A stretch of DNA of 59,716 nucleotides, taken from contig JAJEAL010000126.1 in the NCBI GenBank assembly GCA_022822785.1, positions 1 to 59,716 of the forward strand, written 5' to 3'. The notes below the pieces were generated by a model. It was not told where the DNA came from. It did no database searches and saw only the letters and a list, made by a program, of their open reading frames with translations. The first letter of the stretch is position 1. Each line of letters begins with the position of its first letter. A program made the position numbers and the translations under genes. Origin of the DNA: Candidatus Poribacteria bacterium (lineage in GTDB: Bacteria > Poribacteria > WGA-4E > PCPOR2b). Of this stretch, positions 1 through 59,716 are shown piece after piece.

Positions 1-60
1 AAGGGCCTCTATAACCACTTCTGCCTTAAATTGAGCGGTGAATCGGCGCCGTTTTGCCAT
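1..60 (-). CDS. IS3-family transposase OrfA, N-terminus (runs off the window)
   Basis: The reverse complement begins with ATG at position 60 and reads MAKRRRFTAQFKAEVVIEAL to the window edge. This is the basic start of the helix-turn-helix OrfA protein of IS3-family elements (HTH_Tnp_1), which binds the element ends and normally joins OrfB by programmed frameshifting. A good ribosome site (AAAGGAG) lies about 8 bases upstream. Only 20 codons are in view, so whether the element is intact cannot be told. Its terminal repeat is at 111-140. Confidence 0.8.
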   Translation of the reverse strand, partial: MAKRRRFTAQFKAEVVIEAL

Positions 61-110
61 CGGATAGCTCCTTTCAATTGCAGTGATATTGTATCACAAT
101 CTTGGTTTAA

Positions 111-140
111 GGAGTGGCCCTAATTTCCGATGGCAGTACA
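111..140 (-). repeat. Terminal inverted repeat of the IS3-family element (5' end)
   Basis: On the minus strand this 30-mer begins TGTACTGCCATCGG and lies about 50 bases upstream of OrfA, where an IS3-family left end should be. Its complement resembles the right end of the relic at 3208: a shared TGGCCC is followed by 20 positions of which 14 match, and both terminate in CA. The tip at 140 marks the insertion point into the neighbouring reading frame. No target duplication can be checked because the other end of the element is outside the window. Confidence 0.65.
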
Positions 141-360
141 AACTCTCAATTATCTTACTTATTTTTCCAATATTTTGGCCTCGACAATGGGTCCACTTTA
201 GGGACAGTACTTCAATTACGAGTTGAGTTGCGTACAGGGGATCTGTTGCTTCCTTCAGATCATCTGCCAGACATGTTGTATCATCTTCTATCGACAGGTC
301 CTCACTATACCAGCATTTGAAGAAATCCATCACTCTTTTCGGGTGCCACTCTTCCATCAT
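141..360 (-). pseudogene. Small hypothetical gene truncated by IS insertion
   Basis: A reading frame starts at ATG 360 with GAGGAG about 12 bases upstream and codes for about 73 native residues (MMEEWHPKRVMDFFKCWYSE...). At position 140 it enters the IS terminal repeat; the last 15 codons and the stop belong to the element. The native part is acidic, with several Trp and Cys residues, and I do not recognise it. It is best read as a gene that lost its 3' end to the insertion. A chance reading frame is possible, but the ribosome site and the abrupt border at the IS tip support a real gene. Confidence 0.5.
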
Positions 361-495
361 TATCCAGATGAACTCCTCGTCAATTAAAGGGAATTATATA
401 CCAAAGTGCCAGATTCGTGTTGGCAGAAATTGTGGTTTGCAATAAGTCAGAAATGACTTGATATTTGAAATCGAACTAGGCATTTATAAATAGAA

Positions 496-536
496 AAAGC
501 ACCAACATATTTACCTACCTCTTATGTTGGTGCTTT
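496..536 (-). terminator. Strong hairpin, probable terminator
   Basis: A perfect 14-bp stem (AAAGCACCAACATA with its complement) surrounds a 13-base loop. It lies just downstream of the small gene ending at 559 and has A/T-rich arms, so it could stop transcription on either strand. On the minus strand the 3' arm ends in a run of T. It separates the small genes on the right from the truncated gene on the left. Confidence 0.65.
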
Positions 537-558
537 CCGATTAGAGTTAGAAAACGAT

Positions 559-717
559 TTAACGGTTATCAGGAATGCTGAGTTTGATAAGCCCTAGTTC
601 AGCTTTGATATCTTTCAAAGCGGTAACAATCTCAATCATCAGTAACTGCTCAAGTGTTATGTCCAACTTTTTGGCTAGATTAACATACCACTCTATGCCT
701 TTTTGGTAATCTCTCAT
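559..717 (-). CDS. Small hypothetical protein, 52 aa
   Basis: The minus-strand frame starts at ATG 717 (MRDYQKGIEWYVNLAKKLDI...) and ends with TAA at 559. AGAGG stands 5-6 bases before the start and the hairpin at 496-536 follows the stop. The product is Leu/Ile/Lys-rich and probably all-helical. The N-terminal segment ending in LEQLLMIEIVTALKDIK could form an amphipathic helix pair, as in small antitoxins or regulators, but no family is recognised. It sits in an AT-rich string of small same-strand genes that probably arrived by transfer. Confidence 0.5.
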   Translation of the reverse strand: MRDYQKGIEWYVNLAKKLDITLEQLLMIEIVTALKDIKAELGLIKLSIPDNR

Positions 718-763
718 TTTAAACCTCTTGATGTTATGTAGATTTTATGGGAAGTTAAACCTT

Positions 764-1033
764 TTAACTTTGACTGTCTATTTGTTCGATGACAGACTCA
801 TACAATCTGCCTGAAGCCAATAAGATTATTTCTTTTCTGATTTCAGATAGACACTTTTTGTGTTCCTCTAACTTTCGGATAGTTGAATTCTTATCACTTT
901 GGTCATAACTGTTAAGTATATTATCATCTGTGCTATTGAGGTATTCAACGTATTCATCAATGGCAGAAATTGCATTGTCAATACCATTATCGATATTGTG
1001 GTTAATCAATGTGAATGCACTAATTTCCTTCAT
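764..1033 (-). CDS. Hypothetical acidic helical protein, 89 aa
   Basis: Starts at ATG 1033 with AGGAGA about 10 bases upstream. The sequence has an Asn/Asp-rich N-terminal part (NIDNGIDNAISAIDEYVEYL) and a charged C-terminal helix containing LEEHKKCLSEIRKEI, suggesting a helical bundle or coiled coil. No signal peptide or membrane segment is visible and no family is recognised. It is separated by 46 bases from the 52-aa gene downstream and may be co-transcribed with it. Composition is AT-rich like the rest of 141-3207. Confidence 0.5.
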   Translation of the reverse strand: MKEISAFTLINHNIDNGIDNAISAIDEYVEYLNSTDDNILNSYDQSDKNSTIRKLEEHKKCLSEIRKEIILLASGRLYESVIEQIDSQS

Positions 1034-1125
1034 AATATATTCTTCTCCTGTAAGTGTCTATCACCCGTTATGTAGAATTCCCTTGCATATCAAGCAGAGG
1101 GTCTGTTAGGATATGCCCGACGTAT

Positions 1126-1308
1126 TCATAGGTAAAGCGTTCCACCGTCAGGTATAATCCTTGTCTTACCTGACTCATAAACAACTAACGTCCTTCGAGA
1201 GTACTCGTCTAATGAGAGCAGAAGGCGGCTTGATTCCAACTCTTCATCACTCAGAGGATTATCCTCTTCATTGGTGTGTAAAGGTTTTTCTTCTTTGATG
1301 TTGTCCAC
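1126..1308 (-). CDS. Hypothetical acidic protein, 60 aa
   Basis: Reads from a GTG at 1308 (first residues MDNIKEEKPLHTNEEDNPLS) with AGAAGG just upstream. The N-terminal half is very acidic and probably disordered; the C-terminal half (SRRTLVVYESGKTRIIPDGG) has alternating beta-strand character. No family is recognised. It points away from the plus-strand gene at 1429, and the hairpin at 1321-1348 lies between them. The ribosome site is reasonable, but the short length keeps confidence low. Confidence 0.4.
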   Translation of the reverse strand: MDNIKEEKPLHTNEEDNPLSDEELESSRLLLSLDEYSRRTLVVYESGKTRIIPDGGTLYL

Positions 1309-1320
1309 CGCCCTTCTGAG

Positions 1321-1348
1321 AGGGGCATTTGGTCGGACAAATGCCCCT
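1321..1348. terminator. 11-bp GC-rich hairpin between divergent small genes
   Basis: AGGGGCATTTG and its exact complement flank a 6-base loop. On the plus strand it is followed by TATATTTA rather than a clean T run. It lies just upstream of the minus-strand start at 1308 and just before the promoter of the 1429 gene, so it may insulate the two units or act as a leader structure. A regulatory palindrome is an equal possibility. Confidence 0.35.
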
Positions 1349-1368
1349 TATATTTAACGTGCTGGTAG

Positions 1369-1396
1369 TTGTCATATTTCATCTTTGTGGTATAAT
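1369..1396 (+). promoter_or_regulatory. Sigma70-type promoter for the 1429 gene
   Basis: TTGTCA (1369-1374) and a consensus TATAAT (1391-1396) are 16 bases apart. The expected start of transcription is near 1403, about 26 bases before the ATG at 1429. Confidence 0.65.
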
Positions 1397-1428
1397 ATCT
1401 TGTGAAAATGTATGAAAGGAGGGCTAAA

Positions 1429-1638
1429 ATGGCTATGCCAGATATTATTGAAAGACTTGCGGCGCATGAACATGAACAGTGGGCGCATTGGACACGCTAT
1501 ATGCTTAATAACCTCACAGAAGAAAACATTGCCCGTTGGCGTGAGCAGATTGATACTTCCTACGATGACCTATCTGAAACTGAAAAAGAGAGTGATAGGG
1601 AATGGGCAAGAAAAGCACTTGAAATCGTTAGCAATTAG
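1429..1638 (+). CDS. Small protein with an EHEQW...EKESDREWA pattern (RyR-like), 69 aa
   Basis: The start at 1429 is chosen because GAAAGGAGGG ends 5 bases before it, and a consensus promoter fits this start better than the upstream in-frame ATG. The conserved-looking elements are EHEQWAHWTRYM near the N-terminus and LSETEKESDREWARKALEIV near the C-terminus. This resembles a small protein family common in phages and accessory regions and related to the RyR fold (Trp, Tyr and an E-x-D-R-x-W pattern). Function is unknown. Its 3' end overlaps the convergent membrane-protein gene by 11 bases. Confidence 0.6.
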   Translation: MAMPDIIERLAAHEHEQWAHWTRYMLNNLTEENIARWREQIDTSYDDLSETEKESDREWARKALEIVSN

Positions 1639-2152
1639 CGCATTGTTGGTAAATGATGATACAGAAGAGCATGAGATATAAAACAACAAAGAGCCATGGG
1701 ATATTCATTTCAATGTGTGTAGTCTGCTCATATTTCTGTGGGTCTTTACCTTCACCAAGGGCTTTCCATTCTGAGTCATAAGGTGCAAAAGGCAGTTTTT
1801 TTTCTATGCTAAGAATTACGCCGAATTTTCCATCATTAAGTTGCTTATGTGATTTTATTGTCCGATACCATTGATAACATAATGCTAATCCAAGCACAAT
1901 AATTGGTATTTGCATCCAAACAAAAGCATTATTAACAGAGCTATAACGAAAACTATATCCAATTACAGCAATTAGCGCTGTGTTCAATGTGAGAAAAAAA
2001 TTGTTAGCTGATTGTCTCCGTGTGCTAACGGCATCCGCTGTTCCTGCATAGAATTTGTACAATTCTATTACGTGATTTTTATAATCACTTCCATAGTCTT
2101 TCTCAGATTTTTCTCCTGTTAATTGATTGTCATTATCCCCATCTTTTGACAT
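1628..2152 (-). CDS. Three-helix membrane protein, RipA/8xMP-like, putative TIR-system effector
   Basis: The 174-residue protein has a charged N-terminal region, then HVIELYKFYAGTADAVSTRR, then hydrophobic segments at about 52-67 and 77-96, a cytosolic stretch of about 50 residues, and a third segment at about 151-168. The layout and the VIELYKFYAGTADAVSxRRQSANxFF pattern recall the RipA-family octameric membrane proteins (8xMP), small effectors that sit next to immune genes. Family membership is judged by eye. It is the last gene of an operon with two TIR genes (27-base gap, AGAGGG before the ATG). By analogy with Thoeris and CBASS, it may be opened by a TIR-made nucleotide signal to damage the inner membrane; this is inference. 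A SLATT-type protein is the main alternative. Confidence 0.65.
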   Translation of the reverse strand: MSKDGDNDNQLTGEKSEKDYGSDYKNHVIELYKFYAGTADAVSTRRQSANNFFLTLNTALIAVIGYSFRYSSVNNAFVWMQIPIIVLGLALCYQWYRTIKSHKQLNDGKFGVILSIEKKLPFAPYDSEWKALGEGKDPQKYEQTTHIEMNIPWLFVVLYLMLFCIIIYQQCANC

Positions 2153-2179
2153 GCCGTTACCCTCTCATTTTATAACTTA

Positions 2180-2677
2180 CTAACGAGTCATTATTTTTAA
2201 CCTATCATGCACTTGCTCAGTAAGATCGACTTGCTGAGAGAATGTAACGTTCTCACGAAGTGCCCTATTAGTGAGTCTCCGATCAGTGCGATCTTTGTAA
2301 GTGTTATAGATGTAACCATATTGGCGAAGTCCATCAGTGTTTCGTAATACTGGCCAATCATTTAAGTATTCAGGAAGGGCACTTTTTTCAAGGTTGGTAA
2401 ATGTTGATATAATTCTTGGAGCCCGACGAGCGACACCAATTTCAAATGGAACCCACCAAGACCCCTCTGTGTTCTCCGTAACGATGGCTAACAGATGACT
2501 GCATTCTTCCAGACGATCAAGGATTAGCTCCGTAATACGATTTGTTCGTTGGGCTTCATTCGTAAATCGATCAAAATCGTCAAGATAGCACTTGATATTA
2601 TGAATGGTGTGTAAATGATAAAAAACGTTTTGGGCAAGTTTATCATCTTTTGTTCGGTGTGAAATAAAAACTGGCAT
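2180..2677 (-). CDS. TIR domain protein, 165 aa
   Basis: The protein begins at once with the TIR beta-A strand (MPVFISHRTKDDKLAQNVFY). It continues through a CYLDD BB-type region and LLAIVTENT to SWWVPFEIGVA, where Glu79 fits the catalytic glutamate of NAD-processing TIR enzymes. Bacterial TIR proteins of this size either make cyclic ADP-ribose signals or deplete NAD+. It is the middle gene of three (21 bases after the first TIR gene, 27 before the membrane-protein gene), with AAAGGAG before the start. The C-terminal 50 residues are helical and charged. Which TIR senses infection and which makes a signal cannot be read from sequence. Confidence 0.8.
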   Translation of the reverse strand: MPVFISHRTKDDKLAQNVFYHLHTIHNIKCYLDDFDRFTNEAQRTNRITELILDRLEECSHLLAIVTENTEGSWWVPFEIGVARRAPRIISTFTNLEKSALPEYLNDWPVLRNTDGLRQYGYIYNTYKDRTDRRLTNRALRENVTFSQQVDLTEQVHDRLKIMTR

Positions 2678-2698
2678 TTTAACTCCTTTTACTTATAT

Positions 2699-3115
2699 TC
2701 ATGAAACATCTCTAATGGCGGAAATTATGCTTTTTGTGTTCCACTTGACTATTTCATCTGCAGCATCCTTAACTTTCACAGATGTCCTTTCACTTCCTCG
2801 TGGTTCAACTGCAATAATAGGTTTTGTATATGTAAATTCATTTTGAGCAATATAGATTTCTTTATCAATCCATTTGCTGTGAGTTGCATAAACACCTGCC
2901 AATATCAGGACAACACTACTATGGCTTATTTGCTCCTTTATGGCATTATAGAGTTGACGGTCTGTGCCGTTTGTGTGTAAAGGGTCGTCCTTTGGAACAG
3001 AATAATCACTATAGCGAAAACGAGAACGAGGAATTCTGTCCAGTAAACCCGTTATATTGTAATAACTATCACTATAAGACCAAGAATGGCTAATGAATAG
3101 ATGGTAAGTTCTCAT
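2699..3115 (-). CDS. ThsB-like TIR protein (MTH538/DUF1863 type), 138 aa
   Basis: The pattern HLFISHSWSYSDSYYNITGL, then SDYSVPKDDPLHTNG, then VVLILAGVYATHSKWIDKEI is typical of MTH538-like TIR proteins (PF08937), the family of Thoeris ThsB. ThsB proteins detect phage and synthesise an ADP-ribose-derived signal from NAD+. Glu86 in SKWIDKEIYIA is the likely catalytic residue and Ser9-His10 lies in the first loop. It is the first gene of the operon, with AAAGGAGA before the ATG. The usual ThsA partner (SIR2-SLOG or macro-TM) is absent; a second TIR and a small membrane protein take its place. Confidence 0.8.
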   Translation of the reverse strand: MRTYHLFISHSWSYSDSYYNITGLLDRIPRSRFRYSDYSVPKDDPLHTNGTDRQLYNAIKEQISHSSVVLILAGVYATHSKWIDKEIYIAQNEFTYTKPIIAVEPRGSERTSVKVKDAADEIVKWNTKSIISAIRDVS

Positions 3116-3207
3116 CGTTAGTTCTCCTTTGGATATATTTCAAATTGAATAACATAAACTTTCGTAATTGTATCACATCCCCCAGTGCCGTGCCAAGTCA
3201 AAAAATA

Positions 3208-3387
3208 TGAAGTGCCACCGTTAATTTGGGCCATAAATCCTTAAACTTAAGACAAGTGTTTTTGTTCAAATTCAGTAGGTGTCAAATAGCCTAACGCCGC
3301 TATATGGCGGGCAACCTCACGGTTGATTGGATGATATTTGTTCCATCTTTTTATCAAGGCGTTTCTGCCATGGTATAGTCTACGCAT
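3208..3387 (-). mobile_element. Relic of an IS3-family element: OrfB C-terminus plus right inverted repeat
   Basis: The minus-strand frame 3387-3247 ends ...HIAALGYLTPTEFEQKHLS, the hallmark C-terminus of IS3-family OrfB integrases (LGYLTPxEFE). It is only 46 residues and lacks the DDE catalytic core. About 40 bases after the stop comes a terminal-repeat-like sequence ending at 3208 that resembles the repeat at 111-140. The element is therefore a decayed 3' end. It lies in the same orientation as the element at the window start, so IS ends flank 141-3207, and its right side abuts the 3' end of hsdR. Confidence 0.7.
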
Positions 3388-3428
3388 TTTTCTTCCTATG
3401 CACCAAGCATTATTTTAGTAGCCACCTG

Positions 3429-6400
3429 TTAGGCGGCAACGTCATAAATACTATTGCCGGCTCCGTAATAGGAATCGTAGATGTGTTGATACACTGCCTC
3501 GCATTTCTGATCAAATATCTCCTGCTCGTAACATTCCGGCAGCATTTCGTCTAAAGTCTTTTGAACAGTTATCTTGACTGCTGCACGGGATCGCTCCCGT
3601 TTGCGCCAATCCAACCCCAACTGTTCCTGTTTGAGTGTCGTGAGTAACCTTCTCGATATAGTTTTCACTCCATCTCTCTCCTCTGCGGTCAAATCCATCT
3701 CAGGTCGGGTTAAGAGGTCAAAGACAGCGAGTTCTTCCTCGGAGAGTTGCTCGGCGATGGCGCGTTGGTCCTCCTCGTTAAGTTCGCCCGCCAGTGCTAC
3801 CAGTTGATTAAACCACACATCGACATCTATTCCCGCTTCATTGTATGCCGCGATCATCTGCTCGAATCGTTTCTGGTAATCCATTCGGGTTTTATTGAGT
3901 CGGACCATCTCGGACAACTTTCGATTGATTGATCCCCTCAGTTTTTCTGCTTCAATCTGTTTTCGTCCGGTTCTGTATTTTTCCCTGAGCTGGTCGAAAT
4001 CTATCTCGCTCAGATTCATAGCGAGATGTGCCTGGTCATCCGCGTTGATAGCGTAACTGGCTGGAACGATTGAACGGTCGAGTAGATCTTTGATTGCGTC
4101 CATCACCTCTGAGGTATCCGGCGGTGGGGTCAGGTTTTTTATTTTCTGGGCGATGATGTTGATGAGACCGCAGATTCGGCTGAATTCATTCGCACCGGCG
4201 TCCGGGAGGATTGCTTTGTACAGATTGTAGACTTGATTTGCGCGTTGTAGATAGCCCTTTTTGGTTTCATCGTTGACCACTATCTTGTCCACCGCATCGT
4301 CAATCTGGGCTATCCGTTCAAAGGTGTCTGTATTTGTATCGATCTGGTCAAGGTTGATGCCGAGTCCCCCACAGGACACTTTCATCTGCACAAGTGTCTC
4401 CCTGAGCGCCTCGACAAGTTCCGATTTCGCGCGAATCGGATTCCTGCCTTCTGGATCGGTTCCTTCTGCATAAATAGCCAATGCCCGCTCAAGATTCCGG
4501 AAGATGCCGATGTAATCGACGATTAAGCCGTTGACTTTATCCTGAAAGACGCGGTTGGCTCTGGCGATGGTCTGCATCAGGGTATGGTTGCGTTGGGGTT
4601 TGTCCAGATAGATCGTCGAGCAGGAGGGCACATCGAAACCGGTCATCCACATCGCACAGACGAAAACGATGCGGAATGGATCGTCTGGATCTTTAAATTT
4701 GGTATCCAGATCCTCCCTGACCATGCGGCTCCGGTGCGGAACAATATCCACGTCTCTCCGCCTCAGATCATCAATCTCGTTCTGTGACTGGGAGACCACG
4801 ACCGCCATATCGGTTTGATCCATGTACTCAATTCTTGCCTGAAGGATTTCTGCTTCTTCCTCTGCGACCGTGTTTTCCAAACTCGCCTCCAACTCCTCGC
4901 GGTAACGCCTCCAATGTTCCTGCACCTTGTCATACATCTTGACGGCGGTGGCTTTGTCTATCGAGATAACCATCGCCTTGCCGCGGTATCCACGTCCCAT
5001 AAAGTGCGAAACAATATCTTCGGCGATAGCTTCCAAACGTTCCTCCCGCGTGATGAGATGGTACTGCCTGGCGAACTCTCGCTCGATCCGGTCCTCCTGC
5101 GCTTCATCGAGTTCCGCGTTCTCCATAATCCTCACTATATCTTCGTCGAGGTGTTCATTGTCCAGCTGCACGGTGGGAACCCGGTTCTCGTAGTAGAGCG
5201 GCACGGTCGCACCATCTGCGATCGACTGTCTAAAATCGTAAGTAGAAACATACTCCCCGAACACCTCCTTTGTCCGTTCCTCGCTGGCGATTAACGGCGT
5301 TCCGGTGAACGCGATGAACGCGGCATTGGGGAGCGCTGTGCGCATATTCAACGCTAAGCTGTCATACTGGCTGCGGTGCGATTCATCGGTGATCACGATG
5401 ATATTTGACCGATCCGAGAGGACGGGGTGTTTCGCACCGTCGTTTGTCTGGAACTTCTGGATGAGGGTGAAGATGTAGCGATGGTCTTCGCTCAGGAGCT
5501 GTCGGAGATGTTGGATATTTTCCGCATGGGGCTCCGGACCGCTGACCACCCCTCTGCTGTCAGCGAAGTTTTTGTAGATCTGGTCGTCCAACTCCTTGCG
5601 ATCCGTCACGATAACGAAACGCCAGCCGCCCGGTATCTTTCTCAGTACCTTCTGGGCGAAGAAGATCATTGAGATACTCTTTCCTGAGCCTTGTGTATGC
5701 CAGAACACACCGAGCTTCCCGAAATTCGCGTTTCGGTCTTGTAGGGATTCGACTGCGTTGTTGACGCCGAGGTACTGGTGGTTCTTGGCGATCAGTTTAA
5801 CCGGCTCATCTCCGGCTTCCATAAAGACCGTGAAGTTCTCAATGATGTCCAACAGCCGGCGATGGTCACAGATACCTTTCAAAATTGTTTGTATCGAGAC
5901 CTCCCCCGGTTCAGTTTCGCCCTCGATCCGTTTCCACTCGGTGAAGTGTTCCCAGTTGGCGGTTAGGCTACCAAATTTGCTCTCTGAGCCGTTGGAAAGG
6001 ATAATCAGGGCATTATACCAGAATAGGTGGGGGATTGTGTCCTGGTAGTCCCTGAGATTGTCCTGGTAGGCGTCGTGGAGGCTCTTGTCAACCCGTTTGA
6101 GCTCTATCAACACAAGCGGCAGACCATTAATGAAGCCGATAACGTCCGGTCGTCGGGTATACATCTCGCCGGTGATCCAGAACTGGGAGGCGAGAAAGAA
6201 GTCGTTGTTCTCTGGGTTGTCCCAATCAATTACCTTCAGGATCACATCGACCGGGCTGTCGTCGGCTGGGTCGGGAACTCTAACTTTTACACCCTCTTTT
6301 AGCTGGACGTAGATCTCGTAATTGGCTTCTGAACGAGATAGCCCCGGGCGGGAACGGGTCAGTTCCTCAACAGCTTCGTCTATTGCTTCATCGGACGTAT

Positions 6401-6587
6401 CAGGGTTGAGTCGCTCCAGGGCGGCGCGTAATTTTGATTTAAGGACAACCTCGCCCCTGTTCTCCCGACCGAGCGGACTGCTACCGCCCTCAAATTCATC
6501 GTAACAGTCACGCCATGTCCACCCCATTCCTTCGAGTAGTTCAATCGCCGCTTTTTCGAGTCGGTCTTCGCTATCTGGATTATGCAC
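3429..6587 (-). CDS. hsdR: Type I restriction enzyme, R (motor/nuclease) subunit HsdR
   Basis: The 1052-residue protein has the full HsdR layout. A PD-(D/E)xK nuclease domain has Asp148 in RRPDVIGF and Glu162/Lys164 in LIELKR. Two RecA-like helicase domains follow, with Walker A WHTQGSGKS near 300, DESH at 401-404 and an FTGTPL motif, then a long helical C-terminus that docks on the methylase core. It translocates DNA and cuts far from the site when bound to HsdM/HsdS at unmodified targets. The start is a GTG at 6587, supported by GAGGA 8 bases upstream; it lies 18 bases after the DUF5615 gene. Length and motifs are normal, so it looks functional. An IS3 relic lies 40 bases past its stop. Confidence 0.95.
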   Translation of the reverse strand: MHNPDSEDRLEKAAIELLEGMGWTWRDCYDEFEGGSSPLGRENRGEVVLKSKLRAALERLNPDTSDEAIDEAVEELTRSRPGLSRSEANYEIYVQLKEGVKVRVPDPADDSPVDVILKVIDWDNPENNDFFLASQFWITGEMYTRRPDVIGFINGLPLVLIELKRVDKSLHDAYQDNLRDYQDTIPHLFWYNALIILSNGSESKFGSLTANWEHFTEWKRIEGETEPGEVSIQTILKGICDHRRLLDIIENFTVFMEAGDEPVKLIAKNHQYLGVNNAVESLQDRNANFGKLGVFWHTQGSGKSISMIFFAQKVLRKIPGGWRFVIVTDRKELDDQIYKNFADSRGVVSGPEPHAENIQHLRQLLSEDHRYIFTLIQKFQTNDGAKHPVLSDRSNIIVITDESHRSQYDSLALNMRTALPNAAFIAFTGTPLIASEERTKEVFGEYVSTYDFRQSIADGATVPLYYENRVPTVQLDNEHLDEDIVRIMENAELDEAQEDRIEREFARQYHLITREERLEAIAEDIVSHFMGRGYRGKAMVISIDKATAVKMYDKVQEHWRRYREELEASLENTVAEEEAEILQARIEYMDQTDMAVVVSQSQNEIDDLRRRDVDIVPHRSRMVREDLDTKFKDPDDPFRIVFVCAMWMTGFDVPSCSTIYLDKPQRNHTLMQTIARANRVFQDKVNGLIVDYIGIFRNLERALAIYAEGTDPEGRNPIRAKSELVEALRETLVQMKVSCGGLGINLDQIDTNTDTFERIAQIDDAVDKIVVNDETKKGYLQRANQVYNLYKAILPDAGANEFSRICGLINIIAQKIKNLTPPPDTSEVMDAIKDLLDRSIVPASYAINADDQAHLAMNLSEIDFDQLREKYRTGRKQIEAEKLRGSINRKLSEMVRLNKTRMDYQKRFEQMIAAYNEAGIDVDVWFNQLVALAGELNEEDQRAIAEQLSEEELAVFDLLTRPEMDLTAEERDGVKTISRRLLTTLKQEQLGLDWRKRERSRAAVKITVQKTLDEMLPECYEQEIFDQKCEAVYQHIYDSYYGAGNSIYDVAA

Positions 6588-6604
6588 TACTTCGTCCTCA
6601 TATT

Positions 6605-6967
6605 TTAGTCTGTTGGGATCAGTGGTGTCATGCGTACGCGGTTTTCGTCAACAACAGAGAAGTGTCCTGCCCAGTCCGTCCGGCTTTCCAGCACAGTAAC
6701 CGCTGTTTGGGCAACGAAGGAGGGTGAATCGGGTGGAATGCGAAACAGAATAACCCCCGAAGGTGCGTTGAGTCCTAATCGGAAGACTAACTCACCGAAA
6801 TCTTTATCGAACGTAATCAGTATCCGTTCTTCAACTGTAGCGCGGGATAGCACTGCGCGATCATCGATGCCGGGTGAATCCTCCCGTATCCATATCACGT
6901 CATGCCCCCGTAAACGGAGGGCGGCGATTGCGACGCCGGGAAAATTCTCATTCACCAACAGGCGCAT
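6605..6967 (-). CDS. DUF5615 PIN-like protein, putative toxin
   Basis: The 120-residue protein starts MRLLVNENFPGVAIAALRLR and contains RGHDVIWIRED, RAVLSRATVEERILITFDKDFGEL and GVILFRI. These match the DUF5615 PIN-like family, in which Asn/Asp residues (NEN, DKDFGE) take the place of the PIN nuclease acidic site. Such proteins pair with DUF433 proteins as VapC-like toxin modules. The ATG at 6967 has GAGG upstream and lies 20 bases inside the end of the DUF433 gene, so translation is coupled. The pair is inserted between hsdS and hsdR. RNase activity is inferred from the family only. Confidence 0.8.
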   Translation of the reverse strand: MRLLVNENFPGVAIAALRLRGHDVIWIREDSPGIDDRAVLSRATVEERILITFDKDFGELVFRLGLNAPSGVILFRIPPDSPSFVAQTAVTVLESRTDWAGHFSVVDENRVRMTPLIPTD

Positions 6968-7223
6968 CTGCTAACCTCATGGGAAGTGGGTAGACCTTTT
7001 CAGCATGTAACGTCGCGCTTGCGTAAGCGAGACATGCCCGAATGTCGTCAACCACAATACCGGGGTAATTTTCAAGAATTTCTGCTTCAGTCCAGCCGTG
7101 TGCTAGCAGGTCAATAATGAACTCAACCGCTAAGCGGGTGCCTTTGATAACAGGCTTTCCGGTCAGAACTGCTTCGTCAATAACGATTCGGTCTGTCCAT
7201 TGTTGCAGAGGTTCGGGTTGCAT
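6948..7223 (-). CDS. DUF433 family protein, putative antitoxin
   Basis: The 91-residue protein contains the DUF433 core DRIVIDEAVLTGKPVIKGTR, then LAVEFIIDLLAHGWTEAEILENYPGI and DIRACLAYA, a winged-helix DNA-binding fold. DUF433 proteins occur next to DUF5615 or PIN proteins and are taken as the antitoxin and autoregulator. The start at 7223 is chosen because AAAGGAGA lies 8 bases upstream; the longer frame to 7316 would overlap hsdS. The gene begins 28 bases after hsdS and overlaps the toxin-like gene by 20 bases. Confidence 0.8.
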   Translation of the reverse strand: MQPEPLQQWTDRIVIDEAVLTGKPVIKGTRLAVEFIIDLLAHGWTEAEILENYPGIVVDDIRACLAYASATLHAEKVYPLPMRLADAPVGE

Positions 7224-7251
7224 ATGATTATTCTCCTTTTGGGGAATGGCA

Positions 7252-8436
7252 TCAGTCAATATCAAGTTCGGATATGTCAATCTCACCAGAGATGAGTTTT
7301 GGGAGAAGGAGATCACGGGTTTGGCGGAGGGTGGCGTTTCTAATGGTCAATTCCCGTATTAGATTTAGCATGGGACGAACAATATTACCGAACTGTTCTA
7401 TCAATGAATTTGGAGGTCTGACAATTGACATCCGAGCTAGTACACCGTCCCACGTTGCATAAGGGATCGTGCTTCCGGTTGAATGATTGCTTGAATATTC
7501 AACCGTTGAATCTTGAAACATTGTAAATAGGTCAAAGGGATAGTTGATAGGATTTTTTGATCTCAAAACAAAACAGGTTTGTCTGGTAATGCCATCAAAA
7601 GGAGCGAAAACGACCTTGTGGAAATAAGATCGCATAGCACCAAATAGGATGTCATTTCTTTTGAAAGCAATCAGACTGCTCTTGGCTTCGCTAGATGGGT
7701 TGTGTACAGTCAATGCTATTGACCGTCTCGGAATACAATCAATTGGAACATATGGCAACGGTTCTAAGTGTTTACCTGGTTTTACTTTTTCCTTGATGTT
7801 TTCAATAATGTCTCCGAGTTGCTCGATCTCCCAGCCCTGGGGTATCAAGCCCAACTCCGACTCCACCATCTCCACCCCCTCATGTCCGGGGAAGCGGAAC
7901 TCGACAAACCATTCTCGGTAGATTGCGGCCGCCATCTCTTCAAGGATTTTGATGCGGCGGGTGTTGTTCTCGATGAGGTCGTCGTAGGCGCTGAGGACAG
8001 CGGCGATTTTGTGCTGGATTGGGAAAGGTGGTAGGAGTAATTTTATTGCTTTAAGATTCCTCTGTGATAATTTCGGTTGTGCAGTTCCTGTGATATAGCC
8101 TGAAATAACCACGTCAGACATAGCGAAGTACAGAAAGTCTGTTGGCATCGGTGATTTGGCTCGAATAACATGAGCATGATTGCTTACCCAAAACTGCCCT
8201 GTCACTAATTGCAGGACAGGTTTTCCTTCTGCTGTAATAACGCTTCCATCCTCTGCAATCAACAGGTATTTCCCATCAAAAATGTAATCATCAATAGAAT
8301 CAATAATTTTTGTCGCCCCGTAATACGGATATTCTCCCTGCCTTTGACTTCTCTGCTGCGCACTCAAGGGTATGCGCTTGTGATCGTAGAGTTCGATCAC
8401 CTCACCTAAAGTTGTTTCTGTCCATGAGTTTGTCAC
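7252..8436 (-). CDS. hsdS: Type I restriction-modification specificity subunit HsdS
   Basis: The 394-residue protein has two target-recognition domains. The first begins [20 protein letters not shown] and ends in [28 protein letters not shown], the conserved spacer helix. The second starts at [19 protein letters not shown] and ends with the matching helix and [13 protein letters not shown]. Each domain reads one half of a bipartite DNA site and the helices set the spacing. Its start overlaps the hsdM stop by 4 bases. Both domains look complete. The target sequence cannot be predicted from the protein. Confidence 0.95.
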
Positions 8437-10001
8437 ACTGTCTCCTCCAAAATCATCGCTACATTCTCAGAGATCCGTTCTTCCAACTGATGCGCTTCGG
8501 CGTTCAGGACTTCCAGTTCCTCGTTAAGTTCTCCCAGCCGTTCCGCGAAGTCAAACGTATCTGCCTCCCGATCCGCGACCCCGACATACCGTCCCGGATT
8601 AAGGCTCCACCCTTGCGCTTCGATTTCTTCAATCGTAGCCACCTTGCAGAGACCGGGCACGTCAACGTACACATCATTGGGGAACGGTTCCACCATCAAT
8701 TCCGCGCTGTTGTGTTGGTTTTCAGGGGCTTCACCTCGATACAACCGCGCAATGTTGGACAGGAACTCAATCTGTTGTGGGGTGAACTCTCGATGCGCTC
8801 TATCGACCTGATGGTAGATATGGCGGGCATCGATGAACAACACCTGATCCCCCCGCTCACTTCCCGCTTTGGACCTGTCGAAGAACCAGAGGGTACAGGG
8901 GAGTGTGACGGTGTAGAAGAAATTAGACGAAATGCTCACCATCACATCGACGGCGCGGGATTCGATAATCTGCCTGCGAATCTCCATCTCAGAGGCGCGG
9001 GCATCCGCGGCGGAGTTCGCCATGACAAAGCCGGCCCGACCGGAGGCGTTGAGTGCGCTATAGAATAGCTGGATCCAGAGATAATTGGCGTTATTTACGC
9101 GGGGCATCCCGATCGGAAACCTTGGGTCATCCTTAATGCGCTCCTTGTCCACCCGATCCACGTTGAACGGCGGATTCGCCATTACGAAGTCAAATGCCTC
9201 TATGCACCGATGCGGATCGGCGTAGTAGCTGTTGGCTTCGCGTATATCGCCTTCCAGTCCGTGGACGGCGAGATTCATCTTGCAGAGCCGGATCGTTTCT
9301 GAAACACGCTCTGTTCCGTAAATACTAATCTGATCGGTCGCGTTCTGCTGGTGGTTATGGACGAACTCGGCGCTCTGGACGAACATACCGCCAGAGCCGC
9401 ACGCGGGGTCCAGGATCTGCCCCTGGAACGGTTGGATAATCTCGACAATCAGTTTTACTAAGGAGGTAGGTGTAAAGAACTCGCCGCCGCGTTGCCCTTC
9501 TCCCATGGCAAAGTTGCCCAGGAAATACTCGTAGATTTTGCCGAAGGCATCGCCCTCGATGTCCATCGGGATCTCTGACATTGTGCGGAGCAGTTCAATC
9601 AGGACAGGTTTTTCGAGGCGGTTATAGGTTTTGGGGAGGACACCATCAAGCTGTCTGTTCTTCGCCTCAATTGCGCGCATCGCGTCGTTGATAGCTCTAC
9701 CAGTGTCTTCGCCCTCTTTTAGGGTCAACAGGTACTGGAAACGCGCTTCCTCTGGTAGGTAAAACGCACCGCGGGCGTGATATGCTGCGGTTTGGTCTGT
9801 GATTCTTGTGCGTCTGCTCCTGGTGGATGCCTCTTCTCTGATTTCCTGTTCCGCCTGCGTGAACTTGTGCTCTGCGTATCGCAGGAATATCAGCCCCAGT
9901 ACAGGCGTTGAATACTCAGACCCCCTGAGATTCGAGTTCGCCCTTAATTCGTCTGCCATCGCCCAGAGGCGGGTTTCGATACCGTTCTGGTTCGTATTCA
10001 A
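8433..10001 (-). CDS. hsdM: Type I restriction-modification DNA methylase subunit HsdM
   Basis: The 522-residue protein has an HsdM N-terminal helical domain ([22 protein letters not shown]) followed by a gamma-class N6-adenine methylase domain. SAM motif I is DPACGSGG (198-205), the [11 protein letters not shown] segment precedes it, and the catalytic motif is NPPF (276-279). It methylates adenine in the HsdS-defined site and is needed for both modification and restriction. The start is a TTG at 10001 with AGGAGATG upstream; the next in-frame ATG is inside the N-terminal domain. It is the first gene of hsdM-hsdS-DUF433-DUF5615-hsdR. Confidence 0.95.
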
Positions 10002-10124
10002 ATTATCATCTCCTATTTAATCGTAATTCGGCTTCAACCATCTATGTTCAATTTCAAACCATATCACCTCTGGCAGAAGTGGACTGACGGGAAGAAGATT
10101 AGATACGCGTGTTCTGTACAGCGG

Positions 10125-10970
10125 TCAATGTGATTTGCCCAAGCTCGCGGGTGGAGTTGCTTTACCAATCACACCGACGAGGACGATCATCGTGAGTAGG
10201 TAGGGAAGGCTGTTTAGGAACTGCGGTGGGAGGTGCCAACGGTTGGCTAGCTCCAAAGCGCCCGCGAATCCGAAGAGCAGACAAGCCGCACCGGATCCGA
10301 GGGGTTTCCACTTGCCGAAAATGACCGCTGCCAGGGCGACATACCCACGCCCGGCGGTCATCCCTTTTGTAAAATAATGTGCTTCCGATGCCAAAAGGCA
10401 CCCGCCGATCCCAGCAAGGAGGCCGCTAATCACTACGCCAATATATTGCTGCCTTGACCGACTGAGTCCAAGCGTATCCAGCGCTTCGGTGGATTCACCT
10501 GCCGCACATAAGCGGAGCCCCAACACTGTCTTGAAGAGGACGATCTGACTGATAATCACAAGGACAAGTGTCAGGTATATAAGGAACGAATACGATCCGA
10601 TCAGCGGCAAATCCCAATGACTCAACCCCTCTACCCGCCGAGAGGTAGCGCTGCGCCCAAGAAGCTCCGTGACACCGATTGCTAATAGATTGATTGATAC
10701 GCCGCTGACAATCTGGTCTGCGCGAAAGGTGATGGACGCGATTGCGTGAAGCAGCCCCATCCCCCCGCCACAAGCGATACCAATTACTAATCCCAGCCAT
10801 GGTGAACCAGAGGCATGTGTTCCAATCACATAGCCAAACGCTCCCATAAGCATCATGCCTTCGAGTCCGATGTTCACCACGCCGGACCGTTCCGAGTAGA
10901 CACCGCCGAGTGCCGCCAAAGCCAATGGTGCTGACATACGAACTGTCATCGGGATGAGCTCAAAAAACAT
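10125..10970 (-). CDS. ABC transporter permease, simple sugar/nucleoside type (BPD_transp_2)
   Basis: The 281-residue protein is almost all membrane helices (about eight to nine). It carries the family signature PLALAALGGVYSERSGVVNIGLEGMM near the N-terminus and the cytosolic loop GLRLCAAGESTEALDTLGLSRSR, which contacts the ATPase. This subfamily (YufQ/NupQ, BmpA-linked) imports nucleosides or similar compounds. It is usually the last gene of a set of binding protein, ATPase and two permeases, but none of those partners is in the window. Upstream on the same strand is a dehydrogenase gene. The rest of the transporter has either been separated from it or lies elsewhere. Confidence 0.85.
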   Translation of the reverse strand: MFFELIPMTVRMSAPLALAALGGVYSERSGVVNIGLEGMMLMGAFGYVIGTHASGSPWLGLVIGIACGGGMGLLHAIASITFRADQIVSGVSINLLAIGVTELLGRSATSRRVEGLSHWDLPLIGSYSFLIYLTLVLVIISQIVLFKTVLGLRLCAAGESTEALDTLGLSRSRQQYIGVVISGLLAGIGGCLLASEAHYFTKGMTAGRGYVALAAVIFGKWKPLGSGAACLLFGFAGALELANRWHLPPQFLNSLPYLLTMIVLVGVIGKATPPASLGKSH

Positions 10971-10999
10971 TATCGGAATTTCCCACGTAATTTCATCTC

Positions 11000-11056
11000 A
11001 ACGCAAGGACACAAAGAAGCGTCTTTATTTTTTTATCGTCTTTGCGCCTTTGCGTT
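11000..11056. repeat. Inverted repeat of the AACGCAAAGGCGCAAAGACG type
   Basis: An imperfect inverted pair of about 20 bases (left arm from 11000, right arm 11037-11056) is separated by a T-rich stretch. The right arm's complement reads AACGCAAAGGCGCAAAGACG, a sequence type that recurs between genes in many environmental bacterial genomes. It lies in the gap between the dehydrogenase and permease genes and may end the dehydrogenase transcript. Only this copy is clear in the window. Confidence 0.5.
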
Positions 11057-11063
11057 AAAATTC

Positions 11064-12101
11064 TTACTGGCACAGGTGCACTTTGATTGCACCGGAACGC
11101 TTATCAGCAGAAATCCTGAAGCCTTCGGCAACCTCCATCAGTGGGAGCCGATGGGTTACCAGTTTTGTCGCATCAACTTTGCCCGATGCGATGAGGTCGA
11201 TGGCAGCATCAAAATCGGTGTCCATACCGGTGTAGCCGTAGCAGTTAGAACCGGTGACAATCGCCTCCGATCCAACGATACGTCCCAAATTCACCTTGAG
11301 CGGCTCGTAATACCCCGCGACAAGGACAACAACCCCACAACTCCTGACCATATCCATCGCAGCGTCGAAGTTGTGTCCACCGCCAACCGTTTCTATCACA
11401 GCGTCCATCCCGCGACCGCCGGTGATGTCCTTCACATACTCATTGGGATCTGTCTCGCCGATGTTGACCACATGATCCGCACCGAGATCCTTTGCGAGTT
11501 CGGCTTGCTGATCATACTTGACGGTGATGAGCGTTTCCTTGACACCCGCTGCGACCGCCGCTGCTAAGGCGAATTGTCCGATGGTTCCACCGCCAATAAT
11601 TGCAACTCTGTCCTGATAGGTCGCCCGCGCCTGTCCGATAGCGCGGTAGGAGACTGCGAGCGGCTCCACCAAAGCCCCCTCCTCGAAACTCATGCTTTCC
11701 GGCAGCTTGAAAAGCCCCGAAGCGTGGGCGGTGGTGTACTCCGAAAAGCCGCCGTGTGTATTCTGCGAAACCCACTTGCGTTCCAGACAGTGGTTATAGT
11801 AACCTTTTCGACAGTAGACGCAATTCCCACAGTGTGAGAAGCATTCAATGGTGACCTTATCGCCCGGTTGGAGTGTTGTAACGCCGTCCCCAAGTTCAAC
11901 AACAATCCCGCACGTTTCATGCCCCGCGGCGAGGTTATCAGATTGACCCCAGTGCCCAAAATAGCTATGGAGATCGCTGCCACAGATGCCTGTGCACTTG
12001 GTGTCGAGCATAACATACCCCGGCCCAGGAGATTTTTTCTCAACCTCTTGGATGCCTATCTGTTCGATACCGGTATAAATTGCTGCCTTCATCGTACTCA
12101 T
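11064..12101 (-). CDS. Zinc-dependent medium-chain alcohol/polyol dehydrogenase
   Basis: The 345-residue protein has all marks of the zinc MDR family. Catalytic zinc ligands are Cys in TGICGSDLHSYFGH and His-Glu in AAGHETCG; four structural zinc cysteines lie in CFSHCGNCVYCRKGYYNHC; the Rossmann motif is IIGGGTIGQ. The order resembles sorbitol or L-threonine 3-dehydrogenases, so it likely oxidises a secondary alcohol of a sugar or amino acid with NAD(P)+. The substrate is not determined. GAGGGAGA precedes the ATG at 12101. The nearest gene upstream on the same strand is the NHL-repeat gene, 69 bases away. Confidence 0.9.
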   Translation of the reverse strand: MSTMKAAIYTGIEQIGIQEVEKKSPGPGYVMLDTKCTGICGSDLHSYFGHWGQSDNLAAGHETCGIVVELGDGVTTLQPGDKVTIECFSHCGNCVYCRKGYYNHCLERKWVSQNTHGGFSEYTTAHASGLFKLPESMSFEEGALVEPLAVSYRAIGQARATYQDRVAIIGGGTIGQFALAAAVAAGVKETLITVKYDQQAELAKDLGADHVVNIGETDPNEYVKDITGGRGMDAVIETVGGGHNFDAAMDMVRSCGVVVLVAGYYEPLKVNLGRIVGSEAIVTGSNCYGYTGMDTDFDAAIDLIASGKVDATKLVTHRLPLMEVAEGFRISADKRSGAIKVHLCQ

Positions 12102-12126
12102 AGCGATTTCTCCCTCGATTTCGCAA

Positions 12127-12154
12127 GTGGGAAACGCAGATTTGCATTTCCTAC
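12127..12154. repeat. Degenerate copy of the GTAGGGAACGCAGA palindrome
   Basis: GTGGGAAACGCAGA is followed by TTTGCATTTCCTAC, a decayed form of the perfect 28-bp palindrome at 36785-36812. It lies between the NHL-repeat gene and the dehydrogenase gene. Confidence 0.5.
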
Positions 12155-12170
12155 CATTGCCCGTTACCCT

Positions 12171-13049
12171 CTAAGTTTGACGGATGAACTTCTGCATTCG
12201 AGCGTTTTCGCCCAACATGACTTCGCCCATGTAGAGGTCGCCGTGTGAGTCCATCCAGAGACCGTGAGCACCACCGAGAAACTCGCCCGGTACTTCACTC
12301 GATTCTGCGCCGCCCCAACGAGTAATCAATTCTCCATCCAACGTATAAATGAGGAACTCATGGTCTAAACCAGCGACATAGACTACATCATCCTTGGGGT
12401 CAAAAAAAATGGTGTTGGGCTCTGGCACATCTGTCCATTCGGTCAAATAATTTCCGTCAGTATCAAAAATCTGGAGACGGTTGTTTGAACGGTCGCAAAT
12501 CCAAACACGATCTTCTCTGTCAATGCGGACACAGTGCGACAAAGCGAACTGACCGGGACCAGTGCCGCGCTCACCCCATGACAGCAACAACTCACCGTCA
12601 GGCGAATATTTGTGAACCCGTGCGTTGCCGTAGCCGTCTGAAATGAACAACTCGCCGGTGGAAGCGATTGCCAGATCAGTTGGGGAATTGAATGGATCTC
12701 CATCCGCTGGGGCAGCCTCGCCGGGGGTGCCCAAGGTCACCGTCAATTCCCCGTTTTGATTGAACTTGAAGACACAGTGGTTGTCATTATCTATGCAGTA
12801 TACATTATCCTCGTCGTCAATATAAATGCCGTGCGCTGCTTTGGGCGGAAGGACGCCGTTGCCCCATGTCTCTATGAAGTTGCCGGCGCGATCGAACACC
12901 GCGAGCGGGTTTTCACTGCGCGAGTAAACAAAAACCCGATCCTGCGAATCGGTTGCCACCGCTGGGATCCATCCCCACTCCCAACCGTCGGGCGTTTTGT
13001 CCCAATTTTCTGCGACTGTGTATCTGTATTTACCTGTGCCAAATACCAT
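12171..13049 (-). CDS. NHL-repeat beta-propeller protein
   Basis: The 292-residue protein has about five to six NHL-type blades, each with a pattern like DRVFVYSRSENPLAVFDRAG, NVYCIDNDNHCVFKFNQNG, ELFISDGYGNARVHKYSPDG or RVWICDRSNNRLQIFDTDG. This predicts a six-bladed propeller related to the lyase domain of peptidylglycine alpha-amidating enzymes. No signal peptide is seen, so it is probably cytoplasmic. Propellers of this kind act as lyases, lactonases or binding scaffolds; which one applies here is unknown. GGAGGG precedes the ATG. It may be co-transcribed with the dehydrogenase. Confidence 0.85.
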   Translation of the reverse strand: MVFGTGKYRYTVAENWDKTPDGWEWGWIPAVATDSQDRVFVYSRSENPLAVFDRAGNFIETWGNGVLPPKAAHGIYIDDEDNVYCIDNDNHCVFKFNQNGELTVTLGTPGEAAPADGDPFNSPTDLAIASTGELFISDGYGNARVHKYSPDGELLLSWGERGTGPGQFALSHCVRIDREDRVWICDRSNNRLQIFDTDGNYLTEWTDVPEPNTIFFDPKDDVVYVAGLDHEFLIYTLDGELITRWGGAESSEVPGEFLGGAHGLWMDSHGDLYMGEVMLGENARMQKFIRQT

Positions 13050-13462
13050 GTTCTATCCCTCCAGATTTTGCTTTGATATATTGTGGCAGAACGTTCAAGC
13101 TCTTGAGCATGGGTGTAGAAGATACAGGAAAGTGGTTGTCTTGTCAAGCCAAAAATTGGACTTGGGGCGGGTTGAGACACGCGTCAAGATGGCGATAGCA
13201 GAAAAGGGAACTGACTCATATTTGTATTGACGAGAGGGTGCGAAATAGATAGAATGGCTTTCGTATCTTTTCAAAATAGGGGCGAAGATGTGGCAATCGG
13301 CCTGTGTGCTCCGAGATGCAAATTATACCAGAACATCTGCCGTGAAATGCCACTTCGGTTTAGGCACCTTCGACAGTGGGTCCGTCTTCTGCTATTGTCT
13401 CGTTTTTTTAGGACTCTGTGCCTCTGCGGTGGGTAGTATCGCATATAGAAGGAGAGAATGTT
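13050..13462. other. Intergenic region between divergent genes
   Basis: This 413-base stretch separates the NHL gene (minus) from the acetamidase-family gene (plus), so it must hold promoters for both, but no good consensus pair stands out. Short reading frames inside lack ribosome sites. Near 13415 the sequence AGGACTCTGTGCCTCTGCGG resembles a dispersed intergenic motif seen in many environmental genomes. Nothing else is recognised. Confidence 0.4.
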
Positions 13463-14374
13463 ATGCGTCGTTTTAATCGAACTCCCTGTTTCACCGGGCC
13501 AGATGATCCCGAAAGGGGTCAGGTCCGAGGTGTCCTTGAACTAGGCGAAACTGTTATCATCGAAACTGTCGGTGGAGCGGACAACGACTATGAAGCTGCC
13601 GGCGAAACCAAGGCAGGGATGATAACCTCCGGTCAAAGCCATCAGCGCAATTCGCGTCCCGGTGGTCCCTTTGAGATTCAGGGCATTGAGCCGGACGACT
13701 GGGTATCCATCGAGATCATCGACATTGAGGTAGGTCCCTACGGTTTCTACCGCAACGGCGGACCCAATTGGGGCAACTGGCGCTGTGTCGCCCCGGTGCG
13801 CGACGGGCTTATCCACTTCCCGCCCGACTTCGTTGTGCCAGTCCGACCGATGATCGGTGTTGTCCAGCTTGCATCGTGGGCACCTAGTGGGATAGACCAC
13901 GGCGGCAATATGGATTTCAACGCCATCCAACCCGGCAGCACGGTCCATATTCGTGCCCAGAAGCCCGGCGGCTTCCTCTCTCTCGGTGATGTCCATGCCC
14001 GTATGGGAGACGGAGAATTGACCGGTGCCGGGGTCGAAATCGACTCAGCGGTCACCCTCAAGGTGGATCGTTCACCCGGTTTTCCGAACAGTGCTCCTGT
14101 GGTGGAGACCACCACTGTGGTCGAGAGTGCCGAAGAGTATCTCACTAGTGCTATAGCAGACACTTGGGCGGAGGCGCTAAGATCTGCGTGGACAGAGATG
14201 GTGGCGTTGATTGTTGATCGCTACGATACCAGTGTAGAATACGCCAATATGATTGTCGGCACGATAGCGGATGCGCGTCCCGGATTCGCCACCGGCTACA
14301 TGGGCGGCTACCTGACCTGCCAGCTGGCTGTAACCAAAGAATTGCGCCGCACCGGGAAACCGTACGAGCCATAG
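13463..14374 (+). CDS. Acetamidase/formamidase family protein
   Basis: The 303-residue product carries the FmdA/AmdA signature LGDVHARMGDGELTGAGVEI and an earlier GGPFEIQGIEPDDWVSIEI segment, matching the acetamidase/formamidase family, which hydrolyses short amides to ammonia and a carboxylate. The start at 13463 (MRRFNRTPCFTGP) is chosen over one 15 codons upstream because AAGGAGAG ends 6 bases before it. Length fits the bacterial family. It stands alone on the plus strand. The true substrate may be another small amide. Confidence 0.9.
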   Translation: MRRFNRTPCFTGPDDPERGQVRGVLELGETVIIETVGGADNDYEAAGETKAGMITSGQSHQRNSRPGGPFEIQGIEPDDWVSIEIIDIEVGPYGFYRNGGPNWGNWRCVAPVRDGLIHFPPDFVVPVRPMIGVVQLASWAPSGIDHGGNMDFNAIQPGSTVHIRAQKPGGFLSLGDVHARMGDGELTGAGVEIDSAVTLKVDRSPGFPNSAPVVETTTVVESAEEYLTSAIADTWAEALRSAWTEMVALIVDRYDTSVEYANMIVGTIADARPGFATGYMGGYLTCQLAVTKELRRTGKPYEP

Positions 14375-14523
14375 AGACTGGGACATGTTAGTGTGTGCAA
14401 GTGCGTAGGCTGGACTGAACGGTAATGGGAATGTCCATCAGTGACAATCGCAGGTGCGCTTTTCAACAACACCTAACTATGAATGGATGGAGTGAAACCC
14501 AACGTCATATTGTTGAATTAGTG

Positions 14524-15516
14524 CTACAACCCCAATTCTTCCGCTTGCCGACAGGCGGACTGAATCAGATTTCGTACCCGATTGCCCTTATTGTGCTCAG
14601 GTCGTTCATGCAGCCACCCCAACAACGCCAACGACCGGATTAACAAGAACATCGGGAGTAGCTCAATCGCTGCGTTGGGGAGGGGGCGTTCGGATCGGTA
14701 GCCTGCAATCAGCGCGTCGCGGGCCACCTCGAAATGAGGCGGCTTCCGATAGGCGTCGAGCGCAACAGCAATTTCGTACTGATGCCAGCCAAAACCGGCG
14801 TCGTCGAAGTCGATGACGTGCAATTGGTCACCATTGACAAGCAGGTTATTCGGGTGTAAGTCAGCATGGATTAAGCTGTAGATTTCTATTCCTTTGCCGT
14901 AGTCGGACAAAGTGCGATGGATGGTACGACGAGCATTGAGAATCTGGTCCCTTTCTGCGGCTGTTAGCTCTGGCAGTACCCAAAAGGGGCCCCAGAAGGG
15001 AGCGTCTCCCATAAAACCGTCCGCATCGAAGGCGTGTCGTTGGAAGCCATCCGGAATCTGCCAACTGACCGCCTGATTGTGGATTCTAGCGGCGATGCGT
15101 CCGAGCTGGTTGAAATGGAGCGCTAGACTCTCTGTGTCAGAGGCTTGTGCCATAATGCTCGAAAGCGTTACCCCCTCAAACCATTCGACAATTCCGACGT
15201 GTCGAGTTTCCGTAGATCCGGGCACCGGAACCGTCGCGTAACCACGACCGTCACGAGTCAACCGGGGTAAGGGTACACCTATTCCGGCACGTTTCAGCGC
15301 GGCTGTCCACTGCTGCTCGGAGTTCAATTCTGTGAGCGTATGATAGCCGGGGCGATGGATACGAAGGACATAGGTTTCGCCGGTGTCTGTGTCGATACGA
15401 AATACACTGTTTTCAGAGATGGAGATCAATTCTAGCTGCGCGACGGGGATATCCCACTCGTCCAACCCTCGTTCGGCGACTGTCCGCAACGTGGCGCTGT
15501 CAAGGGGCTGTGCCAT
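14524..15516 (-). CDS. APH-fold kinase, possible hydroxylysine/amino-alcohol kinase
   Basis: The 330-residue protein has the aminoglycoside-phosphotransferase fold, with catalytic loop LIHADLHPNNLL, metal-binding IDFDDAGFG and an N-terminal nucleotide lobe (SVFRIDTDTGETYVLRIHRP). Close types are homoserine-kinase-II-like and hydroxylysine-kinase-like proteins. It overlaps by 17 bases the upstream class III aminotransferase gene. This pairing parallels animal HYKK and the phospho-hydroxylysine phospho-lyase, where the kinase phosphorylates an amino-alcohol and the PLP enzyme eliminates phosphate. The exact substrate is inference; antibiotic resistance is unlikely given the partner. Confidence 0.85.
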   Translation of the reverse strand: MAQPLDSATLRTVAERGLDEWDIPVAQLELISISENSVFRIDTDTGETYVLRIHRPGYHTLTELNSEQQWTAALKRAGIGVPLPRLTRDGRGYATVPVPGSTETRHVGIVEWFEGVTLSSIMAQASDTESLALHFNQLGRIAARIHNQAVSWQIPDGFQRHAFDADGFMGDAPFWGPFWVLPELTAAERDQILNARRTIHRTLSDYGKGIEIYSLIHADLHPNNLLVNGDQLHVIDFDDAGFGWHQYEIAVALDAYRKPPHFEVARDALIAGYRSERPLPNAAIELLPMFLLIRSLALLGWLHERPEHNKGNRVRNLIQSACRQAEELGL

Positions 15517-16780
15517 AAATCTCCTCTACAATCTCAGCAAACGCGGTCAGGAACAGATTTGCGTGTTCACGAGTAAATACCAGCGGCGGACGAATTTTGA
15601 GAACGTTGCCCAGCGAGCCAGCGCTGCCGATGAGGAAGCCTTTCTCCTTCAGGCGATTGACCAACAGTGTGGCACCCTCTCGGTCCGGGGTTTTGGTGCC
15701 GCTGTCACTCACCCACTCTAACCCGATGAACAAACCGTGTCCGCGAACCTCTGCCATGGGCGGACAGTGCGGTTGGATCTTAGTCAGTTCTGCACGCAGA
15801 TACTCCCCGACATGGGCGACATTCTCCCGTAGATTTTCGGTTTCGATTACATCCAGAACCGCCATACCCACCGCTGCCTGTAGTGGACTGGAGGCAAAGG
15901 TATTGAAGTAGCGTTTCTGATCGCGAAAGGTGTCTACCAATTCCGTCCTTGCCACAGTTCCAGCCAGTGGTAGCCCGTTCCCCATCGGTTTGCCCATTGT
16001 GACGATATCAGGGACGAAGTCCATCACCTCGTATCCCCACCACCTGCCAGTCCGGCAGAAGCCTGCCTGCACTTCGTCTGTGATGAACAGACCGCCTGCA
16101 TCGCGCACTATTTCGGCAGCCTGTGACATAAAACCGTTTGGGATGTTCGGCAAACCTTCATTGGCGAGGATGGGACAGACCAACATCCCTGCAAAGGGAA
16201 TGTTATTAGCAGCAAAACTGTTAATCGCCCTACGGACTTCTGAGAGGTAAAGATCGGTCAGTTCGGATTCAGAGGCGACTTCTCGCAGCGGGCGATACCG
16301 CTGTGGATACGGGATGGCGCGAATCTCAGGATCGCCATCTCTAGCGCGTTTGAGCTTGCCGACCTCTGCGCTGTTACCGTGGTACGCGGCGTCGGTGCAG
16401 ATAATCCCCCGTCCGCCGGTTGCGATACGCGCCATACCCATAGCGACTTCGTTGGCTTCCGTTCCGGTGCAGGTGAACACGATACTCGCCAACTCTTCAG
16501 CGTGGTGATTGGTCAGACGTTCGGCATAGTCGAGGACGCCTTCATGCAGGTAACGGCTGTGGACGTTGAGCGTACTCGCCTGCCGGTACATTGCCTCGAC
16601 CACATGTGGGTGGCAGTGACCCACACACGGCACATTGTTGTACATATCAAGGTAGCGGCGTCCATCGGGATCAAACAGCCATACCCCTTCTCCGCGCACG
16701 ATGTTTACCGCCTCCTTATAGAAAAGTGGTGCCCCGGTGCCCAACAGTTTTTCACGACGCGCAAGTAACTCGGTTGTCAT
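15500..16780 (-). CDS. Class III PLP aminotransferase or phospho-lyase
   Basis: The 426-residue protein contains the class III signature: the cofactor-binding aspartate in LFITDEVQAGFCRTG and the Schiff-base lysine in VTMGKPMGNGLPL. The N-terminal VGHCHPHVVEAM and FTCTGTEANEVAM segments are also typical. Proteins with VPCVGHCHP and YHGNS patterns include the ethanolamine-phosphate and phospho-hydroxylysine phospho-lyases as well as true transaminases. The start at 16780 (MTTELLARRE) is preferred to 16798 because GAGGA lies 9 bases upstream. The coupled APH-fold kinase downstream favours the phospho-lyase reading. Confidence 0.85.
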   Translation of the reverse strand: MTTELLARREKLLGTGAPLFYKEAVNIVRGEGVWLFDPDGRRYLDMYNNVPCVGHCHPHVVEAMYRQASTLNVHSRYLHEGVLDYAERLTNHHAEELASIVFTCTGTEANEVAMGMARIATGGRGIICTDAAYHGNSAEVGKLKRARDGDPEIRAIPYPQRYRPLREVASESELTDLYLSEVRRAINSFAANNIPFAGMLVCPILANEGLPNIPNGFMSQAAEIVRDAGGLFITDEVQAGFCRTGRWWGYEVMDFVPDIVTMGKPMGNGLPLAGTVARTELVDTFRDQKRYFNTFASSPLQAAVGMAVLDVIETENLRENVAHVGEYLRAELTKIQPHCPPMAEVRGHGLFIGLEWVSDSGTKTPDREGATLLVNRLKEKGFLIGSAGSLGNVLKIRPPLVFTREHANLFLTAFAEIVEEIYGTAP

Positions 16781-16868
16781 TATAATTTCCTCATTCATGT
16801 GGATAACGCTTGGCTTTTAACCGTTCACCCCAACCCCTCTCGACTGAGTAATACACATTGCGCTCCGC

Positions 16869-16882
16869 CCCGATAAATCGGG
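16869..16882. repeat. CCCGATAAATCGGG palindrome, copy 1
   Basis: A 14-bp near-perfect palindrome that recurs between genes in this window, near 17170, 26411, 36841 and three times in 39175-39220. It could form a small hairpin in RNA from either strand. Role unknown; a REP-like element or terminator is plausible. Confidence 0.7.
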
Positions 16883-16954
16883 ATTCAAAACTGGAGCGAA
16901 AAAAACGATTGAACGCTTGCATCCATACCTATTTTGACAGGGGGTCTGTATGCC

Positions 16955-16984
16955 GCCCCAGTGGGGCAGTATGTTTATAGAAGG
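16955..16984 (+). repeat. GCCCCAGTGGGGC element, copy 1
   Basis: A 13-base self-complementary core is followed by AGTATGTTTATAGAAGG. The same arrangement recurs at 20229-20258 with four differences in 30 bases, so it is a dispersed element larger than its palindromic core. Its role is unknown. Confidence 0.7.
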
Positions 16985-17215
16985 CGATAGGGGCAATTCT
17001 TGCACTCCAGCGGCGTGCTATGTCTATAGAATTTATATTTATGCACGCCCCGCAATTATATCAAAACTGTACCAGATTTAGAACAGAAATCACACAACAG
17101 AATTGAGTTTCCTAGCCCTACTGCCCTAGTGAGTCAATCAACAACGGTTTTCATGTTTCACAACCTGTTCCGATTTATCGGGGCATCACGTTTCACGATG
17201 CTAGCATTTTGGATG

Positions 17216-17244
17216 TTGACAGACGCGGGATTCTTGTGTATGAT
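17216..17244 (+). promoter_or_regulatory. Sigma70-type promoter for the malate/lactate dehydrogenase gene
   Basis: A consensus TTGACA (17216-17221) stands 17 bases before TATGAT (17239-17244). It lies about 60 bases upstream of the ATG at 17305 and points into that gene. Confidence 0.75.
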
Positions 17245-17304
17245 ATTTATGCTAGGGTTAAAGGTCCAATCTCACCGCGCGATAACGGATAAGGAGTTAG
17301 AATT

Positions 17305-18381
17305 ATGGCAGAAATGCACTGTTTCGACGCAAGCTCTCTGCATGCAGCGACACGGCAACTGCTTACGGGAGCAGATACACCGCGCCATATCGCTGAAGAT
17401 GTCGCAGAAGTCCTGATTAACGCCAACCTCGCTGGGCACGATTCGCACGGTGTGCTCCGTCTTCCTGGATATCTGAATGGAGTCTCAAATGGTGGAACTC
17501 AACCTGCGGCTGAACCAGAGATGTCCAACGAAACCGCCAATACCTTCCGCATTGATGGGAAGAACGGTTTTGGACATTACACCGCTCGACGGGCGATGGA
17601 ACGGGCAATTGAGAAAGCAAAACAGGCGGATAACTGTGTCGTGAGTTTTGTCAACACCGGGCATATCGGGAGGCTCGGTGAATATGCGGAACAAGCGGCA
17701 CGGGGTGGGTGTATCGGTATCATCACATATGGCGGTGGTTCAAAGAACAGAGGTGGTACCGTGCCTTTCGGGGGAGCGCATGGAGGGTTAGGCACCAATC
17801 CGATTGCGGTTGGTGTACCAACCGGGGACAATAGTCCGTTCATCATTGATTTTGCCACAAGTATGATTGCCGCCGGTAAAATCTCGGTCGCCGCAAGCAT
17901 GGGAGTGGACCTGCCGGAGGGTTGTATTGTGGACAAGCACGGCAATCCCAGCGTCAAAACGGCCGATTTTAGCGACGGTGGATCGTTACTGACCTTCGGC
18001 GCACATAAGGGGTACGCATTCTCGCTTCTCGTATGTCTATTGGGTGGCCTGTCCGGAACTTTTGATATTGAGCGTGCCGCAATGGGAAGCAGCACATTAA
18101 TGCAGGTCATCAACATCAGTGCATTTACGCCGTTAGAACCATATCAGGAGGGAGTTCGGGCGTTTCTTGATGGTATTAAGTCGATACCTCCTGCCCCCGG
18201 CTTTGACGAAGTTTTGGTTCCGGGCGATTTTGAATCCCGTTCCCGATCGCAGCGGCTTGCCAACGGCATTGACGTTCCTGATACTGTCTACAGCCAACTT
18301 CAGACGTGGGCGGAGAAATTGAGTGTTTCCTTGAGTGAAGATCTCGTTGAGGCTGCCGATGTAGAACGATACCAAGCGTGA
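17305..18381 (+). CDS. Malate/L-lactate dehydrogenase family oxidoreductase (Ldh_2)
   Basis: The 358-residue protein matches the Ldh_2 family of NAD(P)-dependent 2-hydroxyacid dehydrogenases, which lack a Rossmann fold. Signature elements are LAGHDSHGVLRLPGY with the catalytic histidine, VVSFVNTGHIGRLGEYAE, a glycine-rich GGAHGGLGTNPIAVGVP and GAHKGYAFSLLV. Family members reduce or oxidise malate, sulfolactate, ureidoglycolate or delta-1-piperideine-2-carboxylate; the substrate here is open. AAGGAG lies 7 bases before the ATG and a consensus promoter is at 17216. A PhyH gene follows on the same strand 60 bases later. Confidence 0.9.
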   Translation: MAEMHCFDASSLHAATRQLLTGADTPRHIAEDVAEVLINANLAGHDSHGVLRLPGYLNGVSNGGTQPAAEPEMSNETANTFRIDGKNGFGHYTARRAMERAIEKAKQADNCVVSFVNTGHIGRLGEYAEQAARGGCIGIITYGGGSKNRGGTVPFGGAHGGLGTNPIAVGVPTGDNSPFIIDFATSMIAAGKISVAASMGVDLPEGCIVDKHGNPSVKTADFSDGGSLLTFGAHKGYAFSLLVCLLGGLSGTFDIERAAMGSSTLMQVINISAFTPLEPYQEGVRAFLDGIKSIPPAPGFDEVLVPGDFESRSRSQRLANGIDVPDTVYSQLQTWAEKLSVSLSEDLVEAADVERYQA

Positions 18382-18441
18382 AACGCGAAAACTCAGAGAG
18401 GGTCTCTTAGTACGTTACGACATATTTTTGAGGAGATAATC

Positions 18442-19266
18442 ATGGATGCCAAATGTTTGCAGCACCTTCTAACAAAGGAAGAACGTGACCAATTTGAGCG
18501 AGACGGATTCATTGTGGTTGATAATGCCTTGCCAGCCCCAATGGTTGAAGGACTTATTGACGCGGTAGACAGTGTGGAGGCCGGCGTGGACTTTATAGGA
18601 AAGGACGATCGATTCTTGGAGCTGATTGATTGGCATGTCACCCTTCCCAAAGTATGGGGTATTCTCGGTTGGAACATTCATCTATACCATACGCATATCA
18701 CGGTCACGCCGCCGGTGCCGTTGGAAGATAGACCGTCGAAGAAGCGCCTTCACTGGCATCAAGATAGCGGACGTGTGAGTTTGGACATTGAAACGGTACC
18801 CGCCCCCCGTATTTCCGTCAAGGTAGGATATTTCCTGACAGATGTGTCCGAAGGGGGACGAGGTAACTTCAGCGTTATCCCCGGCAGCCACCTGAAAGAT
18901 GAAGTTGAATACCCCGCCGATGGCGTTTCCAATCCACCGGATGCACATGAAGTTCGCGTTCCTGCGGGAACCGCTGTCATCTTCGATCGCCGGATTTGGC
19001 ATGCGGGTGGCTGGAATTTCTCAGATATTACACGAAAGGTGCTATTCGTCGGCTACAGTCTCCGATGGTTCCATCCGAGAGATGCGATGAGCGTTTCCCA
19101 TTACATGGATCGGTGCGATCCGATTCGACGACAGCTGCTCGGATCGAAGACCGGCAACCTAGGACTAACGTCACCGAGGGACGAAGATGTACCGCTTCGT
19201 GAATGGATGCGGGAGCACTTGGGCGCGGCGGCGATTGCTGACCGTTCTGTCCGGAACCTCACGTAA
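18442..19266 (+). CDS. Phytanoyl-CoA dioxygenase family protein (PhyH 1)
   Basis: The 274-residue protein has the PhyH start LTKEERDQFERDGFIVVDNAL, the iron-binding HxD in LHWHQDSG, the distal histidine in FDRRIWHAGGW, and a jelly-roll core with GNFSVIPGSHL. These are Fe(II)/2-oxoglutarate oxygenases that hydroxylate small substrates. The family is greatly expanded in Poribacteria and similar lineages, with substrates mostly unknown. It follows the Ldh_2 gene and precedes a VOC gene (37-base gap), suggesting one catabolic unit. GAGGAG precedes the ATG. Confidence 0.9.
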   Translation: MDAKCLQHLLTKEERDQFERDGFIVVDNALPAPMVEGLIDAVDSVEAGVDFIGKDDRFLELIDWHVTLPKVWGILGWNIHLYHTHITVTPPVPLEDRPSKKRLHWHQDSGRVSLDIETVPAPRISVKVGYFLTDVSEGGRGNFSVIPGSHLKDEVEYPADGVSNPPDAHEVRVPAGTAVIFDRRIWHAGGWNFSDITRKVLFVGYSLRWFHPRDAMSVSHYMDRCDPIRRQLLGSKTGNLGLTSPRDEDVPLREWMREHLGAAAIADRSVRNLT

Positions 19267-19303
19267 CCTGTTTGAAAATGTCCCAACTCAAGGAAAATCT
19301 GCC

Positions 19304-19732
19304 ATGAGCGATGCTAAAATCGTCTTTGATCATGTCCACATTATCAGTGAGGATCCACAATCTAGTGCCGCTTGGTACGTGGAGATGCTAGGCGGCAAAA
19401 TCACCGATGCCTATGAGCTCCGCGGCGCGCCTCAGATCGCCGTGGCTTTCGAGGGGGCAACTATCCTTATCCGTGGACAGCGACCGGGCGAGAATCCGGA
19501 CAGGACAAAGGGTATACAACCTTTCGGGGATTTTGCGAGTCACGATGAGTGGGGAACAGATCATTTTGCCTTCCGTGTCCATGGCGACCTTGATGAGTTT
19601 TGTAGCTGTCTCAAAGAAAAAGGGGCTACCTTCTCCATTGAACCTGATGATTCTATCGGGAGGACTTGGGGCGGTAGCATTGCCTATCTTAATGCCCCGG
19701 ACGGTGTAAGTGTTGAACTAGTCCAAGCGTAG
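19304..19732 (+). CDS. VOC (glyoxalase/dioxygenase superfamily) protein
   Basis: The 142-residue protein has the paired beta-alpha-beta-beta-beta layout of vicinal-oxygen-chelate enzymes. Probable metal ligands are His10 in FDHVHII, His in TDHFAFRV and Glu in SVELVQA. The start at 19304 is chosen because AAGGA lies 10 bases before it; the longer frame would overlap the PhyH gene. VOC proteins act as glyoxalases, dioxygenases or epimerases; position after Ldh_2 and PhyH suggests a shared catabolic pathway. The substrate is unknown. Confidence 0.85.
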   Translation: MSDAKIVFDHVHIISEDPQSSAAWYVEMLGGKITDAYELRGAPQIAVAFEGATILIRGQRPGENPDRTKGIQPFGDFASHDEWGTDHFAFRVHGDLDEFCSCLKEKGATFSIEPDDSIGRTWGGSIAYLNAPDGVSVELVQA

Positions 19733-19792
19733 ATATGGTTTGAAGGGGGTGCTGCCATCCAATTCCTTACCTCCTCACGGCTTAATTGAGGC

Positions 19793-19822
19793 TTGACTTC
19801 TGTAGAGCGGATGTGGTACAGT
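19793..19822 (+). promoter_or_regulatory. Possible promoter of the small unit at 19909
   Basis: TTGACT (19793-19798) and TACAGT (19817-19822) are 18 bases apart. With the terminator at 20074-20115 this would give a transcript of about 285 bases holding one small frame. The -10 element is weak. Confidence 0.4.
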
Positions 19823-19908
19823 TAGTACGGACTGGCACAAAATATTTTCCGCACGGATTCATCCAACGGTTAAGTGTGGACTGTCACCTATAACAGGAGA
19901 TTGAATCA

Positions 19909-20037
19909 ATGTACTGCCCACAGCTTATCATCAATCCTTTTTCTCTTCTGCTGTGCAGATGTTTTGATGTGGTTTTGGTGCGATTGCGTCTCGCTTTAGC
20001 TGTGCTCTCTGTGGTGGGCGATGGTGCACCGGATTAA
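19909..20037 (+). CDS. Putative 42-aa Leu/Val/Cys-rich peptide
   Basis: ATG at 19909 is preceded by AGGAG 11 bases upstream and the frame runs to TAA at 20035-20037. The peptide (MYCPQLIINPFSLLLCRCFD, then a Val/Leu/Arg-rich stretch) has nine leucines and three cysteines. It lies between a possible promoter and a strong terminator, upstream of leuS. It could be a leader peptide, a membrane-active small protein, or a chance frame inside a small RNA. An 11-base direct repeat CCAACGGTTAA occurs on both sides of it. Confidence 0.3.
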   Translation: MYCPQLIINPFSLLLCRCFDVVLVRLRLALAVLSVVGDGAPD

Positions 20038-20073
20038 TATAAAATCGGACCAACGGTTAATCCTTTGACTGAC

Positions 20074-20115
20074 AGCCCATCATCGAGTTGCTTTCGATGG
20101 TGGGCTTTTTATTTT
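20074..20115 (+). terminator. Rho-independent terminator
   Basis: A 13-bp stem with one G-U pair (AGCCCATCATCGA and TCGATGGTGGGCT) around a 7-base loop is followed by TTTTATTTT. It is the clearest plus-strand terminator in the window. It would end a small transcript starting near 19829, or act as an attenuator about 490 bases before leuS. Confidence 0.85.
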
Positions 20116-20142
20116 GGTTCACGTTAAGAAATCGTGCAACAG

Positions 20143-20172
20143 AAACCGAGTTTTGAAGAAAAAACTCGGTTT
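20143..20172. repeat. AAACCGAGTTTT hairpin element
   Basis: Perfect 12-base arms (AAACCGAGTTTT and AAAACTCGGTTT) surround the loop GAAGAA, preceded by CGTGCAACAG. This kind of sequence is known to me as a dispersed intergenic repeat in several environmental bacterial groups. It may also end transcription. Confidence 0.6.
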
Positions 20173-20228
20173 ATCTTCGTGCTTTGCACCTTCTTTTTAC
20201 GTGAGCCTTTATTTTTTATATCACCATA

Positions 20229-20258
20229 GCCCCAGTGGGGCGGCATTTTTATAGAAGG
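20229..20258 (+). repeat. GCCCCAGTGGGGC element, copy 2
   Basis: Same core as 16955-16984, followed by GGCATTTTTATAGAAGG. The rest of 20260-20480 shows no gene, RNA or other repeat that I recognise. Confidence 0.7.
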
Positions 20259-20481
20259 GCGCCCTGTCGCTGGGTTACTAGCCTCTTGATTCTTGGAAAA
20301 ATGTTAGATTCGGTTAGCTTATCTCATATTTGACCATCGACACCGTATAACAGACATCGTATAGACGGAAGCTTGGGGTTCCCAACCCATTGCCTAAGTG
20401 AACCTTGGTCCGTCAATTAGGTTATCTAGGCAAAGTCCATCGATTCTTTAGTTCCCGAGCAGATTTCTAGGACAGACAGCA

Positions 20482-20510
20482 TTGCATTTTATCGATTGGT
20501 TCAGTATAAT
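20482..20510 (+). promoter_or_regulatory. Sigma70-type promoter for leuS
   Basis: TTGCAT (20482-20487) and TATAAT (20505-20510) are exactly 17 bases apart. Transcription would start near 20517, giving a leader of about 90 bases. No T-box motif is seen in that leader. Confidence 0.8.
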
Positions 20511-20606
20511 TTAACAGAGTGAAATTGAACCAAAATAGAACACCGTAAAAACGTTATACCCTAAAGAAAAACGTGTTACAAATAAGACAACTTGAGGAGA
20601 TTTTAG

Positions 20607-23156
20607 ATGCAAAGACATACCTACGCCCCTGCGGCCATTGAACCGAAATGGCAAAACATTTGGGAGGAGCGTAAGACATTTCGTACGCCGGACGATCCCA
20701 AAGCGTGGGAAGGAAAACCGAAGTATTATATCCTGGATATGTTTCCTTACACCTCCGGCGCAGGGCTCCATATTGGACACCCCGAAGGCTACACAGCAAC
20801 CGATGTACTAGCGCGTATGAAGCGTATGCAGGGCTATAATGTGCTGCACCCGATGGGTTGGGATTCCTTTGGACTAACCATCGAACGGACCGCCGAGCGC
20901 GAGAATATCCATCCGGCTATCGTCACCCGGCGCAACATCGACAAATTTCGTCAGCAGATTAAACAGATCGGTTTCTCGTATGATTGGGATAGGGAGGTAA
21001 GCACGTCAGCCCCGGATTACTACAAATGGACACAATGGATTTTCCTCAAGCTCTATGAGAAAGGGTTAGCCTACCTCGCGGATGTGCCTGTCAACTGGTG
21101 TCCGGCGCTGGGGACAGTTCTCTCCAATGAAGAGGTCAAGGATGGAAAATATGTAGAAACCGGCGATCCTGTCGAACGACGACTCATGCGTCAGTGGATG
21201 CTCAGGATTACCGCGTATGCTGACAGACTCCTAGAGGATATTGAAGATGTGGATTGGCCCGAAGGGATTAAGGAGATGCAGCGGAACTGGATCGGCAAAT
21301 CAGAGGGAGTAGAAGTTGATTTCGCGATTCAAGATTCCGACGCGTCGTTCACCGTTTTCACAACGCGACCGGATACGCTGTTCGGTGCAACCTACTGCGT
21401 CTTTGCACCGGAGCATCCGTTAGTTGAACGGATGACAACTGATGTGCAGCGGTCTGCTGTGGAGGCTTACATCGACGAGGCGAGGAACAAAACCGATTTG
21501 CAGCGGACAGATCTCGCCAAGGAGAAGACCGGCGTTTTTACGGGTGCCTACGCAATCAATCCCGCTAATGACAAAGCGATCCCCATTTGGGTTGCCGATT
21601 ACGTTTTAATGGGGTATGGCACGGGTGCGATCATGGCAGTGCCCGCTGAGGATGATCGGGATTGGGACTTCGCAAAGACCTTTAACTTGCCAATCGTTCG
21701 CACGGTGCAGCCGCCAAGCGGTTTCGGGGAGGAACCTTACCTCGGCGAGGGGCCCTCAATTAACAGCGGTTTCCTCAACGGGTTTAATATTGAAGATTCA
21801 AAAAAGCGCATGACCGAGTGGCTCGAAAAGGAAGGAAAAGGGAAGGCGCAGGTACAGTACCGCTTGCGCGACTGGCTTTTCTCCCGGCAACGGTATTGGG
21901 GTGAACCCTTCCCCACTATACAGTTGGAAGATGGGACGATTATCCCTGTACCTGAAAGCGATCTTCCGGTGGAGTTGCCGCCTATTGATGAATATAAGCC
22001 GACCCCCGATGGAAAGCCGCCACTAGCGCGTGCCTCAGATGACTGGCTTATGATTACGCTGCCGGATGGACGGAAAGGGGTGCGAGAAACGAACACAATG
22101 CCCCAATGGGCGGGATCCTGCTGGTATTACCTGCGATATATGGACGCGCACAACACCACCGAAGCGTGGTCTGCCGAAGCGGAACAGTACTGGATGCCAG
22201 TCGATCTCTATGTCGGCGGCGCGGAGCACGCTGTCTTACACCTGCTCTACGCGCGGTTCTGGCACAAAGTGCTGTATGATTGCGGACTTGTCTCAACAAA
22301 GGAACCGTTCCAGAAACTCTTCAATCAGGGCATGATCCTCGCTTATTCCTATCAGGACGACAACGGCAAATATTACTCGCCACATGAGGTGGAAGAGCAA
22401 GATGGAGAATGGGTTGTCAAAGAATCCGGGGTGCGGACGAACACACAGATTGAAAAGATGTCCAAATCTCGCTTCAATGTCGTAACGCCGGAGGAGGTCA
22501 TCGACGAGTATGGCGCGGACGCGCTGCGTCTCTATGAACTATTTATTGGTCCCTTGAGCGTCAGTGCACCGTGGCAGACGCGCGGTGTAGAGGGGGTGTA
22601 TCGGTTCCTACAGCGGGTTTGGCGTCTAGCGATTGACGAGGATACCGGCGAACCGAGCAGTAAGCTGACCGATGCGCCTGCCGATAGCGATTCGGAGTTG
22701 TGGAAGGCGATCAATCAGGCTATCAAGGATGTCACCGAGGATACAGAATCAATCGACAAAATGAATACAGCTATCAGTCACATGATGGTCTTTGTCAATG
22801 CCGCTACACAGGCGACAACTGTGCCGAAAGAAACGATGAAGACGTTTCTACGGTTGCTTTCTCCCTACGCACCACATATCGCCGAAGAGATTTGGGAACG
22901 GTTCGGAGAGGCAGAGCTAATCGCTCATGCGCCTTGGCCCACCTATGACCCGGAAGTTCTCAAACGTGAGGAGGTCACCATCGTTGTCCAAGTCAACGGG
23001 AAATTGCGCAGCCGCCTCCAACTTCCTATTGATTCAAGCAATGAGGAGGTTGAAGAAGCTGCTCTCGCCGATGAACGCATCCAGAGGCATATTGAAGGCA
23101 AAGCTGTGAGGAAGTTCATCGTTGTGGCTAACCGACTGGCGAATATTGTAGTTTGA
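20607..23156 (+). CDS. leuS: Leucyl-tRNA synthetase
   Basis: The 849-residue class I synthetase charges tRNA-Leu. The ATP-binding HIGH motif is at 55-58 ([15 protein letters not shown]) and KMSKS at 617-621. The editing CP1 domain lies between them, with [13 protein letters not shown] and [20 protein letters not shown]. The C-terminal tRNA-binding segment [12 protein letters not shown] is intact. Length is normal for bacterial LeuRS. GAGGAG lies 7-8 bases before the ATG. It is transcribed alone from the promoter at 20482. Gene identity is certain. Confidence 0.98.
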
Positions 23157-23261
23157 ATTGATCCAACGCCTTGAGGATTCAGTGTCAGTTGCGGAATATC
23201 ACCTCGGCAAGCGGAACGGAAAAGGGAATAGGAAAAAATTTTTCGATATAGGAGGCACACC

Positions 23262-24062
23262 ATGCTTACAGAGCAACAGGTGAATCATTTCAACACCTTC
23301 GGATTCCTCATCTTCCGGCAGCTATTTAACCCGAAGGAGATGAAAACCATCAACGCGGAGTTTGAACACGCTTTGACCTCCGCCTACCGCCACGCGCCAT
23401 TTGATGGCACGTATAGACATTGGGTGCGGACCATGGGACCTGAAACCCCGTTCTTCGCAGGACTACTTGAGGATCCGCGCTTTTGCGAGCCGACAGAACA
23501 GCTGTATGGTGAAGATGCTCTCGGTATCGTTTCCGATGCCAATCGTTATGTCGGTCATACGCGTTGGCATCCCGATCATCATGTCGATCCGACGCAAGAC
23601 TGTTACGGCGTTAAGTTTGCTTACTACCTAGAGCCGGTCGGGGCAGAGACCGGTGCCTTGCGACTGATTCCGGGCTCGCACAAGAATCCGTTACACAGTG
23701 GGCTGCGCGATCATCTAGACAGCTACCCGCTTGAGATTTGTGACGTTCCGGCGTACATCTGTGAGTCAGAACCGGGCGATGTAGTCGCCTTCGATGTGCG
23801 GTGTTGGCATGCGAGCTGGGGCGGCGCGATTGATCGCCGGATGTGCACCGTGGTTTACTATAAGAACCCCGAAGGACCTGAGGAAGAGGCGGCAACCCGC
23901 AATCGAGCGACAAGCAGCGTGAAAGAGCCGAATAATTCTGAGCTACCGTTTGAGACCCACCGCGACATCATGAGCTACTGGGCCTCCAATCACGAAGGTA
24001 GCGAAAAACGTCAGCGCTGGATTGACCGGGAGCGGGAACTCGGTTTTCTTGACTATCTCTAA
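23262..24062 (+). CDS. Phytanoyl-CoA dioxygenase family protein (PhyH 2)
   Basis: The 266-residue protein starts MLTEQQVNHFNTFGFLIFRQ, the usual PhyH opening. Iron ligands are His and Asp in RWHPDHHVD and the distal histidine in VRCWHASWGG; TGALRLIPGSHKNP forms the core strand. It is an Fe(II)/2-oxoglutarate-dependent oxygenase of unknown substrate. AGGAGG lies 6 bases before the ATG. It is 105 bases after leuS and about 65 before the ABC exporter, so it is probably its own unit. It is clearly diverged from the other PhyH copies here. Confidence 0.9.
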   Translation: MLTEQQVNHFNTFGFLIFRQLFNPKEMKTINAEFEHALTSAYRHAPFDGTYRHWVRTMGPETPFFAGLLEDPRFCEPTEQLYGEDALGIVSDANRYVGHTRWHPDHHVDPTQDCYGVKFAYYLEPVGAETGALRLIPGSHKNPLHSGLRDHLDSYPLEICDVPAYICESEPGDVVAFDVRCWHASWGGAIDRRMCTVVYYKNPEGPEEEAATRNRATSSVKEPNNSELPFETHRDIMSYWASNHEGSEKRQRWIDRERELGFLDYL

Positions 24063-24126
24063 GAGACGAAGAACTTGGATGCGACGTTGCGTGTACTACC
24101 ACGCCTAGAGGAGATTGCATACCATA

Positions 24127-26367
24127 ATGAGCCCGTTTCTCGAAGTACTGCCTCCTGAGATAGATGCCAAGCTCCAAAATATAAAGCCACCGGAAGAACA
24201 GACACATATTCAAGTGGCTACCGATCTTATTGATAACGGCTCCTTTGGCGAACAATGGTTGGTGGTAACGGATCAACGCTTGCTTGTCATTCCTTCGGAG
24301 GGAGCTGATGGCGTTGTCGAGGTGCCGCTCAACGTTATCACGGAAACGAGAATCGAGGAACTTGTCGGTGCCAGTCGTCTGGAGGTTGAACACGACGGGA
24401 CCGAACCCACCTACCTATACTACTCCAACTCGTTGAGCCCGAAGTTTGTTGAAATTGCCGAGGGTATCAAGCAACTCACCAAAGGGGAGACGCTGACACT
24501 GCCGACGGAGATTGAACGTTCGCGGTGTGATACCTGTGGACGGTTGTTACCGGAAAAAGATGGGATCTGTCCGGCGTGCGTAAAAAAATGGGATACCCTC
24601 AAGCGAATCGTTGGCTATTTGAGTCCATACCGGGGTAAAGTTGCTGTCCTCATGACCTTCGCGTTGGCGACCCCCTTAATCAACCTAATTCCCCCGCTCA
24701 TATACCGTTACGTCATTGATGATATTCTCACACCGAGAGCCAGTGCCGGGCTGCTGATATTGCCCGCCATCGGACTTTTGGGCATCCTCCTTTCGAGCTT
24801 TCTTTTTGAAATTATCAGCGGCCTCATGAGAGCCGATGTCGCAAGCCAGACCAGCAGGGACATCCGCACCCAGCTCTATCAGCATGTCCAGTATATGCCG
24901 GTGCGGTTCTATGATAAGCGACAGGTAGGTAACCTGATATCCAGATTCACCAACGATGCCGATCGGCTGGAGATGTTTTTGCTTTTTGGTATTCCCTTTA
25001 TGTTGAGCAACGGACTGATGTTGGTGGGTACGCTTGGCGTGTTGCTCTACCTGAGCTGGAAATTGACCTTCTATGCGCTGCTGCCGGTGCCACTGCTTGT
25101 GGTGGGCAGCTTGTTCATTTGGCGACGGATGCGACCTATCTGGATCCGATGGCACGCCAAATGGTCGCAGCTCTCGTCCCATCTTAACGAATCTATCTCC
25201 GGTATCCGTATCGTGAAAGCCTTTGCACAGGAGGACCGGGAGGCAGTGCGTTTCAATGCGCGTAACGAAGAGCTATGGTCGGTGAGTGTTACCGGTGAAC
25301 GAAACTGGTTCATCTTCTTCGCGGTGATGAACTTCCTTATCAGTTTCGGCATGTTCTTCATCTGGTATTTCGGTGGGTTACAGATTTTGCGAGGTGAATT
25401 AACTTACGGTGTGCTCATGGCGTTTCTGCGCTATCTGTGGCAACTCTATCGCCCGTTGCAGTTCTTCAGCCAGATCAATAACTTTATCACCCGTGCGTTC
25501 GCCGGGGCGGAACGGATTTTCGAGATTATCGACACCCGCTCTGAGTCGTTTGACGATCCGGAGGCGACTCCCATCCCCCAAGCGGAAGGGCATGTCTCTT
25601 TCAAACAGGTCACTTTCGGCTATGATTCAGGCAAACCGGTCCTTCACGAGATTAACTTCGATGTGAAACCGGGGGAGATGATTGGGCTAGTGGGCAAATC
25701 TGGGGTCGGAAAAAGTACTGTGATTAACCTGATCTGTCGGTTCTATGATGTGAACCGTGGCAGTGTTGAGATTGATGGTGTGGATATTCGCAAAATTCGT
25801 TTGGAAGATTTACGTAGCCATATCGGTATGGTCCATCAAGACGTGTTCCTCTTCGATGGCACAATCGGTGAAAACATCGGTTACGGTAAGCCGGGGGCGA
25901 CCTTGGAGGAAATTGTCAGCGCAGCGATTGCAGCTGAAGCGCATGAGTTCATCGTCACCAAGCCGGATGGGTATGATACAAAGGTCGGTGAGCGTGGCGG
26001 TCAGCTCTCCGGCGGCGAAAAGCAACGCATCGCCATCGCTCGGGCGATTCTGCATGACCCGAAGATCCTCATCCTCGACGAGGCGACCTCCTCGCTTGAC
26101 AGTGCCACAGAGAAAAAAATTCAAGCAGCCATCGCTCGGCTAGTCAAGGGACGAACAACTTTTGCAATTGCTCACCGTCTCTCCACCTTACGCAATGCGG
26201 ATCGGTTAATTGTATTGGAGGACGGTCGGGTTGGGGAGATAGGAACCCACGAAGAACTGATGGATCGAAAGGGTATCTTTTACAACCTTGTCCATACGCA
26301 GCAACAGACGTCGGCAATCATGGTGGTCGGCGGCGGGAAAGACGATCCGAATCAGGCTGAGAGATAA
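24127..26367 (+). CDS. ABC exporter (permease-ATPase fusion) with an N-terminal PH-like and zinc-ribbon extension
   Basis: The 746-residue protein first has about 125 residues rich in beta strands (VVTDQRLLVIPSEGADG), resembling a PH-like domain. A zinc ribbon follows with Cys at about 134, 137, 148 and 151 (CDTCGR and CPAC). Then come a six-helix type-1 exporter domain and a nucleotide-binding domain with Walker A GKSGVGKST, signature LSGGEKQR and Walker B ILILDEATSSLD. It is a complete MsbA/LmrA-like half transporter that would work as a dimer; cargo unknown. ATG 24127 is chosen with GAGGAG 13 bases upstream; the TTG at 24115 is too close to that site. Confidence 0.9.
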   Translation: MSPFLEVLPPEIDAKLQNIKPPEEQTHIQVATDLIDNGSFGEQWLVVTDQRLLVIPSEGADGVVEVPLNVITETRIEELVGASRLEVEHDGTEPTYLYYSNSLSPKFVEIAEGIKQLTKGETLTLPTEIERSRCDTCGRLLPEKDGICPACVKKWDTLKRIVGYLSPYRGKVAVLMTFALATPLINLIPPLIYRYVIDDILTPRASAGLLILPAIGLLGILLSSFLFEIISGLMRADVASQTSRDIRTQLYQHVQYMPVRFYDKRQVGNLISRFTNDADRLEMFLLFGIPFMLSNGLMLVGTLGVLLYLSWKLTFYALLPVPLLVVGSLFIWRRMRPIWIRWHAKWSQLSSHLNESISGIRIVKAFAQEDREAVRFNARNEELWSVSVTGERNWFIFFAVMNFLISFGMFFIWYFGGLQILRGELTYGVLMAFLRYLWQLYRPLQFFSQINNFITRAFAGAERIFEIIDTRSESFDDPEATPIPQAEGHVSFKQVTFGYDSGKPVLHEINFDVKPGEMIGLVGKSGVGKSTVINLICRFYDVNRGSVEIDGVDIRKIRLEDLRSHIGMVHQDVFLFDGTIGENIGYGKPGATLEEIVSAAIAAEAHEFIVTKPDGYDTKVGERGGQLSGGEKQRIAIARAILHDPKILILDEATSSLDSATEKKIQAAIARLVKGRTTFAIAHRLSTLRNADRLIVLEDGRVGEIGTHEELMDRKGIFYNLVHTQQQTSAIMVVGGGKDDPNQAER

Positions 26368-26410
26368 CGCCGAACTTAAGTCTGGTAGTAGGCATATTAC
26401 CCCTGAATCT

Positions 26411-26424
26411 CCCGACAAATCGGG
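26411..26424. repeat. CCCGACAAATCGGG palindrome, possible terminator of the ABC gene
   Basis: A variant of the CCCGATAAATCGGG element lies 43 bases after the ABC exporter stop and is followed by ATTTTC, so it may end that transcript. Confidence 0.5.
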
Positions 26425-26467
26425 ATTTTCAAGCTGCCCGACCCCAATGATTCAGCGCGTTTAACTC

Positions 26468-26490
26468 GTAGGGAACGCAAATCTACCTGC
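26468..26490. repeat. Half-copy of the GTAGGGAACGCAGA palindrome
   Basis: GTAGGGAACGCAAATCTACC matches the left half of the 36785-36812 palindrome and then decays. It lies between convergent genes. Confidence 0.45.
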
Positions 26491-26534
26491 TATTCTTTTT
26501 TTTCGGTTACTTGGTATGTTTCACGCCGCACGTC

Positions 26535-27437
26535 TCACTTTCCTAGGACATGCCGCAACGCTCCCTCAAGTTCAGGATGCTGAAACGCATAGCCGGTCTC
26601 CTGCAGACGAGAAGGCTCCACACGGGTACTGGAAAGAAAGAGCTCATTCGCCATCTCTCTACCGAACATGATCCGAAGCCCGAAACTTGGCAGCGGGAAC
26701 AGGGTCGGGCGTCTCAAAACGCGTCCCAACGTCTTCGTGAACTCACGATTAGTCACTGGGTGCGGGGCGACATTGTTCACCGGGCCCTGCAAGCTATCCG
26801 TAGTCAGCGCATGATGGATGATGCCGACTGCGTCATCCAGTGCGATCCAACTCATATATTGCCGTCCGTTGCCCAATATCCCACCGACTCCCATCTTGAA
26901 GGGCGGCAGCATCTTTTCCAACGGTCCCCCAGCTAGGCTTAATACCACACCAGTTCGGAGGTTCACAACGCGGATGTCTTTTTGGAGCACAGGTTCAGTT
27001 GCAAGCTCCCACTCCGTGCATACGTCCGCTAAGAAGCCTAATCCCGCTGTACTTTCCTCATTCAATACCTCTTCACCGCGATCGCCGTAGTAACCGATAG
27101 CTGATGCGCTGACCATTACCTTCGGGGGATTTGTCAGATTGGCGAGCGCTTCGCAGAGTATCCGGGTCCCCTTGATGCGGCTGCCAAAGATTCGTCCCTT
27201 CTTGTCGCGTGTCCATCTGCCCGATCCGATATTTTCTCCGGCGAGATGCACGACCGCATCTAGCCCTTCTAGACCGGCAGTATCAATATGTCCAGGTTCC
27301 GGATCCCAATGAACTTCCGACCCATCCGGTTTCGGTGCGGACCTAACCAACCGGACGATATCGTGACCCGCATGGGTAAGAAAAGAAACTAGCGCTGATC
27401 CGATGAGCCCCGTTGAACCACTAATAAGAACTTTCAT
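26535..27437 (-). CDS. TIGR01777 family NAD(P)-binding epimerase (SDR39U1/YfcH-like)
   Basis: The 300-residue protein opens with the nucleotide-binding motif MKVLISGSTGLIGSALVSFL and has VVHLAGENIGSGRW and SASAIGYYGDRGEE, diagnostic of the TIGR01777 (YfcH/SDR39U1) group of atypical short-chain dehydrogenases. The C-terminal DUF1731 segment (RPTLFPLPSFGLRIMFGREMANELFLSS) is complete. The cellular role is not established; a sugar-nucleotide or cofactor-related reaction is supposed. GGAGGA precedes the ATG. It faces the ABC exporter and lies downstream of a PhyH gene on the same strand. Confidence 0.92.
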   Translation of the reverse strand: MKVLISGSTGLIGSALVSFLTHAGHDIVRLVRSAPKPDGSEVHWDPEPGHIDTAGLEGLDAVVHLAGENIGSGRWTRDKKGRIFGSRIKGTRILCEALANLTNPPKVMVSASAIGYYGDRGEEVLNEESTAGLGFLADVCTEWELATEPVLQKDIRVVNLRTGVVLSLAGGPLEKMLPPFKMGVGGILGNGRQYMSWIALDDAVGIIHHALTTDSLQGPVNNVAPHPVTNREFTKTLGRVLRRPTLFPLPSFGLRIMFGREMANELFLSSTRVEPSRLQETGYAFQHPELEGALRHVLGK

Positions 27438-27501
27438 AGCTGTTTTCCTCCATCAAGGGATAAAACGTGGAGGCAATCGTTGGGATTACATCTGTTGGTT
27501 T

Positions 27502-28677
27502 TTATTTTGCAGTTTGGAACGGTTCCCACGCCTCGCCTGCCGCCGCTGCTTGGTGTTCCAACTCAGTGCGCCAACCGATAACCTCGCCAGCCTTAATCCG
27601 ATTGATGTCAAACCCCGGATACCGGTCTTCGAGCGTATCGCCCAACTTCTGTGTTACCGCCCAACGGTCCCATGTGGTCTTCATCCACTCGTGGGGTAAC
27701 GCTTCGCGCACAGCAGGATCGAGCTGCCACGCATTTCGCACGTCCGCCACCGATGGCTCTTCTGTGGACTCGCCCGACCATTTCGACCAACCGATCGACA
27801 GCGTGTTTCGCTCGCGTTCAGGGACAGCGTGCCCCGTGTGGATAGTCGCGCCGTTCCGGATGAGCGCCTGCCCCGGCTTTAGCCGGATTGCCACTTGACC
27901 CGGCAACGGGTCCTTGCCGTTCCAACTCGGCGTGTGCGGTACGCCGGCGTCCTTCATCGCCTGTGGTAGGAGCACATCGTGTTCATACGGTGTACGCCAT
28001 CGCTTGTGGCTGCCCGGTATCAATTCGTGGCATTCGTCGTCCACCAGTGCCAAGAACATACTCACGCCGTTCCGTTCCGTGATGGACTTCTCATTGTTCT
28101 CTTGGATGTCTTTCCAGCGGATCCGTTCGACCTCCTCGGAATACGCTTCGGGCCCCTCGCCGCGGACTTCACGTTGAGCGAAGTAGCCTGCTCCGGTGCC
28201 CCACCATGTCACGTCTCGGTGCCAACTGGGTCCATTCTCGCGCAATTTTGGGTTACACCACAGTAACATTCCACCCATCACCATATCTTCAGGTCCAAGT
28301 CCGTTACACCATGAGGCGACGAAGTTAAGGAATTCTGGAGAGCCGTGGAATTCGGCAAAGCTGGGTTCTTTGAAGGCGGGATGGATGAGACCCCGAATCG
28401 CCCACGGCTCATCGTCGCCTGTGCGATGCACGTAGGCTTTTGAACAGTCGATTACGCTGTAGCCGTTGGCGGGCGCACACGCCTCTGTAATGCGGCGACC
28501 CGCTTCCCGCAGAATCGGGATCCACGGGCTATCTTCAAAGTCGTTGATGATGAGGTAGCCGTGTTCTTTCAGGTGTTCTAACCGTTCTGGTGTGGCTCCG
28601 GGGGCGGAAAGTTCGGACTTGAAGTCGGCAAAGGCGGTGGCACGATAGGGTGTCGCTGTGGATTGATCGATACTCAT
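27502..28677 (-). CDS. Phytanoyl-CoA dioxygenase family protein (PhyH 3, long form)
   Basis: The 391-residue protein is a longer PhyH variant: LEHLKEHGYLIINDFED at the start of the fold, HxD in PSWHRDVTWW, CHELIPGSHKRW, and a distal histidine in ATIHTGHAVPE. The C-terminal 90 residues are Trp-rich and extend past the usual fold. The second ATG (28677) is chosen because AGGAGG is 7 bases before it; the first ATG (28683) is too close. The enzyme should hydroxylate an unknown substrate with Fe(II) and 2-oxoglutarate. A 64-base gap separates it from the epimerase gene. Confidence 0.9.
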   Translation of the reverse strand: MSIDQSTATPYRATAFADFKSELSAPGATPERLEHLKEHGYLIINDFEDSPWIPILREAGRRITEACAPANGYSVIDCSKAYVHRTGDDEPWAIRGLIHPAFKEPSFAEFHGSPEFLNFVASWCNGLGPEDMVMGGMLLWCNPKLRENGPSWHRDVTWWGTGAGYFAQREVRGEGPEAYSEEVERIRWKDIQENNEKSITERNGVSMFLALVDDECHELIPGSHKRWRTPYEHDVLLPQAMKDAGVPHTPSWNGKDPLPGQVAIRLKPGQALIRNGATIHTGHAVPERERNTLSIGWSKWSGESTEEPSVADVRNAWQLDPAVREALPHEWMKTTWDRWAVTQKLGDTLEDRYPGFDINRIKAGEVIGWRTELEHQAAAAGEAWEPFQTAK

Positions 28678-28858
28678 TGTCATTCCTCCTGATTCAGTTA
28701 GGGTGGGATCAACTCTGGGACGTAGCGATGATGGAGATTATGGCACGGGATCGTAAATCTGTCAAGGGTTTTGCTGTGGGGGACGATCTCTCAATCGTAA
28801 GAATCTAATCTGTGTCAGCCACTGAATCACTAGGAGCTGCGGTCCAATTCGTTTTTGC

Positions 28859-29503
28859 CTACGAAGTTCGGGGTTGGATCAAAGGAATGGCAACTGCCAA
28901 TTCGCCTTGCAGTGCATCAATCTCTTGACGGAGAAAGGAGAGCAGCCGATGCTTCATTTCGGTCGTTGCGTCTGCTGGTCGCGCTTCAACAGCTTGCCCT
29001 AGTTCCTCTCGCAATTGATGGGCTTCATTAAGTCGGAGATGCTTGTAACTCCGCTCACGCCGGAGTTTTTGCAGCCATGGACGATTAAGGCGTAGCATTG
29101 AAACATGGTATTCACCGCACGGCGTGAGCGGCTGAAGTGATCCCTCGTCAGATTCTACGAAATGTACGCCGCCGTCTTCTTCACTACACGGGTCGGCGAA
29201 GCGATAACCCCGACGACGTTGTTCTCTTGTCGGCCATTTATCGTGCTTTATCATATTGCACGGAATGCAAACCCAATACAGGTTCTTGTAGTCATTCACT
29301 GATCCCCCTCTGCTGCGTGGTTTGAAATGATCAATGCAGAAGGCTTGTGGTCCGCCCATCTGTTGTTCGTGAACACAGCAATAGGCACAACGGTAGGCGA
29401 AATCCCGGCGTAGATAAGGTTCAGCGTTCCGATAACCGACTCGTCCCCGCATCACAGGTGGTGATGCCTGTCGATGGATGCGGGGCGACATGCTCTGCCT
29501 CAC
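28859..29503 (-). CDS. HNH endonuclease-like protein paired with a Phd-like gene
   Basis: The 214-residue protein has an HNH zinc-finger nuclease core: a first Cys pair in RCAYCCVHE, the DHFKPRSRGG catalytic histidine region, the NLYWVCIPCN second pair with Asn, and a following helix with KHDKWP. The C-terminal half is helical and charged. The start is a GTG at 29503 overlapping the stop of the Phd-like gene by 4 bases, so the two are translationally coupled. Such pairs could be a toxin-antitoxin module with a DNA-cutting toxin, or part of the defence island upstream. Both readings are inference. Confidence 0.75.
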   Translation of the reverse strand: MRQSMSPRIHRQASPPVMRGRVGYRNAEPYLRRDFAYRCAYCCVHEQQMGGPQAFCIDHFKPRSRGGSVNDYKNLYWVCIPCNMIKHDKWPTREQRRRGYRFADPCSEEDGGVHFVESDEGSLQPLTPCGEYHVSMLRLNRPWLQKLRRERSYKHLRLNEAHQLREELGQAVEARPADATTEMKHRLLSFLRQEIDALQGELAVAIPLIQPRTS

Positions 29504-29919
29504 ATTGATTCCCTCAATTCACGGAGTTTGGTGATGACCTCTTCAAGCGTCTGCATCCATTTTTTGTCTTGAGCGGCAGCTCGTGACTGGATTGATTGCA
29601 CGAGCGGTTGCACGGCGTCCGCATCGTCAAGTTGTTGGCTTAACTGGGTCAACTCGTTTTCCTCTTGGGGAGTTAAGCCGGATGAGAACTTCTTGTCTAG
29701 CAACGCATGATAAGCCTCAAGCAGGTCAGCGGGGAGTTCGTAGGAAAAAGTGTTTTCATCCTCAGTTGGGTGCCATCTGCGATATTCAGCCATCGGTACG
29801 ACCGCTGCCACGGGCTTCCCATCCTGTTCAAGCACCAAACTCTCATTTCCTTCCCAAATCGTTCGTAGTAGAGTCTCAATCTGAGGCGGAAGTTGATCTA
29901 ATGAAACCGTTTTATTCAC
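29500..29919 (-). CDS. Phd/YefM-like antitoxin-type protein, 139 aa
   Basis: The N-terminal 50 residues (NKTVSLDQLPPQIETLLRTI, then SLVLEQDGKPVAAVVPMAEYRRW) follow the Phd/YefM DNA-binding pattern. The rest is a long acidic helical segment, longer than usual for the family. The start is a GTG at 29919, chosen because AAAGGAGG is 7 bases upstream; the TTG at 29925 is too close. It is coupled to the HNH gene by a 4-base overlap and lies 105 bases after the DUF499 gene. It may neutralise the HNH protein and repress the pair. Confidence 0.7.
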   Translation of the reverse strand: MNKTVSLDQLPPQIETLLRTIWEGNESLVLEQDGKPVAAVVPMAEYRRWHPTEDENTFSYELPADLLEAYHALLDKKFSSGLTPQEENELTQLSQQLDDADAVQPLVQSIQSRAAAQDKKWMQTLEEVITKLRELRESM

Positions 29920-30024
29920 CCTCAAGCCTCCTTTCGCGTTTCCGTACCCCTGCGGGATTTGCGTTAAATATAACAGAATTAAGTAGATATGAAAAGAAAA
30001 AACGTTGGCTTACATCACGTCTTC

Positions 30025-33000
30025 TCAATCAAACTTCAGTTGATCCGTGATCTTGCGGAGTTCCTCATTTATCTGTTCCAAAACCTCATTCGATGGGGGT
30101 TCCCCTTCAACGGTAATCGAAATCCGAAATTTAAAGTCAAGTTCAGGCGCGATTTCAAACAGACTACCGATTGTTTCAGACAAATCCTGAATTTCGATTT
30201 CTGTGAGATTCGATTCGGCGAGGCCCATCCATGATGGCTGCTTTACACGAACTTTGTAAAGATCGTCGGTTAGCGGATCTACCAAAGTAATGATTTCCTG
30301 ATCAACGGCTTTTTGGACAGCATTGTGAAAGACATCATCGGGAATAGATATCCCTTTCTTAACCTCAAGTCGCTCTTTGATCCAACCGAGCGTGATCTGT
30401 CCGGATTCGTCGGGCGGTTGTTGCAATAATTCCACGAGATCTGCTAGATCTATTGTGATCTGCGCTTGTGAAACTTGTAAACCAATCTTATCGGCATCAT
30501 CAATAGTCCAAGGTTGCATGGGACTTCCCTTAGTAATTTCAAAGAGATTATTGGACAAACCGTCGTTGACAGCATCAACAACCAATCTCCACGGAATCGG
30601 TATACCTTTACTTGCAACCAATGCCTCCATCACCTTACCAACAGATGCAGTGCCTTCCTCCCACGCTGCTGGCAGAGTGGTCTGGCTGAGTTCTGCGCCG
30701 CTGACAGGGGCTAGCGGAGGGAATAGCTCTAAATCATCACTGAGTTCCGTGTCAGGAATAATTTCCCCAAGGTAAGCTCTATTTTGCTGGCGCGCCATCA
30801 AGAGACCCGCCTCAACTGCCCCCCTGATTGCACCAAACAGAATCTCGTCGGACGCGAGTTTGGGAATTTCTTCTCCTGCAAAGAATTCCCGAATGGCACC
30901 CACCGTTATGGAAGCATTATCGCCCTGCCACAATTCCGGTAATTGATCCGGATGCAGTAGGTCAGGACTGAGATTATGGAGTGCTGCATACTCAATCGGA
31001 ACGATTTCTAAATCGTTTTTAGCGAAATCTTCGGTGGGTGGTGACTCACGCCAGTATGTGTGCTGAGAGCCGTCTGGACGGACAAAGCGTAACACAATGC
31101 GTCCTTCTGTAACGGCGCGCTGAAGCGTTTCAACGAACACCTTCCGTCCCAACAATCGAGGCAGCCGGGAAACACTAGCAAACATCTCATACAGTCTCTG
31201 GACAGCTTTAGAGGTTTCATCGTTTCCCCACAACTCAAAGAAACTGTCCGGCGTTAGTAGCTCCGGATCTAGCGCAGTTATCAGCAATCTGTCTTCTTCC
31301 GCCAAAAAGGTTTTTACTCTTTCAAAGGAGGATTCTGGGCCTGATGGCAACAGGCGTCCTTTAATTTCTCCCTCCTCGTCGACCGCAACCAAAACGCTAT
31401 ATGTTGATTTGATGGAATCTACGATCCCGATTTCATCATCTCGTTTACGTTGTAGCAGTAAGGCTTTCTGTGTTTCAGTCAAAAGATTCATCTCCTCACC
31501 ACTTTTGATGTTTTCCCAACCGAGAATCTTACGGATTTGATAACGCAATCCTGTCAGTCGTGAGTTCTCGGGCGCGAGTATGATGATGTTGTTACGGTAG
31601 GTTCTATCGAAAAAGGCTTTGAGGGACGTGGGGACATCCACGCCCGGCACTGCGGAGTAATCGGGACCAACAACCACAAAGTGAAGATTAGGGTTGTCGG
31701 AAATATCGGTGGGTGAATCAGGCAAGGCGTGAACAACCACATCATCAGTGTTCTGACCGAGTCTAGTCTCTCTGATTCGTTTCACCAAATCGTCGTTAAT
31801 TCGATCTGTGTTCAATTGTCTCATTGCTCGATCGTGCATGTTGGTGAGATTAGGGGTTGTCCCCAGAGACCAAATATTCCTGTCTTCTTTGAGAAACCAG
31901 GAGACCTTTCGCCATTCGGAAAGTCCTTCCTCCACCGACATCTTGTCGATATTTGGGTGTGCAAGCAGGGGGTAGAGATCCGTCAGATCTGCTTTCTGTC
32001 CAGGGGGTTGTGAGTGCAGAAAAGTGGAAAGCACCGCGACTTCAATTTCTCGATGTTTGAGTCGTGGCAAACGGGTCTGAATATCACGAGCTTTTCTGAG
32101 TTCACCATCAAGAATTGATGTCCACTGATTGCCCTCCTCGCACGCTTCAATCAGTTCACGAACTGCTTCTGAAAGTTCACCATCAATTCCAAGCAACGCA
32201 CTCGGCCCGACAAACGCAGCAGGGTCTTTCCCATCAGACGCTTTCAGGGCGGTTGCAAACATCCGAAGAACTCCACGCGTTCGTTGGAATTTACTGAGTT
32301 GCGTCCATTTCTGATAGAAGACCTCGAGCAAATCTGGATGAAACGGATAAGATTCTAAGAGTCGATCATGCGCGTTCGCCTCCCTATGCAACTCTCGGAG
32401 TGGTAGTGTTTGCATTGCCTTATGAAATCGTTCTACAACGGTACGGCATCTACCATCATCCGTGACAGGTTCAAATAACCGCCTCCGAAGCAATTCCGAA
32501 ATGTCTTCTCGAGACACGGGCTCAACCGTTTCTTCGACACGACGGAAGACACCCTCCATTGCGTTTAAGACTTGAACGCCGGTCGGATCATCCGAGGCAA
32601 TATCAAACGAGATAAGGCTAGCAACGATGGCAGCGTGCCCAACCTTTCCAACTGCCTGTGTGAGCAGTTGGAAAAAGTCCTGAAGGATGCCCAATCGTTT
32701 CGGATCATCGTTAACAGCGTTACGCATATATAAAAGGGCTTCATCAATCAAGAGGAGCGTTGATAATCCTGCCGCTTGCGGTGCTTTTAGAAGTTCAATA
32801 AGGAGGGGTTCAGCGGGGGTAATGTAATCGGCTTCATGCGCAGCGACCTTTGCTAACCCTTCATTTCCTGCTAGTTGATACGCCAACGCGCCCCACGGTG
32901 TTTTGACTTGTTTCTGTCTGCCGTCGGGACCTTCTACCGAAAGCCCCGTTTTCACATCAAATTTATCGAACGGCAGCATGACAACTCTCGCTTGTGGCAA

Positions 33001-33366
33001 GGCGTCCACCCCACTGAAGGCCATAAACTCCTGCACAGTTGGATGGGTTTTCAATTCAACCCCACGTTCTGCCAAATGTAGCAACGCAATCAAGGCGTGG
33101 GTTTTCCCGCCACCGTAAGCGACTTGGACTCGAATTACAGACTTTCCTCCACGCCCTAACAACCGATGCAACACATCTCGCACCAGTGTTTTCAAGTTAT
33201 AGGTAGCGTAGGTGCGATCAAAAAACAGATCGGGTCGGCGATAAACGTTCGGCGCTGCCCCTGTTCGTACTGCGTGGAGATCCGCCGCAAACTCTGCGAG
33301 TGTGAGCGTACCTTGGCGAACATCATCTCTCAATACACAATTTTCATGCCATGCGATTTTTCCCAT
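30025..33366 (-). CDS. DUF499 family defence-associated ATPase
   Basis: The 1113-residue protein is a DUF499 AAA-type ATPase. Walker A is VAYGGGKTHALIAL (GGGKT at 85-89) and Walker B LLLIDEALLY (about 204-209). The middle part contains the conserved region PNLHFVVVGPDYSAVPG; the last 350 residues have two winged-helix-like repeats (GKVMEALVASKGIPIP and LGWIKERLEVKKGISIP). DUF499 proteins regularly occur with DUF1156 methylases and helicases in phage-resistance loci. GGGGG-type ribosome bases precede the ATG. A terminator at 33433-33469 separates it from the methylase transcript, so it probably has its own promoter. Its biochemical role is not established. Confidence 0.88.
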   Translation of the reverse strand: MGKIAWHENCVLRDDVRQGTLTLAEFAADLHAVRTGAAPNVYRRPDLFFDRTYATYNLKTLVRDVLHRLLGRGGKSVIRVQVAYGGGKTHALIALLHLAERGVELKTHPTVQEFMAFSGVDALPQARVVMLPFDKFDVKTGLSVEGPDGRQKQVKTPWGALAYQLAGNEGLAKVAAHEADYITPAEPLLIELLKAPQAAGLSTLLLIDEALLYMRNAVNDDPKRLGILQDFFQLLTQAVGKVGHAAIVASLISFDIASDDPTGVQVLNAMEGVFRRVEETVEPVSREDISELLRRRLFEPVTDDGRCRTVVERFHKAMQTLPLRELHREANAHDRLLESYPFHPDLLEVFYQKWTQLSKFQRTRGVLRMFATALKASDGKDPAAFVGPSALLGIDGELSEAVRELIEACEEGNQWTSILDGELRKARDIQTRLPRLKHREIEVAVLSTFLHSQPPGQKADLTDLYPLLAHPNIDKMSVEEGLSEWRKVSWFLKEDRNIWSLGTTPNLTNMHDRAMRQLNTDRINDDLVKRIRETRLGQNTDDVVVHALPDSPTDISDNPNLHFVVVGPDYSAVPGVDVPTSLKAFFDRTYRNNIIILAPENSRLTGLRYQIRKILGWENIKSGEEMNLLTETQKALLLQRKRDDEIGIVDSIKSTYSVLVAVDEEGEIKGRLLPSGPESSFERVKTFLAEEDRLLITALDPELLTPDSFFELWGNDETSKAVQRLYEMFASVSRLPRLLGRKVFVETLQRAVTEGRIVLRFVRPDGSQHTYWRESPPTEDFAKNDLEIVPIEYAALHNLSPDLLHPDQLPELWQGDNASITVGAIREFFAGEEIPKLASDEILFGAIRGAVEAGLLMARQQNRAYLGEIIPDTELSDDLELFPPLAPVSGAELSQTTLPAAWEEGTASVGKVMEALVASKGIPIPWRLVVDAVNDGLSNNLFEITKGSPMQPWTIDDADKIGLQVSQAQITIDLADLVELLQQPPDESGQITLGWIKERLEVKKGISIPDDVFHNAVQKAVDQEIITLVDPLTDDLYKVRVKQPSWMGLAESNLTEIEIQDLSETIGSLFEIAPELDFKFRISITVEGEPPSNEVLEQINEELRKITDQLKFD

Positions 33367-33432
33367 GTGTTACCCCCTCTTCCAAATCTTTAGGAATCTA
33401 TGCAATGATAGGATTGCGCGATGGGATGTGAA

Positions 33433-33469
33433 GAAAAAAATGTACGGATAGGTCTTGTACCTACCCGTA
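33433..33469 (-). terminator. Rho-independent terminator after the methylase-MNT transcript
   Basis: On the minus strand TACGGGTAGGT and ACCTATCCGTA form an 11-bp stem with one G-U pair around ACAAG, followed by CATTTTTTT. It lies between the MNT gene and the DUF499 gene. Confidence 0.85.
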
Positions 33470-33509
33470 ACTTCCAGTATTATCCCTTCCTTCCATCCTT
33501 GTTGGTTTC

Positions 33510-33797
33510 TCATAGGTTGATCATTTCGTTTAAGACAGAGGTGCGAAGTTCCTCGCGGAGTGAACGACGCGACACCAAATCAACCTGACAGCCCAGTTTT
33601 TCCTCCAAAAATTGTTGGAGGTTGACAAGATCAAACAGATTAGCCTCCTCATCGAAATCCACCAAGAGATCCAAATCGCTGGCCGCGTGAAAATCGCCCC
33701 GCGCATACGAATCGAAGATGCCTGTTATCTCTGCCCTGTATCTATTGTGAATTTCGCCCTTTTCTGCTGCAATTGTGCGTTGAATCTCCGCAATCAT
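33510..33797 (-). CDS. MNT-type minimal nucleotidyltransferase with altered motif
   Basis: The 95-residue protein matches MNT nucleotidyltransferases: EITGIFDSYARGDFHAASDL, then DLDLLVDF with the two metal aspartates, and a C-terminal VDLVSRRSLREEL. In MntA-type antitoxins the motif is G-S-x-A-R-G; here the glycine before Ser30 is Asp, which may weaken nucleotide binding. MntA normally AMPylates a HEPN toxin, but no HEPN gene is adjacent. The gene overlaps the DUF1156 methylase stop by 4 bases and ends before a terminator, so it is in the methylase transcript. Confidence 0.85.
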   Translation of the reverse strand: MIAEIQRTIAAEKGEIHNRYRAEITGIFDSYARGDFHAASDLDLLVDFDEEANLFDLVNLQQFLEEKLGCQVDLVSRRSLREELRTSVLNEMINL

Positions 33798-36712
33798 GAC
33801 GAAATATCTTCAAATTTAAAGGTGAGTTGCTGCTCGACTACTTTTGTGGATTGTCCCGAGCCGCCTGTGCTTACCAATTGCCCCGGTTCGTAATTGATGA
33901 GTGTCTCCAGAAGAGATCTTTCATCAGAGCTTTGGGGACTCGTTTCGATGAGGGCTTGGATGACAGACTTGAAAAGGTCGTTTTCGTGAAGCCCATGCTC
34001 GGCAAGGTAGGTATTGATTTCTATTTTATCACCGGCATCCCACAGATTCATAATTCTGTGGAGCATATCTATCATAGGAAGTTCCCCAGACCCGTGGGCT
34101 TGTCCCACCCGATCCGAACGCCGATCGGTGTGTTCCAACAGGCGGAGTGCATTACCCGACGCAGCGTTTTTCAAAATTCCAATTCGAGCCGCCTTCAAAT
34201 CATCAAGTGATAATCCATATCCCCCCGCTAATAGAATGCACTCCCCTACCGGCGCATCCCTCTTACCGAAGTGGTTCCTGTGCATTAGGTAGTAGCGTGT
34301 CCATTCATCAACTGCTTCCGTGCTTCCACCGTGCAGAATTTGCCCCAATGCAAAGTCACTCACGATGCGCCGTACCTCTGTGAGAAATTCTACTACTGTA
34401 AACGCTTGACCATCCATACGTCGAACCTCCTTGTAGCTGGAGTAGCTTTCCAGCGCAGGTCCAATCGCCGCCCAAACGAAATCCGGTCCTTGAATCCCCG
34501 CGTCCCAAAAGTAGCGCAGTCGTTCAGTAATCCGTTCCTGCATTTCTTGCTTAACTTTACTGTAATGTCCTGTCCTTGCATTTGTGGGACGCTTTCGGCA
34601 GACGAGCCAGAGGGAGGTTGCAAGTGATGCAACTTGACTTCTAAGTCCACCTTGCATTTCTGTATCAATTGGCCATGACGCTGTAACGACAAGACCTGCA
34701 CTTATCATCGCTGTTGTCAGGGTTTCCCACGCAGCTGGGTCTTTGTGAGCGAACACTATCACCATTCTTCCATCGTCACACAATGAATTGTGCGAAACTT
34801 GGAAACTCTCCACCATACCATTTTCGTAGAATTGCTTACCAATGCGTCCTTTCTCACCTGTTTTGTGTTGCTGAACTAATTCCTCGGATTTAGGTGTTAA
34901 TCGATCATTGAACTTCGATTGGAATTGGTCGCCAATTGATCGACGAAGCCACACGTAGAAAAAATCGGCCAAATCGGAATAGGGAATTGCGTCATAATAA
35001 GGTGGGTCAGTAATGATTCCGTCAATTACTTGATTGACTAGTTTGCAGCTTGACTGCTGATTAATAGAAGGTACAGAAGTCAATTTTGCTGATAGTACAT
35101 TTTCCAAAAAACGCACGACCCAACCAATTTGAGGGAGATAACCACCTGTCATCTTGGAGAAAGGATTAAGTTCTGCAAAATCCCAAGTTATTGGTAATGC
35201 AAACCTCACGTAGGTCTGTGCCATTGTTTCTCTGCCATTCTGCCACCAACAGATTGTCGAATTATAACTAGCAAGTCGATCAATGTTAATTGCCAAATAC
35301 GCCTCAATCGCCTCTACCCACTCTGCTGAATAGCCAAGTATTTCCATTTCTGTTCTCGCCATCCGCGTCCACTTCACACATATCATTAATGTCAACAACT
35401 GCCGGGTTGTAAACAGATCTGACCAAGTTTTGAATCCATAATCGGGCAGTTGAGAACCAACAGCTCGATGCCGTTCTTTATTTGGCAATGGTTCATCAGG
35501 GATTCCGTGCGGAATTTTATCGTCAATTGCCTCCATCATTTCTTTTGATACCTTTGCTGCGTCAATCTCTGTTTGTGTGGGTGGACGATACTCTCGGCCA
35601 TATTCCTCCTGATAAACGACTGCCGTCATCTGTGACCTCAATTTGCCCTCATGTCCGCACCGCTTAATATAGTCGCTCGGTTGCTGTGAGCCGCAAAACG
35701 GACAGTTCGCTGTTGCGCCAGACATCGTAGGTTTGCCAACCTCCTGTGTTTCTTTTGGCACAAAAATCTCAAACCGGACGCACTTCGCCTTGAAATCGAG
35801 GCAGAGTTTAAGTGCACGTTTTCCATTGATGATGACTTTGGTTTGCCTTTTTGTCTCTTTGAGTCGGAGAAAATCAGGACGGTTTCGATTTTCAGGGATA
35901 TCCGGAAGAGTTTTTTCAGCTTTCTGACAAACCCATAAGGTCTTGAGCAACGGAATCGTTCCACCACATCTCGGATCTTGACACGGAATCGTTCTCGCCC
36001 AGAGGTAGGCAACCGTTGGCTTCTCATCAATCACCGGGTAGTATGATGCAAGATCACAACGAGCATTCTCCAACACCCACTGTCCCCACAAGCGGACATG
36101 GCTAGCGAGATCGCCCTTTTTTAAGTCGAGACTTTCATCAAGATTGAGACTGGGCAGCTTATGGATTTTTCCTGTGAAACGTTGCGGATATTCAAGTGTG
36201 CATTTGAGAAGGAACCACGCCACCGGGTTATAGTCGTTTGCTATTACCTCGCAGCCGAGCCGCATTGCCTCAAGCGGTATTGCACCACCGCCTGCAAACA
36301 TATCCATTACCTTTGGTGGACGTCCATTGTATGCCATCTGGATGAGTTCTCTAGCGATGTGCAGCTTATTCACCCACCGTCCCTTTCGGTCTTTCTCGGT
36401 CCAATTGCCCTTCCCCTTTTCATCACCCCACCGTGTCAGCGAAGCAATGAGTTCATTACAGAGATATTCACGCTGTTTGTCGGGCAATGGCGATCCAGAA
36501 AGGCGTGTATATTCCGCTTTTATCGTTTCAGGAGCATCGGCGGGATCGGGCAGCAGTGTCGCTATCGTTACGGCGCGGCAAGCGGCGAGGGGGCGGCGTG
36601 CGGGCCAGATGTGAAGCGTGGAGATATGTCCGTGGCGTACATTCTTTTCGTGTTTTGAGTCTGCGGAAACCTTTTGCAATGGAAAGGCTTCCTCGATAAG
36701 TCTACGTGGCAT
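33794..36712 (-). CDS. DUF1156 family DNA methylase
   Basis: The 972-residue protein opens with the DUF1156 region (EAFPLQKVSADSKHEKNVRHGHISTLHIWPARRPL). It has SAM motif I DMFAGGGAIPLEA (137-149), a Cys-rich insert (CQDPRCGG, CPFCGSQ and RCGHEG) probably binding zinc, and the catalytic TDPPYYDAIPYSD (DPPY 569-572), as in N6-adenine or N4-cytosine methylases. The long segment between the motifs may carry target recognition. It should mark host DNA in a BREX- or DISARM-like manner, with the DUF499 protein and helicase as partners; that role is inferred from known neighbourhoods. AAAAGGAAA precedes the ATG. A repeat element fills the 255 bases upstream. Confidence 0.9.
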   Translation of the reverse strand: MPRRLIEEAFPLQKVSADSKHEKNVRHGHISTLHIWPARRPLAACRAVTIATLLPDPADAPETIKAEYTRLSGSPLPDKQREYLCNELIASLTRWGDEKGKGNWTEKDRKGRWVNKLHIARELIQMAYNGRPPKVMDMFAGGGAIPLEAMRLGCEVIANDYNPVAWFLLKCTLEYPQRFTGKIHKLPSLNLDESLDLKKGDLASHVRLWGQWVLENARCDLASYYPVIDEKPTVAYLWARTIPCQDPRCGGTIPLLKTLWVCQKAEKTLPDIPENRNRPDFLRLKETKRQTKVIINGKRALKLCLDFKAKCVRFEIFVPKETQEVGKPTMSGATANCPFCGSQQPSDYIKRCGHEGKLRSQMTAVVYQEEYGREYRPPTQTEIDAAKVSKEMMEAIDDKIPHGIPDEPLPNKERHRAVGSQLPDYGFKTWSDLFTTRQLLTLMICVKWTRMARTEMEILGYSAEWVEAIEAYLAINIDRLASYNSTICWWQNGRETMAQTYVRFALPITWDFAELNPFSKMTGGYLPQIGWVVRFLENVLSAKLTSVPSINQQSSCKLVNQVIDGIITDPPYYDAIPYSDLADFFYVWLRRSIGDQFQSKFNDRLTPKSEELVQQHKTGEKGRIGKQFYENGMVESFQVSHNSLCDDGRMVIVFAHKDPAAWETLTTAMISAGLVVTASWPIDTEMQGGLRSQVASLATSLWLVCRKRPTNARTGHYSKVKQEMQERITERLRYFWDAGIQGPDFVWAAIGPALESYSSYKEVRRMDGQAFTVVEFLTEVRRIVSDFALGQILHGGSTEAVDEWTRYYLMHRNHFGKRDAPVGECILLAGGYGLSLDDLKAARIGILKNAASGNALRLLEHTDRRSDRVGQAHGSGELPMIDMLHRIMNLWDAGDKIEINTYLAEHGLHENDLFKSVIQALIETSPQSSDERSLLETLINYEPGQLVSTGGSGQSTKVVEQQLTFKFEDISS

Positions 36713-36765
36713 TTGGGGTTTCCTTTTCTAATCTAAATTTGCGAGGTTTGTCAACCAAAAGTCAT

Positions 36766-36957
36766 TTAGGACTTACGCACTTGAGTAGGGAACGCAGATC
36801 TGCGTTCCCTACGAACCCTTTATGGTGCATCGTCCGTGCCCCCGATAAATCGGGACAAGCGAGACCAGGGTTGGAAATTGTGTCCTACGGTGATGAATCA
36901 CCGAACTACAGGGTGTCGATTGTTCAACTGCTTAGGTCCTAGTTTCTGTAAGTCTGA
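36766..36957. repeat. MITE-like dispersed repeat with a 28-bp palindrome
   Basis: The block begins TTAGGACTTACGCACTTGAG. It contains the perfect palindrome GTAGGGAACGCAGA/TCTGCGTTCCCTAC (36785-36812) and a CCCGATAAATCGGG copy (36841-36854), and ends near CTGTAAGTCTGA, a weak inverse of its start. Related starts and palindromes occur at 39124, 12127 and 26468. It separates the DUF1156 gene from the Septu-like pair. No coding potential is seen. Confidence 0.6.
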
Positions 36958-36967
36958 TTCCATAAAT

Positions 36968-37846
36968 TCAGGGTTCAGGTGAAGGAGAAAGAGCATCAAA
37001 GTAGCGAATCATACCCGCAAATGGTGCCCCTGGTGCCTGCATTCCTTCCATGGCGTTTATGATGAGAATCCGAGTTTCTGGCTCGATCCGACCGTCTGTA
37101 AGTGCCTGCTTGTATAAACGATACCGTTCGTAAGTCATGTATCTATCGTTTCTGAGTGTTTTGCGATTCAAACCGTAGTACTCAATGGAGGCCGCAGCAA
37201 TAGGTTCAACTTCAGGGTTTTCAACATTAACAATGATTTCAACTTGGGCCCTTTCAGGATTAGCGGTGATTTCAACTTCTTTCAGCACATCATCGGCGCG
37301 CCATGCAAAGTATTCAGTGGGATCATCGAAATAAGGGTTAAGCAAGAGTGGGCGTTCCTGTTGATGGAGGCCAATGAAGGCCTCCACACGGTTTTTATTT
37401 AGCGGGTCAGGCGCGATTGTCCCTGCTTTCGCTGCTATATAATCATCTGTTGTATTGCGTCGAATTGTAGGACTCCGCATCTTCCGATTTTGGGTTGGGA
37501 AAGCCTCCTTCTTAAACCTTTGATTACAAAGTTGACAAGACGCAAGATAATTGTCATAGCAATAGGCGAGCCACCAGTAGCTGCTTTTGGGGCGATAATG
37601 ATCAACATCCCCAAAGGCAACAGTCGAAATTGATGCTTCGCAGTAGGCACATTTGCCCCCTGTCTCGGCGAGAAGTTGTTTTTTTGCTGGCTTCCAACGA
37701 TGGCTTTTGAAGGTGTGTTTTCCAATTTGACCGCGCTTGATGCGACGCTGATTGAGCAGCAGTTCCTCTTCAAATACTCTCTTTCTTTCGCCGTAAAAGT
37801 TGCTGTGGATGGCCTGCTTCGTGCGAACCCTTTTTAGGGGTATCAA
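36968..37846 (-). CDS. ptuB: PtuB-like HNH nuclease of a Septu-type pair
   Basis: The 292-residue protein has an HNH core: Cys66/Cys69 in GGKCAYCEAS, His83 in DVDHYRPK, Asn99 in DNYLASC and the second CxxC at 104/107 (CQLCNQRFK). The DVDHYRPKSSYWWLAY spacing is as in TIGR02646 and PtuB nucleases. The start is a TTG at 37846 overlapping the AAA ATPase stop by 4 bases with GGAGGG upstream, so the genes are coupled. ATPase followed by HNH is the layout of Septu (PtuA-PtuB), in which the ATPase controls the nuclease. A retron-type arrangement is unlikely because no reverse transcriptase is near. Confidence 0.8.
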   Translation of the reverse strand: MIPLKRVRTKQAIHSNFYGERKRVFEEELLLNQRRIKRGQIGKHTFKSHRWKPAKKQLLAETGGKCAYCEASISTVAFGDVDHYRPKSSYWWLAYCYDNYLASCQLCNQRFKKEAFPTQNRKMRSPTIRRNTTDDYIAAKAGTIAPDPLNKNRVEAFIGLHQQERPLLLNPYFDDPTEYFAWRADDVLKEVEITANPERAQVEIIVNVENPEVEPIAAASIEYYGLNRKTLRNDRYMTYERYRLYKQALTDGRIEPETRILIINAMEGMQAPGAPFAGMIRYFDALSPSPEP

Positions 37847-39102
37847 GTTCTGCCCTCCTGCAGCTCTCTCTCAATTTTTCGCAGAAGTTCCTCATGTTCT
37901 CCAGAGAGCTCCATACTTGACCTACCGCCAGTCGGAAGGTCCATTAGAGACGTTTTCAGCTGGTCCAGTTCCACACGTTCCTTAGACGACAAATCCGCTT
38001 TGTCCCGGAGGTGGCGATATCGGTTCTTCATATCCTCAACCGCTTTTGACTCGTCGGTATCTAACGCAAACACTGGTGTCATCACGAGTTGATTTAAGAG
38101 GAGTGTTTTCGGATTGCCGGTGAACTGATGGAGTTGTATCTTTCCCGCTTCGCGCGTCAGACAGTGGAGTTCTCCCTCCCCGGCCTGCTGGGCTGTCATA
38201 GGAGAGTGTGTTGTTACAACGAATTGAAAATTCGGAAACAGCTGGTCGAGGCGCGAGAGCAGTTCACGTTGCCGCTTTGGATGGAGATGCAAATCGACTT
38301 CATCAATGAGGAGGAGCCCCCTCGCAGTCAGTGGCTCTTTTAAATCACGAAAATTCTCTGAAACCCGGTACAAAAGGTCACCAATCCAGGTTGACATTGC
38401 CAGATACCCGTCACTGAGGGCGTGTAAGGGCACAATTCCATCTGGAGTTTCAAACAAGAGGTGCCCGCTCTGTTTATCAATCCGGTGAAACTTTATCCCC
38501 GGAAACAGATCACTTAATACCTTTCGGGCAGTCTCCATTCCCGTTCGGTTATCGAAATAATCAAGGTCCATTGCCCATGAATCAAGCGGCATAGCATCCG
38601 CGTCGGGATCAAACAGGGTAGCAACGCTCTGGGCTCTTTTGTTTGTGAATACCGATGTCTTGGTTCGCCGCCCGTTCACCGTACTGAGGCGACGCGACGC
38701 ACCGAAACCGAGAACAAAATAATTTGGGTCTGTCTGGCTTAAAGCGTCATCAAGCCACGCGAGACGCTGTTTGTTTTTTACAATAACATCGGCGCGGGTG
38801 TCTTCGGGTGCAATCTGTAAATGAATCTCCCGTTCTTCCCTTTCCTCGGTAGCCACAACGGCAGAGATTTTACAACCCTGCGTTTTGTACCGAATCCATT
38901 CCGAGGGGTCTCCCAACAGATCGCCTATGGCATCGCTACCGCTAGTCGCTAGCGCGATGGCTTTCAGAAGCGTACTTTTGCCTGCGCCGTTTTCAGCCAG
39001 CAAGAGTGTCCACTTGCGGATGCTGTCCTCCTCGCCCTCAAATGACAAGGCAATGTCAGAAAAACATTTGACGTTCTTCAAGCGAATTGATTTAAGAAAC
39101 AT
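37843..39102 (-). CDS. ptuA: PtuA-like AAA ATPase of a Septu-type pair
   Basis: The 419-residue SMC/ABC-like ATPase has Walker A AENGAGKST (37-44), a signature-like ALSDGYLAM near 230, Walker B LLLIDEVDLHLHP (263-275) and VVTTHSPMTAQQ, the switch histidine. The C-terminal 90 residues are helical and charged. It lacks a Toprim domain, unlike OLD proteins, which fits PtuA. It lies directly before the HNH gene with a 4-base overlap, and GAGAGG precedes the ATG. The pair sits between a SNF2 helicase and a DUF1156 methylase, with similar repeat elements on both sides. Confidence 0.82.
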   Translation of the reverse strand: MFLKSIRLKNVKCFSDIALSFEGEEDSIRKWTLLLAENGAGKSTLLKAIALATSGSDAIGDLLGDPSEWIRYKTQGCKISAVVATEEREEREIHLQIAPEDTRADVIVKNKQRLAWLDDALSQTDPNYFVLGFGASRRLSTVNGRRTKTSVFTNKRAQSVATLFDPDADAMPLDSWAMDLDYFDNRTGMETARKVLSDLFPGIKFHRIDKQSGHLLFETPDGIVPLHALSDGYLAMSTWIGDLLYRVSENFRDLKEPLTARGLLLIDEVDLHLHPKRQRELLSRLDQLFPNFQFVVTTHSPMTAQQAGEGELHCLTREAGKIQLHQFTGNPKTLLLNQLVMTPVFALDTDESKAVEDMKNRYRHLRDKADLSSKERVELDQLKTSLMDLPTGGRSSMELSGEHEELLRKIERELQEGRT

Positions 39103-39123
39103 CTAGACCATCCTCTCATGTTA

Positions 39124-39222
39124 TTAGGGCTTACGCATTTCAGCGCGGGGCAAGTTGCTCTGAATCCCGCCTGTCCCGATTCATCGGGCCTGCCCCGATC
39201 TTATCGGGGGATTTATCGGGGA
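39124..39222. repeat. Dispersed repeat cluster flanking the Septu-like pair
   Basis: It begins TTAGGGCTTACGCATTTCAG, matching 17 of 20 bases of the start at 36766 in the same orientation. It then holds three overlapping CCCGAT...ATCGGG palindromes (39175-39220). It lies between the helicase gene and the PtuA-like gene. Confidence 0.65.
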
Positions 39223-39260
39223 TGCCCCGCCTACAGTTGGCCGCGCAGGTTCTAGTTATG

Positions 39261-42200
39261 TTAGGAGTTTGAATTGAATGCCTCTATATCCGATTCTCTG
39301 ATAATGTCACCGGCGTTAATAATAACACTTCCTTTGGCTTTAGCGATCAGTTTGCCAAACGGATCACGACATCGGTATAACTGTGGGTTAGTGTCACAAT
39401 GATAGACGACATAAAGCCAGTAACGGTCTCGGTGATTGGCAGCTTGCCGCCATTCATTCTCCGTCAATTCAACACTCGCAATTCCGGTGCGCCCTTTGAC
39501 CTCAATGTAACGCACCTCACCGTTTGGGTATCTCGATTCCAAATCAAATCCCTTTTTGAGTTTGGAAACATCTTTGACCGCAGCACCGCGCTCCTGTTCA
39601 TATTCGGTAGCAATGCGGATCGCGATAGCTTCAGCATCTCGCATTGTCCTAATTGGTACCGCATCAACCGGTGGAGATGAGGTCACAAAGGCGCGGGCAT
39701 AGAGGGTTACGGGCCCCAATCGGGTGTTTTCGATTTCTGCAATGAGACTTGCTTCAGCCGCCTCGCGCTTAGTGGATAGTTCATCCAGTTCCCGCTCGCA
39801 GTCCCTTAGTTTTGTTTGCGCTGCGGGAACCCCTCTGGCAACATCCGCTTTGAGTTTGATTCTCTGGTTGAGAAGCTCCCCCCTCCTTGAATTAAATGAA
39901 ACTTGAACCTGTGCCCTCTTAACGTCCAATTGGGATTGAAGTTCATCGCGGATGTCCGAAAGTTTGGGCTTTCCAAACTTTTCAATGACAAACTTTTCAA
40001 CGGGTTGCACCTCTTCAGCGAGATCAACCCATTCAGAGGAGATTGGTGGAGGGTTGTCCGGTGGCGACGTTAATGTCAACAACAGATGGGGTGGTGTCCG
40101 TTCACAACGACCGTCTGAAAATTGTTTGACCCCAACGAGCTCTTCGTCCAAGATTTGAGATTTTTCACCAATTTGTCGCATCACAGGCACCTTTGCCAAA
40201 TAGAACAGATACGGCTCATCTGTCTGAGGGTCGAAATAAACCGCCCCGCGATTCCCTTCATCTTCAAATTCTCCCAAAAACAGGTTCAAAATTGAATCAA
40301 AAACGGGCTCACCGGGATGCAGATAGACCGCCTGCGGTTGATCGATCCCAGCGGGCAGTGCAAGCTCTCGTGAGAACGTCAATCGGTCTTGCAAATGCAG
40401 GGGATATTTTTCAATAACACTTCGCGCAAGCGGCGGACAGTGAGATAATTTGAAAATTTCCTCAACCTCACCATCAATTCGATAGCCGATTAGCAGGGCA
40501 ACATCTTCAAAGAAACCTCGCACATACGCCGGCATCACGCGAAGCGTTTCGGCGGATTCTCGCTGCTGCTGAACGCCGACGAGCAGCCGTTTAACTTCGC
40601 TGCACGTTACCAACTCCTGCTGTGCTTCAAGTTGTCCTTTGATGTTTTCCGAGGTGAACCGGTTATTGATGGTTTGGATTGAGGCATCGGTTTTATTCTC
40701 CGTGATGGCTTGGGTAATCAGGTCCGTCAAAGAGATCTCGCTGAATTGTTGACCGATGACATCAAACACCTTATCGTCGCTCAGTTCTTCACGCATCTGT
40801 TCCAACTTCTCTAACAGCACCTTCAATACCCGTCCTTCACGCGTGTCTTGGGCGACGAGGTTCAGCAAAACCACCGTCCGTTTCTGCTTGTATCGGTGAA
40901 TCCGTCCCATCCGTTGTTCAAGCCGGGCGGGGTTCCACGGGATATCGTAGTTGACCATCAGCCAACAGAACTGAAGGTTGATCCCCTCCCCGGCTGCGTC
41001 GGTTGCAACTAGATACTGCGCCCCGTTCGGGGCACGGAAAAACTCTACCTGTTTCTCGCGTTCATTGTATCTCATGCCACCGTGGATTTGGGCGACTTTC
41101 CCGGCAAAACCCTTCGCCTCCAATCGTGCAGTGACAAAATCTAGCGTGTCGCGATGCTCGGTAAAGATAAGTACCTTTGTATCTGGATAACCTTCTAACG
41201 CCTCCCACAGTTTCTCAAACTTACTTTCAGCTCTCTGGTTGTAGACCGCCCTTGCCAACTCGGTTAGGTCCTGAACTTGACGGATCTCTGCCTCTAGCTC
41301 CGCAATCGATCGGCTGGTTGTTGCCTCGGCAAGGCTTTCATCAGCGTGTTCCGCCTCCTCCTGACCATCAATAATCTCTTCCTCATCGCCCGTTTTTGTA
41401 TCCCTGATGTCGATGTCTTTAAGTTTTGCTTGCGCCGTTTCCAGTCTCTCCAATGATAACCGCCCCTCGCGAAGTTCACGGAGGGTTATCCGAAGTTTTT
41501 CCTCCCGTCTGATAAGGCTCCGCCACAGTGCGAAAGTTGAACTGGCAAGCCGCCGTTGTAGTACCATCATCGCTAACCGTGCCGCGGTCTGATTGTACTG
41601 TCCGGCGAGGTCGAAATGGTTCTCACAATACGTTGTGACCTCATCGTATAACGATTGCTCACTAATCTCCCCCTGTTTGAGTGGATAAGCAATGGTTCGA
41701 CTCAGACGTGGCGGGTAAATCGGTGTTTCATCAAAGGCGATCATCTCCTCCTTCATCCGCCGGAGTAGATGATCTGACCTCGTTCCTTCAAGCAAACGGT
41801 CAAATGCTCCTTGTGCGGCGAGTCTGTCGGGCAAAAGCAGTCTCCACAGAAAATAGTACGCATCATTTCTGCCCATGTGTGGCGTTGCTGTGAGCAACAA
41901 TAGGCTATTTCCCTCCGCGGCAATCCGTTCTGCAAGCTGGTATCGTTTCGATTTCGTCACTGTCCCGTCCCACTCATATCGTGCCGATAGCTTATGGGCT
42001 TCATCAAAGACGACCAGATCATACGACGGGGCTTCAAAGAGATATTCCTGCATCCGTTCCTGCCGCAACGTATCGAGACTCACAATCGCCAAGTTATTTT
42101 CCGGATCGACAAAGGGATTGCCGGCTGCAGCATCGGCACTGGACAGAATCCGAAATTGGAGACGAAAACAGACACGCAGTTCACGTTCCCAGTTTCCAAT

Positions 42201-42695
42201 CAGTCCCGCTGGTGGCACAATCAGTACCCGCTCTACCTGTCGTCGCAGTAGCAATTCTTGGATATAAAGCCCTGTCATGATCGTTTTTCCGGCACCGGCA
42301 TCGTCCGCCAACAGAAACCGTAACGGGAAATGTTTCAGCAGATGGTCATATACCGCGATGAACTGATGCGGAAGCGGATCGATCAGCGATGTCTCTGTGG
42401 CAAAGATGGGATTGAACAGATAGGCGTGTTGAAGTCGATACGCTTCAGCGACCAATCGCACCAGATTTGCATCCGCTCGAAAAGGAGGGTATACAATCTC
42501 GAAACGCCTTTGTAGCTCTTCGGTGGAACAGATAAATGGCTCCGCGTCACCCTGAAAAAAGAGTTGGACAAACGAATCGTGGTATTCAACCCGACGGATA
42601 ACCTTTTCCCTGCCTTGAAACTTGTCGATCAGGTATGTGCCGGGTTGGAGGGCGTTGATATGGATTGTATGTGTTTGATTCGGTACGGGATTCAT
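39261..42695 (-). CDS. SNF2-type helicase with C-terminal DUF3883 (defence-associated)
   Basis: The 1144-residue protein has Walker A DDAGAGKT (131-138), DEAH (231-234), LLLTATPHMG, then the second domain with VLIFTEHRDTLDFV, ATDAAGEGINLQF and QRMGRIHRYKQ. It ends in a DUF3883 domain, GFDLESRYPNGEVRYIEVKG, whose EVKG resembles a PD-(D/E)xK-fold core. Such helicases accompany DUF1156 and DUF499 proteins and the DISARM helicase DrmD, so it is the probable motor of the same system. A coiled coil lies near 900-960. No clear ribosome site is seen before the ATG. The Septu-like pair now separates it from the methylase. Confidence 0.9.
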   Translation of the reverse strand: MNPVPNQTHTIHINALQPGTYLIDKFQGREKVIRRVEYHDSFVQLFFQGDAEPFICSTEELQRRFEIVYPPFRADANLVRLVAEAYRLQHAYLFNPIFATETSLIDPLPHQFIAVYDHLLKHFPLRFLLADDAGAGKTIMTGLYIQELLLRRQVERVLIVPPAGLIGNWERELRVCFRLQFRILSSADAAAGNPFVDPENNLAIVSLDTLRQERMQEYLFEAPSYDLVVFDEAHKLSARYEWDGTVTKSKRYQLAERIAAEGNSLLLLTATPHMGRNDAYYFLWRLLLPDRLAAQGAFDRLLEGTRSDHLLRRMKEEMIAFDETPIYPPRLSRTIAYPLKQGEISEQSLYDEVTTYCENHFDLAGQYNQTAARLAMMVLQRRLASSTFALWRSLIRREEKLRITLRELREGRLSLERLETAQAKLKDIDIRDTKTGDEEEIIDGQEEAEHADESLAEATTSRSIAELEAEIRQVQDLTELARAVYNQRAESKFEKLWEALEGYPDTKVLIFTEHRDTLDFVTARLEAKGFAGKVAQIHGGMRYNEREKQVEFFRAPNGAQYLVATDAAGEGINLQFCWLMVNYDIPWNPARLEQRMGRIHRYKQKRTVVLLNLVAQDTREGRVLKVLLEKLEQMREELSDDKVFDVIGQQFSEISLTDLITQAITENKTDASIQTINNRFTSENIKGQLEAQQELVTCSEVKRLLVGVQQQRESAETLRVMPAYVRGFFEDVALLIGYRIDGEVEEIFKLSHCPPLARSVIEKYPLHLQDRLTFSRELALPAGIDQPQAVYLHPGEPVFDSILNLFLGEFEDEGNRGAVYFDPQTDEPYLFYLAKVPVMRQIGEKSQILDEELVGVKQFSDGRCERTPPHLLLTLTSPPDNPPPISSEWVDLAEEVQPVEKFVIEKFGKPKLSDIRDELQSQLDVKRAQVQVSFNSRRGELLNQRIKLKADVARGVPAAQTKLRDCERELDELSTKREAAEASLIAEIENTRLGPVTLYARAFVTSSPPVDAVPIRTMRDAEAIAIRIATEYEQERGAAVKDVSKLKKGFDLESRYPNGEVRYIEVKGRTGIASVELTENEWRQAANHRDRYWLYVVYHCDTNPQLYRCRDPFGKLIAKAKGSVIINAGDIIRESDIEAFNSNS

Positions 42696-42759
42696 TGATG
42701 TTTTCTGTGTAGATACAAATGACAGACTCTTTCTAACGTATAGGATTCACCCTAGTTTA

Positions 42760-43370
42760 TTATCCTGAACCACTTGCTTTTCGCAATTCGTCGAGAAGGC
42801 AAACGATGTCCCGGTAACACTTATCGAACGAATCTGCTTGACGCGCTTGGTCAAGGTCAAAGCGGGCTGTGAGTTTGGGTTGATCAATCGTTTCACGATA
42901 CGTTTCACCGCTTTCCAGCTGCCGTCTCAGCCATCCCTTTGCACCGCGAATCCCTTCCGGGTTGTCCGGCGGTAGAAAATCATCTCTTAACCCTCTTTGT
43001 CCTTGCAGTGACTCAGCTGCTGCAAGAAACCATGCCTCAAATTCGTGTTTTGCCAAGACTACGGCAATTGGTAGGTCGCTACGAGCTTGTCGCGCGCGAC
43101 AAAGTAGTTTTGGCCCAGTTGCGCCGGGCAGTCATCATCGCTGTCGAGAAGGACAAATATGGCGCCTCGTCCACGAATCTTTCGAGCTAAGTATTCAACC
43201 ACTCGTTCAAGTTCATCCTCCTGAATAACTTTGCTTCTGGAAACGCGGATAAGGGGCAGCTTGCCAATCGGCAATTCTGGATAAAGACTCGTAGCAACGC
43301 GTCGAATCAGGATTGGCACAGCTTCCTCTTCGCCCTTTCCTTCGACGATGCAACCGATTTGGATTGTCAT
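42760..43370 (-). pseudogene. DUF4276 (Toprim-like) protein gene split by a frameshift
   Basis: The first part (43370-43059, 103 codons) has the DUF4276 start IGCIVEGKGEEEAVPILIRR and the VLLDSDDDCPAQLG acidic motif of Toprim-like nucleases. The second part reads RSDLPIAVVLAKHEFEAWFL in another frame and ends at 42760. In intact family members these parts are joined, so one base has been lost or gained near 43085. The upstream neighbour is an AAA ATPase (43436-44617), its usual partner. The nuclease is therefore probably inactive, unless the shift is a sequencing error or is rescued by frameshifting. Confidence 0.85.
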
Positions 43371-43435
43371 CCACGTTTTCCCTTCTTCCTAAGTTTGACT
43401 TAGAATTTGCTGATTTTAAAATTGAACAAACAACG

Positions 43436-44617
43436 TTATTTTTCTTCTTCAGCGTCGACAGATGCTAGGTTGGGTTGCAATTGATTGATGCGTAGGAGTT
43501 CACCAGTTGTATACAACCGATCGCGCACTACAGACTTGCTTGCTTCATCCACACCGGCGATTACCGTGATACCGTTGTGTGCTTCGACGGCGAGAATTGA
43601 TTCAGGATCAAACTCCTTGTCATCAAGGAGGTCTGGACTGTGGGTGATGATGATAATCTGCGTTGTGTCGGCAGCGTCCCTAAGTGCGTCAAGTAACACA
43701 CCTGCCGCTGCTGGGTGAAGTACGCTCTCCGGTTCTTCGATTCCGACAAGCAGCACATACCTTTTTGGGTCGCGGTGTTCTTGAAACAGTGCGACAAGAA
43801 TCCCCAAGGCGCGGAGGGTGCCATCGGACATATTGTTTGCGAGAAATCGCTGTGGTCCCTCTGCTTTTGCAGCATTTTGCGTGAATACTAACCCTTCCTT
43901 AGGTCCATACTTTCTAGCTTCTATCTTATCCACGTTGGGGACAATCGCCGCTAGATATTCCTTAATGCGTCCTTTCACGGACGGTGAAAGTTGCTTAAAA
44001 ACGCTTGTAAGATTGCTTCCATCACGAGTAAGCAGATCGCCCGGATCGGGTGCTTGGAGATCCTTGATTTTATCAAGGTTGAGACTATAAAATCCCATCT
44101 GGGAAAATGCCTCATAAACAGAGCGAAATTCGTTCAGTCCGGAAGCGTTGACTAAATACAGGCGATCCGTCGCGGCAGCCGGTGCCACCTCCATATTCGT
44201 TTTGGTTACAGTGCCATTTTTAACATAGAAGTAATCTTCTTGAGTGGGCTGCTGTGTGCTCCGAAGTACACACTCTTCCCTTTGAACTTTGTACCTGCCA
44301 CGCGAAAAGTCACCGATACGAAAAGCGTAGTGTCCGGTGGAGCCTTCGGGCAAAGTGAAATCGAGGCGAATACTGAAATGCTTTGGACGGCCGCCAGAAC
44401 GGCAGTGGATATCGTCAGTTCCTCCTCGATTACGTATAGCATGGTCGAGCGATAAATTCAACGCATCGGCGACAAATCGCAGAGAATCGAGAAAATTGCT
44501 CTTGCCCGCGCCGTTGGGTCCGACGAGAAACGTCAATGGTCGCAGCTCCACATCGCACGCAGCGATACTCTTATAGTTTTTCAGGGCAACTCTTGTGATA
44601 AACGCTGAATTTTTCAT
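43436..44617 (-). CDS. OLD-like AAA ATPase partnered with DUF4276
   Basis: The 393-residue ABC-type ATPase has Walker A VGPNGAGKSNFLDSLRF (33-40 core), signature-like NNMSDGTLRALGIL, Walker B LLVGIEEPESVLHP and the switch histidine in IIIITHSPDLLDD. With a DUF4276 Toprim-like gene next to it, it forms a two-gene version of the OLD/PARIS theme (ATPase sensor plus Toprim nuclease), a common phage-defence layout. The gene is intact while its partner is frameshifted. It is the outermost gene of the defence island and shares its strand. Confidence 0.85.
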   Translation of the reverse strand: MKNSAFITRVALKNYKSIAACDVELRPLTFLVGPNGAGKSNFLDSLRFVADALNLSLDHAIRNRGGTDDIHCRSGGRPKHFSIRLDFTLPEGSTGHYAFRIGDFSRGRYKVQREECVLRSTQQPTQEDYFYVKNGTVTKTNMEVAPAAATDRLYLVNASGLNEFRSVYEAFSQMGFYSLNLDKIKDLQAPDPGDLLTRDGSNLTSVFKQLSPSVKGRIKEYLAAIVPNVDKIEARKYGPKEGLVFTQNAAKAEGPQRFLANNMSDGTLRALGILVALFQEHRDPKRYVLLVGIEEPESVLHPAAAGVLLDALRDAADTTQIIIITHSPDLLDDKEFDPESILAVEAHNGITVIAGVDEASKSVVRDRLYTTGELLRINQLQPNLASVDAEEEK

Positions 44618-44698
44618 GTCAAAGTTCCCATCTTACCTCCCGGGATTAATGAGATAAACGATGAATCGCTCTACTACAAGCGAAAGGTTATATCAGGA

Positions 44699-45271
44699 TT
44701 ACTTTGCCAACTCAATTGCACCACAACCGATCCGTGCACCGGCGGCGCCTGTTGGCTGTGAGGTAAAATCGTCGGGGTCCGCATGGACGATGATCCCGCG
44801 TCCAACAATATCGACGTTAGAGCCGGTGCCAATCTCCCAAAGGTCGGTCGTCAACGCAATCCTGCCTGTGCCATTTTCACTGACGGTCATATTGCCGATG
44901 TCTCCGAGGTGGAATTCACCCTCTCCCCATGCGCCGTGAGCGACATTGGTGGGATTCCAATGTCCGCCGGCAGAGGTGCCATCGGGTGCGCTGCAATCGC
45001 CGTTTTCATGGATATGAACGGCGTGGACGCCCGGAGAGGCGTTTTCAACTTCAACAACGAGTGTGATGGTATCGCCGTTCTGTGTGAAAACTGCTATTCC
45101 GGTCACATTACTACCGCTTGCCGAACCGATGGTTGCTGTAGCTTGTTTCGACGGTTTTGATGAGAGACCTACCTTCTGCAAGACAGCGCAGCTCACCAAT
45201 GAGATAGAAATAACCACCAAAAGCAGTAGCAATGCGGCTTTTATGCCAAAGGAAACTAAACGCTTATTCAT
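44699..45271 (-). CDS. sodC: Cu-Zn superoxide dismutase, lipoprotein
   Basis: The 190-residue protein has a lipoprotein signal (hydrophobic stretch then LVSC, Cys28) followed by a complete Cu-Zn SOD domain. Metal ligands are visible in AVHIHENGDCSAPDGTSAGG and HWNP, and as the later His and Asp in VHADPDDF; the second disulfide Cys is in GARIGCGAIEL. It removes superoxide outside the cytoplasm, anchored to the outer or cytoplasmic membrane. GGAGG lies 9 bases before the ATG. Its length is normal and the site looks intact. It marks the return from the defence island to ordinary genes. Confidence 0.95.
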   Translation of the reverse strand: MNKRLVSFGIKAALLLLLVVISISLVSCAVLQKVGLSSKPSKQATATIGSASGSNVTGIAVFTQNGDTITLVVEVENASPGVHAVHIHENGDCSAPDGTSAGGHWNPTNVAHGAWGEGEFHLGDIGNMTVSENGTGRIALTTDLWEIGTGSNVDIVGRGIIVHADPDDFTSQPTGAAGARIGCGAIELAK

Positions 45272-45481
45272 TATCTAATCCTCCATAATTTTAGGGTGAA
45301 ATGCCCAAAAGGTTGTGAGTATCGTAGTTTCTTAACGCAAGTCATTACTTACCTTAAAGAAACCGGGCGAGTATATCATATCCGCCTAATAGGATAGCAT
45401 GTACTATTATATCTCATTGCGGGGAAGCCTTCAATCGAAAACTGAGAGCGGTTGTGGTTCGGGGTTTTCCGCTTTCCACGG

Positions 45482-45510
45482 TTGACACCCCAGTCCCGAT
45501 GTATTATCAT
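45482..45510 (+). promoter_or_regulatory. Sigma70-type promoter for the dehydratase-rsmI unit
   Basis: TTGACA (45482-45487) and TATCAT (45505-45510) are 17 bases apart, about 47 bases before the ATG at 45557. An overlapping TATTAT is only 14 bases away and less likely. Confidence 0.6.
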
Positions 45511-45556
45511 TTGGGAAGGTTTTTTGTTCAATTTCAGCAGTATACAGGAGAACATT

Positions 45557-46681
45557 ATGAAGATAACAGGATTTGAAACGATACCGATACGGGGCCGCGC
45601 GATGATTTTGAAGATGTTCACCGACGAGGGCTTGGTCGGCTACGGTGAACCGATGAATTACGCGCACTGGCGTCCAGTCGCCCAAGCGGTGGACGATATG
45701 GCGGAATATCTCGTCGGCAGGGACCCCTTGCAGATCGAAGATCACTGGCAGGCGATGTTCCGCTCCAGCTACAGCCGGAGTATGCCGATCCTGGTCGGTG
45801 CGCTCAGTGGAATCGAGATGGCGATGTGGGATGTGTTCGGCAAAGCGGTGGGGATGCCGGTATGGAAGCTACTCGGCGGTTCAGTACGTCGGCGCGTCCG
45901 GGTGTATACGGGCACAGGTGGCACGACACCGGAAGGGTGTGCGGAGAGCGCAATGAGAGCTGTCGAAGCCGGCTTCAGTGCAGTGAAGATGGGTGGTTCG
46001 CCGGGGCCTGTGCGTTTTGTGGATACCCCGAAGGCGATTGATTCGATGGTGGCGCGTGTGGCAGCTGTCCGCGAAGCGGTGGGCGATGAGGTCGATATCG
46101 CTATTGATCTCCATCGACGGTTCAGCCCTACCATGGCAGCAGTCTTCGTGAAGGAGGTGGAGCCGCTGCGTCCGCTATTTGCCGAGGAGCCGTGCCATCC
46201 GGAGAACAACGAACCGCTGTTGGCGTTGTCGCGGTCAACGACGGTGCCGATCGCGACGGGGGAACGCCACCTGACGCGCTGGAGCTTCCGTGAAGTGATT
46301 GAACGCGAGATGTGTGCCATTTTGCAACCCGATATTCGCCATTCCGGCGGGATAATGGAACTAAAAAAAATTGCGACCATGGCGGAAATTCATAACATGG
46401 CGATTGCCCCGCACAACGCAGCGGGCCCCGTCGGTGTTGCCGCGTCTGTGCATGTGGTAGCGACAATACCGAACCTGCTGATTTGCGAGGGTGGACACAA
46501 TCGTGGACAGGGGTTGTTCAATACCCCGTTGACCTTGAAAGATGGGTTCATCGAGCTACCGACGGAGCCGGGGCTAGGTGTGGACATGGAAGACGATGCC
46601 ATCGCAGCCGTGCGGGATGACTCCTTCGAGTTGCGCGGCATGTTCTGGCACGAAGACGACGGTTCTTTTGCGGATTATTAG
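45557..46681 (+). CDS. Enolase-superfamily sugar acid dehydratase (mandelate racemase family)
   Basis: The 374-residue protein belongs to the mandelate racemase/muconate lactonizing family. Metal ligands are Asp in DIAIDLHRRF, Glu in LFAEEPCHPEN and Glu in PIATGERHLTRW; the general base His lies in APHNAAGPVG, as in D-galactonate dehydratases and relatives. It probably dehydrates an aldonic acid to a 2-keto-3-deoxy acid. ATG 45557 is chosen because AGGAG lies 6-7 bases upstream; the longer frame covers the promoter. rsmI follows after 6 bases. Confidence 0.9.
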   Translation: MKITGFETIPIRGRAMILKMFTDEGLVGYGEPMNYAHWRPVAQAVDDMAEYLVGRDPLQIEDHWQAMFRSSYSRSMPILVGALSGIEMAMWDVFGKAVGMPVWKLLGGSVRRRVRVYTGTGGTTPEGCAESAMRAVEAGFSAVKMGGSPGPVRFVDTPKAIDSMVARVAAVREAVGDEVDIAIDLHRRFSPTMAAVFVKEVEPLRPLFAEEPCHPENNEPLLALSRSTTVPIATGERHLTRWSFREVIEREMCAILQPDIRHSGGIMELKKIATMAEIHNMAIAPHNAAGPVGVAASVHVVATIPNLLICEGGHNRGQGLFNTPLTLKDGFIELPTEPGLGVDMEDDAIAAVRDDSFELRGMFWHEDDGSFADY

Positions 46682-46687
46682 ACGAAG

Positions 46688-47401
46688 ATGCCACAATCTG
46701 CTGATACCAATTCAACAGCGGGTGTCCTATACATTGTGAGCACGCCGATCGGCAATCTGGAAGACATAACGCTCCGAGCGTTGCGGACCCTCAAAGAGGT
46801 TAATCTGATCGCTGCGGAGGACACCCGCCACACCTGCCGATTGCTTGCCCATTACGAGATTGGTACGCCGACTACCAGCTACTTTGAGGGCAACCAGGTC
46901 CAGAAAGGTGAAAAGTTGGTTGCACGGTTGAAAGCGGGTGAGTCAATTGCATTGGTGTCCGACGCCGGCACACCGACAATCTCGGATCCGGGGTATCGGC
47001 TGATCGTCCAGTGCATCGAGGCGGATATCCTTATCATTCCGATTCCCGGTCCTTCAGCGTGTATTGCAGCGGCTTCGGTTGCCGGGTTGCCGCTGCACAA
47101 TTTCGTCTTTGAAGGTTTCCTTTCTCCGAAATCGGGCAGACGGAAACGCCAACTGAGAGACCTGCGTGCAGAGAAGCGGACTCTTATTTTCTACGAGTCG
47201 CCGTACCGGGTAATCTCGTTCCTGCGCGATGTGCTGGAGGTGTTCGGCGATCGGCGGATTTCTGTTGCACGTGAGTTGACGAAGAAGTTTGAGGAGGTCT
47301 TCCGGGGCGGAGTGACAGAAGCGATCGACAAACTTCAAGGGACGCCTCCACGGGGAGAGTTTACCATCGTAATCGCGGGATCCCCTTCAGACAAGGAATA
47401 G
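46688..47401 (+). CDS. rsmI: 16S rRNA (cytidine-1402-2'-O)-methyltransferase RsmI
   Basis: The 237-residue tetrapyrrole-methylase-fold protein has the RsmI start VLYIVSTPIGNLEDITLRAL, AAEDTRHTCRLL, LVSDAGTPTISDPGY, IPGPSACIAA and the C-terminal IFYESPYRV segment. RsmI methylates the 2'-hydroxyl of C1402 in the ribosomal decoding centre using SAM. It starts 6 bases after the dehydratase gene and shares its transcript, though the two have no evident functional link. The C-terminus lacks the extra domain of some family members. Confidence 0.97.
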   Translation: MPQSADTNSTAGVLYIVSTPIGNLEDITLRALRTLKEVNLIAAEDTRHTCRLLAHYEIGTPTTSYFEGNQVQKGEKLVARLKAGESIALVSDAGTPTISDPGYRLIVQCIEADILIIPIPGPSACIAAASVAGLPLHNFVFEGFLSPKSGRRKRQLRDLRAEKRTLIFYESPYRVISFLRDVLEVFGDRRISVARELTKKFEEVFRGGVTEAIDKLQGTPPRGEFTIVIAGSPSDKE

Positions 47402-47533
47402 CTTCACTGCCTGAGTACGTATCTATCGAACGAAAATTAAAATAAACTGAATAATCCTGATGGAATGGCTAACTAACGGATATAATGGTTACGTTCGGGT
47501 ACGTTACCTTAAAAATGAAGGAGGCTATTCCAA

Positions 47534-49108
47534 ATGAAAGCAAAATTCATATCTCTGTGTCAGTTGTTAATTGTCTCAGTAATGTGTGGTCTTGTGGTCC
47601 TAATCTATGTAGGCTGCGGCGGCGACGGTGACGATGATGACGACGATTCCTATGCTGAGTCCGAGGCCGGTTATGGAATATTTGACTCTTTCCCTACGGG
47701 ATTGAACCCTCCAAACGGTGCAGCCTTTGACGATGTGTTCTTTAAGGATTACGGGGTGAATCCGTTTATTGATACGGAGGATGACCACTTTTCAACGTTT
47801 GGTATGGATGTGGACACCGCCTCCTATTCCGTTATGCGACGCTACCTCCGTGACGGTCACCTCCCGCCACCGGAAGCGGTACGCGTCGAGGAATTTGTCA
47901 ACACCTTTGACTACAATTATGAACCCCCATCGGCTGGAGCGTTTGCGGTCTATATTGAGGGTGCGCCCTCCAAATTTGGCGAGGGCAAGCGACTTCAATT
48001 GCTACGAATCGGTGTCCAAGGACGAGTCATCCCGACGGAAAACCGGAAGGACGCGAGGCTAACCTTTGTTATTGATGTCTCCGGCTCAATGTCGATGGAG
48101 AACCGGCTGGGGTTGGTCAAACGTGCTTTGACGCTCCTTGTTGAACAGCTCCGTCCTGGCGATGAGGTAGGCATCGTGATTTACGGTTCTCGCGCAAAGG
48201 TCCTACTGCCGCACACAGGAGTTGAGGCGCGTGAGGAAATCTTGGGTGCAATCAATGCTCTTGCACCTGAAGGCTCAACGAATGCCGAGGAAGGGCTCCG
48301 CATGGGCTACGATCTCGCCTTAAAGAACGCACGTTTTGGTAGCATCAACCGCGTTATTCTCTGTTCAGATGGCGTTGCCAACGTTGGACAAACGGGGTCT
48401 GATGCGATTCTCAGAACAGTTCGTGCCCACGTCGAAGAGGGGATAACACTAACCACGGTCGGTTTCGGCATGGGCAACTACAACGATATCCTGATGGAAA
48501 GACTTGCTAACGATGGGAATGGCAGCTACGCTTATGTCGACAATCTCAACGAAGCCCGGCGAATCTTTGTAGAGAACCTAACCGGTACGTTACAAGTTAT
48601 CGCCAGAGATGCTAAGGTACAGGTTGATTTCAACCCTGAAGTCGTCAGTCGTTTTCGTCTGCTCGGATATGAGAACCGTCGTCTCGATCATGAAGACTTT
48701 CGTAACGACGATGCGGATGGCGGGGAAATCGGTTCAGGTCACAGCGTAACGGCACTCTACGAAATTAAACTCCATGAGGGCGCGATCGGGCAGCTCGCAA
48801 CCGTTTTTATACGGCACGAAGATCCAGATACGCATCAGGTGGAGGAAATCAGTGAGGATATCTTCTCTACGGAGCTTGCGGACGCTTTTGAAGATGCGTC
48901 CCCTGAGTTTCAGTTAGCCGCTTCGGTTGCGGAATTTGCCGAAATCTTGCGGGAGAGCTTCTGGGCGCAGGAGGGTAGTTTGAACGCCGTGCACCAAGTC
49001 ATCGAACGGCTTTTACCTCGTATCCACAGTGAGGGGGGCGATGAGTTGATGCATCTTGTAACCCAAGCGGCGCGTTTGAAGGCACGGAATCTGGAGTCGT
49101 TGCAGTAG
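47534..49108 (+). CDS. YfbK-type VWA-domain lipoprotein
   Basis: The 524-residue protein has a lipoprotein signal (hydrophobic helix then YVGC, Cys28) followed by an aspartate run (DGDDDDDD). The YfbK N-terminal domain follows (DHFSTFGMDVDTASYSVMRR, RVEEFVNTFDYNY), then a VWA domain with MIDAS motif DVSGSMS and later Thr/Asp positions (GSTNAEEGL, ILCSDGVANVG), and a C-terminal DUF3520-like region. It is exported and probably binds partner proteins through a metal ion; function unknown. AAGGAGG lies before the ATG and a TATAAT box is at 47481-47486. Confidence 0.9.
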   Translation: MKAKFISLCQLLIVSVMCGLVVLIYVGCGGDGDDDDDDSYAESEAGYGIFDSFPTGLNPPNGAAFDDVFFKDYGVNPFIDTEDDHFSTFGMDVDTASYSVMRRYLRDGHLPPPEAVRVEEFVNTFDYNYEPPSAGAFAVYIEGAPSKFGEGKRLQLLRIGVQGRVIPTENRKDARLTFVIDVSGSMSMENRLGLVKRALTLLVEQLRPGDEVGIVIYGSRAKVLLPHTGVEAREEILGAINALAPEGSTNAEEGLRMGYDLALKNARFGSINRVILCSDGVANVGQTGSDAILRTVRAHVEEGITLTTVGFGMGNYNDILMERLANDGNGSYAYVDNLNEARRIFVENLTGTLQVIARDAKVQVDFNPEVVSRFRLLGYENRRLDHEDFRNDDADGGEIGSGHSVTALYEIKLHEGAIGQLATVFIRHEDPDTHQVEEISEDIFSTELADAFEDASPEFQLAASVAEFAEILRESFWAQEGSLNAVHQVIERLLPRIHSEGGDELMHLVTQAARLKARNLESLQ

Positions 49109-49142
49109 GGAAAAAGCATCAGTTGTAACAAGCTCACTGGGA

Positions 49143-51239
49143 CTATTCTATCATAGGAATAGGATCTACCGTAACGGGTGAGAGCTGCCACAGCAGGACT
49201 GTTCCATCTTCACTGCTACTGGCAAGTGTCTTGCCATCGGGCGAAAACGCCACAGAGTGGACTCGAGCGGTATGCCCCTCAAGGGTCCCCTTGTGCTTTC
49301 CGGTATCGGTCTCCCATAACCCAATCGTATGGTCCCAACTTCCACTAGCCAGCGTTCTGCTATCGGGTGAATATGCCAGGGCAAAGACATTATCTGTGTG
49401 CCCATCAAGGGTTGCCTTGTGTCCTCCGGTATTAGCGTCCCACAATTGAATTGTAGAGCGATACCCACCACCGGCGAGTGTTTTGCTGTCTGGAGAACAT
49501 ACCAAGAACGTCACCCAGTCCGTTTCCCCGGAAACCGTGACCTTATGTGTCCCGGTGCTAACATCCCACAGCCGAATAGTATGGTCTCGGCTGCTGCTCG
49601 CTAGTATATTGCCGTGCGGGAAGAAGAACACAGCCGTAATCTGATCCGTGTGTCCCTCAAGCGTGGCTTTGTGTGCTCCGGTATCGGCATCCCACAGTCG
49701 GATCGTACTGTCCCAACTTCCACTAGCAACTGTCTTGCCATTGGGGGAATAGGTTACGCTACAGACTTCGGCTGTGTGTCCTTCAAGGGTCGTTTTCTGC
49801 TCTCCGGTGTCAATACCCCATAACCGAATCGTGTTGTCATTACTGCCACTAGCAAGTGTCTTGCTATCGGGCGAAAACGCTATAATGGTGACCCATTTCG
49901 TATGTCCCGCAAGGGTGGCTTTCTGTTCGCCCGTATCGATATTCCACAGTCGGATTGTGTGGTCATCATGACTACTAGCAAACATCTCGCCATCTGGCGA
50001 AAACACTACAGAAGGGAGCCGGGAAACATGTCCCTCAAGGGTGGCTTTATGCTTTCCGGTATTGGCATCCCATAACCGAATTGTAGATGCCAACAGAGAC
50101 GCGCTATGCTTCCCGGTGCCAGATGTTCCCAACCAGATCATAGAATCGTGACTGCCGCTTGCGAGTGTGCTCCCGTCTGGGGAAAACGCCACGGACTGGA
50201 TATCGTGCGTATGCCCTTCAAGCGTTGCTTCAATCTCTCCGGAATCCATATCCCATAGCCGAATCGTTCCATCATGACCGCCACCGGTCGCGAGTGTTTT
50301 GCTGTCTGGCGAGAACGCAACGGGAAAAACAACATCAGTTTGTCCTGTAAGGGTCATCTTGACTGTACCGGTCTCCACATCCCAAAACCGAATAGTATTA
50401 TCCCAACTTCCACTAATGAGTGTTGTGCCATCCGGTGAAAACGCCATAGCACTGACATCATGCCCGTGTCCAGTAAACGTCTTCTTGATTTTTTCGGTCT
50501 CCATATCCCACAGCAGAATCGTATCGTCCTCGCTACCGCTAGCGAGTGTCATTCCGTCGGAGGAGAGGTGGACGGAATAAACGGAACCTGTATGCCCAGA
50601 AAGGGTCTGTTGATGCTTTCCAGTATGGACATCCCAGAATCGAATCGTTTCGTCCCAACTGCCGCTGACAAGCGTCGTACCGTCCGGCGAAAACAGAACG
50701 GCACTCACGTCATGACCGTGCCCTTCGAGCGTTGCTCTGATTTTCCCGGAATCCATATCCCATAACCGAATCGTTCCATCATGACCGCCACCGGTAGCGA
50801 GCGTTTTGCCGTCTGGCGAAAACGCGATGGAACTCACACCATGACCGTGTCCGGTTAGGGTTGCTTGGTGTTGTGCGGTGCAAGTATCCCACAACCGTAT
50901 CGTCTCATCAGCGCTTCCAGTCGCTAGGGCCTGACCATCTGGCGAGAACGTCACGGAGAGTACCCAATCTGTATGTCCGGTGAGCAGGGCAATCTCGGTT
51001 TCGGCGGGTACATCGTATAGCCAGATACCAACGGTAGTTGCTGCGGCAAGCTGGGTTCCATCCGGCGAATGCGCTATATCGAGAACCCGTCCCTTACCGA
51101 GGCGCATTTTGGCAGCTGTCGGTAAACTCCATTGAGTTGCGGGTGAGTGCCATTGGTTATCGTCTTGGGCGAGGGCGTTTGGTAGAAGTAGAGTGGAAAG
51201 GAGCAGCAGGGCGAGAGTGAAAAACTGTCTCTTTGTCAT
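49143..51239 (-). CDS. Secreted WD40-repeat protein, about 14 repeats
   Basis: The 698-residue protein has a signal peptide (FFTLALLLLSTLLLPNALAQ) and then about 14 WD40 repeats of about 42 residues, each like LEGHTHDIQSVAFSPDG then TLASGSxDxTIRLWD. This predicts two seven-bladed propellers in the periplasm or outside the cell. One blade is irregular: SGSHDSMIWLGTSGTGKHSA runs into a second blade start, suggesting past unequal recombination. Repeats 3 and 7 share a near-identical TLATGGGHDGTIRLWDMDSG. No enzyme domain is attached. It is likely a scaffold. The 298 bases upstream of it hold no recognised gene. Confidence 0.92.
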   Translation of the reverse strand: MTKRQFFTLALLLLSTLLLPNALAQDDNQWHSPATQWSLPTAAKMRLGKGRVLDIAHSPDGTQLAAATTVGIWLYDVPAETEIALLTGHTDWVLSVTFSPDGQALATGSADETIRLWDTCTAQHQATLTGHGHGVSSIAFSPDGKTLATGGGHDGTIRLWDMDSGKIRATLEGHGHDVSAVLFSPDGTTLVSGSWDETIRFWDVHTGKHQQTLSGHTGSVYSVHLSSDGMTLASGSEDDTILLWDMETEKIKKTFTGHGHDVSAMAFSPDGTTLISGSWDNTIRFWDVETGTVKMTLTGQTDVVFPVAFSPDSKTLATGGGHDGTIRLWDMDSGEIEATLEGHTHDIQSVAFSPDGSTLASGSHDSMIWLGTSGTGKHSASLLASTIRLWDANTGKHKATLEGHVSRLPSVVFSPDGEMFASSHDDHTIRLWNIDTGEQKATLAGHTKWVTIIAFSPDSKTLASGSNDNTIRLWGIDTGEQKTTLEGHTAEVCSVTYSPNGKTVASGSWDSTIRLWDADTGAHKATLEGHTDQITAVFFFPHGNILASSSRDHTIRLWDVSTGTHKVTVSGETDWVTFLVCSPDSKTLAGGGYRSTIQLWDANTGGHKATLDGHTDNVFALAYSPDSRTLASGSWDHTIGLWETDTGKHKGTLEGHTARVHSVAFSPDGKTLASSSEDGTVLLWQLSPVTVDPIPMIE

Positions 51240-51537
51240 CGGATTATTTTTTTCAGTGGAATTGGGCGATTTCTAGGATGAGTGGAAAGGTATAAGAACA
51301 GTGTGGATCGTACATTTTAACATAAGCATTTTAGCATAAGCAGAAGTAGAATACAAACAAAACATGATAAATTTTGTGACTGTTCACGGATTGTAGTACG
51401 GAACAGATCTATTGTAGCAAACTTTGACTCTCAACTACTTTTTGCAAAATTTCTGTTTCATTTTGTGCCGTTGGGATGATACCCTATGTATCATCACTGT
51501 TTTCAATTAAACTTTCACCGTAAAAAGGAGACAGGTC

Positions 51538-52185
51538 ATGACAACCGATGCAAAAATCCACACGTTAGTGATTACCGGGGGACACGGCTTCGAGGGAGAA
51601 CCGTTTTGGGAGATGTTCAATAGTTTCGCGAATTTCAGTTACGACACCGCTGTCTTTCCAGATGCGTTCAAATATTTGAACGTTGAGTCGGCAAAGAATT
51701 ATGATGTCCTTGTCTTCTACGATATGTGGCAGGAGATTACGGTTGACCAGCAGACTGCATACCTTGAACTGCTGCGCCACGGCAAACCAATTGTGTATCT
51801 GCATCACGCGCTTATTTCTTTTCCAGAGTGGGAGGAATTCAATCAAATCGTCGGGGGCGTTTGGAAGCGGGGCAAGGGGACGGTGAAACACAACGTCCAA
51901 TACACCATACAGATTGCTGATCCCAGTCATCCAGTGACGAAAGGGATACAGGATTTCGAGATTGAAGACGAAACCTACGGCAATTTCGACGCCAATCCCA
52001 ATGTGCATGTCCTACTGAAGGCGGAGCATCCGGAGAGCGCACCGGTGATTGGTTGGACCCACCGATACGGTGATTCTCAAATTGTATACATCCAGCTCGG
52101 ACACGATGGACTCGCGTACGGCAATCCGGGATATCGCCAACTGGTCAATCAAGGGATGCGTTGGGTCGTAGCCGCGGGAAACTAG
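51538..52185 (+). CDS. ThuA domain protein
   Basis: The 215-residue protein has the ThuA fold (a class I glutamine-amidotransferase-like family): HTLVITGGHGFEGEPFWEMF, YDVLVFYDMW, HGKPIVYLHHAL and VIGWTHRYGDSQIVYIQLGHD. ThuA proteins occur in sugar-utilisation clusters, first described for trehalose, and may act on keto-sugars. No glutaminase triad is evident. AAAAGGAGA lies 6 bases before the ATG. It stands alone with no other sugar gene adjacent. Family assignment is firm, function open. Confidence 0.92.
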   Translation: MTTDAKIHTLVITGGHGFEGEPFWEMFNSFANFSYDTAVFPDAFKYLNVESAKNYDVLVFYDMWQEITVDQQTAYLELLRHGKPIVYLHHALISFPEWEEFNQIVGGVWKRGKGTVKHNVQYTIQIADPSHPVTKGIQDFEIEDETYGNFDANPNVHVLLKAEHPESAPVIGWTHRYGDSQIVYIQLGHDGLAYGNPGYRQLVNQGMRWVVAAGN

Positions 52186-52375
52186 AGATAGGTAAATCCC
52201 CCTGTCACGTCCTCAGAAGATTTGATAGTTATGGTGAACAATATAAATATGTAGACACTTTCGATCCACATGTTTGGTAGGCGCTGTTTCCAACTGCGCC
52301 GGTATAGAGTGTTCAAGTAATTCTAAAATTCACCATAATAGGCGTTATCGTGCCTTAGATGTGAGATTAGCTACT

Positions 52376-53668
52376 ATGACAAAACCCGGTATCAGAGATC
52401 GACACGAAATCCAGTTGACCGACCTGACCTATTCTGCGTCTGCTGTCGGTCGAATCAACGGGATTGTCACATTTGTCCACCGGGGAGCACCCGGCGAAGC
52501 GGCACACGTCGAAATTACTGAGGTGAAGAAGCGGCATCTGCACGCCCGGCTTCATGAAATCATCTCTCCTTCTCCGGACCGTTGCCCGCCGCCGTGCGTG
52601 TACTTTGACGCCGGCTGTGGCGGCTGTCAGTGGCAGCATATCAACGTGGATGCCCAGCTCGACGCGAAAGCGCGTGTGCTTATTGGGGCATTAACTCGAA
52701 TTGGGGGTTTATCGTCCCTGCCCGATATAACGCGCCATCCTGCGCCTCAACCGCTTGGATATCGGAATAACATCCGCTTGACCGTTACTGCTGTTCGACC
52801 TCAGGCCGAGTTCGGATTCATGGGGCAAGGCAGTCATGACGTTCTTCCAATTGACCGGTGTGAAATTGCGCTGCCAGCAATCAACCGGGCTTTGCCACAG
52901 GTTGCAGATCTAATAACAACCCTCCGGTGCTTTCAGGTAGAAGAGTTTACGTTGCGTGCCTCCGTCACAACCGGCGAGGTGGTGTTAATCCTGATTTTCC
53001 CAAAGAAGGTGAAGCCGCGCCTTAAATTCACTGATAGGGACTTACAGGGCTATCCGGCGATTCATTCGATTTACATTCAGAGTGGAGAACGGGGGACGCC
53101 TGTGCAGATTGCAGGTAAACGGACACTATCCGAAACCGCCGGTGGGCTATCCTTCGAGATCGGTCCCGAAACCTTTTTTCAGAACAACCGCGCCGGACTA
53201 GAACAGCTCATCGAAATTGTGCGGCGATGCGTGCGAGCAAATCCACCGAACGTGGCTATTGATGCCCACTGCGGTGTTGGCACATTTACATTGCCAGTTG
53301 CCCAGACTGCGAAAGCTGCCTTTGGGCTTGATCTCCAAGCGGAGGCGGTTGCGCTTGCGACAGCTAATGCTGCAGATAACAACATTGCAAACACCAACTT
53401 CCGTGTTGGCCATCTCGCCAAGCTGGGCAGCGTAAAAGCGGATTTTGTCCTCCTCAATCCACCACGAGCTGGGTGTTGGTCAGAAGACTTGGCAGCGCTT
53501 GACCGAATCGCACCGCGGCATCTTCTATACATCTCCTGTGACCCCACGACACTTGCGCGTGATTTATCCAAACTCAAAGCGAACTATGAAGTCTGTTCTT
53601 TGGACCTCGTAGACCTATTTCCGATGACATATCACTTTGAAACAGTGGTTGGGTTGCAGCGATTATAA
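52376..53668 (+). CDS. 23S rRNA (uracil-5-)-methyltransferase, RlmD/RumA family
   Basis: The 430-residue protein has an N-terminal TRAM domain, an iron-sulfur cysteine cluster in CPPPCVYFDAGCGGC with the last ligand probably in DRCEIALP, then a SAM domain (DAHCGVGTFTLPVAQ, LLNPPRAG). The catalytic cysteine is in YISCDPTTLARDL and the base Glu in YHFETV. It makes 5-methyluridine in RNA; RlmD and RlmC types are not told apart here. Start 52376 (MTKPGIRD) gives the usual length, but its ribosome site is weak; the frame is open 34 codons further up. Confidence 0.93.
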   Translation: MTKPGIRDRHEIQLTDLTYSASAVGRINGIVTFVHRGAPGEAAHVEITEVKKRHLHARLHEIISPSPDRCPPPCVYFDAGCGGCQWQHINVDAQLDAKARVLIGALTRIGGLSSLPDITRHPAPQPLGYRNNIRLTVTAVRPQAEFGFMGQGSHDVLPIDRCEIALPAINRALPQVADLITTLRCFQVEEFTLRASVTTGEVVLILIFPKKVKPRLKFTDRDLQGYPAIHSIYIQSGERGTPVQIAGKRTLSETAGGLSFEIGPETFFQNNRAGLEQLIEIVRRCVRANPPNVAIDAHCGVGTFTLPVAQTAKAAFGLDLQAEAVALATANAADNNIANTNFRVGHLAKLGSVKADFVLLNPPRAGCWSEDLAALDRIAPRHLLYISCDPTTLARDLSKLKANYEVCSLDLVDLFPMTYHFETVVGLQRL

Positions 53669-53714
53669 ATGAATCATCTTAGGTCTGCGTTTCTGTCTAT
53701 ATTTGGAGAAGTTT

Positions 53715-54914
53715 ATGAACATTGACTATCGTGCCCCGCGCCATGAAACTGAACTCGAAGATACAATCGAGTGTAGTATTCGTGCTTTTGGAGGATCGGA
53801 ACATATACAACATCTTTTTATCAACATTGTCGAACATGATCCATGGTTTGCTCTTGATAATACGCGTGCCTGCTTTGTAGATGGGAAAGCCGCTAGCGTT
53901 GTACAGATTTTTGACCGTCCCATGCGTATTGGAAATTGTGTCCTTCGGATGGGAGGTGTCGGCAGCGTCGGCACCGATCCACCCCACCGCCGTACTGGAT
54001 ATTCATCGGGCGTGCTGCGGGATAGTGTCCGGTACATGCAAACAACGGGTTACGACCTCTCAATCCTGTTTACAGGTATCCAATCTCACTACGCTAGGGC
54101 AGGTTGGGTAATGTATCCGACCTACAGTATGGAACTAGCCCTGCCGGCAACGCTTGGCGAAGTGCCCCCTGAGGTGGCTATTGAGCAGTATAATCCGGAT
54201 CGGGATTTGTCGGCGTTGCGAGAAATTTACGATTGGTTTAACGCGAATCGAACGGGTACATTCGCCAGAAATGCTGAGTATTGGGATAATCGACCGAGGT
54301 GGAGGCCATACGACCCGTCGTTGTGTTGGGTTGCTAAGCGGGGGGGCACAACGGTTGCCTATCTGCAAGCTGACCAGTGGGAGGTGGGTGAATTCGGGTA
54401 TCTCCCGCAAGCGGAGGAGGCGATGATTGCGCTATGCTCCCACTTCTTCCGACGTGCGAAAGCGGAGGGTGTGCAGCAAATCGGTGCACCAGTGCCCTCG
54501 GTGAGTCGAAAGATGTTTGAAGCCATGGGCTGCGCCGTTCGTGGACGGGAAAGCAACAACGCTATGCTTCTGATAACTAACTTTGAATCGCTCTTGACTA
54601 AGATTAAGCCATTGTTGGAGACGAGACTCAGAGATTCGGACTTTTCGGCGTGGAGAGGGGCTATTCGCATTCGCTACGAGGCGGATGAACGGACGTTGGC
54701 TATCAGAGACGGGGATATCCATATTGTCAAGGAGGGTGAGGCGCCGAAAATAAATCTCTTGGTCAGTCAAGTACAGTTGCTCAAGCTGCTATTTGGAAAT
54801 ATAAGTGCCGAGCAGGTTATTTTCTCCAACGGATTGGAGGTTCGTGAAACTGGTCTACTTGATGCGCTTTTCCCAGCGGGTGAACTGTTTATGTGGCGGA
54901 CAGATCGGTTCTAG
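53715..54914 (+). CDS. Eis-like GNAT acetyltransferase with SCP2-like C-terminal domain
   Basis: The 399-residue protein has two tandem GNAT folds and a C-terminal sterol-carrier-like domain, as in Eis proteins. The acetyl-CoA loop is in GVGSVGTDPPHRRTGYSSGV (pyrophosphate-binding HRRTGYSSG), followed by YDLSILFTGIQSHYARAGW, which is diagnostic. Eis enzymes acetylate amines, including some aminoglycosides and protein lysines; the natural substrate here is unknown. ATG 53715 is chosen with GGAG 6 bases upstream. It is 46 bases after the rRNA methyltransferase gene and 90 before the ceramidase-like gene. Confidence 0.88.
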   Translation: MNIDYRAPRHETELEDTIECSIRAFGGSEHIQHLFINIVEHDPWFALDNTRACFVDGKAASVVQIFDRPMRIGNCVLRMGGVGSVGTDPPHRRTGYSSGVLRDSVRYMQTTGYDLSILFTGIQSHYARAGWVMYPTYSMELALPATLGEVPPEVAIEQYNPDRDLSALREIYDWFNANRTGTFARNAEYWDNRPRWRPYDPSLCWVAKRGGTTVAYLQADQWEVGEFGYLPQAEEAMIALCSHFFRRAKAEGVQQIGAPVPSVSRKMFEAMGCAVRGRESNNAMLLITNFESLLTKIKPLLETRLRDSDFSAWRGAIRIRYEADERTLAIRDGDIHIVKEGEAPKINLLVSQVQLLKLLFGNISAEQVIFSNGLEVRETGLLDALFPAGELFMWRTDRF

Positions 54915-55004
54915 TCTATCCCCTACTCGTCTGCTGTGCGGATTGGGCTTCCTATTCTCCTTACTTCCCATCAAAGCCACTTACGGTTTACTCTTGGAGC
55001 TACA

Positions 55005-56357
55005 ATGCAAACTGAACATCTCAACACTATTGAGGCTGCTTTTGGAAAAGTTTCGATAACGCCGCCGATTAACGGGATTTATCCCGATTTCTTCTTCGGT
55101 ATACCGTCAGGGGTGCTAGACGACGTCTATGCCCGGATTGGAATCCTCCGGGCTTCCGACGGTCCTGTGCTCGTTCTTGCTGTTGATACTTTGGGCTTCG
55201 GTGTCGCGGAGATTGCCGAACTTGAAAACGTAATTGGGGGCGCAACAGGGATTCCACCGACCCGCATCCTAATCACGAGCAGCCACAGTCACTCCGCACC
55301 AATTCTGTGTCCGATTGACCTTTTCGGGGGATTTAGTCCCTATTTCGATGGGCTGTGTGATCGTGTGAGGGCACTGTCAAAAGATCTACTCGCCCGCATG
55401 GTGCCCGTCACGCTTTCATTTGGGAAGTCTATTTGTGATTTCAATGTGAATCGACGGGTGATAACGCCAGAAGGAACCTGTGTATCGGGCCCGAATCCAG
55501 ACGGTGTAGTCGACAAAAGCGTACCGATCCTCGCCTGTCGCACCGCAGCGGGTACGTTAATCGGCGTGTTCTTCAGCTACTGTTGCCATCCGACAATTCT
55601 ATTGGGGCCGGAGGTTTCCGGAGATTATCCGGGGCAAACCCAACTCGCACTAGAGGCACGACATCGTGAGTCTGTTGCGCTATACCTGCCGGGCATGTTT
55701 GGAAATGTACGGCCAAACTTGTCGGATGGCGAAAGCAGATTCAGGAAAGGTACTCCTATTGACGCGATGCGATGTGGAAGCATGTTAGCGGATGCGGTGG
55801 ACGAAGCCTTAAAGGACTGTGAACCGATCGGGGTTGATACGATTCACACCCGACGCCTGCGCCGATCACTGCCACTCGATAAACCACCATCGCATCAGAT
55901 GCTTGATGAAATCGCCGACCAAGCGATTAAATCTGCTCAAGCGAGCGAGGCGGAAAAAGCGCGAGAGCCATGGTACCGTGCTGGCTATCAACTGGCGATG
56001 CGCCAATGGGTGCAACAGATTAGATTGGAACAGGTCGAGGGGTGTGTGCCGATGGCTGTGGATTATACCTTCTCGCGGTGGGACCTCGGCGATGTCCACT
56101 GGATAACTTTCTCGGGTGAGTTCTTCTTGGAGTACGGGTTGTACGCCCAATCACTCTTGGAGGGGGATCGGACGTTCACCCTCGGTTACACACAGGGCTG
56201 CCAAACCTATGTTCCGACGGCGCAAGCCTTGGTCGAAGGTGGTTACGAACCGAACGCTTATAAGCGCTGGCACCAGAGCGCCCCCTTTGCGCCGGAGGTT
56301 GAGGAAACCGTTAAAGCAGTGATACAAGAATTGGTCAGCGATGAACTGGCACAGTAA
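55005..56357 (+). CDS. Neutral/alkaline non-lysosomal ceramidase family protein
   Basis: The 450-residue protein resembles the ceramidase N-terminal domain family: ITPPINGIYPDFFFGIPSGV, VLAVDTLGFG, ILITSSHSHSAP with zinc-binding histidines, YCCHPTILLGPEVSGDYPG, and the later GYTQGCQTYVPT. It lacks the secretion signal and the full length of true ceramidases, so the substrate may be another amide. Such shortened proteins are frequent in Poribacteria-like genomes. ATG 55005 is chosen with TTGGAG 6 bases upstream. A strong terminator overlaps its stop codon. Confidence 0.85.
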   Translation: MQTEHLNTIEAAFGKVSITPPINGIYPDFFFGIPSGVLDDVYARIGILRASDGPVLVLAVDTLGFGVAEIAELENVIGGATGIPPTRILITSSHSHSAPILCPIDLFGGFSPYFDGLCDRVRALSKDLLARMVPVTLSFGKSICDFNVNRRVITPEGTCVSGPNPDGVVDKSVPILACRTAAGTLIGVFFSYCCHPTILLGPEVSGDYPGQTQLALEARHRESVALYLPGMFGNVRPNLSDGESRFRKGTPIDAMRCGSMLADAVDEALKDCEPIGVDTIHTRRLRRSLPLDKPPSHQMLDEIADQAIKSAQASEAEKAREPWYRAGYQLAMRQWVQQIRLEQVEGCVPMAVDYTFSRWDLGDVHWITFSGEFFLEYGLYAQSLLEGDRTFTLGYTQGCQTYVPTAQALVEGGYEPNAYKRWHQSAPFAPEVEETVKAVIQELVSDELAQ

Positions 56358-56384
56358 GGGCAACCCTTGTGGTTGCCCTTTTTT
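56356..56384 (+). terminator. Rho-independent terminator after the ceramidase-like gene
   Basis: A perfect 10-bp stem AAGGGCAACC/GGTTGCCCTT with loop CTTGT is followed by TTTT. It begins within the stop codon of the ceramidase-like gene. Confidence 0.9.
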
Positions 56385-56408
56385 AGGGTTGACAGAAAAG
56401 AGGGTGAC

Positions 56409-57572
56409 TTAAAATTGCGTCATGATTTGGTGGTAGATATCAACAGCTTTTAGAACCTGTTCACACTCAACCCATTCGACTGCTGCGTGTGCTTGATCAA
56501 TACTGCCGGGGCCGAAAACAATGGACGGGATACCGACAGAGGTGAATTTACTGGCGTCGGTGCCGTAGGGCACGCCGGTTATCTCCGATTTCCCAATCAC
56601 AGATTCACACGCGCGAACCGCGACCTGTACGATATCTGCGTCTTCGGGCGTTTCCATCGGATTGTCCATGAGGTAGGGAGCTTCCATCCTAACGTCCAGG
56701 TCTGGATCCGCAGCTTGTGCACGCGCTAGTCTTTCTTGAAACGGGACGAGTGCTTCTTCAGGGGTTTCGCCGGGAATCACACGACGGTCGATGTCGATGA
56801 TACACTCGTCGGGGACAAAGTTGACCTGTACGCCTCCAGAAATAACGCCGATGTTGAGGGTTGGGCTACCGGTGAGTGGATGGGTCATGGAATCGTATGT
56901 CGGTGCGATTTCGTCCTCGATTGCACAGATTAATCGGGTCATTTTCGAGATAGCGTTTATACCGAGATACGGTTTGGAGCTATGGGCAGCGACCCCTTTG
57001 ACGACAATATGGAAGCGTGCCAATCCCTTGTGTGCACGGATAACCGCTAGCTCCGTTGGCTCGGAGATGACCGCTGCATCAGCTTGTATAGTTTCCGCTA
57101 ACTGCAGGGCCCCCTTGAAGCTGTACTCCTCATCTACAGCGCCGGCGTATTTGATAGTACACGGGGGTTTGACGCCGGCTTCCTTGAAACGCTTCATTGC
57201 ATGTATCATCGCAACGCCGCCGGCTTTGGTATCACACGCGCCGCGCCCGTAGAGCAGACCATCGCGGATGTGCGGTTCATAGGGTGGGATGGTCATCACA
57301 CTGACGGAAGCCGTGTCCATGTGACATTCAAACAGTAGGACACGATCCGGGTTTTCTCCCTCTAAGGTGGCAATGATGTTGCTCCGCCCCGGTAACACCT
57401 CGTCTGTCTCGTAGGGGATATCCGCCCAGTCGAAGAAGTTGGCAAGGTATTCAACCATACCAGCTTCACCGCGGTCCCCGCCGGGCAGACTCGCATTTAT
57501 GCTCTCAATCGCCACCACATCCTGCAGCGTGGCGAGGACTTCATTATCACTACGTACCCACGATTGACTCAT
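56409..57572 (-). CDS. M20 family metallopeptidase (ArgE/DapE type)
   Basis: The 387-residue protein has the M20 di-zinc site: LFECHMDTASV, GRGACDTKAGGVAM, the catalytic Glu pair in GAVDEEYSFKG, Glu in VISEPTEL, and the final His in DQAHAAVEWVE. The dimerisation domain KGLARFHIVVKGVAAHSSKP is present. It should hydrolyse an N-acyl amino acid, as acetylornithine deacetylase or succinyl-diaminopimelate desuccinylase do; the substrate is open. AAGGGAG precedes the ATG. It faces the ceramidase-like gene across the terminator. Confidence 0.92.
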   Translation of the reverse strand: MSQSWVRSDNEVLATLQDVVAIESINASLPGGDRGEAGMVEYLANFFDWADIPYETDEVLPGRSNIIATLEGENPDRVLLFECHMDTASVSVMTIPPYEPHIRDGLLYGRGACDTKAGGVAMIHAMKRFKEAGVKPPCTIKYAGAVDEEYSFKGALQLAETIQADAAVISEPTELAVIRAHKGLARFHIVVKGVAAHSSKPYLGINAISKMTRLICAIEDEIAPTYDSMTHPLTGSPTLNIGVISGGVQVNFVPDECIIDIDRRVIPGETPEEALVPFQERLARAQAADPDLDVRMEAPYLMDNPMETPEDADIVQVAVRACESVIGKSEITGVPYGTDASKFTSVGIPSIVFGPGSIDQAHAAVEWVECEQVLKAVDIYHQIMTQF

Positions 57573-57727
57573 AAAATTACTCCCTTCCGTAAACTATGAA
57601 TTCCTTTTGATTGTGAATGACGGGCTAAACCCACAAAATGAGATTAAACATAAAAGGCTGTCATTTTCCTAATCAATGCGATTTTGTGAGTCCGGGAATC
57701 TTCAGGGGCCTCCTTGCCTTCATTTCT

Positions 57728-58621
57728 CTATTCCTCCCAACGATACATCTTTTTTGGTGTTGGATTTGCCTTTGCTGCTTCCCACGCATCTATCCAAGCT
57801 TGGTGGTCCCGTGTCACCTTTTCGAGATGTTCCCTGCTCCGCACCTGAATCCCGGGCAACGGCCGACCGCCCGGTTTCCGGGCATCATGCCAGCGGAGGT
57901 CTAAACTCCAGCGAACTACATCTGATAGATTTGGAAGCGAACCGTGTGGGGTCCGGCAGTGGATAAAAATCACCCCGCCTCTCTTAACCGGTACTGTCAC
58001 CGGTTTGCCTTTGGGCATCACCTCCGGGGCAATCATCCAGCCGTAGGGGCACCTCACATGTCTCCGAATCTCGCCACGGTGTAGTCCCGGATAGAGGTGT
58101 ATTGTCCCGTTTTCTGCAGTTGCGTCTACAAGCGGAATCCATGTCGTTACAACGAGTGTATCGTCTGCTTCCGGCAGCAGCACAGCCGCATCCTGATGGA
58201 ATGGTGATTGCTGTATCCAATTATCAAACCCTTCTCCCATCAACGGCTCAGGCAATTTCGGACGCACATGATGCGTGGGATTGCAGTAAATCTCTGGACC
58301 GATAATTGATTCGAGGGCATCTAGAAGACGAGTGTTATGCAAGAAATCGAAGATTGGGCGACGCAGATTCACCGGGAATGATACCTGTCCCTGAAGCGGG
58401 TCGCCTGCCGCTTTAGTCAACCAAGCGATGCGCCGCTCAAAGGGCTGCGCTTCATACCGTTCCTCGATTTTCCCTGCAGTGTATAACTCATTGGCGATTG
58501 TATCGATAAGCGCCTCAAAGTCTGAAATCAACGGATTCAGGTCTTCATCGCTCAAGGCATTTTCCACAACTAGGTAGCCATCCTGATGAAAGGCTTCAAC
58601 CTCTGCCTGCGTCAGTTTCAT
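57728..58621 (-). CDS. Phytanoyl-CoA dioxygenase family protein (PhyH 4)
   Basis: The 297-residue protein begins MKLTQAEVEAFHQDGYLVVE, the usual PhyH opening. Iron ligands are His and Asp in SPFHQDAAVL and the distal His in IFIHCRTPHGSLPN; GTIHLYPGLHRG is the core strand. ATG 58621 is chosen because GAGAGG lies 8-9 bases upstream; the longer frame would overlap the oxidoreductase gene. It lies 47 bases after that Gfo/Idh/MocA gene, so the two probably form one operon that oxidises an unknown sugar or lipid-like compound. Confidence 0.9.
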   Translation of the reverse strand: MKLTQAEVEAFHQDGYLVVENALSDEDLNPLISDFEALIDTIANELYTAGKIEERYEAQPFERRIAWLTKAAGDPLQGQVSFPVNLRRPIFDFLHNTRLLDALESIIGPEIYCNPTHHVRPKLPEPLMGEGFDNWIQQSPFHQDAAVLLPEADDTLVVTTWIPLVDATAENGTIHLYPGLHRGEIRRHVRCPYGWMIAPEVMPKGKPVTVPVKRGGVIFIHCRTPHGSLPNLSDVVRWSLDLRWHDARKPGGRPLPGIQVRSREHLEKVTRDHQAWIDAWEAAKANPTPKKMYRWEE

Positions 58622-58668
58622 TGATAGGTCCTCTCTGAACGTAATCTTGATTTGTCGTCGTTCTCTAA

Positions 58669-59619
58669 CTAAGGACGTACCCCTGATAGAATCGTTTCTG
58701 CCAATTCCATTGTCTTCATCGCCTCGTCTAGATTGGCTGCAGGGAGTGAAACCGGGCGGTCTGCTTTGATGCAATCGAGGAAGTAGCGGTTCTGTTCCTC
58801 TGTACCGCTGGTGCCACTGCCGCTTAATTGGTGCTGCTGACCATCGCAGAAAACTGTTCCGTGCGATACCCCTTCGAGATAGGCAGAGATATCCCGACCG
58901 TGAATCTCATAACGTTCAAGTCGGGCATCCGTCGTGTAATTAGCGATAAGGTGGGCGACGCAGCCGTTCTCGAATAGGATGAGCGCGGCATGGACATCTT
59001 TGTAGCTGGAGATGGTGCGGCGCACGACGCTATGCACCTCCTCGACATCCGCACCGGCGATGGCACGAACGGTGTCGAGGGCGTGTATTGGTGTTTCAAG
59101 AAACAGGTTATCCATCAGATGTTCGGGGAAGTGACCCGATTTTATGAATCCTGTAATGCTTTTGTGGAACTCCCCAACAAGTTGCGTGACCGCTCCTCGC
59201 GCTTCGACCATCTCTCGTGCTTCGACGATGATGGGATGGAACCGGCGATTCCACCCGACCATACCTTTGGCACCCGTCCGTGCAGCGGCTTCCCGTAAAG
59301 CGGTAGTTTCTGCAAGGCTCATCCCCGGCGGTTTCTCCAACAAGGTGTTGATGCCGCGTTCCAAACATGGCAGCGCTGCCTGTCCGTTGAGATGTGCCGG
59401 CGTCGCAACAAACACCGCATCCAGCGACTCGGCGTCTAGCATCTCATCTATACTGGCATAACGCCCCGATATATTGAACTCCTCGCCTGCCGCATTGCGC
59501 GCTGCTTCAATCGGATCGCAAACGGCGACCATCGCTACGTCGTCAAATTCTTGGAGAACTCGTACGTGTCCTCGACCACGTCCACCGCAGCCGATTAGAG
59601 CGACCTGTAATTTCGACAT
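58669..59619 (-). CDS. Gfo/Idh/MocA family oxidoreductase
   Basis: The 316-residue protein has a Rossmann start LQVALIGCGGRGRGHVRVLQ, the family LLEKPPGMSLAE motif (EKP), and a C-terminal alpha/beta domain with GWNRRFHP and a probable catalytic histidine in ETPIHALDTVR. Family members oxidise or reduce sugars and inositols with NAD(P). ATG 59619 is chosen with GGAGGG 8 bases upstream; the TTG at 59622 is also possible. A PhyH gene follows on the same strand. Nothing is recognised between 59623 and the window end. Confidence 0.92.
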   Translation of the reverse strand: MSKLQVALIGCGGRGRGHVRVLQEFDDVAMVAVCDPIEAARNAAGEEFNISGRYASIDEMLDAESLDAVFVATPAHLNGQAALPCLERGINTLLEKPPGMSLAETTALREAAARTGAKGMVGWNRRFHPIIVEAREMVEARGAVTQLVGEFHKSITGFIKSGHFPEHLMDNLFLETPIHALDTVRAIAGADVEEVHSVVRRTISSYKDVHAALILFENGCVAHLIANYTTDARLERYEIHGRDISAYLEGVSHGTVFCDGQQHQLSGSGTSGTEEQNRYFLDCIKADRPVSLPAANLDEAMKTMELAETILSGVRP

Positions 59620-59716
59620 CAATCTTTCCCTCCGTATTTCATCGGTGTTTGTCCACCCGTTGTAGACGTTACTATTTCATCAATGAACGAATCTACTAAT
59701 GAACTTGTTTGGAAAT

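Follow-up and report, generated by a model that had tools for sequence, protein, structure and literature searches.

Bacterial defence systems that are built around TIR domains have been described with several kinds of partner. Type II Thoeris combines ThsB with a TM-macro ThsA, that is, a TIR protein with a membrane effector (PMC11204291, in the passages seen). Type IV Thoeris, for which passages of PMC12847820 and PMC13373217 cite Rousset et al. 2025 Science, consists of a TIR protein and a caspase-like protease, and the same passages of PMC12847820 report that the TIR product N7-cADPR activates this protease and that some bacterial TIR systems rapidly deplete NAD+ directly. Pairings of a TIR with a membrane effector and of a TIR with a caspase are already known, and the pairing of a TIR with an 8xMP membrane protein considered here is apparently new. 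No report of 8xMP as a TIR effector was found among the matches listed in the open-access literature, a weak negative since most subscription papers lie outside that scope.

The window analysed (59,716 nucleotides) is one whole contig of a 5.6 Mb assembly of a Candidatus Poribacteria bacterium. A block of three minus-strand genes, read from 3115 to 1628, encodes TIR1 (138 aa), TIR2 (165 aa) and 8xMP (174 aa), with intergenic gaps of 21 and 27 bases and a purine-rich, ribosome-site-like stretch before each of the three ATGs (Table 1). Coordinates, strand, lengths and purine-rich stretches all agree with a first-pass annotation made from the letters of the DNA, in which three tightly spaced minus-strand genes with ribosome sites had been described. 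The block is likely to be a Thoeris-like abortive-infection operon, related to type IV (TIR-caspase) systems, in which the caspase-like protease has been replaced by an 8xMP effector. The promoter-like site 5' of TIR1 is weak, because 15 such sites occur in the region and 7.7 are expected.

Table 1. Features of the TIR-8xMP block and its surroundings (positions in the window)
Feature	Position	Strand	Remarks
TIR1	2699..3115	-	ThsB/MTH538-type TIR with SxWxxxE; predicted NAD+-processing signal maker; PF08937, AlphaFold2, Foldseek
TIR2	2180..2677	-	second TIR, 'SWWVPFEIG' class, Glu79; PF13676
8xMP	1628..2152	-	membrane protein modelled with three long helices; effector role proposed; PF24838, AlphaFold2
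RyR-like 78-aa ORF	1402..1638	+	GTG start listed, in-frame ATGs after it; possible sensor or regulator; PF02026 below cut-off
Promoter-like site 5' of TIR1	3167..3196	-	TTGGCA-18-TACAAT, TG before -10; consensus match only
Ribosome-site-like AAAGGAG before TIR1	3124..3130	-	read from sequence
Ribosome-site-like AAAAGGAG before TIR2	2683..2690	-	read from sequence
Ribosome-site-like GAGAGG before 8xMP	2161..2166	-	read from sequence
hsdR, type I restriction	3429..6587	-	neighbour outside the system; with hsdS 7252-8436 and hsdM 8433-10001
Transposase start, HTH_Tnp_1 type	1..60	-	runs off contig end; 9e-4, below cut-off

TIR1 belongs to the ThsB_TIR family (PF08937; 3.5e-16, 59.8 bits, above the curated cut-off of 21.2 bits in Pfam). 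Its AlphaFold2 model (pLDDT 92) was placed by Foldseek near EcThsB (8wcf, TM 0.73) and MTH538 (1eiw, 0.63), scores that many Rossmann-like folds reach similarly. The earlier assignment of the first TIR as ThsB/MTH538-like stands. The SxWxxxE glutamate is the catalytic residue of TIR NADases. In TIR1 the pattern is formed by Ser80-Trp82-Glu86, and Glu86, which had been singled out in advance, is kept in 49/49 8xMP-linked and 29/29 caspase-linked TIR1 rows (78/78 rows with one effector assigned). TIR2 matches TIR_2 (PF13676; 2.1e-7 in Pfam) and carries the motif as Ser73-Trp75-Glu79, the glutamate being present in 10/10 TIR2-class rows of the alignment, as anticipated from its WxxxE-type residue. 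Both proteins thus carry the NADase motif, from which enzymatic activity is predicted.

The third product was assigned by profile search to PF24838 (E 1.7e-39, 135.2 bits, profile positions 1-135 of 136; curated cut-off 30 bits), in keeping with its earlier description as a small 8xMP-like membrane protein that occupies the place of the effector. In the AlphaFold2 monomer model (pLDDT 88, pTM 0.79) three long helices span 24-71, 76-117 and 144-173 and two further helices are short, which also bears out the description of a 174-residue three-helix protein, and hydrophobic peaks lie at about 57-65, 80-93 and 151-169. The most conserved polar residues (R46, N50, N106, K109, E117 and E128) are situated outside these peaks, between or before them, and would face the cytosol by the positive-inside rule. 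R46, N50 and W95 do not vary, and K109 hardly varies, in 8xMP rows with and without a TIR neighbour. In the 20 rows that lack an adjacent TIR the conserved residues are kept about equally, so their conservation is not peculiar to 8xMPs paired with a TIR. A putative octameric state is taken from the Pfam family name only. Foldseek comparison of the model with the PDB returned nothing at E <= 0.001, so that no function is assigned from the fold. As for solved relatives, a single-protein sequence search of the PDB matched nothing, profile matches were weak (best 0.023, mechanosensitive ion channel protein 10), and VIA-align gave Z up to 10.7 with a designed-looking helical trimer, in a range that is common for helical models.

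Comparison with the Thoeris types places the block nearest to TIR-caspase systems. The first-pass annotation had called it a candidate Thoeris-like system; a Thoeris-like TIR system with an 8xMP membrane protein in the place of the effector was indeed found, but the nearest comparison is TIR plus caspase (type IV) and not a SIR2-SLOG or macro-TM ThsA. As in type IV Thoeris, a small TIR is in an operon with an effector, TIR1 intermingles on the tree with caspase-side TIRs, proteins of the TIR2 class also occur in caspase loci and on plasmids an RyR-like gene comes after the caspase, a likeness judged on the caspase-side TIRs of the survey loci. The block differs from type IV in having an 8xMP membrane protein and no caspase-like gene, and no caspase match was made within it by Pfam. 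The genome itself does contain two caspase (C14) matches in one large ORF on another contig (G000:C129, 125143-126678), and about 9 kb from them (135276-135614) is a match to a ThsB-type TIR. Type II Thoeris is similar in combining a TIR with a membrane effector and in that a locus holds one ThsB gene or several, but the membrane protein of the window is above cut-off for 8xMP only and has no macro domain in Pfam. Type I Thoeris shares a TIR of the ThsB_TIR family, but its SIR2-SLOG ThsA was matched neither in a Pfam scan of ten ORFs around the block nor by PADLOC, which upholds the earlier statement that no ThsA lies nearby. A search of the whole genome for a ThsA in trans (STALD/SLOG) matched nothing, but it matched nothing in the control genomes either and so carries no weight. 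With the type III model of NCBIfam (ThcB4), TIR2 scored 12.6 bits against a cut-off of 220, and TIR1 and 8xMP were unmatched.

The partners of TIR1 relatives bear on the effector role of 8xMP. These relatives were collected by scanning with the TIR1 alignment at one genome per species, which gave 205 confirmed proteins; the best 80 were kept, so that the sample favours near relatives. ORFs around them were searched with purpose-built profiles, and a partner was called within 700 bp. Among the best 80 of 205, 44 are accompanied by 8xMP, 29 by a caspase-like gene, one by both and six by neither; one of the six (L113) has an 8xMP at a distance of 1.9 kb. The partner gene mostly abuts TIR1 or overlaps it, and the 8xMP of L118 is on the opposite strand. 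Pfam scanning of selected partners assigned the caspases of L055, L045 and L050 to PF00656 and the 8xMPs of L107, L050 and L104 to PF24838, all over cut-off. Fourteen TIR1 relatives on viral contigs divide similarly among caspase (7), 8xMP (3) and neither (4).

On the TIR1 tree of 85 rows the effector type changes ten times, counted with the row carrying both effectors and the six carrying neither left out, and five to six of these changes are forced by well-supported branches alone, the support values being rough on account of an unsettled bootstrap and a short alignment. Sister TIR1s may have different effectors, as do L048 (8xMP) and L057 (caspase; support 99/93), and L060 and L105 (8xMP) group with the near-identical L055, L056 and L066 (caspase; support 100/97). 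A single clade of caspase-linked TIR1 rows is rejected at p-AU 2.1e-4, a value weakened, like that of the 8xMP clade test given below, by the tests having been run after the trees were seen. Because the effector swaps with the caspase on this tree and Glu86 is kept in both groups, 8xMP is taken to fill the effector slot. We read it as an alternative membrane effector in the place of the caspase, triggered by the TIR product, for which the signal and the pore activity are presumed. If this is correct, natural effector swaps are available for testing if a single signal can open more than one effector, and a function can be assigned to members of the 8xMP family. In a plasmid of Paenarthrobacter (L028:535-4495) the two modules are adjacent, TIR-caspase-RyR being followed by TIR-8xMP.

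Plasmids carry a further kind of partner. TIR1 relatives were found in 99 plasmid records, and in five hand-chosen ones the partner was a caspase in one, an opposite-strand stretch of 8xMP in another and a DUF4231 protein beside TIR1 in three (Rhizobium, Serratia and Enterobacter). These last loci resemble the window in having a membrane protein beside a TIR of the same family, but the families differ (PF18181/PF18184 against PF24838), and in two of the three, Serratia and Enterobacter, the DUF4231 gene runs opposite to TIR1. The two DUF4231 proteins scanned are double SLATT proteins (SLATT_1 + SLATT_3), which Pfam places in the '2TM effector' class. If the proposed reading is true, one TIR lineage would then be plug-and-play, driving a protease in some loci and a membrane protein of the 8xMP or SLATT kind in others.

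These partners also bear on the reverse order of action, in which 8xMP would sense disturbance of the membrane by phage, or tether the TIRs, and activate an NADase that kills the cell by NAD+ depletion. Such direct and rapid depletion is described for some bacterial TIR systems (passages of PMC12847820), and 8xMP is also found without a TIR neighbour, as a general membrane sensor might be. On the other hand, 8xMP takes the place of a caspase-like protease whose action is reported, again in passages of PMC12847820, to come after that of the TIR product, and TIRs of this family stand beside DUF4231/SLATT proteins too. Execution by the TIR is accordingly regarded as unlikely.

The association of 8xMP with TIRs is seen in other collections too, but it is not exclusive. 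In 10 of 16 plasmid 8xMP relatives examined (of 28 records), from bacteria and haloarchaea, an annotated TIR gene is immediately upstream; 4/16 lack one at that position, one of these having a TIR about 2.5 kb off, and 2/16 have no annotation there and contain none of the three TIR classes. In the phylum, a ThsB_TIR gene lies on the same strand within 1.5 kb at 9/30 over-cut-off 8xMP places, where about 0.01 would be expected from density, in a count for which the places were read by eye, the TIR total was rough and two sub-cut-off places were left out. At the other 21 of the 30 no ThsB-type TIR adjoins, so that partnership with a TIR is not the sole setting of 8xMP. Many copies thus lack a TIR neighbour, but no housekeeping role unrelated to TIRs emerged for the family. 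No 8xMP match was made in phage records, and none was found by a single-protein search of viral sequences; this negative is weak because three viral contigs reached via TIR1 do carry 8xMP.

In eight poribacterial loci (L006, L007, L008, L010, L011, L012, L014 and L017) an 8xMP without an adjacent TIR adjoins an apparent P-type ATPase gene, recognised by motifs, and these eight proteins sit close together on the 8xMP tree, at what is a fixed site. This setting would suit an 8xMP that is an accessory of a mobile defence module, serving in immunity, transport or regulation, with the true effector elsewhere in the genome, as would the two caspase matches in one ORF and the further ThsB-type TIRs on other contigs of the same genome. 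Nevertheless, 8xMP is adjacent in 45 of the best 80 (of 205) TIR1 loci, and a caspase-like gene is also nearby in only one of them. Were 8xMP an accessory alone, it would be expected to occur together with a second effector more frequently, and an accessory role is considered distinctly improbable.

For the operon the following course is proposed. TIR1 would detect phage infection, with TIR2 perhaps a second sensor, and would make a nucleotide signal of ADP-ribose type from NAD+. The signal would act on 8xMP as an inner-membrane oligomer, which would then permeabilise or depolarise the membrane of its own cell, such that the cell is halted or killed and the phage is stopped. The modelled ThsB/MTH538-like fold of TIR1 and the three hydrophobic helices of 8xMP would favour this passage of a signal from TIR1 to 8xMP in the membrane. 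The signal is provisionally taken to be an N7-cADPR-like molecule, because N7-cADPR is reported for the TIR-caspase system in passages of PMC12847820. Anti-phage function, NADase activity, the identity of the signal, the role of 8xMP as its receptor and pore formation are all suppositions.

The commonest unit elsewhere is TIR1 with an effector, and TIR2 is a recurring extra. Where both TIRs are present they may divide the labour or may serve two recognition specificities, the two readings offered in the first-pass annotation. TIR2-class proteins occur in 10/80 TIR1 loci (best 80 of 205 relatives) beside either effector: with 8xMP in L050, L100, L107 and L111, and with caspase in L044, L045, L050, L057, L063 and L089. 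They are found with neither in L114. The expectation that the genes would co-occur elsewhere was borne out in that TIR1-8xMP recurs and TIR1, TIR2 and 8xMP are together in 4/80 loci. Their order is unlike that of the window, being 8xMP-TIR2-TIR1 in three loci and caspase-TIR2-8xMP-TIR1, consecutively, in the fourth (L050, Anaerobium). In the phylum, TIR2 matches were made in 6/84 genomes; 8xMP was absent within about 1.5 kb of the five other TIR2 loci, and no other genome of the phylum has the three-gene set. The same set therefore exists elsewhere, but the same order was not recovered, and the combination, with four of 80 loci and, in the phylum, the window alone, is rare yet recurrent.

The genes of the window appear to have come together from different sources. 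TIR1 groups with four poribacterial TIR1s (support 99/95; identity 59-69%). The 8xMPs of those four loci are 71-77% identical among themselves, and that of the window is 31-34% identical to them and 45-48% identical to several from elsewhere, including one on a Synechococcus plasmid (47%). A tree that holds the window 8xMP together with its four poribacterial counterparts is rejected (p-AU 1.35e-9, post hoc as stated above; row L015 shortened). The 8xMP tree was built without pieces shorter than 110 aa and without four duplicate loci (L005, L009, L020 and L034). The ancestry of 8xMP is unlike that of TIR1 and the locus therefore looks reassembled; from the identity pattern and the rejected grouping, the effector has probably been exchanged at this locus too.

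Such mixed ancestry might also be expected of a decayed, non-functional island, pieced together near an IS-type element from horizontally transferred fragments, as might the transposase start at the contig end and the AT-rich composition. GC is 0.34-0.42 across 1-3500 and 0.44-0.56 across 3501-12000, in accordance with the block having been called AT-rich. The view that IS remnants flank it is supported in part only: on the left are 20 codons from the start of a transposase (a sub-cut-off match), and on the right is a 38-codon piece without Pfam support. Decay is very improbable, as the three ORFs are intact and have ribosome-site-like stretches, and the family-conserved residues checked are retained, except that in 8xMP His102 stands where Tyr prevails among the rows.

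Beside the block, and absent from the first-pass annotation, is a plus-strand ORF (1402-1638) that converges on the 8xMP gene and overlaps its end by 11 bases. It matches RyR (PF02026) at 2.6e-5 and 24.8 bits, below the curated cut-off of 27.4, and is hence termed RyR-like only; all ten plasmid relatives examined (of 22 records) likewise match PF02026 below cut-off. A TIR and/or a caspase is adjacent in 9/10 of these. In seven (L028, L147, L148, L150, L156, L159 and L160) a TIR of the T0 class and a caspase are immediately upstream, so that T0-class TIRs also pair with caspase, besides those of the T1 class. L149 has a TIR2-class gene beside the RyR-like one and an annotated caspase about 3 kb upstream, L158 has a caspase fragment beside it, and L157 has neither TIR nor caspase. 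The order in L148 and L156, TIR2-TIR0-caspase-RyR, differs from that of the window in having a T0 and not a T1 TIR, and a caspase and not 8xMP. In both (L148:3300-4679, L156:3293-4675) a metallophosphoesterase gene, which could degrade the signal, directly follows the RyR-like gene.

Within the phylum, six genomes have an RyR match and only that of the window adjoins a TIR of the three classes used. Among 119 loci the only other 8xMP locus with a small RyR-like gene is L028, where it lies after the caspase and 1.8 kb from 8xMP; this search is not exhaustive, because it missed the RyR domain of L061. In that archaeal locus (Methanoperedens, L061:4454-5833, minus strand) one gene, convergent with TIR1, joins an RyR domain that scores over cut-off to SLATT transmembrane domains, and on the other side of TIR1 is a TIR-NACHT protein. 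No viral relatives of the RyR-SLATT protein were found. The contexts as a whole suggest that the RyR-like gene is a part of TIR systems that has been overlooked, in bacterial and archaeal ones alike if true, and that its product may sense or regulate the signal. cADPR has been linked to animal ryanodine receptors. A bacterial counterpart of that signalling, with the RyR-like protein as receptor or buffer of a cADPR-like TIR signal that it relays to the membrane protein, is doubtful, and the fusion beside TIR1 in L061 is the arrangement that it predicts.

Elsewhere around the block, the small ORFs 764-1033 and 1126-1308 have no relatives in the collected loci except the window's own copies, and Rfam at gathering thresholds gave no match across 1-12000. 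The type I RM operon, already recognised as a neighbour, lies upstream of the three genes with hsdR, hsdS and hsdM all present. Between hsdR and hsdS, on the minus strand at 6605-7316, is a DUF5615 and DUF433 pair, which we take to resemble a toxin-antitoxin pair.

Follow-up and report, generated by a model that had tools for sequence, protein, structure and literature searches.

Does a locus that combines a DUF1156 methylase, a DUF499 ATPase, an SNF2-DUF3883 helicase and a minimal nucleotidyltransferase (MNT) represent a distinct, incompletely described defense system, or does it belong to a system that already has a name? The question is raised by positions 30025-42695 of a 59,716-nucleotide stretch of a Candidatus Poribacteria contig (JAJEAL010000126.1, assembly GCA_022822785.1), the whole of which is hereafter called the window. 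A first-pass annotation had read these genes as a BREX/DISARM-like set whose expected companions (DUF3780, PLD nuclease, PglZ, DrmA/B) were not in view. The four proteins it named are real, lie where it placed them and are all encoded on the minus strand, as confirmed by Pfam matches; it overlooked a PtuA-PtuB pair inside the interval, a HEC-01 pair upstream and a Phd-HNH pair downstream. In the order of transcription on the minus strand (44617 to 28859), the genes are HEC-01A, HEC-01B (split), HmaA, PtuA, PtuB, HmaB, MNT, HmaC, Phd and HNH. The locus is a known type of anti-virus cluster, i.e., Hma (Type-1 BREX-related), with an inserted Septu system and a small leftover nucleotidyltransferase. 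We consider that a three-gene, restriction-modification-like Hma system with interchangeable junction cargo, a separate Septu and a remnant MNT explains it best (with a probability of roughly 85%), and that the locus is otherwise largely ordinary, the exception being the hints it holds on how such clusters exchange inserted parts.

Hma was defined in 2021 with PADLOC (Payne et al.) as three genes, a helicase, a methylase and an ATPase, often accompanied by Septu type I (PMC8565338), the association that led to its discovery. The same systems were redescribed in 2026 by Rakesh and Krishnan as Type-1 BREX-Related (BR), in which a DUF499 ATPase and a DUF1156 methylase are joined by an Snf2 helicase whose C-terminal PD-(D/E)XK nuclease is active (PMC12839542). 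A 2013 survey had already found HEPN-DUF499 proteins to share a restriction-modification operon with SNF2-DUF3883 and had described DUF3883 as a new REase domain (PMC3710099). In the window, the SNF2-DUF3883, DUF1156 and DUF499 proteins match HmaA, HmaB and HmaC at 655, 419 and 346 bits, in each case the best PADLOC profile, and the three genes stand in one locus in the order A-B-C, all on the minus strand, an order that related loci share. Profile searches revealed no PglZ, DUF3780, PLD/HKD nuclease or DrmB among the genes of the locus and its surroundings that were scanned, as had been noted at first pass. However, neither Hma (PMC8565338) nor Type-1 BR (PMC12839542) needs PglZ, DUF3780, PLD or DrmA/B, so these companions are not to be expected, the nuclease being part of the helicase protein, and the description of the set as incomplete does not hold: as Hma or Type-1 BR, all three genes are there. 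The window lacks both PglZ, the mark of Type 3, and DUF3780 or an HKD nuclease, the marks of Type 2, among the genes scanned, and resembles Type-1 BR in its BrxC-related DUF499 AAA+ protein, its DUF1156 methylase and its RapA-like Snf2 protein with a predicted C-terminal PD-(D/E)XK domain.

What remains of the BREX/DISARM comparison is a kinship. The AlphaFold model of HmaC (mean pLDDT 85.4) finds its best PDB fold match in BrxC (9zdx, E 3e-6), followed by ORC/Cdc6, that of HmaA (mean pLDDT 83.5) matches RapA, and both the DrmD and the BrxH profile score on the helicase, all of which could favor a distinct, uncharacterised system in which methylase, DUF499 protein, MNT and helicase act together. 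Yet the Hma profile is the best one for each core gene by wide margins (on the helicase, HmaA scores 655 bits, DrmD, the next best, 361 and DrmA 217), gene content and order match the published three-gene system, and the MNT is not conserved across related loci, making such a system highly improbable. The window also differs from BREX in the absence of PglZ from the genes scanned, and from DISARM in that HmaA outscores DrmD and DrmA on the helicase and no DrmB or DrmC profile is among the matches listed. The match to a characterised system is thus one of core profiles and order, while the window has, beyond what is published for Hma, flanking HEC-01 and Phd-HNH pairs and an MNT between HmaB and HmaC. 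The first-pass observations were mostly right though incomplete, and their interpretation is out of date.

HmaA (39261..42695, minus strand) is a Swi2/Snf2 helicase with a C-terminal PD-(D/E)XK nuclease domain (NOV_C/DUF3883), an identification based on PADLOC, Pfam (Helicase_C, 88.6 bits; NOV_C, 77.4 bits), invariant residues and the predicted fold. D1051, E1065 and K1067 of the NOV_C domain are, together with the motor residues, invariant in 27 HmaA proteins/loci from several phyla. The nuclease believed to be absent is, as judged from these residues, the DUF3883 domain within the helicase protein itself, and the nuclease domain of a related HmaA is reported to be antiphage, as cited in PMC12839542.

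HmaB (33794..36712, minus strand; PADLOC HmaB 419 bits, PF06634 72.6 bits) is a DUF1156 DNA methyltransferase in which the motifs FAGGG and TDPPYYD (DPPY) are invariant in 12 loci, which indicates an amino methyltransferase (N6 or N4); here the DPPY motif of the window departs from the original annotation of Hma, in which the methylase was an m5C enzyme. HmaC (30025..33366, minus strand; PADLOC HmaC 346 bits, PF04465 74.6 bits) is a BrxC-like DUF499 AAA+ ATPase, both of its Walker motifs, A (G85-K88) and B (D208-E209), being unchanged across 28 loci; its last 60 residues, where the C-terminal RRM of Type-1 BR would be expected, are modeled as helices with moderate confidence. Unlike about half of Type-1 BR systems, its DUF499 protein carries no N-terminal HEPN domain. 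We considered the MNT as the antitoxin of an in-frame HEPN on DUF499 and discarded this option, as HmaC begins directly at the AAA+ region. In other poribacterial loci (L059-L063, L065 and L066) HmaC has an N-terminal extension of ca. 155 residues, and no MNT is found there. The extension in L062 shows a weak Swt1-HEPN match (20.8 bits, below cut-off).

For the methylation target, the division of labor and the antiphage activity of these proteins we infer the following scheme. HmaB, given its conserved motif, would methylate adenines and so mark self DNA, HmaC may assemble on or scan DNA in the manner suggested by its kinship with BrxC, and HmaA, with a motor and a nuclease whose activity is predicted from conserved motifs, would degrade unmarked invading DNA. 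As the first-pass annotation remarked, the mechanism of such loci is poorly known, and it is still little tested.

The space between helicase and methylase is filled by a complete Septu type I pair, a PtuA ATPase with an adjacent PtuB HNH nuclease. PtuA (37843..39102, minus strand) lies between HmaA and HmaB, reaches 429 bits with the PADLOC PtuA profile and matches solved PtuA chains, whereas PtuB (36968..37846, minus strand; PADLOC PtuB 117 bits) has low similarity to solved PtuB chains and scores 44 bits against TIGR02646, below the cut-off of that model. Just as in Septu type I, ATPase and nuclease genes are adjacent and translationally overlapping (the last 4 bases of PtuA are shared with the start of PtuB); unlike it, the pair is embedded in Hma, and "Septu in Hma" serves as a stock example of one system embedded in another (PMC12255303). 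PtuA occupies the A-B gap in 14 of the 19 poribacterial loci of the same subfamily with HmaA and HmaB in view. By analogy with its family, Septu would act as an independent backup nuclease module.

Between PtuB and HmaB lies a 255-bp non-coding spacer (36713..36967) made largely of repeats that are dispersed through the genome, among them a 28-base palindrome, with 52 matches in its own genome, itself included. We considered this gap as the site of a hidden gene, and found the dispersed repeats instead. In several relatives, cargo genes stand at this position. L078 (9148-9984), L099 (5616-6629) and L086 (6736-7548) have a third cargo gene, located between PtuB (or PtuA) and HmaB; two of the proteins belong to families that match nothing in Pfam or PADLOC, and that of L086 is a DUF3644/PDC-S19 protein.

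At the HmaB-HmaC junction lies the solitary MNT (33510..33797, minus strand; PADLOC PDC-S09, NTP_transf_2 41.1 bits). Its translational coupling to the methylase, claimed at first pass, stands, since the MNT start and the HmaB stop overlap by 4 bases (ATGA at 33797-33794); its membership in the system does not, as it is patchy cargo, present in 8 of 19 related loci. The gene belongs to the same NTP_transf_2 family as the antitoxin of HepT/MntA type VII toxin-antitoxins, and in relatives this junction carries a HepT-like HEPN, but the window has no HEPN partner and reads DSX10DXD for GSX10DXD, although GS is kept in 15 of 15 aligned relatives. A single base of a draft assembly underlies this change of glycine to aspartate. 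AMPylation by MntA is lost when GS is replaced with AT, so it requires GSX10DXD (PMC7641770). The window copy is also the most diverged of the junction set, with 57-68% identity where HmaB retains 67-74%. A tblastn search with two HEPN queries found no HEPN beside the MNT in the locus, including between MNT and HmaC. Given that the HEPN is gone and the catalytic motif damaged, the MNT is probably dispensable for defense, and most likely it is a decaying remnant of HEPN-MNT toxin-antitoxin cargo, not a core part of the system.

Several other origins or partners of this gene were considered and rejected. No HEPN remnant emerged by tblastn between MNT and HmaC, the 143-bp gap that separates them is unique in the genome and hence no repeat, and an orphan HepT elsewhere in the genome could not serve as partner, for both HepT genes have their own MNT. 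A plasmid search with the window MNT recovered distant family members only. On the HmaB tree, the nearest relative is L081 (81% SH-aLRT), which carries an MNT-HEPN fusion. In this fusion (L081 13021-13782), the active-site His of the HEPN motif RX4HXY is replaced by P, suggesting an inactive toxin half.

The comparison across relatives puts this remnant in context. Among the 19 poribacterial loci of the same subfamily with HmaB and HmaC in view, the HmaB-HmaC junction holds an MNT alone in five (the window, L041, L051, L072 and L073), an MNT fused to HEPN in three (L081, L082 and L099), a HEPN alone in three (L079, L080 and L083; in two of them an MNT precedes HmaA) and neither in eight. Cargo is swapped repeatedly: the HmaB tree requires at least six changes for MNT, at least three for HEPN and at least five for Ptu, as expected for exchangeable cargo. 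In many phyla the genes keep the order A-B-C, yet the spacing of A and B and of B and C ranges from a 4-base overlap to more than 5 kb. One member of the same subfamily (L077, 70% HmaB identity) consists of the bare core alone, its genes being separated by 25 and 61 bp and accompanied by no cargo. MNT and HEPN are found together at the B-C junction in two other Hma types as well, i.e., L047-L049 (Poribacteria, HepT) and L106 (Bryobacteraceae, PF05168 HEPN). The window MNT would then be what remains of the HEPN-MNT cargo seen at this junction in relatives.

It could also be argued that the MNT is a working regulator independent of HEPN, one that AMPylates HmaB or HmaC or, as a pseudo-enzyme, binds them and so tunes methylation or ATPase activity. 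The 4-base overlap with HmaB speaks for such a role, all the more as the MNT of L106, in an unrelated Hma type, is coupled to HmaB by the same 4 bases, and as solitary MNTs under purifying selection recur not only between HmaB and HmaC but also upstream of HmaA. Those of L032, L041, L050 and L051 keep GSX10DXD intact at a dN/dS of ca. 0 to 0.14 (ca. 0.2-0.35 for pairs that include the window copy, at a dS near saturation), so a HEPN-independent role is possible in these relatives. However, an MNT is absent from 11 of the 19 B-C junctions of the subfamily and from the bare core, is accompanied by HEPN in L106 and L047-L049, and in the window is the most diverged copy, with its motif glycine lost; for the window we regard regulation as unlikely. 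Equally doubtful, if not more so, is the broader proposal that the HmaB-HmaC junction is reserved for a HEPN-MNT fail-safe able to sense when the Hma complex has failed, and that solitary MNTs have turned into HEPN-independent regulators that AMPylate or scaffold HmaB or HmaC.

The MNT-HmaC gap also contains the hairpin that the first-pass annotation took for a terminator splitting the locus into at least two transcripts. This intrinsic-terminator-like hairpin (33443..33469, minus strand) has an 11-bp stem followed by CATTTTTTTC. The coding strand of this stretch has no second strong terminator, and a site of equal strength arises in 0.05% of shuffles of the 143-bp gap. Terminator-like sites as a class are not enriched here (11 found vs. 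19 expected). The terminator is real as a pattern, and it may put HmaC on its own transcript; a promoter-like site is present at 33432-33405 in the same gap. Searches of the window for tRNA, tmRNA and Rfam families gave no match.

The flanks hold two further modules. Upstream, HEC-01A (43436..44617, minus strand), an OLD/ABC-type ATPase of the PADLOC candidate HEC-01, scores 507 bits and is intact, whereas its partner HEC-01B (DUF4276; 42760..43370, minus strand) is broken by a frameshift near 43059, its two ORFs scoring 95 and 114 bits and matching profile positions 1-91 and 105-193 of a single 197-position model. The window thus resembles the PADLOC embedded candidates HEC-01 and, through its MNT, PDC-S09, and differs from HEC-01 in the frameshift, which is either real decay or an assembly error. 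Just downstream of HmaC (28859..29925, minus strand), genes for a Phd-like antitoxin (29500-29925) and an HNH protein (28859-29503) overlap by 4 bases. In another Hma type, a homologous pair separates HmaB from HmaC (L052 8606-7408 and L055 4362-3290), so Phd-HNH looks like a further Hma-associated module. The frameshifted HEC-01B, the MNT that has neither its motif nor a HEPN, and the repeats in the spacer might be taken as signs that the locus is decaying and that the whole may be inactive; as HmaA, HmaB, HmaC, PtuA and PtuB are all full-length with intact motifs, we find this quite unlikely.

A single HmaB is found in the genome of the window (a 147-contig assembly), the nearest named loci belong to Candidatus Poribacteria, and HmaB is present in 55 of 85 genomes of the phylum. 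Cu/Zn SOD and PhyH genes flank the window copy of Hma, which lies in a different place from many Hma loci of a related poribacterial family (L033-L038, L040-L042, L050, L051, L068 and L069). Whatever their cargo, these are found between aminopeptidase P and HEAT-repeat genes, i.e., in a fixed chromosomal defense hotspot. Close to the defense locus, the window also encodes a 698-residue protein with at least 13 WD40 repeats (49143-51239), in a bacterial genome.

The original lead is thereby closed, as the "missing" parts are not missing and the system already has a published name. What has been gained is a comparative series within one phylum, leading from a bare three-gene Hma core to junctions with MNT-HEPN, HEPN only and MNT only, and this series makes it testable whether embedded toxin-antitoxin modules cooperate with their host defense system or merely ride in it.
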